From contig JAAENB010001018.1 in assembly GCA_024224995.1 (NCBI GenBank), positions 1 to 35,614 on the forward strand: a stretch of DNA of 35,614 nt, read 5' to 3'. Both the position numbers and the translations under genes were made by a program. The DNA comes from a bacterium. Lineage in GTDB: Bacteria; Spirochaetota; UBA4802; UBA5550. Each line of letters begins with the position of its first letter. Within the stretch, counting starts at the first letter, position 1. This document shows, one piece after another, positions 1 through 35,614 of the stretch. The notes beneath the pieces are model-generated. The model ran no database searches and was not told the DNA's origin. It saw only the letters and a list, made by a program, of their open reading frames with translations.

Positions 1-1
1 A

Positions 2-3000
2 ACATATAAAGAAATAGTTGATGAGGCGATACGGCTTATTCCTCATTATTGCCCGGAGTGGACAAATCATAATCCAACAGATCCGGGAGTAGCGCTCATT
101 GAGTTATTTGCCTGGATGATAGAGATGGTAATTTACCGTCTTAATAAGGTGCCGGAGAAGAATTATCTTACTCTACTCGACCTTATTGGTCTTTCTTTGT
201 CACCTCCGCAGCCTTCTAAGGTGCTTTTAAGCTTTACCCCGGTAGAACGGTATGAAGGTGAGGTTGTTGTTAAAAAGGGAATTCAGGTCTCTACTGCCAG
301 GTCCGAATCGAGTGACGCGATTGTTTTTGAAACCGAAAAAGATTTAGCAGTAACAAATATTTCTCTTGAAGCCTGCGTGAGTACGGAAGGCGGCCTGGTA
401 ACGGACAATGTGGAAATGTCTGAAGACAGCGAGGTGAAAGAGAAGGGATTTGTCCTGTTTTCCGGTAAAGATGAGATTGAGCGGTATATATATTTGAGTG
501 ATCCGGCGCTGGCTTTCCTGGCCGACAATAATATTTTGAATATAACGTTTAATAACGCGAATGAAATAAAATCATCAACAGATGAGATTGTAAATTACCT
601 GGAATGGGAATACTGGACAGGTAAAAAATGGACCACCATTGAATATTCACGGGCAGTACCGGGAGTTAAAAAACGTGAGAACGAGATATACTTTTCCGGT
701 CCAATTGACATTGATCTCGCGGAAGTGGAAGGGATTGAAGGCTATTTTTTACGGGCTTCCCTGGTCGCCATTCCCGACAGGGAAATATGTTTTGAGTTGA
801 ATGATGTAACAACCAAGTTGTTTTTCCACGGAGAAGGCTTAGGCCCCGACAGTTGTATTTGTAATACAGACAACATGGTTTTTACTCCCATTGATATGAA
901 TAAGGATTTTAAACCTTTTCTGGATATACCGAAATATAATGATTCTTTTTATATTTCATCCGAAGAGGTTCTGGCGAAAGAAGATTCGCAAATATTTATA
1001 AACTTTCATTTAAGTGACGCGGAAAGTGTTGGAAGCCCGGAACCGACGGAAGACCTGGTTTTGAAGCTTGAATACTGGAACGGCAGAAACTGGCTGGAAC
1101 TGGGATCTACCACAACTAAAGGGATAAAGGACCCAACAGGGCGGTTTGAATTTACCGATTCCACGAATTCGCTGACGCAGTCGGGAGAAATGAAGTTTAC
1201 CCGTCCAAAAAATATGGAAGAGGCCGATGTTAATGGCCTGGCAGCCTACTGGGTCCGTGTCCGGATCAGCGCGGGCGACTTTGGGACGGGCGGCCAGTAC
1301 CGGACAGATGAGAACGGGAACTGGGAATGGGTTTATGACAGACCGGTAAATCCCCCCATCTTGAACAGGATCAGGCTTCGTTACCTGGCAGCGAAAAAAC
1401 CGGTAAAGAATTTATTATCTTATTATGATTTTGGATATATCGATTTTTCAAAGAAGATTATAGAGAACTACCAGTTCAGTCTTGATGAGGATGATCTGGA
1501 TAAAATAGAATTTTTTCATGTGTTTAAGATTAATAAAGAAAAGTGCCCAATTACTTACCTGGGATTTAATAAGAAATTTCCCGACAAAATGGGATTATAT
1601 TTCCGGATAAATGAAAAGAACCGGGTACAGCCCCATAAAAAGAGTGAGTTTCCCGACAGGCTGGGGATTGATGTCTCCAGGAGTAAGCGGCCTATTTCGT
1701 TGAAATGGGAATACTGGGACGGGTATAAATGGAACAGCCTCAGTGTCAATGATTACACCGATGATTTTCACGAATCGGGATTTATTGAGTTTACCTGTCC
1801 TGAGGATTTGCTCGACAAAAAGGAATTTGGCAAGCGCTTATGCTGGATCAGGCTTATTCTGGAATCGGGGAGCTTTGAGCTAATCCCCAGGATTATGGCA
1901 ATCGATTTGAATTCGGTTTATGCTTTAAACAACAGAACGTATAACAATGAACTCATGGGGTCCAGTGCCGGAACGCCGTCACAGGAATATTCCTTTTTAC
2001 ATGTTCCGTTATTGCCCGGCGCGGAAATTCTTGTGCGGGAATCTGAAATTCCCCCGGCAGGAGAGCGAGAGCTCATACTCCAGGAGGAAGGCCCCGATGC
2101 TATTGAACTAAAGAAAGGGCTTGATGGTAAAGACGAGGTCTGGATCAGGTATCACCGGGTTGAGAACTTTTACGGATCGGGCAGACATTCCAGGCATTAC
2201 ATTCTGGATTATATCGGGAACCGGATCATTTTCGCGGATGGGAAAAAAGGAATCATTCCGCCGCGGATGAAGAATAATATTAAGGCTAAGGTTTATGCCA
2301 CCGGCGGCGGAACCGTTGGAAACGTGGGCGCTCGAACCGTTAATCTCCTGCGGGAAAATGTGCCGTATGTCGCGGCAGTGGAAAATTACTATCCTGCCGA
2401 AGGCGGGGCAGACCTGGAAGATCTCGACAGCCTTAAAGCGCGGGCAACAAATATATTCAAGAATCTTAACAGGGCTGTTACTGCTGAGGATTATGAGTGG
2501 CTGGCCAGGGAAGCTTCGTTTTCCGTAGCCAGGTCCAAATGTTTGTCGAAGCCGGGAGTGAATGGAGAAGTGATTGTTCTTGTGGTACCACGGCCCGATT
2601 CAAGTGATTTTGATTTAAAGAAAGAGGTCTATCCAACCTCGGAATTATTACGGCGGGTAAAGGAGTTTTTAAATGCCCGGAAACTGGTGGGAACCCAGTT
2701 AAAAGTGGAGCCGCCGGTATATATTGCTATCACAATAAATTTAAAACTGGTATTTAAAAAGGAAATATCCGAAGTACAGGTTTTAAAAGATCAGGTTGAG
2801 CTGTCGCTGCGCCGATACCTGCATCCCATCACCGGCGGTCCCCAGGGAGAAGGGTGGCCCTTTGGAATGCCGTTAACCAGGAACGAGATAGCCCAGGTTC
2901 TGGAAAAAATTGACGGCGTGCATTATATCGAAGAGATCGAAATAATGAATAATGACACCGGGGTTGCTGTTGATAAGCTGGTTCTTGATGAAAGCAGTCT

Positions 3001-3049
3001 TATATATGTGAAACGAATCAATACTCAGGAAAGGAAGAATCAATTCTAA
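2..3049 (+). CDS. Baseplate J-like protein of an eCIS, 5'-truncated by the window edge
   Basis: The frame is open from base 2 with no stop before the TAA at 3047-3049, so 1015 residues are visible and the true start lies left of the window. An internal ATG at 116 is not the start: the codons before it read PEWTNHNPTDPGVALIEL, the hallmark opening of the 'putative baseplate assembly protein' family (Afp11/gp6/gpJ-like). The middle carries repeated modules of the type LEYWNGRNWLEL / WEYWDGYKWNSL, and the C-terminal part has RAVTAEDYEWLAR and a region typical of the J-like fold. In contractile systems this family forms the wedge that links hub to sheath. The stop codon abuts the ATG of the next gene, which indicates one transcript and coupled translation. 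Family assignment is firm; which Afp number it matches is not settled here. Confidence 0.88.
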   Translation, partial: TYKEIVDEAIRLIPHYCPEWTNHNPTDPGVALIELFAWMIEMVIYRLNKVPEKNYLTLLDLIGLSLSPPQPSKVLLSFTPVERYEGEVVVKKGIQVSTARSESSDAIVFETEKDLAVTNISLEACVSTEGGLVTDNVEMSEDSEVKEKGFVLFSGKDEIERYIYLSDPALAFLADNNILNITFNNANEIKSSTDEIVNYLEWEYWTGKKWTTIEYSRAVPGVKKRENEIYFSGPIDIDLAEVEGIEGYFLRASLVAIPDREICFELNDVTTKLFFHGEGLGPDSCICNTDNMVFTPIDMNKDFKPFLDIPKYNDSFYISSEEVLAKEDSQIFINFHLSDAESVGSPEPTEDLVLKLEYWNGRNWLELGSTTTKGIKDPTGRFEFTDSTNSLTQSGEMKFTRPKNMEEADVNGLAAYWVRVRISAGDFGTGGQYRTDENGNWEWVYDRPVNPPILNRIRLRYLAAKKPVKNLLSYYDFGYIDFSKKIIENYQFSLDEDDLDKIEFFHVFKINKEKCPITYLGFNKKFPDKMGLYFRINEKNRVQPHKKSEFPDRLGIDVSRSKRPISLKWEYWDGYKWNSLSVNDYTDDFHESGFIEFTCPEDLLDKKEFGKRLCWIRLILESGSFELIPRIMAIDLNSVYALNNRTYNNELMGSSAGTPSQEYSFLHVPLLPGAEILVRESEIPPAGERELILQEEGPDAIELKKGLDGKDEVWIRYHRVENFYGSGRHSRHYILDYIGNRIIFADGKKGIIPPRMKNNIKAKVYATGGGTVGNVGARTVNLLRENVPYVAAVENYYPAEGGADLEDLDSLKARATNIFKNLNRAVTAEDYEWLAREASFSVARSKCLSKPGVNGEVIVLVVPRPDSSDFDLKKEVYPTSELLRRVKEFLNARKLVGTQLKVEPPVYIAITINLKLVFKKEISEVQVLKDQVELSLRRYLHPITGGPQGEGWPFGMPLTRNEIAQVLEKIDGVHYIEEIEIMNNDTGVAVDKLVLDESSLIYVKRINTQERKNQF

Positions 3050-3670
3050 ATGGCGGAACAGGCGTTTATTATATCAAAGATGACGGATCTTTTTGCTGAA
3101 AAGCTAGAGGGATTATACGGCTCTGAAGGGAAGCTTGAAGTTGTAACGGAAGAAGATGAATCGAAAGATGTGCCCGACAATGACATGCCAAAGGTGAGAA
3201 TGGTTCTCCTGGGAGCTGAAGAAAAGATTCTGCATAATATGTTTGAACAGCTGCGGCTTCGAGAGGCCGATGAAAAGGGAAATGTAACCGAATTTTTTGC
3301 TAATAAGGCAACACGGATCAATTTGCAGTATATTATTATTCCCTATTGTACCTCAAAGACGGAGACGTACAAGACCCTTGGATTGATAGTAAAACAGATA
3401 AAGGATAATCCTTTTCTGGAAGTAGGGGATTACGATTGGGTTGAAAATAACGGGAAACCGGTTATGATAGAAACAGTAAAGGGAATGGATATCGACAAAC
3501 AGATGCAGATTTTCAGTATGCTGAATATGAAGTATCGGCCGTCATTATTTTATCAATTCCTTGTTGGAATTGATTCCGGAAGGAAAGAAATCTTTAGCCG
3601 GGTTACGGAAAGGAAAATTGAAGTTAATAAAGACAGCAGTGTGAATATCCGGAAGGAAAGAAGAAAGTAA
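3050..3670 (+). CDS. DUF4255/Pvc16-N-like eCIS cap (tail terminator) protein
   Basis: A 206-residue protein whose ATG directly follows the stop of the baseplate gene. The first residues (AFIISKMTDLFAEKLEG) resemble the opening helix of DUF4255 proteins. The part around IIPYCTSKTETYKTLGLIVKQI and YRPSLFYQFLVGIDSG matches the pattern 'about 10 residues on the tail end, long helix, then a YRPSLxY strand' seen in Pvc16/Afp16-type proteins, which cap the distal end of the sheath and tube. The C-terminus is short and basic (RKERRK). Location inside an eCIS locus supports the role. In the best-known loci this gene lies at the far end of the cluster; here it sits between baseplate and sheath genes. 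Function is inferred from family resemblance and context. Confidence 0.72.
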   Translation: MAEQAFIISKMTDLFAEKLEGLYGSEGKLEVVTEEDESKDVPDNDMPKVRMVLLGAEEKILHNMFEQLRLREADEKGNVTEFFANKATRINLQYIIIPYCTSKTETYKTLGLIVKQIKDNPFLEVGDYDWVENNGKPVMIETVKGMDIDKQMQIFSMLNMKYRPSLFYQFLVGIDSGRKEIFSRVTERKIEVNKDSSVNIRKERRK

Positions 3671-3949
3671 GGTATTAACAAGAGAAATAATTTTTTTGTA
3701 AAATTATAAAAAGTAAAATAAACTATACTATGTATTCTTTTTAATAAAAGAGGTGCTGAAAAACTAATCACGAAGTTAGAAAGATAGCCGCAAAGAGACC
3801 AGGGCACAAATGGAGAGGAGAAACCGTGAAACTGTTTTACTTCTTTGTGTCTTAGTGTCTTTGTGGCAGCTTTTTGGAAAGACAACGTGTTGTATTCGGC
3901 CTCTGGTTATTGAGGAATTACAGAAGGAAAAAACAAAAGGAGGAATGAT
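3671..3949. other. Gap before the sheath gene: AT-rich stretch plus an imperfect palindrome
   Basis: This 279-base gap follows the cap gene and precedes sheath 1. Bases 3690-3750 are very AT-rich and include TATACT at 3724, a possible -10 box, but I see no well-spaced -35 box. It is the most likely place for a separate promoter for the abundant sheath and tube proteins; that is inference. Bases 3787-3867 form the palindrome listed separately. Confidence 0.4.
3787..3867. repeat. Imperfect inverted repeat with GCCACAAAGACAC-type arms
   Basis: Arm 3787-3810 (starting GCCGCAAAGAGACC) and arm 3844-3867 (ending GTGTCTTTGTGGC) are complementary at 19 of 24 positions. Four of the five mismatches are of the wobble-tolerant transition type. 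The spacing is 33 bases. 'CTTTGTGTCTTxGTGTCTTTGTGGC' strings recur between genes in many bacterial genomes as decayed palindromes. Here it sits about 80 bases upstream of sheath 1. No coding function is evident. Confidence 0.6.
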
Positions 3950-5176
3950 ATGCCTAACTATCAAACACCTGGCGTATATGTTGAGGAAATATCGAGTGGT
4001 TCCAAACCAATGGATATGGGGGCCACTAATGTTGTTGGTTTTCTCGGCGTTGCCGAAAAAGGGCCTGTTAATGACCCTACCCTTGTAACAAACTGGACAC
4101 AGTATACAAAATTATTCGGAGGCATGCATACCCAGGGATGGATGGGGCATGCGGTTTACCTCTTCTTCCAGAATGGGGGAACAAAATGTTTTATTAATAA
4201 CCTGCTAAAGGTTGAACCTCCAAAGGAGGCTCCAAAGCCAGATGCGAAAGCAGACGCTAAGGGCGGACCAGCCGGAGACGCGGCTAAAAAGGCTCCCGTA
4301 GTGATTAAGAATCCCGACAATATGACAACCCTTATTATGGGGAAAGATGAAGGTCCGGGAAAAAGAACCGGTCTTTTTGGCTTTGATCCTATTACCGACA
4401 TTTCGATTATTTGTGCTCCCGGCGTAACTGACGCTGCTGCGCAGGATGCTATTTTATCTCACTGTGAAAAGAACAGGTTTAGAGTAGCTGTTCTGGACGC
4501 TCCGGAAACTCTTGAAAAGGGAATTGATACAATTCCAATGCCGCGGGATTCCATGATGGGCGCCTATTATTTTCCATGGGTACAGATGTATGATCCCGAA
4601 CTTGAAACCGAAGTATATGCTCCCCCAAGTGGAGGAATTGCCGGTGTTTGGGGCCGTGTTGACAGTACCAGGGGAGTTCATAAAGCTCCTGCAAACGAGA
4701 TTTATCGCGGCGCTGTTGGTCTCAAGTATAGTCTTACTGATGCTGAGCAGGAATTGTTAAATCCAAAGGGAATTAACTGTATCAGGGAATTTGCCGGAAG
4801 AGGTATCCGGGTTTGGGGAGCACGAACATTCAGCTCCGATTCCGAATGGAGATATATCAACGTACGTCGTCTTTTCTGTATGGTTGAGAAAGCTATTCAG
4901 GATGGAACAAACTGGATCGTGTTTGAGCCCAATACAAGAGATCTATGGAAAAAGATCGTTAGAAATATTACGTCATTTATGCTTCGAATATGGCGGATGG
5001 GTGCTCTTTTTGGAGATACTCCGGAAGAAGCCTTCTATGTCCGATGTGATGACGAATTGAATCCACCCGAATCAATTGATGCCGGGTATGTTGTTTGTGA
5101 AGTTGCACTGGCACCGGCGAAACCGGCTGAATTTGTTGTTTTCAGAGTTAGCCAGAAAGCAATAGGCGAAGACTAG
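3950..5176 (+). CDS. eCIS contractile sheath protein 1
   Basis: A 408-residue phage tail sheath family protein (Afp2/3/4-like). Evidence is the opening NYQTPGVYVEEISSGSKP, the FLGVAEKGPVNDP strand-turn, the C-terminal block SDSEWRYINVRRLFCMVEKA, and GTNWIVFEPN, all hallmarks of the sheath fold. A strong Shine-Dalgarno (AAAGGAGGAATGAT) precedes the ATG. Residues about 88-120 form an Ala/Lys/Pro/Asp-rich insert (EAPKPDAKADAKGGPAGDAA), probably a surface loop, in place of the roughly 200-residue inserted domain of the second sheath protein. The sheath polymer contracts and drives the inner tube into the target. It is the first of four alternating sheath/tube genes. It is short for the family but carries both core halves, so I regard it as intact. 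Confidence 0.93.
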   Translation: MPNYQTPGVYVEEISSGSKPMDMGATNVVGFLGVAEKGPVNDPTLVTNWTQYTKLFGGMHTQGWMGHAVYLFFQNGGTKCFINNLLKVEPPKEAPKPDAKADAKGGPAGDAAKKAPVVIKNPDNMTTLIMGKDEGPGKRTGLFGFDPITDISIICAPGVTDAAAQDAILSHCEKNRFRVAVLDAPETLEKGIDTIPMPRDSMMGAYYFPWVQMYDPELETEVYAPPSGGIAGVWGRVDSTRGVHKAPANEIYRGAVGLKYSLTDAEQELLNPKGINCIREFAGRGIRVWGARTFSSDSEWRYINVRRLFCMVEKAIQDGTNWIVFEPNTRDLWKKIVRNITSFMLRIWRMGALFGDTPEEAFYVRCDDELNPPESIDAGYVVCEVALAPAKPAEFVVFRVSQKAIGED

Positions 5177-5246
5177 AATTAAATAGAGTATTAAATTTAA
5201 TAATAATATTTAGAATATTTAATAAATATTCAATAGGGAGGAATGT

Positions 5247-5696
5247 ATGCCTGAGTTTTTAGATAATGTTCTATCGAGATCGAATTTTAAAGTTGAAATT
5301 GAAGGGGCGGATTATGGTAACTTTACATCCGTATCCGGTCTGGGATGTACTGCTGATATGATCGATGATACCGGTGGTACCGATAGTATTGGTAGAAAAC
5401 TGCCTTCAAAGGTTAAGTATGAAACTGTAAGTATGACACGAAACTGGGATGGTAAAGATACTGCTTTACGGGACTGGTGGGAGCTTGTTGAAACCAGGAA
5501 AGTTAAAGCCCGGGGGGACGTGCAGAAGAGTGTTTCTATTATTCTGCTGGACCACTCCGGGAAAGAAGAAATTACCCGAAGAAACCTCATGGGATGTATC
5601 CCCTGTGGCTGGAGTATGTCCGATCTTGGGGCTGGTGAGGCTGGTGCTCTTACTGAAACTATTCAGTTAACCTATGACGAAGCTCAGTGGGGCTAA
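5247..5696 (+). CDS. eCIS inner tube protein 1 (gp19-like)
   Basis: A 149-residue protein of the T4 gp19/Afp1-5 tail-tube family: MPEFLDNVLSRSNFKVEIEG opening, FTSVSGLGC, the VSMTRNWDGKDTALRDWW segment, and a C-terminal TETIQLTYDEAQW. Length is normal for the family. A strong AGGGAGG (5235-5241) lies five bases before the ATG. The 70-base gap after sheath 1 is almost pure AT and holds a 9-bp palindrome (GAATATTTA at 5213-5221 against 5223-5231). Hexamers of this protein stack to form the tube that is pushed into the target. Its pairing with sheath 1 suggests a matched sheath-tube set. Confidence 0.92.
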   Translation: MPEFLDNVLSRSNFKVEIEGADYGNFTSVSGLGCTADMIDDTGGTDSIGRKLPSKVKYETVSMTRNWDGKDTALRDWWELVETRKVKARGDVQKSVSIILLDHSGKEEITRRNLMGCIPCGWSMSDLGAGEAGALTETIQLTYDEAQWG

Positions 5697-5713
5697 AATT
5701 TTAAAAATGTTCT

Positions 5714-5750
5714 TATCCGGGCCGTTGGTAATTTACCGGCGGCCTGGATA
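5714..5750 (+). other. Stem-loop between tube 1 and sheath 2
   Basis: TATCCGGGCCGTTGG (5714-5728) pairs with CCGGCGGCCTGGATA (5736-5750): 15 bp with a 7-base loop. Its three mismatches are all G-U pairs in the plus-strand RNA, so the hairpin suits the sense transcript. The following GGTCTTTATTTAT is only mildly U-rich. It may be a weak terminator or an RNA-processing/stability hairpin that protects the tube 1 message; this is inference. Confidence 0.6.
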
Positions 5751-5795
5751 GGTCTTTATTTATAAAATAAAAATAAAAAAGCGATATAATTACTT

Positions 5796-7553
5796 ATGAA
5801 TTACACTGTACCAGGGGTTTTCATTGAACCGGAACCACAGCGAGTAGAATCGATTAAGATCTCAAAGAGATGTTTAACCGGCTTTATTGGCGTTTCGGAA
5901 CGGGGACCTATTCATCAGGGAATCAAAATAACCAGTTTTAAGCAATACCAGAGAATTTTTGGCGGTTTTACCGATTATTCCTATCTTGCTCATTCCATAT
6001 TCGGGTTTTTTAATACGGGTGGGAAAGAATGTATTGTTGTTAGAACTGCGCATATGGATGAAAATGATGAAAAGAACTCCGCCTCAAAATCCTGGATTAC
6101 GGCAAAGGACATTGATGACGTTCCTTTTTTTGAGATTCAAACACTTTCGGAAGGGACCTGGGGCAACAATATTGAAGTGAAGCTCTGGCATGTTAATACC
6201 GACGCGGGATTAGTGGAAAACAGTGACGCAGAGAACCGGACATGGGTTGAAGTGGAGTCTCCGGATGATTATTCCGAAAATGATGTTATTTGCATCAGGG
6301 GGCTCTATGAAAAGGAATATCGAACTGTTGCTAAAATTGAGAATAACCGTATTCATTTTAATGCTCCGCTGCTTGAGGAGATTAATTTTGATGAAGAGGA
6401 TATCTTTTGCGAAAATGTCCGGTTTAACCTGTTATTGATCAATGGAAATTATGTTGAGCAGTATTTTTATTTAACCGCGAATGAGAATGATGATAAATAT
6501 TTTATCGATGAGGTGAATGCCAAATCGAAAATGGTAGAAGTTCGGGAGATGCAAAAGGGTATGCTTCCCGGTGAAATATATTTTGAAAACCTGAGAAACG
6601 GTAGAAACGGGATTTTAAGTCTTACTCCCGGTGACTTTATTGGATATTATAAAGGATTGGACAACAATAAAGGAATTGGTCTTTTTGAAGCCTTTCCTGA
6701 AATATCCCTTATCGCGGCTCCTGATGTAGTGCTTTTTGAAGAACTGGTTCACCAGGATAAAACCCAGGGTCATAAAGATATGATCACGGTCCAGAAGGCC
6801 ATGGTAGACCAATGTGAACGGCTCGACACCCGTTTCGCGATCCTTGATCTTCCCGATATTAAAGATATTATAAAGTTGATGGATTATACCGGGAAATTTG
6901 ACACACGGCATGCTGCTGTTTATTATCCAAAATTGCAGATTGTTAATCCTGAAGATATGCGGGCTCTCTCAACAGTAATAATACCGCCTTCAGGACATAT
7001 TGCCGGGGTATATGCCGAATGTGATGAAAAGGATGGAATATTCCGGGCTCCGGCAAATAAATACCTGACCGGTGCTGTTGGATTGACAGCTCAAATAAAT
7101 GATGATGAATATGAAATAATATATCCCAGGGGAATAAATATTCTTCGAAGTGTTCCCGGCAGGGGAATTAAAGTCTGGGGAGCGCGGACGCTTTCCAGTG
7201 ATACGGAATGGAAATATATAAATGTACGGAGAACATTCTCGGTCATAAAAAGGGCAATTAAAAACGGTACTGGCTGGGCTGTTTTTGAGCCAAATGACAA
7301 GAGTTTGCGTAAACGGATTGTACGCCATGTTTCGGCATTTTTGCTTGACCTCTGGCGAGAGGGATATATGGCTGGAGTTGTTCCTGAAGATGGTTATTTT
7401 ATCAGGTGTGATGATGAATTGAACCCTGTTGAAAATATTGATGCCGGGATAATTACGGTTGAAATAGGGATTGCCATAGCCAAGCCGGCAGAATACCTCG
7501 TAATGAGTATTAAATCGGATTCCGGAAAATCAATGGTTTCCCTTGGAGATTAG
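5796..7553 (+). CDS. eCIS contractile sheath protein 2 with inserted domain
   Basis: A 585-residue tail sheath protein. It shares with sheath 1 the opening YTVPGVFIEPEPQ, FIGVSERGPIHQG, and the C-terminal SDTEWKYINVRRTFSVIKRA / GTGWAVFEPND and RCDDELNPVENIDAG blocks. Between residues about 90 and 290 it carries an extra domain of roughly 200 residues (TLSEGTWGNNIEVKLWHV to GDFIGYYKG) that sheath 1 lacks. Such insertions form the outer domain of larger sheath paralogues. No Shine-Dalgarno is visible before the ATG (the preceding 25 bases are A/T-rich with a single GCG), unlike nearly every neighbour. Translation may therefore be weaker, which fits a minor sheath type, perhaps near the baseplate. 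Expression level is inference. Confidence 0.92.
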   Translation: MNYTVPGVFIEPEPQRVESIKISKRCLTGFIGVSERGPIHQGIKITSFKQYQRIFGGFTDYSYLAHSIFGFFNTGGKECIVVRTAHMDENDEKNSASKSWITAKDIDDVPFFEIQTLSEGTWGNNIEVKLWHVNTDAGLVENSDAENRTWVEVESPDDYSENDVICIRGLYEKEYRTVAKIENNRIHFNAPLLEEINFDEEDIFCENVRFNLLLINGNYVEQYFYLTANENDDKYFIDEVNAKSKMVEVREMQKGMLPGEIYFENLRNGRNGILSLTPGDFIGYYKGLDNNKGIGLFEAFPEISLIAAPDVVLFEELVHQDKTQGHKDMITVQKAMVDQCERLDTRFAILDLPDIKDIIKLMDYTGKFDTRHAAVYYPKLQIVNPEDMRALSTVIIPPSGHIAGVYAECDEKDGIFRAPANKYLTGAVGLTAQINDDEYEIIYPRGINILRSVPGRGIKVWGARTLSSDTEWKYINVRRTFSVIKRAIKNGTGWAVFEPNDKSLRKRIVRHVSAFLLDLWREGYMAGVVPEDGYFIRCDDELNPVENIDAGIITVEIGIAIAKPAEYLVMSIKSDSGKSMVSLGD

Positions 7554-7591
7554 AAGGTCATTTCAGTTTTTTATTCCTTGAGTTTAAAAGT

Positions 7592-7644
7592 ATACAGCAG
7601 GAATGTGCAGGCAAAAGCATATTTCCTGCACATTCCTGCTGTAT
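7592..7644 (+). other. Perfect 20-bp hairpin between sheath 2 and tube 2
   Basis: ATACAGCAGGAATGTGCAGG at 7592-7611 is exactly reverse-complemented at 7625-7644, around a 13-base loop. No T-run follows, so it is not a standard terminator. It lies 40 bases before tube 2 and 29 bases before its Shine-Dalgarno. It could be an mRNA 5'-stabilising or processing hairpin, or a repeat-element remnant. Confidence 0.8.
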
Positions 7645-7684
7645 GCTTTATGTTGCAGTTATTTTAGTAAAAGGGAGGTAAAAT

Positions 7685-8125
7685 ATGCCTGAAACTGCTG
7701 ACTCCTTTGTCCCTACTTTTTTTAAGATCGAGCTTGAAAATATTGAATGTGGTAAGTTCAAAAGATGCGAAGGTCTTGAAGTAGAGTCATATTTATATGA
7801 GATAGAAGAAGGTGGGTTGAATACCCATACTCATAAGTTCGTAGGCAGAACCCGGTTTCCTAATATTGTCCTGGAAAACGGTGTTACTGAAAGTAATGAC
7901 CTGTTTCAGTGGTACATGGATAATATTAATCCGGATAAGGAAGTGGAACGAAAAGACGGTTCCATTGTTTTATGTGCACCCAGTGGAGAAGAACTGAAAA
8001 GGTGGAACTTTTTCAGAGCTCTACCGTGTAAATGGATTGGACCCCAATTGAGTTCTGAGTTGAATGATCCTGCTATTGAACGGATTGAGATAGCTCACGA
8101 ACGATTGGAAGTCGATGCATCGTAA
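7685..8125 (+). CDS. eCIS inner tube protein 2 (gp19-like)
   Basis: A 146-residue member of the gp19/Afp tail-tube family, diverged from tube 1: FVPTFFKIELENIECGKFKRCEGLEVE, the Thr/His-rich GGLNTHTHKFVGRTRFPNIVLENG loop, FQWYMDNI, RWNFFRALPCKW and a C-terminal IERIEIAHERLEV strand. A strong GGGAGG (7673-7678) precedes the ATG. In known eCIS loci a second tube paralogue often forms the first ring that adapts the hub to the main tube. Position just before the LysM adaptor and hub genes fits that role, which is inferred and not shown. Confidence 0.9.
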   Translation: MPETADSFVPTFFKIELENIECGKFKRCEGLEVESYLYEIEEGGLNTHTHKFVGRTRFPNIVLENGVTESNDLFQWYMDNINPDKEVERKDGSIVLCAPSGEELKRWNFFRALPCKWIGPQLSSELNDPAIERIEIAHERLEVDAS

Positions 8126-8265
8126 TATTTTTTAAGATTTGTGTTTACTTTTCCTCAATTTTTTTGTATATTAAATAATATACCTGGATATGCTGGTATC
8201 TATATTTGTATTATTTGTTCGTGTTGAGGAGAGAGTTTATCTGATTAGGCAAATGGGAGGTTAAT

Positions 8266-8886
8266 ATGGCTCTTGAAAAGGCTGTCATAAAAAATCTGGA
8301 TTCTGATGATGAAATAGAAGTTCTATTTAATCCAAAAGAATATATTATTGAGAAAAAGACTCCCTGGAAAGAGCATGATGTCCAGGGTGCCAATGCTCCC
8401 GGGGTTGAATTTACCCTTGGTGAGCGGAAAAGACTGTCAATGGAATTATTTTTTGATACTTCCGACGAAAGGACTGATGTCCGGGAACATACCGACAAAA
8501 TTGAAGAACTCATGATGGTAAATGCCCAGGAACACCGGCCCCCGCTCTTGCTGTTTATGTGGGGGAGTTTAAAGTTTAAATGTGTTCTGGAAGACCTGGT
8601 GCAGCGTTTTACCATGTTTAAAAATGACGGTACCCCGGTCCGGGCCATTCTGAAAGTTCTTTTTAAGGAATATACTACTCCTGCGGAAGACGCGAATAAG
8701 ACCAAGCGGGAATCTTCGGACCATACAAAACGGCTTGTTTTGCGCGAGGGGGAAACGCTGGCGTCTATGTCTGCCAGAGAGTATGAAGATCCCACAAAAT
8801 GGAGAGAAATAGCCGACGCGAATAATATTGAAGATCCGCTCAATGTGAGACCGGGTACGATATTACGGCTTCCTCCATTGTTTTAA
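8266..8886 (+). CDS. CIS tube-adaptor protein with C-terminal LysM (Afp7-like)
   Basis: A 206-residue protein. Residues about 1-145 resemble the contractile injection system tube-adaptor domain of Afp7/gp53-like proteins: FNPKEYIIEKKTPWKEHD, LSMELFFDT, PPLLLFMWGSLKFKCVLEDL, TPVRAILKVLFKEY. Residues about 155-205 are a LysM-type module (LVLREGETLASMSAREYEDP, WREIADANNIEDPLNVRPGTILRLP). Such proteins sit between hub and inner tube, where the LysM fold acts as a structural domain rather than a murein binder. A GGGAGG precedes the ATG. The 140-base gap upstream is AT-rich and contains a 7-bp palindrome around GTATATT/AATATAC but no clear promoter. Confidence 0.88.
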   Translation: MALEKAVIKNLDSDDEIEVLFNPKEYIIEKKTPWKEHDVQGANAPGVEFTLGERKRLSMELFFDTSDERTDVREHTDKIEELMMVNAQEHRPPLLLFMWGSLKFKCVLEDLVQRFTMFKNDGTPVRAILKVLFKEYTTPAEDANKTKRESSDHTKRLVLREGETLASMSAREYEDPTKWREIADANNIEDPLNVRPGTILRLPPLF

Positions 8887-8943
8887 TTTTTTCTATAATT
8901 CTAAGCCCCAGTTACAGAAAAGATCATAGCAAGGAGTATTGTT

Positions 8944-9993
8944 TTGGCAGAGAATAGTGAAAACCAAAGTTCTATGTCTGCGTTCGTTATTGAAGTGGGC
9001 GGACAAAGAATTCCGGAAGATATGGCCGTTTGTGTCAAGGAAGTTGAGGTTGTTGAAACCATTGGCAGCCCTTCCTCTTTTGGCATTACTATGGCAAATG
9101 AAAATGCCCAATGGTCGGACAGCAATGACCTGTCCGAGGGCGCTGAAGTAAAAGTTTCGCTGGGTCCTAAAGATGATGTTCAGGAATTGATCTCCGGTGA
9201 AATTACCGGTCTTTCTCCCAGTTTTAGAAAAAATGCGACCGATATGCTGACTCTCAGAGGGCATAGCCAGCTGCATCGTCTCGACCGGGGTGTCCGTATT
9301 GACGCCTACAACGAAAAAACCGATACCGATATTGTTCAGGAAATCGCCGACAGGGCCGGTGTCCAGCTTGATATTGATGAGATTGGCGGTGAGCATAAGT
9401 TTACCATGCGCCGTGATCTTTCGGATTATGACTACCTTATGATGATCGCGAATTCTTTTAACTGTAAGGTATGGTTTAAAGACGGTACTATTTATGTTAA
9501 AAAAGCCGTGGAAGCTGAAGGTGATGAGGTGGTTATTGAATGGGGTAAAACCCTGATTGAATTTCATCCGCGCCTGGAAACTCAGGGACTTTTAAAAGAA
9601 GTTGAAGTCCGTGGATGGGACGCGGCAAACAGTAAGCCTCTTATTGGCAGTGCTTCGGTTGATTCCTTAAGCGAAAAGATCGGTGGTGAAGAGCTGGGCG
9701 GTACAACGATCCAGGCTGGCGAGGCAAAAGCAATTTTTGTTGATGACAGCATTCTGGACCAGAATAGCGCCGACAAGGCTGCTGAAGAGATTCTTAAGGA
9801 TAATTCCATGAATTATATTACCGGTTCCGGTAAGTGCGGCGGAAATCCAAAGATTAAAGCCGGTATGATGATTACGCTAAAAAACCTGGGTGGCAGGTTT
9901 TCCGGTGAGTATTTGGTTAAGACCGTAATACACCGGTATTCCTCTATTGGCGGATATAACACATCCTTTGAGGTTATTAGAAATGCAACATAA
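8944..9993 (+). CDS. eCIS hub protein, gp27/late control D-like
   Basis: A 349-residue hub protein of the phage late control D/gp27 family. Evidence includes LISGEITGLSPSFRKN, LTLRGHSQLHRLDRG, DTDIVQEIADRAGVQLDID, SDYDYLMMIANSFNCKVWF, EFHPRLETQGLLKEVEVRGWD, and the C-terminal GRFSGEYLVKTVIHRYSSIGGYNTSFEVIR. I take the TTG at 8944 as start because AAGGAG (8931-8936) lies seven bases upstream; the first ATG, at 8974, lacks such a site. The trimeric hub supports the spike. In Afp8/VgrG-type proteins hub and spike are one polypeptide, while here they are two adjacent genes with a 22-base gap. Confidence 0.9.
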   Translation: MAENSENQSSMSAFVIEVGGQRIPEDMAVCVKEVEVVETIGSPSSFGITMANENAQWSDSNDLSEGAEVKVSLGPKDDVQELISGEITGLSPSFRKNATDMLTLRGHSQLHRLDRGVRIDAYNEKTDTDIVQEIADRAGVQLDIDEIGGEHKFTMRRDLSDYDYLMMIANSFNCKVWFKDGTIYVKKAVEAEGDEVVIEWGKTLIEFHPRLETQGLLKEVEVRGWDAANSKPLIGSASVDSLSEKIGGEELGGTTIQAGEAKAIFVDDSILDQNSADKAAEEILKDNSMNYITGSGKCGGNPKIKAGMMITLKNLGGRFSGEYLVKTVIHRYSSIGGYNTSFEVIRNAT

Positions 9994-10015
9994 TTGGACA
10001 AAGAGGAGGTCATAA

Positions 10016-10657
10016 ATGAGTGTATTTGGCCCCATTGTTGGTAAAATATCAGATAATCAGGATCCCGACAATCTGGGTAGAGTGAAGGTGAAACTGGAGG
10101 AGCTGGGTGATGGTATGGAAACCAACTGGATCCCTATTCTTACTCCCTATGGCAATAGTGAATGCGGCGCCTTTTTTCTTCCGGAAGTTGACGATGTTGT
10201 TGTTGTCACTTTTATTGGTGACAATCCCGGGAGCGGGATTGTTATTGGCGGTGTCTGGACCGATCAGCAGGTTCCTCCGGAGACCGGTGAAAATTCAGGA
10301 TCCGATTTAAACAAAGATGGAGAAAATAACCTGCGGTTTATTAAGAGCAGGAGCGGGCACCAGATTATTTTTGATGATAAAGACGGTGAAGAAAAAATTC
10401 AGATTCTTGCTTCCGACGGCGCGACCCGGTATGAGTTCCTGGCTGCGGATGAAATGATCAATATTGAAACCGATGTTGACCTGGTTATCTCTGCCAAAGG
10501 GAAACTTGCGATTGAAGCTGAAGAAGGCGAGATCGCGTTCGATAAAGGATTTAAAGTAGAGGTCGATGAACTGGCTGTTGAAAGTAAAAGTGCCGCGGTG
10601 AAGATCAAGGCAAGCCAGAATATTACGCTTGAAGGAGCTAATATTAAATTGAACTAA
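10016..10657 (+). CDS. eCIS central spike protein, gp5/baseplate V-like
   Basis: A 213-residue spike. Residues about 1-90 are the gp5/VgrG OB-fold: GPIVGKISDNQDPDNLGRVK, WIPILTPYG, GAFFLPEVDDVVVVTFIGDNPGSGIVIGGVW. Residues about 105-213 hold SRSGHQIIFDDKDGEEKIQI, typical of the start of the spike needle, followed by repeated short beta strands (INIETDVDLVISAKGKLAIE, AAVKIKASQNITLEGANIKL) that suit a triple-stranded beta-helix. AGAGGAGG precedes the ATG. It is the last gene of the operon. No effector or lysozyme domain is fused to it; a PAAR tip protein is not seen nearby. Confidence 0.91.
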   Translation: MSVFGPIVGKISDNQDPDNLGRVKVKLEELGDGMETNWIPILTPYGNSECGAFFLPEVDDVVVVTFIGDNPGSGIVIGGVWTDQQVPPETGENSGSDLNKDGENNLRFIKSRSGHQIIFDDKDGEEKIQILASDGATRYEFLAADEMINIETDVDLVISAKGKLAIEAEEGEIAFDKGFKVEVDELAVESKSAAVKIKASQNITLEGANIKLN

Positions 10658-10683
10658 TCTCTGTTATATGATCCGGTCTCAAT

Positions 10684-10718
10684 AAAAAAAGCGGCGTTTG
10701 TGAAACGCCGCTTTTTTT
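10684..10718 (+). terminator. Rho-independent terminator of the eCIS operon
   Basis: GCGGCGTTT (10691-10699), loop GTG, AAACGCCGC (10703-10711), then seven T. The stem extends through A7/T7 on both sides, so it can also work for the convergent hisS operon on the minus strand. Confidence 0.95.
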
Positions 10719-10741
10719 ATTGAGTTTGGGGTATATTGTTT

Positions 10742-10865
10742 GGTAAGCTCGGGAATAAGCCTGATCTTTCCTCCACCCAGTCAATAAAACCTCCTGTTTT
10801 GTGCCTGGGCGTCGCCATCCGTGGCTCCTGTTCCGGAAAGATCAGGCTTATTCCCTGACGTTGTT
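10742..10865 (+). repeat. PR-A repeat, copy 1 (124 bp folded palindrome)
   Basis: Outer arms 10751-10771 and 10835-10855 (GGGAATAAGCCTGATC... and its reverse complement) pair perfectly over 21 bp. Inside are a smaller hairpin (CCCAG...CTGGG with AAAAC...GTTTT) and the segment GCGTCGCCATCCGTGGCTCC, which can form a GCCA/TGGC hairpin. The whole resembles a three-way junction. The flanks GGTAAGCTCGGG and CCCTGAyrTTGTT are shared with copy 2. It lies between the eCIS terminator and the 3' end of hisS. Confidence 0.9.
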
Positions 10866-10884
10866 CCTTAGAAGAGATGCCGGT

Positions 10885-12162
10885 TTATTCCTGATACAGT
10901 TTATCTCGAGGGGAGGGAACGTTATTCACCAGGAAAGAGATTATGTTATCGAAAGAGAAGCTTTCCTGTTTTCCGGTGGATAATTTTTTTAGTGAACAGT
11001 TCCCTTCGGTGAGTTCGTTTTCGCCAATGACAAGGGCGTAGTGCGCCAGTTCACGGTCGGCTTTTTTGAATTGGGCTTTGAATCCTTTGCCGGAGGGGTC
11101 CATGTCTACTGAGAAACCGGCGTTTCTGAGCTGGGACGTGAGCTCTACCGCTTTGGTAAGAGTTTCGCCGCCGGTGTGTACAATGAAGATGTCGAGTCCT
11201 CTCGGTTTTATCTCGGTATCTTCAATGAGAAGGAGCATACGCTCAATGCCTGCGGCAAAGCCTACTGCCGGTGTGGGCTTTCCGTCGAATTGCTCTACGA
11301 GACGGTCGTAGCGGCCGCCGGCCGCGAAGGCGTTTTGGCCGCCAAGTTTATCCGTGACAAACTCAAACGTTGTTTTGCTGTAGTAATCAAGGCCCCGTAC
11401 CAGCAGGGGATCTTCGGTGTATGAAATTCCGTCTTTTTCCAGGTAGCTCTTGAGGGTAGTGTGGTGGTCCTTACATTCTTCGCATATGTAGTCGGTAATT
11501 ATTGGAGCATCCTTTTTAAAAGGGGCGCATGATTTGTTTTTGCAGTCCAGGAGCCGGAGAGCGTTTTTGTCCAGACGTTTTTTGCAGTCGTCGCAGAGCT
11601 GGTCTTTTTTCTCAGTGTAATATTTTTTTAATCTCTCTATAAAAACCGGCCTGCATTCGGGACACCCGATTGAGTTAATGAGTAAACGATAATCGCTAAT
11701 CCCGATCTTTTGAGTGATGCTGTTCATTATTGCGATAACTTCATAATCATAATAGGCATTACTGCTGCCGAAAAATTCGGCTCCAAACTGGTTGAACTGG
11801 CGCAGCCTGCCGCGCTGGGGCTTTTCCGCCCTGAACATGGGGCCGCAATAAAAGAGCTTGCACGCTGCCAGCCGGTTGTATTCCCCATTCTCTACATAGG
11901 CCCGCACTGCTGAAGCGGTTCCTTCGGGACGGAGCGTCAAATTTCTTCCGCCCCGGTCTTCAAAAGAAAACATCTCTTTTGATACAATATCGGTTTCATC
12001 GCCCAGTCCCCGGGCAAAGACTTCGGTAAATTCAAATATGGGTATAATGAGTTCCTTGTAATTATGTATTCGAAAGATTTCTTTTGCGCTGCTTGTTATA
12101 TGGTTCCATTTTGTCATTTTATCCGGAAAAATATCCTCGATTCCTGGCGGTTTGTTTATCAT
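10885..12162 (-). CDS. hisS: Histidine--tRNA ligase
   Basis: A 425-residue class II aminoacyl-tRNA synthetase that charges tRNA-His in the cytoplasm. Visible motifs are TLRPEGTASAVRAY, motif 2 GPMFRAEKPQRGRLRQFNQF, the histidine-specific GLDYYSKTTFEFV and GGRYDRLVEQFDG, and motif 3 PAVGFAAGIERMLLL. A C-terminal anticodon-binding domain begins near GLDIFIVHTGGETLTKAVEL. The cysteine-rich middle (CPECRP, CDDCKKRL, CKNKSC, CEECKDHH) is usual for one subgroup of HisRS. GGAGA lies upstream of the ATG. It is last in the minus-strand operon dprA-mltG-U32-ykgJ-hisS, 21 bases (or slightly more) after the YkgJ-like gene. Confidence 0.97.
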   Translation of the reverse strand: MINKPPGIEDIFPDKMTKWNHITSSAKEIFRIHNYKELIIPIFEFTEVFARGLGDETDIVSKEMFSFEDRGGRNLTLRPEGTASAVRAYVENGEYNRLAACKLFYCGPMFRAEKPQRGRLRQFNQFGAEFFGSSNAYYDYEVIAIMNSITQKIGISDYRLLINSIGCPECRPVFIERLKKYYTEKKDQLCDDCKKRLDKNALRLLDCKNKSCAPFKKDAPIITDYICEECKDHHTTLKSYLEKDGISYTEDPLLVRGLDYYSKTTFEFVTDKLGGQNAFAAGGRYDRLVEQFDGKPTPAVGFAAGIERMLLLIEDTEIKPRGLDIFIVHTGGETLTKAVELTSQLRNAGFSVDMDPSGKGFKAQFKKADRELAHYALVIGENELTEGNCSLKKLSTGKQESFSFDNIISFLVNNVPSPRDKLYQE

Positions 12163-12183
12163 ACTATATCTCCAAATTTCTTT

Positions 12184-12945
12184 TTAAGTTTCTTTCAAGT
12201 TTATCAATATCTTAATTTTTTCATCATTGAGCGCTGTTACGGCGTTTAGAAAACTTTCGAACATCCATGCTCCCGGCCATTTTTTGTGATAAATATGGTC
12301 GGATCTTTTTGCCCGGTTGAGAGCCAGCGGTAACGGTATGGGCTCTTTTGGGACCGCGTAGAGCCTGGCCGCGAAGACGGTCATGAGCGGGCCCATATTT
12401 CTTTTTATCTCAATTTTGTTAATGACCTTGTTTATGGCCCTGTTATAGGGGTCTCCGCAGCGTTCGCTGGGCGACACGACTAAATATTCACGGCATACAA
12501 AAGGACGATCCGCGTAAATGCTGCAGCTCTTATTTTCCAGGAACGGGCATTTTTGATTAAGCGCGAAATATTTCTTGTCGATATCTCTGTAGTCCGCCGG
12601 GTTTTTAAGCGCTTCCAGGAGTCCCTGCTCTTCTACTGTTTTAAATATTGCGAAGAATTTTTTTTTCACGGCTTTTTCCCGGGCAGGGGGAAAAGAGGCT
12701 ACCAGGTCTTTCAGGTAAAAGATCTCGGGTATGGCAACCGGTACCAGCTGGGAACAGCAGTCCCCGCATCCCTTTCCGCAGCTTATGACCTCGTCCCCCG
12801 TTTCCAGGGCGACTATTGTGTCAAAGAGCCGGTACAGAGGAGGGAGGAGCTCCGCCGGTGTTATTGGGCTCATGGGGATCGTGAATTCCTGAGTTTTGGC
12901 AGGGGTGTCCTGTTTTTCTATTATTATTTCGTATGTTTTGTTCAT
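12184..12945 (-). CDS. YkgJ-family cysteine cluster protein
   Basis: A protein of about 253 residues if read from the ATG at 12945; an in-frame TTG at 12957 adds four residues and neither has a clear Shine-Dalgarno. The family mark is CGKGCGDCCSQLVPV near residue 60, followed by CPFLENKSCSIYADRPFVCREY, the CxxC/CPfL/C-x-IYxxRPxxCR pattern of YkgJ (CxxCxxCC) proteins, which are thought to bind zinc or an iron-sulphur cluster. The molecular role of the family is poorly known. The C-terminal 90 residues (MGPLMTVFAARLYAVPKEPI) are less conserved. It sits 28 bases after the U32 gene and 21 bases before hisS, so it is co-transcribed with genes of translation and tRNA modification. Confidence 0.85.
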   Translation of the reverse strand: MNKTYEIIIEKQDTPAKTQEFTIPMSPITPAELLPPLYRLFDTIVALETGDEVISCGKGCGDCCSQLVPVAIPEIFYLKDLVASFPPAREKAVKKKFFAIFKTVEEQGLLEALKNPADYRDIDKKYFALNQKCPFLENKSCSIYADRPFVCREYLVVSPSERCGDPYNRAINKVINKIEIKRNMGPLMTVFAARLYAVPKEPIPLPLALNRAKRSDHIYHKKWPGAWMFESFLNAVTALNDEKIKILINLKET

Positions 12946-12973
12946 GGTTTTTATCAAATAATATATTTTTGTG

Positions 12974-14191
12974 CTACAGTCTCCTGCGCAGGATCGCGTT
13001 TTCCGGCATCGGTTTATTTACCCGCAGCAGAGATACTTCTCCGGGCCGGGCCATGTCGACACTTTTGTCTTGTTTGTTCCGGATCTCTTCAATAATATAT
13101 TTATCATCCTCTATTTTTTCTTGAATGGGAAAAATGGCGTCCACTTCTTCACCTTTATATATCGGGTTAAATGCTTTTATATACGCCTCTTCCGAAGATG
13201 AGCCCCGGGTTTCGGTGTATCCCAGGAAAAGGGCTCTTTTTATATAAGGAATTCCCTGGTATCCCATATTGTCGAACTCGTTAAACAGGTCACTGGTGTA
13301 GGGACGATGGTTAATAAGATCCAGTTCCTCCACCCAGAAGGGAAGGTGTTCGGCAAAGGCCGGAGTTCCGGCCAGGCGCGCGGCGTGTTTGTATACGCGC
13401 GTGGTGTTTGCCGCATGGTATAGTGATTTCATCCGTCCTTCTATTTTGAACGCGTCTACTCCGGCCTCTATATACGCTTCCAGCTTTTCCAGCAAACAGA
13501 GGTCTTTGGAAGCCAGTATCTCCGTCCCTTTCGCGTGCTCGATGATATCCAGGTAGCTGCCGGGTCTTTTTTCTTCCACAAGGGAATATCGCCACCTGCA
13601 CGGGTGGGAGCAATCTCCCTGGTTCGCGTCCCGTCCGGACAAATACCGGGAGAGGAGACAGCGGCCCGAATAGGACATACAGAGAGCTCCATGAGCGAAT
13701 ATCTCTATTTCCACGTCAGTGTTCTCTTTTATTTTTCGAATCTCTTCCAATGACGCTTCTCTTCCCAGTACCACCCGTTTGATTCCCTGGCTGTTCCAGA
13801 ATTTGATTGCCATATGGTTGAGAGTATTCATCTGGGTAGAAAGATGCAGCTCCGCTGTAACTCCCGCTTCCCGGAGCATGAGTACCATTGCCGGGTCCGA
13901 AATCATAATGGCATTAAAATCATAGTCTTTAATTTCAGATATATATTGTTTGGCCTGCGCCAGGTCCGCTTCATGAAGAAATGAATTGAGTAAAAACAGG
14001 GTTTTTACGTTATTCTCTTTGCACAGGTCCAGAGCCTGTTCTATATGGTCATGGGAAAAATTTCCCGCCTGGATTCGCAGGTTAAAGTAATCCCCTCCGA
14101 AATAGACCGCGTCCGCGCCATAGCGTATGGCAATCCTTAGTTTTTCCAGGTTCCCGGCAGGGGATACAATCTCTATCATTCTTTTTTCCAT
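12974..14191 (-). CDS. U32 family protein, TrhP-like tRNA hydroxylation factor
   Basis: A 405-residue U32 'peptidase' family protein read from the ATG at 14191 (GGACGG lies upstream; an in-frame TTG at 14203 is the alternative). The PROSITE-type motif EIFAHGALCMSYSGRCLLS spans residues 163-181. Cys171, Cys178, Cys194 and Cys198 (C-x6-C-x15-C-x3-C) match the cluster-binding cysteines of TrhP/RlhA proteins. IEGRMKSLYHAANTTRVYKH is the second family block. TrhP (YegQ) proteins use prephenate-derived chemistry to help make 5-hydroxyuridine in tRNA. The mltG neighbour recalls the Bacillus yrrL-yrrN-yrrO arrangement. The exact paralogue (TrhP or another U32 type) is not certain. Confidence 0.87.
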   Translation of the reverse strand: MEKRMIEIVSPAGNLEKLRIAIRYGADAVYFGGDYFNLRIQAGNFSHDHIEQALDLCKENNVKTLFLLNSFLHEADLAQAKQYISEIKDYDFNAIMISDPAMVLMLREAGVTAELHLSTQMNTLNHMAIKFWNSQGIKRVVLGREASLEEIRKIKENTDVEIEIFAHGALCMSYSGRCLLSRYLSGRDANQGDCSHPCRWRYSLVEEKRPGSYLDIIEHAKGTEILASKDLCLLEKLEAYIEAGVDAFKIEGRMKSLYHAANTTRVYKHAARLAGTPAFAEHLPFWVEELDLINHRPYTSDLFNEFDNMGYQGIPYIKRALFLGYTETRGSSSEEAYIKAFNPIYKGEEVDAIFPIQEKIEDDKYIIEEIRNKQDKSVDMARPGEVSLLRVNKPMPENAILRRRL

Positions 14192-14217
14192 TTTACCGTC
14201 CAATCGGGGTTGCGGGT

Positions 14218-15237
14218 TTACAGCCTCTGGTTATCAATAAAACCGTTTTGTTCATTTCGCTGGTAAAACCGGACAGCCCTGTTATGTTCACGCAGGCTTT
14301 TGGAAAAATAGTGTGAACCGTCATTCCTGGCAACAAAATAGAGATATTCGGTCTCCTTCGGAGAAATAGCAGCACGTAACGCATCTTTACCCGGAGAACA
14401 GATCGGGGTGGGGGGCAGGCCCTTTCGTACATAGGTATTATAAGGAGAATCAAAAGCAAGATCCCGGTAGGTTATTCTTCCGGTGAATTTTTTTACCGCG
14501 TACCGGACCGTGGGATCACAGTCCATTCTCATGTTTTCTTCGATCCTGTTATGAAATACCGAAGAAACATAGATCCGTTCCGAAGGGATTTGAGCCTCTT
14601 TTTCTACGAGAGAGGCCAGGGTAAGTATTTTGTGCCAATCCATGGTAACTCTTTTTTCATGGGGTATGTCGATATTCTTGAGGACTTTTTTCATTTTATT
14701 GTGCATACTGCCGATTATATCCCTTGCGTCTGACTCCTCAGGAAAAACATAGGTGTCGGGGAACAGGTAGCCCTCAACCGAAGGGGCGTATATTTTGATC
14801 GATTCAAGAAAACTTTTGTTAAACGCGTAATAAAGGAATTTGCCCGGTTTGGTAATCTTGTTTTTTTCCAGCCGCACTGCTACCTGATAAATATTAAATC
14901 CTTCGGGAATGGTAATTTCCCTGGTGAGAATTTTGCCGCTGGTTAGCTTTTTGAATATTTCTACTGATGTCATATTGGCAAAGATCCGGTATCTGCCGGT
15001 CTTAATATGCTTCTTTCTCATGGGATAGGCAAGGAGCCGGAAAAAGAGCCTGTTTTTAACAAGATTGTTTTTTTTCAGATTATAGGCAACCCGGTTTAAG
15101 GTTTCTCCATTCTTAACAGTAAATATTTCTTCCTGCATTAAGGCCGGAGGAGAATTAAGATGGTATGATACCGCCAGGCCAGGTAAGATAGCTGCTATTA
15201 GTAATATTATTATTATTTTTTTTAGTTTTTTTATCAT
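14218..15237 (-). CDS. mltG: Endolytic murein transglycosylase MltG
   Basis: A 339-residue YceG/MltG protein read from the ATG at 15237. This start gives a classic MIKKLKK-plus-hydrophobic signal anchor (IIIILLIAAILPGLAV). A TTG at 15255 would overlap the dprA stop by four bases and remains possible. A LysM-like subdomain (FTVKNGETLNRVAYNLKKNN) precedes the catalytic domain. Key blocks are EGYLFPDTYVFP, LASLVEKEAQ with the likely catalytic Glu near residue 212, and SPYNTYVRKGLPPTPICSPG near the C-terminus. The enzyme cleaves nascent glycan strands at the inner membrane and sets their length. It is second in the dprA-to-hisS operon. Confidence 0.95.
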   Translation of the reverse strand: MIKKLKKIIIILLIAAILPGLAVSYHLNSPPALMQEEIFTVKNGETLNRVAYNLKKNNLVKNRLFFRLLAYPMRKKHIKTGRYRIFANMTSVEIFKKLTSGKILTREITIPEGFNIYQVAVRLEKNKITKPGKFLYYAFNKSFLESIKIYAPSVEGYLFPDTYVFPEESDARDIIGSMHNKMKKVLKNIDIPHEKRVTMDWHKILTLASLVEKEAQIPSERIYVSSVFHNRIEENMRMDCDPTVRYAVKKFTGRITYRDLAFDSPYNTYVRKGLPPTPICSPGKDALRAAISPKETEYLYFVARNDGSHYFSKSLREHNRAVRFYQRNEQNGFIDNQRL

Positions 15238-15251
15238 TAGTATATACACAT

Positions 15252-16172
15252 TCAAAATTTTGCCAGGCTGATTATTTTGTCCATATTCGGTACCAGCATT
15301 TCTTCTTCCAGCCTTCCTCTTATCGCTATACCGCCCATATCATCAAGTATTTTTTTATTGCCCGGGGCATTTTCAGGGAATTCGGAGTATTCTGTCGTAA
15401 ACAGGGGAATTTCTAACTTGTTTGCCGATTTGGCTGCTTCAAAAACCCCTCCTTCAGCAGGAGCTTCTATAATATAGACTCCATATGAGAGCGCGCAAAC
15501 GGTTTTATTTCTAATAAAGGCATTATATTTATTTGCTTCTTTGGTGGGATAAAAAGTGGACAGGAATACGATTCTGTCCATATTGAGTACATCTTTAATA
15601 AATTCTGGCACAACCAGGTGATCAATTCCGTATGGCAGGACTGCAATGGTATACCCGTTCGTTTCCAGTGCTGCCCGGTGTGCAATGATATCAACACCCG
15701 CAGCAAAACCGCTTATGGTGACTACATTGTGCCGTGAGAGTTGTTTTGCTCCCATATAGGATATAAGCTCCCCTTTGCTGCTTACATTTTTATCGCCCAG
15801 GATGGCAATACCTTTATTGTTCAACAGCGTTTTATTACCGCAGGTATAGAGGAGCGGCGGATGAGCATTTCCCATTGTTTCTTTGAGCCTGGCTGGATAT
15901 TCGCTTGAGAAAAAGGGAATAATGTCGATTCCCCTGTCGAGAAGGGTAAAATAATCCTTTTCAACTGTTTGGAGGATCTTTTTTGAGTGTGTTATGGCCT
16001 CAAGAACTTTTGAATGAAAATTGAACTCCTGTTCTATCTCATCATCAGTGAGGTCAAATATATCAATAATTGACAGGTTCAGTTCTGCCAGTGCCGTATA
16101 TACTTCTTTTAAATGTACCGGCCCCATTCCAGGGGACTGTTCCAGTGCTATCCAGAATTTTATATTATTCAT
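15252..16172 (-). CDS. dprA: DprA/Smf-like DNA-processing protein
   Basis: A 306-residue protein with the DprA Rossmann core: YPARLKETMGNAHPPLLYTCGN, IAILGDKNVSSKGE, SGFAAGVDIIAHRAALE (usual form SGxAxGIDxxAHxxAL), RNKTVCALSYGVYIIEAPAEGG (usual RNRxIaaLs...vvEA). An N-terminal helical region resembles the SAM-like domain. The C-terminal winged helix of many DprA proteins is missing or reduced: the chain ends about 60 residues after the core. DprA loads RecA on single-stranded DNA during transformation, but shorter Smf proteins are widespread and their role is often unproven. Start at the ATG 16170-16172; no clear Shine-Dalgarno. Confidence 0.82.
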   Translation of the reverse strand: MNNIKFWIALEQSPGMGPVHLKEVYTALAELNLSIIDIFDLTDDEIEQEFNFHSKVLEAITHSKKILQTVEKDYFTLLDRGIDIIPFFSSEYPARLKETMGNAHPPLLYTCGNKTLLNNKGIAILGDKNVSSKGELISYMGAKQLSRHNVVTISGFAAGVDIIAHRAALETNGYTIAVLPYGIDHLVVPEFIKDVLNMDRIVFLSTFYPTKEANKYNAFIRNKTVCALSYGVYIIEAPAEGGVFEAAKSANKLEIPLFTTEYSEFPENAPGNKKILDDMGGIAIRGRLEEEMLVPNMDKIISLAKF

Positions 16173-16284
16173 AGGGCATTAAATAGTATTATACAATATA
16201 TTTGTAAAGTAAAAAAACGCAGGCGCAGCTAACGCTGCGCGAAGAAGGGGGGTTAGCGCCGCGTCCCAACGGTTTAATGTAATT

Positions 16285-16407
16285 GGTAAGCTCGGGAATG
16301 AGTCCTGCCTTTCCTCCACCTATGTGAAAATACGTCCTGTATTGCACATAGGCGTCGCCATCGTGGCTCCTGTTCCGGAAAGGCAGGACTCATTCCCTGA
16401 TATTGTT
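16285..16407 (+). repeat. PR-A repeat, copy 2
   Basis: Same architecture as copy 1. The outer arm GGGAATGAGTCCTGCCTTTCC-type sequence beginning at 16294 pairs with GGAAAGGCAGGACTCATTCCC-type sequence ending at 16398. The inner hairpin is CCTATGTG...CACATAGG. The linkers GGTAAGCTCGGG, TCCTGT, GGCGTCGCCATCGTGGCTCC and CCCTGATATTGTT are kept while the arm bases differ from copy 1 at both partners of a pair. Confidence 0.9.
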
Positions 16408-16473
16408 GTAAAACGCACAAAATGCATTCGGTAAAATGGGAGGAAAACATTATTTGTTGTGACAGTGACACCC

Positions 16474-16560
16474 TTGCGGGGCGCACCCCCTCTTCAGGAG
16501 GTGAGGACTGTTTGAGCAAAGCGAGTTCCGCAGCCTTCTGGAGAGGGGTGCGCCCCGCAA
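16474..16560 (+). repeat. PR-B repeat, copy 1 (hairpin with conserved 33-base loop)
   Basis: Arms 16474-16500 and 16534-16560 (TTGCGGGGCGCACCCC / GGGGTGCGCCCCGCAA plus an inner part) form a long stem with one bulged C and two G-T pairs. The loop 16501-16533 begins GTGAGGACTGTTTGAGC and ends CGAGTTCCGCAG. It is identical in copy 2 although the arms differ entirely. Confidence 0.92.
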
Positions 16561-16672
16561 TTTCTGAGTACTTACTTACGACAGAATGAAAAAAAATTAT
16601 TTATTGGTTGAAATAATAGTCTGGAGTGGGGTAAAATGCATTTTAATAAGAATACAAAACAGGAGAATTATA

Positions 16673-17674
16673 ATGAAAAGGATATTATTAGTAATAGGAA
16701 TTATTTTATTTTTAGCAGTTAATTTTAGTTGTAAATGTAAAAAAGAAGCTCCGAAAGATGAGAAATTTCTTCGTACCGGGATAGTTAATTTTTTTAGCGG
16801 TGATGTAAAGCTTGAGTCAAAAGGCAAAACCACCGAAGCTACGGTTGGCGCGGTTATTTCCCAGGATATGAAAATAATAACGGCAAAAGACTCCTTTGTT
16901 GATATTTACCTGGGAGAGGATGTTCTTAAGGTTCTGGCCGAGTCCGTTGTTGAAATGAAGCAGCTCGTTACCAATTTAAAAGATAATTCCCAGGAAACCA
17001 ATGTTTTTATAAATAAAGGCAAGGTCTTTACTAAGATTAGCCGAAAACTTGCCAAAGGAGATGCATTCCAGATTTCTTCTCCCACAACCGTTGCCGGGGT
17101 CCGGGGAACCGATTTTAGTGTGGAAGAAAAGGACGGCAAAGCAAAGGTTGCCTGTCTTGATGGTAAGATCCGGGTACGAGATGCCGATAAACCCGACTCC
17201 GAAGCAGTGGAGCTCAATGCCGGGCAGGAATGTGATATTACCAAAGGGGAAGCATTAAATGTTAGAGATTTATCTGAACTGAACAAAAAGAATCTGCAGA
17301 GAATAAAGAGCGAGATCAAGGAAATCCAGCAGGATATTCGAAAACAATTCGAGGAAGAAAGAGAACAGATTCGAAAACAGGTTGTTGAACAAAAAGAAAA
17401 GAATAAAACCATGGTAGAAGAACAGAAGGCCGTAGATAAGGAAAATGTAGAAAAAATTAAATCGGACAATAAAGAGTTAATGGATGCTGCCAAAGCCGAT
17501 ACTGCCGCAACAAAAGATGAAGCAAAGGAAGCTGTAGGCAAAATCAGGGAAGACCTGGAAAAAGCAGCTATGCCGGATAGAGATGAGGAAGAGAACATAA
17601 AACCGGACATGGATGTTAAACCCGATATTAAGAAGTTTAAGCCGGATGTAAATGTTCCCAAAATAGGGGAATAG
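16673..17674 (+). CDS. FecR-domain lipoprotein with C-terminal coiled coil
   Basis: A 333-residue protein read from the ATG at 16673, which has AGGAG at 16661-16665; the frame runs on upstream to 16586 but without a ribosome site. Residues 1-20 (MKRILLVIGIILFLAVNFSC) form a lipoprotein signal; the lipobox VNFSC is not canonical. A FecR domain covers about residues 35-190: GDVKLESKGKTTEATVGAVI, TAKDSFVDIYLGEDVLKVL, FQISSPTTVAGVRGTDFSVE, ACLDGKIRVRD. Residues about 215-305 are Glu/Lys/Gln-rich coiled coil, and the end is Asp/Pro/Lys-rich (DMDVKPDIKKFKPDVNV). No sigma regulator or TonB receptor is adjacent, so this is the stand-alone envelope type rather than iron-signalling FecR. Function unknown. 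PR-B copies lie on both sides. Confidence 0.85.
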   Translation: MKRILLVIGIILFLAVNFSCKCKKEAPKDEKFLRTGIVNFFSGDVKLESKGKTTEATVGAVISQDMKIITAKDSFVDIYLGEDVLKVLAESVVEMKQLVTNLKDNSQETNVFINKGKVFTKISRKLAKGDAFQISSPTTVAGVRGTDFSVEEKDGKAKVACLDGKIRVRDADKPDSEAVELNAGQECDITKGEALNVRDLSELNKKNLQRIKSEIKEIQQDIRKQFEEEREQIRKQVVEQKEKNKTMVEEQKAVDKENVEKIKSDNKELMDAAKADTAATKDEAKEAVGKIREDLEKAAMPDRDEEENIKPDMDVKPDIKKFKPDVNVPKIGE

Positions 17675-17687
17675 TCTTATTTTTAGA

Positions 17688-17718
17688 TAGTTCCCGGTGA
17701 ATTATTTCCCGGGAACTA
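17688..17718 (+). other. Stem-loop after the FecR gene
   Basis: TAGTTCCCGG (17688-17697) pairs perfectly with CCGGGAACTA (17709-17718) around an 11-base loop, then AAAAATTTATT. It lies 14 bases after the FecR stop and may end that transcript, but the lack of a T-run makes it a weak intrinsic terminator at best. Its 3' arm overlaps the inverted repeat bracketing PR-C/PR-B. Confidence 0.5.
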
Positions 17719-17746
17719 AAAATTTATTGACAGTCAAATCGCGATA

Positions 17747-17825
17747 CCATTCATTAAGAGCAGCTGACCCCCACTGAGCGGGAAAAAAATACGTCAGGAA
17801 CCAGATAGTATTGCGAGCTGCATCT
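17747..17825 (+). repeat. PR-C repeat, copy 1
   Basis: Contains TTAAGAGCAGCTGACCC, a CCC/GGG mini-hairpin, GGGAAAAAAATACG and later GCGAGCTGCATCTGGCCA. The same order of strings is found at 29221-29310 (TTGAGAGCAGCTGACCC, GGGAAAAATACG, CTGCATGGGCCA), and the first block again at 29529-29550. No function evident. Confidence 0.6.
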
Positions 17826-17915
17826 GGCCAGGAAGTATCCCCCTCTTCTAAATGTGAGGACTGTTTGAGCAAAGCGAGTTCCGCAGCATTTAGAAGAGGG
17901 GGATACTTCCTGGCC
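17826..17915 (+). repeat. PR-B repeat, copy 2
   Basis: Arms 17826-17854 and 17887-17915 (GGCCAGGAAGTATCCCCC... and its exact complement) give a perfect 29-bp stem. The loop between them carries the same GAGGACTGTTTGAGC...CGAGTTCCGCAG sequence as copy 1. The stem sequence is unrelated to copy 1 apart from a shared CCCCTCTTC stretch. Confidence 0.93.
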
Positions 17916-18004
17916 CGCGCACAAGTAAAATTTAGTTCCTTAAGAGAGTATTTACTCATATAAAACCGGACAAACCGGATTAATAAATATGAAATTGAAG
18001 ATAT

Positions 18005-21000
18005 ATGGATTTAAATAAACTAGTTAATGATTTTGATTCAGCCCTGGAAAAGTTGAGAGAGCTGAATCCCTATCTTAAAGCAAAACAAAGTGCCAATCGC
18101 CGCATCATTTCTGCTGAGCGACCCCATAAATTACAAAAAGTCCTTGTAGCCAACCGGGCCGAAATAGCCCGGCGGTTTTTTTTGGCATTACACGAGGAGT
18201 CCATTCATTCTGTAGCGGTTGTAACAGAGGAAGACAATGGGCAGTCCTGGTATGAATTTGCCGATGAGGTTGTCTTTATTGGGGATAAGGATAATTATAA
18301 CAATATGCAGGTTCTCCTTGCCGCGGTTGTCCTGGTAAAGGCAAACGCCATATATACCGGTTATGGTTTTGTTTCCGAAAATGCCCAATTTGTGAACATT
18401 CTTAAAATAATCTCATCGTTATATAACCATGAGATTATATTCATGGGACCTCATTTTGAGACCATGCGTATTGTGGGAGACAAGAGCTGCGCGCGTGAAC
18501 TGGCCCGGGAACATAACATTCCTCTTTTTAAAAGTTCCGGTATTTTTACCAGTCTCGACCGTAAAGCGGTGCTAGAAGAAGCTGATGAAATAGGATACCC
18601 GGTTATGGTAAAACCAAGCGCCGGGGGCGCTAAGGGAATGTTCCCGGCTCGTACGGAATCGGAACTGGAAGATGCTATTAAGTCGAGCTGGAGTATTGGT
18701 ACCGAACTGTATGGGAACGGGAGTTTTTATCTTGAGAAATATATTAAAAACCCCATACATATGGAAGTGCAGATTTTTAACGGCTGGGCAATAGGAATCC
18801 GGAAATGCGCGGTTCAGAGAAGGAACGAGAAAATTATTGAAGAAAGCGGGCATACGTTTTTAAAAGATTACCTTTTTCTTCATCTTCTGGCAGCAGCAGA
18901 AAAAATGGCCCTTGTTTCCGGTTACTGCGATGGTTGTGGAGCCGGTACGATTGAATTCCTTATTGATCGTGATACAAATATGTTTGGATTCCGGGAGATG
19001 AACACCCGGCTCCAGGTAGAGTATGCTGTTACGGATCAATCTCTTGGAATTGATCTGGCCAAGTGGCAAATCCTCTATTATGATGGCAGAATAAATGATA
19101 TTGGCAGGCAGGGAGATCTTAAGTACCGTATCGCCGGAAGGAATCATTCCATAGAATGCAGGATATACGCGGAAGATCCGGAGAATGATTATCTTCCTTC
19201 TCCGGGAACAATTAAGGAAATGGATCTGCCAACCTTTAACGGGGTACGAAGCGATTTCGGGTTTGGGGAAGGAGATAGTATTCTCCCCATGTACGATCCC
19301 ATGATCGGTAAGATCATTGTAAACGGTTCAAGCCGGAAAGAAGCATTGATCCGCCTTGAACGGGTGCTGCAGGAGGTATATATAAAAGGGGTAAAAACCA
19401 ATATCAACCAGCTGCTGCACATTATCCAGCATCCCGATTTTCTTGCAGGCACCTACACGAATAACCTGCTAAGAGATAATGAAATTCCGGCAATTACCAA
19501 AAGAAAAAAGAGCGATTACCCCTTTACCGAACGAAGAGTCAATAAACATATTATTTTTGGCGCCTTTACCGAGTATATCCGTTTATTGCACCAGGCAATT
19601 AATGAATTTATGGTTCTTATCTCTGTTGATGGGTTCCTGAGCAGTTCTTCCGACTTAGCGGTTCCCTGCCGCTTTACTCTTGAATATGACAATACCAGTT
19701 ACCTTGTTGAATTTATACAAACATCTTTTGATACCTTTTACGCCTATGTTGATGGGATTTTTAACGGCAAAATGCTGTTAAGTTCATTCAATGACAGGAG
19801 TGATGATTTTCTTGTTCTCTCCGGTAACCGTTCATACCGGATCCGGGTAGACCGGCATCTCGCGTATAACATTCTCAGGATGAAAGATGAGACGAATAAA
19901 ATGCGGTATTACCGCATGACGATTATGCCGGAAGGGCTCGAAGACCAGGAAAAAGAAGGAGTAATCCGGTCTCCGTTCCAGGGCAGTTTTGTATCGTTTT
20001 CCAGAGAAGATATCGCCGTAGGGGATATTGTTGAAGCTGGTGAGCCAATGCTTGTACTTTCTTCAATGAAAATGGAAACAACCATCTGTGCCCCGGTTTC
20101 GGGAAAAATTTCCTTTATAATAGAAGATGGCGACATGTCCCGGCTCCAGGCTCTGAAAACCAGTGACGGAAGGGTTATTGGCAAAAGTATACAGGAAGGA
20201 ACATTACTGGTTAAGATTGAAAGTACTCCGGACGGGGAACAAGAGCCGGGAAAGGAAAACCGGGAGACTGCTGTTCCTCTTCACCCGTCAGCACATACTC
20301 TTTTTGATATTTTATTCCGGGAAGATTTTGAGTTCCTGGTTATGGGTGACATTGACCGGCAGCGGAAACTTATTGGAGACTTGCTGCTTGCGTCATTTTT
20401 GGGCTTTATTCAACAACCGAATATCATAAAAAAAATAAAAAAACTCCTGGACCGGATTCCTCTTGAGAGGTGGAAAGAACTCATTACGGAACCGGTTATT
20501 GACCTTATTATTGTTCTCATCACTCATTACATAAATATACGGAGACTCTTTTCTCCGGAAATCTCAGAAGCAGGGATATCATTTCCCGAAGAACTTGATC
20601 AATATATTGCCCGGTGGCAGAATTCGGATATTACGCTTTCGCCCGGATTTAGTGAACTTATAAAGGCACTGCTTGCGACCTATGGGGTACATGAAAACCT
20701 TACCAGGCCGGAAGTTGAAAAAGTATTAATGCAGCACATGTTTTTTCTTTTTAAAATTTCGTACCAGTTTTCCCTGGAACACGCGGAAATCATTAAAAAT
20801 ATCGTATATATTATTCCCCGGATTCATCCCCCCGCAGTTAAGCTTTTCAGCACCCTGAAAGAACTGTTGAAATTTGAACAGTCGGAACTGGATGATTCTC
20901 TTGGTAAGTTTATCAAAAAAATTATTTCCCGGCATCTGCCCGACAGTACAAAATATCTTTATTCTAACTATGAAGGAAGCAGTATCTCTGATGTCATGTA

Positions 21001-23905
21001 CTGCCTGTTTGGTGACCTGGGCAGTGAGAATGAAGAATTTCTTCTTAATATGTGCCGTGAATCGATTGAGAATCCCGGCGAAGCTCTTATCCCGGAAAAC
21101 AGTACTCCTGCGGTTGCTCAAGAACTGGAAAAAAAACTTGCGGTGCTTCAGAAACGGTATTCCATTAAGCTTCTTTTTTCCCCGCTTCTTGATATTCTTG
21201 TGTATCGTCTTGAATCAATTAAGGATAGAAAACGATGTTATATTGCGTTCTCCTTTGTTACCTACGGCGAGGGTGAAGTGAACCGGGAAGAAAGTATTGA
21301 AGGAGCTATTGAAAATACTGCTGCCATAGTTTCGGCATACCAGGCTGTTGAAAAATGTGAAAATAACTGGATTGAAATAATACTTACCGGGAAAAAGGTT
21401 GTGTTCAGCATCGAAGAGAAAGATATAAAGAACCCCTCTTCTCTCGATTACCCGGAGCTGAAAAGAGTTTGTTCTTCGGCTCTTACTTTTTTCGATGATA
21501 GTTTGCAAATAAAAGGTATTCTCGATTGTGAAACCGAAGTGTGTTCCCCCGGTCCCCTGAAACGGAAAAAAATTCTTTTCTACCGGAAGAATGACTCTAT
21601 TGTCCTGGATCTTCTTCAAGAAACGGAGGAGCGGAATCCTTATTATGCCGCTGAAAATACCGCCGGGCTTAATCAGCGTCTTTTTAATAAGAATAAATGG
21701 CCTGTTGATATCTGGGCTGCCGAATGCTTTGATCCCGGATCGTTAAAAGAGATTATGATAGAATCGATAGACGGGACTATTAACCCGGACGAAAGTGAAG
21801 GCCCGGACCTGGTTGGCGGTAAAATGCTGCATGGAACTATTGGCGGGGAAGAAGCCTGTTTCTATATGAAAGATTCCAGGATCAACGGCGGAGCTACCGG
21901 GAATAAAGAAGGGCTCAAATATACTGCTGCCGCGTATATTTCTTATTTAATGGACTGGCCTTTTTACGTTTGGAACGACAGCGCCGGGGCCAATATAAAA
22001 GAAGGGGTTGTTTCTCTTAATCGGGGAGCCGAAGGATTTATGCTCAATACCCTGCTTGTGGAACGGGTGACGTACGAAAAATTCAGGAGATATACAACCC
22101 ACGCAAACGACCCCGTACTTCGTGAATTGTTTCATGAGCTCGATAGTCGATTTTCCTTTCCCGAAAAACCGCTCTCCGCGCGAGGGGAACGCTTCCAGTT
22201 TATCGTTGTTGGTATTGGTTCTTCCGCCGGTCTTGATGTTTACGGAGCCAGCCAGGCCGCGATTCAACTGATGCTCGATTCGGAACAGTCCTACCGGGTT
22301 CTTACGGGTTCGAACGTTATTAAAACGGTTATTGGGGAACAGATTGAAAATTATGATATTGGCGGAGCCAAAATTCTGGGGCAATGGACCGGTATTGTTG
22401 ATCTTATTGCTATGGATAAGGTCCATTTAATCTGCTCAGTCCATAAACTGCATCGTTTTTTCTGTACGTCGGCGGCTGCCGGTTTCCGGGAAGGAATACT
22501 GCGGAGTTCTACCAGATATGAAGAAGTCGAACAACTCGAAGAAGAACATAATAATCGCGATACGGTCGTTATTAGTGAATCCATTATACGGAATAATGTG
22601 GACTATGGGGAATTCTGGACCTTTAAAGACCAGTATTATGCTTCGGGTTCCCTCCTGGGAGGATTCGCAACAATTGGGGGCAGGCGGGTTCTTGTTATGG
22701 GAGCTCGTACTCATGCCGGTATCAGGTCGTTCCCTTCTATCGTAAAAGCCCGTGACCTGCTGCGGATCGCGCATAGAACAGTATCGCACCAGGTCTTTAT
22801 TTTTGGAAAGAAGTGGCAGGAGGTGCCCGATTATCATGAAAATATGAGTATGCGGTCCAGGTACGATCTTATGAATACCATTGGGCAAAATACCGGGATT
22901 CGGATACATGTTATTACTGATGTGGAAGGGCTCTCGTATCACGATGTTAACAGCGCAGCGGATGTGATTATTTTTATCAACGATAAGGAAACGTCTCCGT
23001 TTCAGACTAAATTTATTGAGAACAATGCTTCGTTTATTGTTGCTTCATTCGAAGAAGCCTTTGACTGCGCGTATGGTATTATTGATTTACTGAATTCCCC
23101 GGAAGAGCTGCCGGTGGTTGTTCCCAAAACACCGCCCTCTGTTCCTGAAGAACCGTCTCAACCCTTTGACATGATCGAGTCGGTCATTGAGCCCGTATTC
23201 GATGAAGGGTCTTTTGTTGAGTTTTTCCGGGAGATGAATGACCCCATGCAGGGACCAAATTTAATTACCGGGCTTGCCCGGCTCGATGGGACGTGCGTGG
23301 GAATTATCGCGGACCAGCCGCTTCAAAAAGGGGGAGGAGCCGACGCCCTGGGTACGGAAAAGTTTCGTTTTTTTACGGAATTTTTAAACGCGAAAAATAT
23401 TCCCCTGGTAATGTTGTCGAACTCTTCGGGCTTTGTTCCCGGTTCCAACCAGGAACGGTTCAGGATCCAGGCTATTGGCGCCGAGTCCCTGGACGTGAAT
23501 ATTCTTGGGCAAATACCGGTGGTTTCGGTTGTGCTGAACCAGGTCTATGGCGGCAGGCTCATACATGCTTTTAATAAATTCCTGCGGCCGGGAATTGTAA
23601 ACCTGGCTCTCGATAGAGCTATTATGGCTGTTATTGGTGTTGATGCGGCGTTTGATCTTTTTCATCAAAAAGAATATAACCGGCTTCTCAGTGAAGGGAA
23701 AGAGAAAAAAGCAGAGGAACTGCGTACTACGTTTTGTGAGGAATTCCTTGAAAAAGGAAAAGCGGCAAATGATGCCGTTCATACTGATCTCATCGACTGG
23801 CTCATTCCCGATGTTGCCGGACTACGCGGGCATATTATCAAAGGCATGAAACTTGCTGTTGAACGATGCCGGGTGTTTACTGCAAATGAAATGAGGATGC
23901 TTTAA
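18005..23905 (+). CDS. Single-chain acyl-CoA carboxylase (BC-BCCP-central-CT fusion)
   Basis: A 1966-residue protein uniting all parts of a biotin-dependent carboxylase. Residues about 40-500 are biotin carboxylase (KVLVANRAEIARRF, GYGFVSENAQFV, VQRRNEKIIEE, EMNTRLQVEY, ECRIYAEDP). About 505-640 may be a BT-like linker. About 650-740 is the biotinyl domain with SSMKMET, the biotinylated lysine being Lys689. About 760-1180 is a mainly helical central region. About 1190-1966 is carboxyltransferase with two crotonase halves (GGATGNKEGLKYTAAAYISY; MIESVIEPVFDEGSFVEFF, SNSSGFVPGSNQERF, GGRLIHAFNKF). Glu331, Asn333, Arg335, Glu339, Lys276 and Arg386 match key BC residues, but the usual His in QRRH is Asn274, the usual QVEH His is Tyr340, and the glycine loop (SAGGAKGM) is shortened. 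Substrate (acetyl-, propionyl- or longer acyl-CoA) cannot be told. The start has only a weak GAAG upstream. Confidence 0.9.
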   Translation: MDLNKLVNDFDSALEKLRELNPYLKAKQSANRRIISAERPHKLQKVLVANRAEIARRFFLALHEESIHSVAVVTEEDNGQSWYEFADEVVFIGDKDNYNNMQVLLAAVVLVKANAIYTGYGFVSENAQFVNILKIISSLYNHEIIFMGPHFETMRIVGDKSCARELAREHNIPLFKSSGIFTSLDRKAVLEEADEIGYPVMVKPSAGGAKGMFPARTESELEDAIKSSWSIGTELYGNGSFYLEKYIKNPIHMEVQIFNGWAIGIRKCAVQRRNEKIIEESGHTFLKDYLFLHLLAAAEKMALVSGYCDGCGAGTIEFLIDRDTNMFGFREMNTRLQVEYAVTDQSLGIDLAKWQILYYDGRINDIGRQGDLKYRIAGRNHSIECRIYAEDPENDYLPSPGTIKEMDLPTFNGVRSDFGFGEGDSILPMYDPMIGKIIVNGSSRKEALIRLERVLQEVYIKGVKTNINQLLHIIQHPDFLAGTYTNNLLRDNEIPAITKRKKSDYPFTERRVNKHIIFGAFTEYIRLLHQAINEFMVLISVDGFLSSSSDLAVPCRFTLEYDNTSYLVEFIQTSFDTFYAYVDGIFNGKMLLSSFNDRSDDFLVLSGNRSYRIRVDRHLAYNILRMKDETNKMRYYRMTIMPEGLEDQEKEGVIRSPFQGSFVSFSREDIAVGDIVEAGEPMLVLSSMKMETTICAPVSGKISFIIEDGDMSRLQALKTSDGRVIGKSIQEGTLLVKIESTPDGEQEPGKENRETAVPLHPSAHTLFDILFREDFEFLVMGDIDRQRKLIGDLLLASFLGFIQQPNIIKKIKKLLDRIPLERWKELITEPVIDLIIVLITHYINIRRLFSPEISEAGISFPEELDQYIARWQNSDITLSPGFSELIKALLATYGVHENLTRPEVEKVLMQHMFFLFKISYQFSLEHAEIIKNIVYIIPRIHPPAVKLFSTLKELLKFEQSELDDSLGKFIKKIISRHLPDSTKYLYSNYEGSSISDVMYCLFGDLGSENEEFLLNMCRESIENPGEALIPENSTPAVAQELEKKLAVLQKRYSIKLLFSPLLDILVYRLESIKDRKRCYIAFSFVTYGEGEVNREESIEGAIENTAAIVSAYQAVEKCENNWIEIILTGKKVVFSIEEKDIKNPSSLDYPELKRVCSSALTFFDDSLQIKGILDCETEVCSPGPLKRKKILFYRKNDSIVLDLLQETEERNPYYAAENTAGLNQRLFNKNKWPVDIWAAECFDPGSLKEIMIESIDGTINPDESEGPDLVGGKMLHGTIGGEEACFYMKDSRINGGATGNKEGLKYTAAAYISYLMDWPFYVWNDSAGANIKEGVVSLNRGAEGFMLNTLLVERVTYEKFRRYTTHANDPVLRELFHELDSRFSFPEKPLSARGERFQFIVVGIGSSAGLDVYGASQAAIQLMLDSEQSYRVLTGSNVIKTVIGEQIENYDIGGAKILGQWTGIVDLIAMDKVHLICSVHKLHRFFCTSAAAGFREGILRSSTRYEEVEQLEEEHNNRDTVVISESIIRNNVDYGEFWTFKDQYYASGSLLGGFATIGGRRVLVMGARTHAGIRSFPSIVKARDLLRIAHRTVSHQVFIFGKKWQEVPDYHENMSMRSRYDLMNTIGQNTGIRIHVITDVEGLSYHDVNSAADVIIFINDKETSPFQTKFIENNASFIVASFEEAFDCAYGIIDLLNSPEELPVVVPKTPPSVPEEPSQPFDMIESVIEPVFDEGSFVEFFREMNDPMQGPNLITGLARLDGTCVGIIADQPLQKGGGADALGTEKFRFFTEFLNAKNIPLVMLSNSSGFVPGSNQERFRIQAIGAESLDVNILGQIPVVSVVLNQVYGGRLIHAFNKFLRPGIVNLALDRAIMAVIGVDAAFDLFHQKEYNRLLSEGKEKKAEELRTTFCEEFLEKGKAANDAVHTDLIDWLIPDVAGLRGHIIKGMKLAVERCRVFTANEMRML

Positions 23906-24905
23906 AGACTACCCATACCGGTTTTCCCGGCAAGAGCTGAAGGCTTTCTGCCGAGTAATGAGTAACATCGCTGGTGAGGGTCATTTCCGCGATATCTACA
24001 TCGAGATGGACCTTGCCTGGTTCAGTGGACGTTATCATCCGGGTAATAACCCCCTGCAGCGTATTAAGCGCGGATATGTCTTTTGGCTTTTCCAGGGTAA
24101 TCATAATGTCCGGTGGATTCAGTATTACAACAGCATCTTTTTCCGGAAGGTCGGGAACCCGGATTTGCTGTCCGTCGGAGAGTTCTTTCACCCAGAGGGA
24201 ATCGGTTTCATAGATCCAGGGACCGTGAATAAGGTTTTCCCTGCCCGAGCCTACGATTTTTCCTTCGTAGAGCTTGCTAATCTCATCGGTAACTTCATTT
24301 AACCATATAAGATCGTGGCTTGCGATAAGCAGGGAGGTATTATACTGTTCCCTGAACGTGATTATTGCCTGCTTTATTAATGACGCGCTCAGGGTGTCTA
24401 CACTGGCTGTTGGTTCGTCGAGCAGCAGAACAGAAGGGGTCAACAGGAAGCGTGAGGCAAGGCTTACCCGCTGGGCTTCCCCTCCCGAAAGTTCGTTCCA
24501 TTTCCGGTGCGCGAATTGCCCCGGGGAGAGGCCTACTATGTCAAGCGATTCATACACACGCATCCGCATATTGGTTTTGTCTCCCCGTACCTTCAATCCA
24601 TACGCGATATTTTCATAAACAGACCGTTTTAGCAGTACGGGCTCTTGCAGGAGCAGGGTTACTTTTTTTCTCAGCGGGCCGAGATTGTTTTTGGTTTCCT
24701 GTCCGTTGAATAAAATTGTTCCTTTTTCCGGCTGCTCTACAAATGAGAGCAGCTTAAGCAGGGTCGACTTCCCGCACCCGTTAGGACCAACAAAACCCGT
24801 TGATGAACCGGGAGCCAGCTCCAGCTCCGGTATATCCAGAACAAGCCGGTTCCCGTAATAATACTTGAGGTCCTTTATTGTGTATAGGGGTGTTGTTGAA
24901 GTCAT
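23877..24905 (-). CDS. tupC: Tungstate-type ABC transporter ATP-binding protein
   Basis: A 342-residue ATPase read from the ATG at 24905, 11 bases after the permease stop; the frame extends 18 codons further into the permease gene but that part (HKLVFIYYKKK) looks like read-through. Walker A is GPNGCGKST (residues 40-48). The Q-loop, LSGGEAQRVSLASRFLL signature and Walker B VLLLDEPTAS follow, then a switch His in IASHDLIWL. A C-terminal MOP/TOBE-like region (ISALNTLQGVITRMITSTEP, VWVVFKASSFHL) resembles that of molybdate importers. It powers oxyanion uptake with the adjacent permease and binding protein. Its 3' end overlaps the end of the convergent carboxylase gene by 29 bases. Confidence 0.9.
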   Translation of the reverse strand: MTSTTPLYTIKDLKYYYGNRLVLDIPELELAPGSSTGFVGPNGCGKSTLLKLLSFVEQPEKGTILFNGQETKNNLGPLRKKVTLLLQEPVLLKRSVYENIAYGLKVRGDKTNMRMRVYESLDIVGLSPGQFAHRKWNELSGGEAQRVSLASRFLLTPSVLLLDEPTASVDTLSASLIKQAIITFREQYNTSLLIASHDLIWLNEVTDEISKLYEGKIVGSGRENLIHGPWIYETDSLWVKELSDGQQIRVPDLPEKDAVVILNPPDIMITLEKPKDISALNTLQGVITRMITSTEPGKVHLDVDIAEMTLTSDVTHYSAESLQLLPGKPVWVVFKASSFHLQ

Positions 24906-24916
24906 ATCATCATTGC

Positions 24917-25606
24917 CTATCGTTTTCTTTTTATAATAGATAAAAACCAGTTTATGCAAAAAGCCATAAAGATCAGGACCAGGGCCAGGGCGATGCCCAT
25001 GGCAAACTGGCCTTTTCCTGTTTCAAGGGCTATGGCTGTTGTAATGGTCCTGGTGTGCCATTTTATATTCCCGCCTATCATCATCGATATTCCCACTTCC
25101 GAAATGGCTCTGCCGTATGCCGTAACAATGGCCGTAAGGACCGCGTACCGGGCCTCAAGAAGACTGGTTATGGCTACCTGGTGTTGTTGGGCTCCAAGAG
25201 TAAGAAGATTTGTTCCTATCCTGGGATCGAGACTCTCTATTGCTGTGGCCGTAAGTGAAATTACTATGGGAGTTACCAGGACCATCTGGGCCAGGGAGGT
25301 TCCGGGAATGGTGAACAAAAGACCCAGTTCTCCCAGGGGCCCCATGCTGGAAATAAACGCGTATACAATGAGTCCAACCGCTACCGTGGGCAGGGCAAGC
25401 AGGGTGTCTGCCAGGGTCCGGAGGGCTCTTTTGCCCGGGAACTCAAAGTAACCCAGCATAAATCCCGCGGGTATTCCTACAAGGAGACTTCCGCATATTG
25501 AAAGGGTAGATATTTTCAGTGTGTTGATTATGGCTGAATAGGTTTCCTGATCTCCGGAAAAAAGCAGTTCCAGCGCGTTAACAAATCCTTCGCTTATATA
25601 TCCCAT
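24917..25606 (-). CDS. tupB: Tungstate-type ABC transporter permease
   Basis: A 229-residue inner-membrane permease with about five or six membrane segments (STLSICGSLLVGIPAGFMLGY, LLALPTVAVGLIVYAFISS, MVLVTPIVISLTATAIES, MGIALALVLIFMAFCINWFL). The ATPase-contact EAA loop is EARYAVLTAIVTAYGRAISEVG near residues 150-172. MMIGGNIKWHTRTITTAIALETGKGQFAMGIALA is typical of TupB/ModB-like permeases, TupB especially. AAGGAAC precedes the ATG. It is separated from tupA by 346 bases containing PR-A copy 3, which is unusual for a three-gene transporter operon. Confidence 0.92.
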   Translation of the reverse strand: MGYISEGFVNALELLFSGDQETYSAIINTLKISTLSICGSLLVGIPAGFMLGYFEFPGKRALRTLADTLLALPTVAVGLIVYAFISSMGPLGELGLLFTIPGTSLAQMVLVTPIVISLTATAIESLDPRIGTNLLTLGAQQHQVAITSLLEARYAVLTAIVTAYGRAISEVGISMMIGGNIKWHTRTITTAIALETGKGQFAMGIALALVLIFMAFCINWFLSIIKRKR

Positions 25607-25952
25607 AGTTCCTTTTTTTTTGATTTTTTTAAAAAGAATTTCTTAAAGTGTCATTGTCCGAATTATTCATTTAATTGAAACAATTTTTTGTTGTTCAGTA
25701 TAAAAAGGGCACGGTTTATATCTTCAGAATATTAAAACGATATCAGGGAATTAGTCCCGGCTTTCCGGAACAGGAGCCACGGATGGCGACGCCTATGTGC
25801 AATACAGGAAGTATTATCACATAGGTGGAGGAAAGCCGGGACTAATTCCCGAGCGCACCGAATAAATTAAACAGCTCCCGGGTAACGCAGCGCTAGCTGC
25901 GCCTCTTACCGCCGATTACCGATAACCCGGCCCCCAGGGGCCACCGATCACC
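25607..25952. other. Gene-free 346 bp inside the tup operon
   Basis: Between tupA and tupB. Bases 25607-25735 are AT-rich, with a near-palindrome TTCATTTAATTGAA (about 25668-25681) that could be part of a promoter for tupBC. Bases 25736-25859 are PR-A copy 3. Bases 25860-25952 hold GC-rich small hairpins (CGCAGC/GCTGCG at 25886-25901; GGCCCC/GGGGCC at about 25929-25942). No gene seen. Confidence 0.6.
25736..25859 (-). repeat. PR-A repeat, copy 3 (inverted)
   Basis: Read on the minus strand it has the order of copies 1 and 2: a gap-filled GGTGCGCTCGGG start, an outer arm of the type GGGAATTAGTCCCGGC, an inner hairpin CCTATGTG...CACATAGG, GGCGTCGCCATCCGTGGCTCC, the matching arm GCCGGGACTAATTCCC and CCCTGATATCGTT. 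The arm bases again differ from the other copies in a paired way. Confidence 0.9.
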
Positions 25953-26798
25953 TTATTTCGCGTTAGGCGTAAAAAGCTGTTTGTTCATGAGTCTGAAATC
26001 GGCAATGAGTTTTTGTGCTTTTTCAGAGGCAAACCATTTGGTGAGCTTTCCTGCCAGTTCGTATTTTGCCTTTTTGCATTTTGCTTTATTTATGGAAATA
26101 ATACTGTACTGATTATACAGGGATTTTGCTCCTTCCACCAGGACTACCAGGGGAGGATTGCCTTTATGATTGGCTTCGTACTTAATGAATGTTCCCCGGT
26201 CGGCTAAGGTGTAACCCTTTCGTTCGGCAGCCATATTGATGGTGGGAAGCATTCCCTGTCCTGCCTGGAGATACCATTTTTCCTTGTCCGGAACAGTGAA
26301 GCCGGCTTCTTTCCAGAGAGATATCTCTTTTTTGTTCGTTCCGGAATTGTCCCCCCGGCTTACGAATGTAATCTTTTTGGCTGCTGTTTCTTTGAAGAAA
26401 TCAGTTATGGATTTTCCTTTTACACCGGCAGGATCATCTTTCGGGCCGATTATCACAAAGTCATTGTACATGATCTGTGTACGGTCAACTCCATGACCGG
26501 CATCAACGAATTTTTTTTCAGCGCCCGGAGCATGGACAAAAAGGATATCAACATCACAATTTTCTCCCAGCTTAAGGGCTTTTCCCGTACCAACGGCAAC
26601 CCATTTCAGATCAATAAGCAGGTCCGACTTAATGATTGGTTTCAGTTCGTCAAGAAGCCCGGTATTGTCCGTACTTGTTGTTGTGGCCATTTTAAGAGAT
26701 TCAAGTGTTCCTTTACGGGTACACATTGTTGCGCTGATTGCTCCCGCAAGAACTGCAATACAGAGCACTGAGGCAATTGATTTAATTGGTCGTTTCAT
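25953..26798 (-). CDS. tupA: Tungstate ABC transporter substrate-binding protein
   Basis: A 281-residue periplasmic binding protein. The N-terminus is a signal peptide (MKRPIKSIASVLCIAVLAGAISA); a Cys at residue 26 is in a poor lipobox. MATTTSTDNTGLLDELKPII (about residues 37-56) is the TTTS-type oxyanion-binding motif of TupA, and SRGDNSGTNKKE near residue 147 and GMLPTINMAAERKGYTLADRGT are further TupA marks. It delivers tungstate (possibly molybdate) to TupBC for Mo/W enzymes. AGGAG lies upstream of the ATG. It is first in the minus-strand tup operon and divergent from the porin gene. Confidence 0.93.
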   Translation of the reverse strand: MKRPIKSIASVLCIAVLAGAISATMCTRKGTLESLKMATTTSTDNTGLLDELKPIIKSDLLIDLKWVAVGTGKALKLGENCDVDILFVHAPGAEKKFVDAGHGVDRTQIMYNDFVIIGPKDDPAGVKGKSITDFFKETAAKKITFVSRGDNSGTNKKEISLWKEAGFTVPDKEKWYLQAGQGMLPTINMAAERKGYTLADRGTFIKYEANHKGNPPLVVLVEGAKSLYNQYSIISINKAKCKKAKYELAGKLTKWFASEKAQKLIADFRLMNKQLFTPNAK

Positions 26799-26902
26799 AA
26801 TTGTTTCTCCTGTTGTGTGGGTATCGTATAATTATTGAATATTGGATCATTTGTTCAGTGTTCAAAATTAGTCAACAAAATTAGCAAAATAAGTACCGTG
26901 TA

Positions 26903-26946
26903 TTACAAAAAGTTACAAAAAATTACTCTGGTTTACGAAAAATTAT
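26903..26946. promoter_or_regulatory. Five TTAC/TTAT units at exact 10-bp spacing in the divergent tup/porin promoter region
   Basis: TTACAAAAAG, TTACAAAAAA, TTACTCTGGT, TTACGAAAAA and TTATTGCG start at 26903, 26913, 26923, 26933 and 26943. The 10-base phase and A-runs suggest bent DNA or a tandem operator on one helix face. It lies about 105 bases before the tupA start and about 85 bases before the porin start. No regulator gene is in the window. Confidence 0.5.
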
Positions 26947-27029
26947 TGCGTTTCCAGGGAATCAAAAGAAAGGTGTTCTTAGATAAAATAATTATACGCA
27001 CTTTTGTGCCTATTCTATGGAGGAATTTC

Positions 27030-28106
27030 ATGATTATGAAGAAAAAGATACTGGTAGTGCTGCCAGTGCTCATGGCTGCCCTGGTTATAAGCGGAAGTCT
27101 TATGGCTCAGGATACTACACCGGCTCCCGCTGATGCAGCAGTTGAAGAACCTAAAGAGAAAGATCCCATTGTTAAGGTTTCGGGACTTCTTTATGCTGAG
27201 TATAAGTATCAAGCCGAACACGGTGATACCAACGACGGTAAAAACGCTTTTGATTTATCCAGGTTTTACCTGACAGTAAAATCAGATGTTACTAAAAATT
27301 GGACCCTCAGGTTTACTTCGGATATAGATGTATTTTCAAATGACAGCTACGAGGTTTTTGCAAAGTATGGGTACATTCAGTATAAAGACAATTTTGGCGC
27401 TGTTTCTCTTAAAACGCAGGTTGGCCTGGTGGCAACTCCAATGGCCGGTTTCATGAACAGTGCTATGGACACTGTCTGGATTCGTGGTACCCTTCTTGGT
27501 TCTACCGGTGATGTTCTGAGCGGTTCAATCGATTCAACTGCTGACCTGGGAGTAAAAGTTGACGTGAGTATCATGAAAGTGCTAACACTGACCGGGATGG
27601 TTTGTAATGGTGAAGGATATAAAAAAGTTACTCTTAGTGATCAGGGAAAAGCATTTTATGGAATGGCTTTAGTTAATCCCTTTGCTGATTTGTTTCTTTT
27701 CGGTTATTTCCAGAGAGATATGGGGGATGATAGTCCTTCAAAAAATTACAACCAGTATTATGGCGGCGGTGCCGCGTGGAAGAGCGGTCTTATCAAAGCA
27801 GGGGCTAATATTTCAATGAGTACTATTGTTGCTGCTGATGTTGAAAGAAGTTCCGGTATGCTTATTGACGGCTGGCTCCATATGAATCTTGATTCGGCAA
27901 TTGGTCTTCCCATACTTATATATGGCAGATGCGCCTATGGCAAAGATGATAAAAGAGCTGCAGATAAAAAGAATACTCTTATTGGCGGTGGAATTGGGTA
28001 CAAATTCAATAAATACATCCGTACCCTGGCTATAGTGGACTACCTGATGAAAGAAGATTCATACAATGATAAAGTTTTCTACGTCAAAGCCGAAGGTAAT
28101 TTCTAA
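27030..28106 (+). CDS. Outer-membrane porin-like protein
   Basis: A 358-residue protein read from the ATG at 27030, which has GGAGG at 27019-27023; the frame is open 65 codons further upstream but that part has no ribosome site and no secretory start. Residues 1-27 are a signal peptide (KKKILVVLPVLMAALVISGSLMAQ). After a Pro/Ala/Glu-rich linker come alternating amphipathic strands (VKVSGLLYAEYKYQAE, DLSRFYLTVKSDVTKNWTLRFTSDIDV, GAVSLKTQVGLVATPM) and a last strand ending KVFYVKAEGNF with C-terminal Phe, the usual signal for barrel insertion. It resembles phosphate-selective/OprP-type porins in style, but I cannot name the family. It heads a unit with the second TupA-like gene and may pass the same oxyanion. 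Confidence 0.8.
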   Translation: MIMKKKILVVLPVLMAALVISGSLMAQDTTPAPADAAVEEPKEKDPIVKVSGLLYAEYKYQAEHGDTNDGKNAFDLSRFYLTVKSDVTKNWTLRFTSDIDVFSNDSYEVFAKYGYIQYKDNFGAVSLKTQVGLVATPMAGFMNSAMDTVWIRGTLLGSTGDVLSGSIDSTADLGVKVDVSIMKVLTLTGMVCNGEGYKKVTLSDQGKAFYGMALVNPFADLFLFGYFQRDMGDDSPSKNYNQYYGGGAAWKSGLIKAGANISMSTIVAADVERSSGMLIDGWLHMNLDSAIGLPILIYGRCAYGKDDKRAADKKNTLIGGGIGYKFNKYIRTLAIVDYLMKEDSYNDKVFYVKAEGNF

Positions 28107-28136
28107 GTTTTTTTATTATCACAACGAGGTTTATAA

Positions 28137-29030
28137 ATGAAGAAGATTAATATTCAAAAAGGTTTGGCCCTGTGCGGCATGGCTCTTTTGGTTAGTCTCA
28201 TGCTTGCTGCCGCGGGGTGTAAAAAACCTGCCAAACAAGAAACGGTAAGTTGTAAAAAAACTTTCGGCACGGGTGCTGCTGTTCTCCGTGTTGCAACGGG
28301 CAGCCCCGGTGAACTGGGTATGCTGGAAGCCCTGGCAAATGTTTTTAATAAAGAAAATAAAACATCCCTGTGCTGGGTCAAAGCCGGCTCCGGGAAATCG
28401 CTCAAGCTCCTGAAAGGGAAGAAGGTTGACGCGGTTATGGTTCACGCGCCTAAAGGCGAAAAACAGGCCGTAAAAGACGGCTGGGCTATTGAACGGACTC
28501 TTCTTGGTTCCAATGAGTTTTATATTGTTGGACCAAAAGACGATCCTGCCGGAATTAAGAGCGCAAAAAGCGCTGCGGAGGCCTACAAAAAAATCGCGGA
28601 CAAAAAAGCCAATTTTCTGTCCCGGGGCGATAATTCCGGCACAAACAAAAAAGAGCTCGCTATCTGGAAAACGGCTGGTGTATCTCCTTCGGGAGAGTGG
28701 TATATTATCACCAAAGCTTTTATGATGGCTACGCTGAAAAAAGCCAATGAAGTAAAAGGCTATTTCATGACCGACAGCAGTACCTGGGTTGCCGGTAAAA
28801 AAGCTCTGGATAATCTCGCGGTTCTCTATACCGGGGACCCGTTCCTGGTTAATACCTATCACGCCCTGTGCCAACCTGCGGGCGCTGTTCCCGAAGCTGC
28901 AGCTGCGGCTAAATTTGTGAAGTTCCTGGCGTCAAAAGAAGCCCAGGAATTGATCGCTTCGTATGGCAAAGACCTGTATGGCGAGGCAATGTATACTGAT
29001 GCAGAGTACGCGAAAAAATATGATCATTAA
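28137..29030 (+). CDS. TupA-like substrate-binding lipoprotein with altered binding motif
   Basis: A 297-residue lipoprotein: signal MKKINIQKGLALCGMALLVSL and lipobox LAAAGC (Cys28). It is clearly a paralogue of tupA, sharing KSLKLLKGKKVDAVMVHAPKGEK, YIVGPKDDPAGIKSAKS, LSRGDNSGTNKKELAIWK and a C-terminal KFLASKEAQELIASYGKDLYGEAMYT. The first ligand loop differs: where TupA has ATTTSTDNTGLL this protein has ATGSPGELGML, so Thr/Ser ligands are lost. A WYIITKAFMMATLKKANEVKG block replaces the TupA second loop. It may bind another oxyanion or small ligand. It lies 30 bases after the porin gene with an ACGAGG ribosome site, so both are probably co-expressed, divergent from tupABC. Confidence 0.85.
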   Translation: MKKINIQKGLALCGMALLVSLMLAAAGCKKPAKQETVSCKKTFGTGAAVLRVATGSPGELGMLEALANVFNKENKTSLCWVKAGSGKSLKLLKGKKVDAVMVHAPKGEKQAVKDGWAIERTLLGSNEFYIVGPKDDPAGIKSAKSAAEAYKKIADKKANFLSRGDNSGTNKKELAIWKTAGVSPSGEWYIITKAFMMATLKKANEVKGYFMTDSSTWVAGKKALDNLAVLYTGDPFLVNTYHALCQPAGAVPEAAAAAKFVKFLASKEAQELIASYGKDLYGEAMYTDAEYAKKYDH

Positions 29031-29567
29031 TTAAATTCATTCTTGCATCGTACACATCTTTCACGCTCCGGCCAGGGGTTTGGTTCTGAGAGACGTTGCA
29101 GTGCAACGCCTTTACTGGCTGGTTTCAGGCCAGGGCTATGGGGATTTCTCATAGCGTGGGGTGCGACCCCTGCGAGGGGCTTCCAGCCCCTCGTTATGAT
29201 GAAGCTGGCCCTATTTTAAAAGAGTTTCTTGAGAGCAGCTGACCCGGTCTTGCCGGGAAAAATACGGAAGAAACTGTTTAAAAAAAATAGATCTGTATCT
29301 GCATGGGCCACCCGGGGGTGAATCCCCGGGCTACATGACTATACCCCTCCGGGGTATTTCTGGTATGGGACCGAACCGCCCGCAGGGCATTGATTGATCA
29401 TTGGTTGAAGCTAACCCAAGACAGAATAGCCCCAGCGGAGCGACGTATTGTAGCTCGGGGTTTCAACCCCGTGAAACAGAGCATGGCCCCGGTTAAAATC
29501 TTCAGGAACAGGCCCAGATTAGATTTAGTTTCTTGAGAGCACCTGCCCCCTATAGGCTATAATTTAC
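29031..29567. repeat. Gene-free, hairpin-dense stretch with PR-C copies
   Basis: No coding sequence supported. It contains in order: CGTTGCA/TGCAACG (29094-29108), CGAGGGGCT/AGCCCCTCG (29173-29193), PR-C copy 2 from 29221 with outer arms AGTTTCTT/AAGAAACT (29223-29230, 29268-29275) and inner CCCGG/CCGGG, CCCGGGG/CCCCGGG (29311-29330), ATACCCC/GGGGTAT (29341-29357), CGGGGTT/AACCCCG (29456-29471) and a partial PR-C copy 3 (about 29526-29550). None has a T-run, so they are not ordinary terminators. Several resemble widely dispersed intergenic palindromes. Confidence 0.65.
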
Positions 29568-29594
29568 AAAAACGTCTCCCCTACGGAAGACGTT
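29568..29594 (-). terminator. Intrinsic terminator of the esterase gene
   Basis: On the minus strand AACGTCTTCC, loop GTAG, GGGAGACGTT (29594 to 29571) then a T-run: a 10-bp stem with one G-U pair. It ends 32 bases after the esterase stop codon. Confidence 0.85.
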
Positions 29595-29626
29595 GAGAGG
29601 TCGTTTTCTCATAGCGAGGTTTTTTT

Positions 29627-30514
29627 CTACGGTAAACTAAACCCCGCCATAAACCCCCACGCCACATCTGCGATATCAATCGAACCATTATCGTACAGAA
29701 TATGATCACCGCCGGAAACGGTGCATAGGGAAACCTCAGCCCCGCTCCCGCAGGCCTGGTAGCTTTCACACTCTCCATCCCCATTGGAATAAGTCACCAC
29801 CGGAGAACCGGAGCAGCTATTAACAGCGGCCCAGTTTTCAAAGCTCTCCCGGACCGACAGGAACTCCGTAAAAAAGAGAGAACCTCCGTTATAATTAATC
29901 GTAAGATCGGAAGTGCCGTGGAAGTGGATAACCGGCACCGGCTGTGAAGGAACCGCGTCAGGAACCAGGACCGGCATAGACTTGGGAGAGACTGCCGCGA
30001 AAACATGGGCAGCTTCCCGGGCAAGCCGGTGCGCCAGACCCGCGCCATTGGAATGGCCGTGAGCATAGACCCTGCTTAGATCGATATTACACCGGGCCGA
30101 TACTATATCAACAAGCGAAACAACAAGGCCAACATCATCAAGGCCCTTACTGTTGGCAGGCGGACAGCAAGCCTCACCAGCGTTAAACCCCTGGAAACCC
30201 GGAGTTCCATAACCCTGGAGATAAACCAGGACAAACCCTTCTTCATCCGATTTATCAACAAACCCGTCCCGCTTATATTGGGCACTCACACTTTCACTAT
30301 ACCCGTGAAAATTAAAAAGAAGAGGAACCGCTTCAGTGCCCGTATACCCTTCGGGAACATGAACATAAAAATCACGGTCAAGCCCCTCAAAGCCGGTAGT
30401 AAGCTTCCAGTTCCCCGGCCCAAGCAAACCGCCCGGGTCATCGCTGAAATCATCACATCCAATAATAAAAAAAACCGATAAACAAATTAAAAAACAAATT
30501 AAAGAACGTATCAT
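29627..30514 (-). CDS. Secreted LpqC/PHB-depolymerase-family esterase (lipoprotein)
   Basis: A 295-residue alpha/beta hydrolase. The signal MIRSLICFLICLSVFFIIGC makes Cys20 the likely lipid anchor. After a RDFYVHVPEGY strand come PLLFNFHGYSES (oxyanion region), VYLQGYGTPGFQGFNAGEACC, the nucleophile elbow GHSNGAG with Ser155, an acid in FHGTSDLTINY (Asp203) and a His in VSGGDHILY (His271). This order is that of the LpqC/feruloyl esterase/PHB depolymerase group, which cleave ester bonds of polymers or side chains. Paired cysteines (CC at 116-117, C142, and C234, C249, C255, C264) suggest disulfides. GGAGG precedes the ATG. Single-gene unit with its own terminator; substrate unknown. Confidence 0.88.
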   Translation of the reverse strand: MIRSLICFLICLSVFFIIGCDDFSDDPGGLLGPGNWKLTTGFEGLDRDFYVHVPEGYTGTEAVPLLFNFHGYSESVSAQYKRDGFVDKSDEEGFVLVYLQGYGTPGFQGFNAGEACCPPANSKGLDDVGLVVSLVDIVSARCNIDLSRVYAHGHSNGAGLAHRLAREAAHVFAAVSPKSMPVLVPDAVPSQPVPVIHFHGTSDLTINYNGGSLFFTEFLSVRESFENWAAVNSCSGSPVVTYSNGDGECESYQACGSGAEVSLCTVSGGDHILYDNGSIDIADVAWGFMAGFSLP

Positions 30515-30839
30515 ACAATAACCTCCGAAATACTATTTTATACCGGGAATCCCCCAAAGATCCCGGCAGCCCGCGAGTGAGCACTCACCCATATGAATTC
30601 TACACAAAAACAAACCCTCAGTCAAACAAAAACCGTCCGGACGGTGTAAAAAATATTTTCATTAATTTATTGAACACATTTCAACAGCCCCGGCGGAGCT
30701 GTTGCTCATTTTTGCATGAGATGGTGGTCCAAATCCTGTTTATGGGTCAGCGGTGTCAAGGTCCATGTTGAAGGTCTGGACGATCTCCGGGTGCGGCTCC
30801 TGGAGTCACAGGAAGCGGCTTTTGCCCTTAAAAAATCAG
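30515..30839. other. Gene-free 325 bp between two minus-strand units
   Basis: No gene supported. It should hold the esterase promoter. Seen in it: a perfect 14-bp palindrome ACCGTCCGGACGGT (30632-30645) and a hairpin CAACAGC/GCTGTTG (30682-30704) about 135 bases after the zinc-ribbon gene on the minus strand, without a T-run. Short frames across it lack ribosome sites and protein-like composition. Confidence 0.5.
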
Positions 30840-31373
30840 TCAGTCATCCATGCCAAAGAGCTCCCCGCTGCCGGATCGCTTGCTGCCTGCCATCTTCAAA
30901 TCGCCGCCGCAGGACGGGCAGGATTCAATATCATCCCGTATTGGGTAATCATTGCCGCAGTAGGGGCAGACTTTTGTGATCATCCGCATCTGCAAAGCGG
31001 GAAAAATATAACAGGTCCCGTTGTCCCGGGTTTCCTTCTCCGCTGTTTTTGAGGCAATAAGTTCATTCAGCCGGAACTCGACATCAGGAGAATCGCCGAA
31101 CTCCGCGAGGATCGTGTCTTTCCACAGGATACCGTTATTCTTTGCCGCGAGTTTTAGCATACGCCTGCGCATTCCCGCAGGGCTGGCCTCTATTCCCTGT
31201 CGAAAAAACCGTATTCCAAAAATGAGTTCCACCACTCCCGATCCCAACAGGATAATGCCGATAGTTGCCCGTGACGGTACCGATTTTGACGCGATGAGAA
31301 ACAAGATCCCCAACACCGATGAGAGTATCCCCACTACGGATAACGCTGCTCCCGCTATTACTTTCCCGGTCAT
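30840..31373 (-). CDS. Membrane zinc-ribbon protein
   Basis: A 177-residue protein of unknown function read from the ATG at 31373, whose first base is shared with the upstream TAA (TAATG). A GTG at 31379 is a less likely start. Residues about 5-60 form two membrane helices (VIAGAALSVVGILSSVLGILFLIA, ATIGIILLGSGVVELIFGIRFF). A soluble part (RRRMLKLAAKNNGILWKDTILAEFGDSPDVEFRLNELIA) has a winged-helix-like feel. The C-terminal zinc ribbon is CPYCGNDYPIRDDIESCPSCGG. Last gene of the operon with the HSAC-tail protein and radical SAM enzyme; translational coupling to the previous gene suggests a shared job. No family name can be given. Confidence 0.72.
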   Translation of the reverse strand: MTGKVIAGAALSVVGILSSVLGILFLIASKSVPSRATIGIILLGSGVVELIFGIRFFRQGIEASPAGMRRRMLKLAAKNNGILWKDTILAEFGDSPDVEFRLNELIASKTAEKETRDNGTCYIFPALQMRMITKVCPYCGNDYPIRDDIESCPSCGGDLKMAGSKRSGSGELFGMDD

Positions 31374-32638
31374 TACCACTGCTCCGTTGTTGTTCTATCC
31401 AGCTCATCTCCCATTTTAAGAAAAAACTGTTCAATATTGGTATCGGTAAAAACCGATTCAGTGTAGGTTTTAAAAGCTGAGGAGAACTCCACCGGGTGGA
31501 GATTGCGCGTTTCTATTTTTATCTCCCCTTCCAGTTTGTTTATATTTCCGGCAAACTCCTTACTAAAACCGGGCACGTCAATTGAGAGTTTCGAAAGTGA
31601 GGCGTATTGGTCCTGTGAACCTTTTACCTTTTTTACGCTTTCCCGAAACGCGGTTATTGCTTTTCTTATTCCATTCATCAGTGCCAGGAAGGCGACAGTC
31701 TCTTGTACCCCTGCCAGGATACTGCTATAGACCTCGTTCAGTTCCCCTACTTCAATAAGGCTGCCCATGATATCGGCCCTGTCTTCCGCGAAGCGCTCGC
31801 CGCAATAGTTGCAGAAAAATTTGTTCTCACTATTGTCCGATTTACATTTCCCGCAGGAGCTTTGTTTTTCCCACTCTACCTTTTTAGTTAAATATTTTTC
31901 ATCTCCTTTAAGCCGGGCCAGGGTTTCAACAAAAGCCGCTTTTTTCACCAGGATTTCCCGGTTTTCTTTCAGGTTTTTCATTTTTTCCGTTATCATTGAA
32001 TAATCGACCTGCACACTGTTCCAGTCATCTTTAAGCGTTCCCTCTTCTTCGGAATATTTGTCGAACTTTTCCTGCCACTGTTCCCGTATATCTTCAATCT
32101 TTTCAACAAGTTCGTTCCGCAGACCTGTTATTTCATCTTTCATTTTCTGGATCTTTCTCATACGGAAAAAATTCGACACGAATCCAAATCCCGTATTGAG
32201 TTCGTCTATTTCCTTGTTATATACGGCGATCTTTTCTTCAAGGTTTGCCACATCGTCTTTAAGCTTCTCCTCTTTATTGTCGAGCCGTATATTATTTCTG
32301 CGGATCTTTTTTATATGCTTTAACCTGCCCGTATCCTGATCCGCGAACTCGCTTTTTAATTTTTCTCTTTTCTCGGTCAGTTTTTTATAATTTTCCACAA
32401 AGGCTTTATCCTGCTTCTTCACCTCTTCCTTATAGAACCGTTCTACAGCATCGGGAAATTCTCCCGGCGCGGCAAAAAACTTCTCCTGAAGGAATTCTAT
32501 TTCACTATTCCTGGTTTTAGTTACATTATTTAAATTCCTGTTAAAATACTCCTGCACGTCGTTCAACTTTTTTATAACACTGTCGAGCTGTTTGCCGCCA
32601 TCATCCAAAAACTCTATCATCGAAGCAAGACTACCCAT
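31373..32638 (-). CDS. Coiled-coil zinc-ribbon protein
   Basis: A 421-residue cytoplasmic-looking protein of unknown function. Residues about 15-265 are heptad-rich, highly charged coiled coil (for example KLTEKREKLKSEFADQD, LKDDVANLEEKIAVYNKEIDEL). A zinc ribbon, CGKCKSDNSENKFFCNYCG, follows near residue 275, and the C-terminal part (VYSSILAGVQETVAFLALMNGIRKAI) is helical. No signal peptide. The ATG overlaps the end of the radical SAM gene by eight bases, with AAGGGGG upstream. Being placed between a modifying enzyme and a membrane protein of the same operon, it may be a scaffold or cofactor partner; that is inference. Confidence 0.75.
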   Translation of the reverse strand: MGSLASMIEFLDDGGKQLDSVIKKLNDVQEYFNRNLNNVTKTRNSEIEFLQEKFFAAPGEFPDAVERFYKEEVKKQDKAFVENYKKLTEKREKLKSEFADQDTGRLKHIKKIRRNNIRLDNKEEKLKDDVANLEEKIAVYNKEIDELNTGFGFVSNFFRMRKIQKMKDEITGLRNELVEKIEDIREQWQEKFDKYSEEEGTLKDDWNSVQVDYSMITEKMKNLKENREILVKKAAFVETLARLKGDEKYLTKKVEWEKQSSCGKCKSDNSENKFFCNYCGERFAEDRADIMGSLIEVGELNEVYSSILAGVQETVAFLALMNGIRKAITAFRESVKKVKGSQDQYASLSKLSIDVPGFSKEFAGNINKLEGEIKIETRNLHPVEFSSAFKTYTESVFTDTNIEQFFLKMGDELDRTTTEQW

Positions 32639-34034
32639 TTTCTACCCCCTTTACACCCTTCGACTTTATCCGTACGCGCTTCTCCACATTCCAGAGCGCG
32701 TTCCTCAGCCGCGGACTCTCTCCGCGAACCGCTTCTATCTCTTCAAAGGAACCGGCCCGTTCCCAGTAAAGCGGGCAGGCTCCGGCGCACAATTCTTTCA
32801 TATCACACTTCTTACACACCGGCGGAATATACCGTTTTTCCCGCCAGTAACAGGCCGGATCGGAATTCCACACATACTCAAACGAAGATTTCAGCAAACT
32901 CCCAATTCCCCGGTCAAAGCTGGAACAGGGCAATATATCTCCCGCGGGATTTACCGAAAGCAGCCCCGATACACAGGCGCATGATTTCGATCCCAGGCCG
33001 TAATCTACCGGGTTAAACAGGCAATAGGGTGTGGGAGAATACCAGACAAATTTCACCCCAAGGGTTTCACAGTAATCTATCACCGGCTGCACAATGCTCC
33101 CAATAGTGCTGTACCCTATTTTAATATTGTCATTGTCACAGGCTATCCCTGTATTAATTATCATATTCATGGATAGATAGGGCGCGTCGAACTCATCTTT
33201 GATAAATTTCACCAGGGGAAAAAGAAAATCCTTATTTTTTTGACAGATCGTTGTATTGGTATGTGTATACACTCCCGCCTCTTTGAGGTTCTTTATTCCC
33301 GCTACACAGTCCGCGTGCGCGCTGCTGTTCCCGGTAATTTCATTATGAATGGTTTCATTATGGGATTCCAGGCTCACCTGGGCCGATTTCAGCCCTGCCG
33401 CGGAGAGGTCCCGTACCAGTGACACATCGCTGCATCGTATCCCGTTTGTTATAAGGTTTGTTCTCATGCCCAGGCCGTTCGCGTACGCTACCAGCTCCGG
33501 TAGATCCTTCCGCAGGGTGGGCTCTCCACCGGTAAATGAGATCGTGGGCACATGAGCATCCCGGTGTATCTTTTGTATTACCTCTTTTACTTCCGCTGTT
33601 GCCATTTCCCGGAACTCTTCTCCCCGGTAGGGGCTTGAGGCATAGCAGAAATCGCAGCGGTTCTGGCAGCGGTAGGTGAGCGCTATTTCCGAAAGAACGG
33701 GATATTTCACGCTCCCGGGATCATAGGGAATATTTTCTATCATGCAGGCGCTGCCGTAATCCTCCTGCATAATGGCGTTAATACTTCGTACCAGGGCCGT
33801 TAGATCACGCGTTACTTGAGCCCGGGGCTCGTTATATTTTTCCGAAAGCAGGACTACTGTTTCATTGGCGGTTTTCCCCTCTTCGTAAAGCATCCCCAGC
33901 ATTTCAAAGGCGCTATCATTCAGGTGCTGGATCTTGTTTGGCCTGATTATCATGAGCCGGTCTACCTGCCGCAGGTATACCACGTCTTTGGTTGATCCTA
34001 CGAATGAATCTATGTCATAAAACGGTTGGTTCAT
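32631..34034 (-). CDS. Radical SAM/SPASM enzyme with N-terminal PqqD-like recognition domain
   Basis: A 467-residue enzyme. I place the start at the ATG at 34034, which has AGGAG at 34043-34047 with eight bases between; the frame runs 40 codons further upstream but that part (MPLSLRSLSLSLGLPL...) is just the HSAC repeat DNA read in another frame. Residues about 15-90 (LRQVDRLMIIRPNKIQHLND, AFEMLGMLYEEG, LSEKYNEPRAQVTRDL) look like PqqD/RRE, which binds RiPP leader peptides. The radical SAM core has Cys123-x3-Cys127-x2-Cys130 (CQNRCDFC) and SFTGGEPTLRKDL. The C-terminal SPASM region has CACVSGLLSVNPAGDILPC and Cys407-x2-C-x5-C-x3-C420 (CKKCDMKELCAGAC) for auxiliary 4Fe-4S clusters; a final SPASM Cys is not obvious. 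Members of this class install thioether or C-C crosslinks in peptides. The likely substrate is the tail encoded 11 bases upstream. Confidence 0.9.
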   Translation of the reverse strand: MNQPFYDIDSFVGSTKDVVYLRQVDRLMIIRPNKIQHLNDSAFEMLGMLYEEGKTANETVVLLSEKYNEPRAQVTRDLTALVRSINAIMQEDYGSACMIENIPYDPGSVKYPVLSEIALTYRCQNRCDFCYASSPYRGEEFREMATAEVKEVIQKIHRDAHVPTISFTGGEPTLRKDLPELVAYANGLGMRTNLITNGIRCSDVSLVRDLSAAGLKSAQVSLESHNETIHNEITGNSSAHADCVAGIKNLKEAGVYTHTNTTICQKNKDFLFPLVKFIKDEFDAPYLSMNMIINTGIACDNDNIKIGYSTIGSIVQPVIDYCETLGVKFVWYSPTPYCLFNPVDYGLGSKSCACVSGLLSVNPAGDILPCSSFDRGIGSLLKSSFEYVWNSDPACYWREKRYIPPVCKKCDMKELCAGACPLYWERAGSFEEIEAVRGESPRLRNALWNVEKRVRIKSKGVKGVENG

Positions 34035-34045
34035 AACATCGTCTC

Positions 34046-35614
34046 CTAAAAGCTCGACACGCATGCCGAGTGGCAGGCTGAGTGGCAGGCGGAGTGGACG
34101 CAGGCGGAGTGGCAGGCCGAGTGACAGGCTGAGTGAACGCAGGCTGAGTGGCACGCGGAGTGGCAGGCCGAGTGGCAGGCGGAGTGACAGGCGTCGTAGC
34201 TGAACGAGGAGATGTTTTCCGAAAAGTTTTTTACCGATTCTTCCACTTTTTTAAGGTCCGGCGGTGAGAATAGATTTTCAATATTTTCTACAATCTGTGA
34301 CGATACTCCTTCCACCTGTTCTACTATTCCCTCGGAAAAATCCTGAATACTTTCGCCAATGGACTCCGCTTTTCCGGCTGTTATTGTTTCGTAAAAAACA
34401 GCTCCCTCTCCCCGGTCCCTATCTACAATGGCCTGTTCCATAAATTCCCGCACTCCCGTGTCGAACTCATCATTAAGCGCCATCCAGGTATGATGTTCTT
34501 CAAAATAGGGCTTTTGTTCATTATACAGACTTCGCTGCTTAAACACGCTCCAATGATCGTCGATCTTTGAGCGGTACACTTCCGCGGTTTTATTAATATC
34601 GGTTTTCCAGACCTTGCCCTGCATGGATCGCGATAAGGACTTTACAATCAAGGGAATCTTGTTTTTACTCAGGGTTCCGTCTTTGGCTATGGCATCAAGA
34701 AACATCACTTCATAGGGTTTCAGCCCTTCCCTCTCTTTTTCAAGGATCTTTACCTGGAGCGGGTTCCGGTTTATTATATCAATATATTTTTTATTATACA
34801 GGCCCATTACCAGGAGCTTTATCGCTTTTGAGGGCTTGTTTAAAAAGACCGCTGCTTCCATTGGCTCAAGATTTTCCGCGCTTCCGCTTGTTTTAAACAC
34901 CTCTACCTGTATCTCAGGCGCGAGATACTCCACCTTCCGTTCAAATTTCTTTTTAATCCCCGGGTGAAAAGAGAGCAGTTTGAGTAAAATCGCAACCAGT
35001 CCCGCAAGGAGATAATAGCAGGCTCGAAAAGGAACAATAAGGGCGTTAAAACTAAAAATATACCCTGAAGTGATACCGAATTTTTTTCGTCCTCCGGGAA
35101 AAAATATTTTATTAAACAGGTCTATCTTCATTACAACGCCGATTAAATACGCCAAAAGACCTATTGTGGCTATTTCTATTCCAAGATAAAAAAAGTTTAA
35201 AAAGTACCCAATAACAATGTTGAGTACAAGAAAAATAACCACATCTATCGCGAACTCCGCGTCCGTCGAGGAGAGTTCCATCTTTGCCAGGTCCGTAAGC
35301 AGGGTTTTTGCCGCGAAGAAGGTGGAGATATCTACCTTCGCGGGTTCTATTGCCACGCCCAGGGGAATTTCCGGGATATAATCGTGTTCCCAGTGGTTTG
35401 ACTGCGCGGAGATATCAATATAGGGATAAAAAACCTTTTTACTGTTATCATCATAATAATCTCCCTCTTTGCTCATGCGTTGAACAAATTCCCATTGCTC
35501 AAAGAGGCCTGTTGTTTCCGGTGTAACAAAAAGAGGGAGTTCTTTATCACCGGGTTTTATATCTCGAAACCCTCTTCTGTATTCTCCCTGAAAGGGAAAT
35601 AGAAGCTTTACCCT
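34046..35614 (-). CDS. Polytopic membrane protein with C-terminal HSAC (Cys/His) repeat tail, N-terminus beyond the window
   Basis: The frame is open to the right edge, giving 522 visible residues; an ATG at 35476 is internal, since the 46 codons before it read as protein (FRDIKPGDKELPLFVTPETT). Two to four membrane helices (FAIDVVIFLVLNIVIGYFLN, LGIEIATIGLLAYLIGVVM, FRACYYLLAGLVAILLKLL) are followed by a soluble part with EPMEAAVFLNKPSKAIKLLV, reminiscent of the winged-helix part of DUF2207-like proteins (weak impression). Then comes an amphipathic stretch (SIGESIQDFSEGIVEQVEG, VEESVKNFSENISSF). The last 50 residues are DAC-(HSAC)4-V-(HSAC)3-V-(HSAC)3-V-SSF. The TAG stop overlaps the ribosome site of the radical SAM gene. 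Possible roles are a crosslinked envelope appendage or a metal-binding tail. Function unknown. Confidence 0.85.
   Translation of the reverse strand, partial: RVKLLFPFQGEYRRGFRDIKPGDKELPLFVTPETTGLFEQWEFVQRMSKEGDYYDDNSKKVFYPYIDISAQSNHWEHDYIPEIPLGVAIEPAKVDISTFFAAKTLLTDLAKMELSSTDAEFAIDVVIFLVLNIVIGYFLNFFYLGIEIATIGLLAYLIGVVMKIDLFNKIFFPGGRKKFGITSGYIFSFNALIVPFRACYYLLAGLVAILLKLLSFHPGIKKKFERKVEYLAPEIQVEVFKTSGSAENLEPMEAAVFLNKPSKAIKLLVMGLYNKKYIDIINRNPLQVKILEKEREGLKPYEVMFLDAIAKDGTLSKNKIPLIVKSLSRSMQGKVWKTDINKTAEVYRSKIDDHWSVFKQRSLYNEQKPYFEEHHTWMALNDEFDTGVREFMEQAIVDRDRGEGAVFYETITAGKAESIGESIQDFSEGIVEQVEGVSSQIVENIENLFSPPDLKKVEESVKNFSENISSFSYDACHSACHSACHSACHSACVHSACHSACHSACVHSACHSACHSACVSSF
34058..34195 (-). 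repeat. In-frame 12/15-bp tandem repeats encoding the HSAC tail
   Basis: Ten HSAC units; Cys codons at spacings of 4,4,4,4,5,4,4,5,4,4 residues (11 Cys, 10 His). A Val after units 4, 7 and 10 makes a 13-residue (39-base) super-repeat. Ser codons vary among TCC, TCG and TCA and Cys among TGC and TGT, so units are not fresh duplicates. Confidence 0.95.

Follow-up and report, generated by a model that had tools for sequence, protein, structure and literature searches.

A membrane protein that ends in a Cys repeat and a radical SAM enzyme encoded next to it form a real, widespread and strikingly consistent gene system of two to four genes. We characterized this pair in a stretch of bacterial DNA of 35,614 nucleotides (hereafter, the window) by computing its architecture, gene linkage, whole-genome co-occurrence and the match of tail kind to enzyme clade. 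Our reading, to which we assign a probability of roughly 0.7, is that the enzyme is a dedicated maturase of its neighbor's C-terminal Cys repeat, into which it would introduce thioethers while the tail stays anchored. The system is larger than the initial annotation of this DNA had it: four genes are present here, and a second kind of tail exists elsewhere.

The locus and its two main proteins

At the contig end, four genes lie head to tail on the minus strand, each overlapping or nearly abutting the next. The first (34046..35614), the 5' end of which is off the contig, encodes 522 residues, the C-terminal portion of a DUF2207-like membrane protein that has 76 protein matches. Its residues 474-522 (34049..34195), the proposed substrate, read DACHSACHSACHSACHSACVHSACHSACHSACVHSACHSACHSACVSSF; this series of HSAC units contains 11 Cys and 10 His and is interrupted by two Val insertions. 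This agrees with the initial annotation, which described a membrane protein of over 520 residues with a tail of this composition; its statement that every fourth residue is Cys holds through the repeat, but not at the two Val insertions, where the spacing is five. P0035, from an 8.1-kb contig, is an N-terminal fragment that starts with a signal-peptide-like stretch and has 47 residues in common with the window protein (100% identical). Because it supplies the N-terminal part with this overlap, the full-length protein would have about 920 residues. The DUF2207 match of P0035 (24.1 bits) is marginally under the Pfam cut-off (24.4 bits), and the window protein matches DUF2207_C with 20.5 bits (cut-off, 33). 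In a Pfam scan of homologues, P0001 and P0020 reached the cut-off of the DUF2207 N-domain, P0039 stayed under it, and P0004, P0018, P0038, P0074 and P0023 had no match to this domain. The tail proteins of four other loci (L035, L109, L106 and L136) had zero NCBIfam matches at an E value of 0.01.

The structure model of the window tail protein has a mean pLDDT of 67.8, with values mostly between 80 and 97 in residues 245-400. This soluble domain (34415..34882), which precedes the tail, is homologous between the proteins carrying either of the two tail kinds described below. By hydropathy, residues 116-168 and 189-216 of the window protein (34967..35269) are hydrophobic membrane stretches; they are modelled as helices at 119-162 and 189-216. 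Basic loops follow both, so the side of the tail is not fixed by hydropathy in this subtype. Proteins with uninterrupted tails show, by hydropathy only, a signal-peptide-like start and a single helix, and since basic residues come after this helix, their tail is predicted to be cytoplasmic. SAM enzymes work in the cytoplasm, which fits this predicted inside position.

The second gene (32631..34034) encodes an enzyme of 467 residues. Its ATG at 34034 lies 11 bases after the stop codon of the tail gene (34048-34046), and the junction reads TAGGAGACGATGTTATG, within which a ribosome-site-like AGGAG (34043..34047) overlaps that stop, in agreement with the coupled ribosome site described initially. 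As also annotated, the enzyme combines a PqqD-like domain, a CxxxCxxC motif and SPASM cysteines: all three Pfam matches exceed the gathering scores (PqqD, 2.2e-5; Radical_SAM, 2.9e-24; SPASM, 2.4e-8). For the enzyme profile and the conservation analysis we used the 118 matches longer than 440 residues from the best 120 of 2595; these closest homologues are part of the family. The radical SAM motif CQNRCDFC (residues 123-130; 33645..33668) is invariant in all 118. Eight Cys of the SPASM region (32775..33023), C338-C420, are each conserved in 102-118 of the same 118 sequences, and there is no Cys beyond C420 in the enzyme; the canonical SPASM pattern has Cys beyond the point matching C420. None of the best 25 NCBIfam models listed for this enzyme reached its cut-off.

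The PqqD-like domain (residues 15-90; 33765..33992; 25.1 bits, cut-off 23.4) is modelled with high confidence as three strands followed by three helices, spanning residues 20-89, and the alignment of the enzyme model with SuiB, a maturase that bears an RRE, begins at residue 9. Both results support the earlier assumption that this domain folds as an RRE. The closest solved structures to the enzyme model are led by two RiPP maturases, SkfB (top) and SuiB.

The two remaining genes are coupled to the enzyme gene. One (31373..32638) encodes a charged, probably coiled-coil protein of 421 residues with CxxC pairs and weak Pfam matches only. Its homologues occur directly after the enzyme in 13 of the 116 loci listed, 12 of which have interrupted tails; in the other, L054, the tail is cut off. 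The start of the last gene (30840..31379) overlaps the stop of the previous one, and its product of 179 residues, with homologues in 10 of the 116 loci listed, has a hydrophobic N-part and a zinc-ribbon-like C-part (Zn_ribbon_3, 24.9 bits; cut-off, 27). The Pfam scan of these two genes gave no protease or exporter match. Neighbor clustering, read by eye, revealed no further gene common to more than 16 loci in the group with uninterrupted tails; the larger clusters correspond to the two main genes and to frames opposite them.

Distribution, gene linkage and co-occurrence

A degenerate pattern of three CHxA units plus a Cys was run against a single genome for each species and retrieved at least 116 loci. 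One hundred of them carry family-type tails, and 92 of these match a membrane profile that was built without P0035 and from which the tails had been trimmed beforehand. The other eight are short frames, most of them truncated by the locus edge, and among them L071, which has CHWA units, probably does not belong to the family. Among the remaining 16 pattern loci, 13 are CHRA/CHLA/CHPA/CHAA-like frames lacking both a membrane match and the enzyme, and three (L037, L042 and L054) have a membrane match at the locus edge, with the enzyme present in L042 and L054. In a protein search, 74 of the 76 matches to the membrane protein carry the repeat tail, a proportion biased by search words partly derived from the tail; the exceptions are P0035 itself and P0057, which has a degenerate tail. 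Record titles place the pattern loci in about 30 phylum-level groups, including Thorarchaeota, Lokiarchaeota, Heimdallarchaeota and Thermoproteota; since most records are metagenome bins, individual assignments may be in error. The pair is also present in two named isolates, Desulfobulbus alkaliphilus DSM 24258 (L035) and Herbivorax sp. ANBcel31 (L109).

The initial annotation had considered that its proposal would be refuted if homologues of the tail protein regularly had no radical SAM gene close by. This was not the case: the enzyme lies on the same strand at the end of the tail gene in 75 of the 85 listed family-type loci that have a downstream flank of 1.5 kb or more (74 identified by script, plus L090, whose stop-to-stop enzyme frame overlaps the tail gene), and it is divergent and upstream of the tail gene in three Asgard loci (L001, L053 and L106). 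In 68 of 72 pairs, an in-frame enzyme start is located between −20 and +60 bases from the tail stop. The seven remaining loci are L004, L020, L061, L071, L093, L101 and L102. We searched the genomes of all but L071, and each of the six contains a family enzyme, with identities of 38-51%; the match found for L061 spans query residues 158-431 only. In the Asgard genomes of L020 and L093, a frame matching the membrane profile adjoins the enzyme in divergent orientation. At L004, L061, L101 and L102, the genes scanned downstream encode other enzymes, a transporter or proteins without an assignment, so that the family enzyme would act there in trans. A second tail gene in the L004 genome (L010) does adjoin the enzyme.

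The same association was found in whole genomes. In 400 Chloroflexota genomes the tail pattern is present in eight, four of which (G003, G017, G142 and G388) have CH[S/D]A units, the others reading CHRA, CHAA, CHRA/CHGA or CHGA. With at most four candidates scored per genome, enzyme matches above 480 bits occurred in exactly G003, G017, G142 and G388, and the next best match had 269 bits. In 296 Spirochaetota genomes, for which the enzyme of L033 served as the query (E values up to 1e-60, no more than five candidates scored in each genome), the pattern and the enzyme were each found in 12, an identical set; in all 12 both lie on one contig, no more than 0.5 kb apart, and in one (G596) the enzyme match holds two stops. 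Simple counting gives probabilities of 9.5e-10 (Chloroflexota) and 1.3e-21 (Spirochaetota), both overstated because of shared ancestry and because the seed genomes G003, G406 and G407 were chosen for their tail; leaving out the seed genomes gives independent counts of 3 in 399 and 10 in 294, respectively.

Repeat conservation and the match of tail kind to enzyme clade

Across 92 loci the residues of the tail are constant while the codons vary, with all six Ser codons in use; since residues are kept with varying codons, selection acts on the protein and the repeat is not a fresh DNA repeat. The consensus unit of this tail kind (CHSA), obtained from 539 C-x-x-x-C units, is C-H-(S/D)-A, in which position 2 is His (502 units), position 3 is Ser (355 units) or Asp (128 units), and position 4 is Ala (509 units).

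The second tail kind (CA) was found through 25 weaker Chloroflexota enzyme matches (208-269 bits), which constitute a sister enzyme clade. In 25 of 25 loci these enzymes adjoin a homologous membrane protein whose C-terminus reads (CA)nG(CA)2GGGR, the membrane frame being split in L143. Two near-identical forms account for 119 of 120 CA-type tails, taken from the best 120 of 4369 protein matches. In this same set, Ala directly follows Cys in 849 of 849 cases and directly precedes it in 610 of 849, and in the CHSA set it precedes Cys in 612 of 682. Only Cys is retained in all units of the two tail kinds. In most CA operons the enzyme is followed by a further radical-SAM-like match of shorter length; the one such frame that was scanned (L136:146-1318) has no CxxxCxxC. 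A small CxxC-pair protein is encoded before the tail gene in all five CA stretches examined. Both systems are present in one genome, G017, and the Promethearchaeota bin protein P0038 combines both motifs within one tail.

A tree of the enzymes from 81 loci holding both genes (58 with uninterrupted CHSA tails, 18 with interrupted CHSA tails and five with CA tails) revealed that tail kind follows enzyme clade. The three kinds require two changes in all, the minimum possible, and the uninterrupted and CA groups each form one side of a fully supported branch. The interrupted group, to which the window belongs, needs two changes by itself, and three Asgard enzymes branch apart. According to the record titles, Spirochaetota are represented in each of the two CHSA groups, and Chloroflexota have members in every one of the three tail groups; because these phyla span several groups, the matching reflects more than species descent.

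Proposed maturation, alternatives and related systems

Linkage, co-occurrence and clade matching support the original proposal that the enzyme acts on the tail, which appears very probable. Modification, the thioether bond, docking of the enzyme and the absence of any cleavage are what we infer from the data. In the proposed sequence of events, the membrane protein would insert with its tail on the cytoplasmic side, and the PqqD-like domain of the enzyme would dock on it. Deoxyadenosyl radical chemistry, together with the SPASM clusters, would then join the sulfurs of tail Cys to carbons of nearby residues. A flexible, thiol-rich tail would thereby become a rigid, cross-linked one, retained on the membrane protein. 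For the thioether nature of the product taken alone, we consider the odds to be about even. If both clades share their chemistry, His, Ser and Asp would not be needed as acceptors because CA tails do not contain them, which leaves Ala, Gly and Cys; judging from the repeats, the likeliest acceptor of the Cys sulfur would be Ala, or else another Cys. A more specific version seems rather doubtful to us, namely a membrane-tethered RiPP-like system, distributed over numerous bacterial groups and the Asgard archaea, where radical stapling at Ala-Cys units would yield a permanent cross-linked tail that remains part of the protein instead of being a secreted product. In this stapling variant the Cys sulfur may be linked to the alpha- or even the beta-carbon of Ala, the latter being a radical route to lanthionine.

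The enzyme could act on the tail without forming thioethers, by epimerization, carbon-carbon links or Cys conversion (for example, to formylglycine). We regard this as unlikely, given that Cys alone is kept throughout both tail kinds, as would be the case for a sulfur donor, and that EpeE ranked well below the thioether makers among the structure matches, a rank that constitutes weak evidence. It is less probable still that the tail serves unmodified as a metal or iron-sulfur strip, with the enzyme modifying another target of the same pathway, for instance the CxxC proteins encoded downstream or some small molecule. Cys/His repeats do bind metals and partner genes with CxxC pairs adjoin the window's subtype; however, these partners, unlike the enzyme, are absent from most loci, the tail kind switches exactly with the enzyme clade, and CA tails are devoid of His. 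Finally, the repeat might be a DNA minisatellite that is open in frame by accident, its neighbor being unrelated. The 13 pattern loci of the 116 listed that lack a membrane match and the enzyme, and the four of eight Chloroflexota pattern genomes of the non-family sort, are of the type expected from it. This explanation is nevertheless contradicted by fixed residues with free codons, presence in many groups and exact co-occurrence with the enzyme, and we rejected a chance DNA repeat as extremely improbable.

The closest published idea to the preferred reading, maturation of an anchored tail, concerns TIGR04222 membrane proteins, whose Cys-containing C-terminal tails are putative substrates of adjoining RiPP-type enzymes of the MNIO family (Antoine et al. 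2025, PMC12452194). In that paper, these tails are Ser/Gly-rich and predicted to be periplasmic, one third of the genomes with TIGR04222 genes have no MNIO genes, and 'radical SAM' appears only in the reference list; here, in contrast, the enzyme is a radical SAM protein. The soluble part of the window protein matches TIGR04222 with 13.4 bits, below the cut-off of 43. The sactipeptide and ranthipeptide maturases SkfB, CteB and PapB share with our enzyme an RRE or PqqD domain, the radical SAM domain and SPASM, but their substrates are small precursor peptides instead of the tail of a membrane protein. QhpD, the thioether enzyme of quinohemoprotein amine dehydrogenase, has as its substrate a soluble subunit with neither repeat tail nor membrane anchor. 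According to one source (PMC8172795), that subunit illustrates that radical SAM thioethers can be made on a ribosomal protein instead of a small precursor, PapB introduces six Cys-Asp thioethers in one peptide, and Ala is the acceptor in ruminococcin C1 and thuricin CD, yet AlbA and PapB refuse Ala in place of their native acceptors.

NCBIfam names two further systems in which radical SAM/SPASM enzymes are paired with Cys-repeat peptides, ACGX (TIGR04340) and Cys-every-fifth (NF038107, CefB). Cys-repeat peptides are the substrates in both; the repeat differs from ours, which in addition is the end of a membrane protein. The ACGX model scores 67.1 bits on the window enzyme (cut-off, 400) and the CefB model 61.3 bits on the L109 enzyme (cut-off, 600). 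In the His-Xaa-Ser system, a radical SAM enzyme has a His-containing repeat target. Kinship with this system, a type mentioned in the initial annotation, was not supported, given an HxsC score of 73.1 bits against a cut-off of 267.9. In open-licence papers, we found no report of a radical SAM enzyme paired with a Cys-tailed DUF2207-like protein.

If correct, the proposed maturation would extend radical SAM peptide chemistry beyond small precursors, to membrane proteins and their anchored ends. It would do so in Asgard archaea, Chloroflexota and many uncultured groups, lineages where such chemistry has been little studied, and the two tail kinds with their matched enzyme clades would represent a natural experiment on the acceptor of the Cys sulfur. 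As a guess, the cellular role could be that of a metal- or redox-responsive component in a membrane regulator. In S. mutans, a DUF2207 protein has been studied with regard to stress tolerance and biofilm (PMC10457818).

Tail and enzyme genes in a Myxococcales bin

Two tail genes, each encoding a membrane protein that ends in the cysteine repeat, were observed in one Myxococcales bin (loci L004 and L010). The genome holding these loci contains a single strong match to the PqqD/RRE-radical SAM-SPASM enzyme, and this match adjoins just one of the two tail genes.

Tail motifs in Promethearchaeota and Chloroflexota

In two Promethearchaeota proteins matching the membrane protein (P0038 and P0056), both motifs were found in one tail, in which CHSA/CHSN repeats are followed by CACACACAGGGW. 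P0038, the one of the two that was scanned, showed no DUF2207 match. The Chloroflexota loci L126-L131 and L137-L155 correspond to sister operons, where the tail has the form (CA)nG(CA)2GGGR, and a second, shorter radical-SAM-like protein is often encoded 3' of the main enzyme.

Other genes in the window

A run of contractile injection system-like genes, named from their translations alone, occupies positions 1-10657 of the forward strand; its putative products include a baseplate J-like protein, two sheath-like proteins, and tube-like, LysM and spike-like proteins. On the same strand, translation of positions 18005-23905 gave a putative fused biotin-dependent carboxylase-like protein of 1966 residues in a single frame. 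The translated region 23877-29030 contains putative tungstate/molybdate-type ABC transporter-like genes (ATPase, permease and binding protein), together with genes for a putative porin-like protein and a putative second binding protein.
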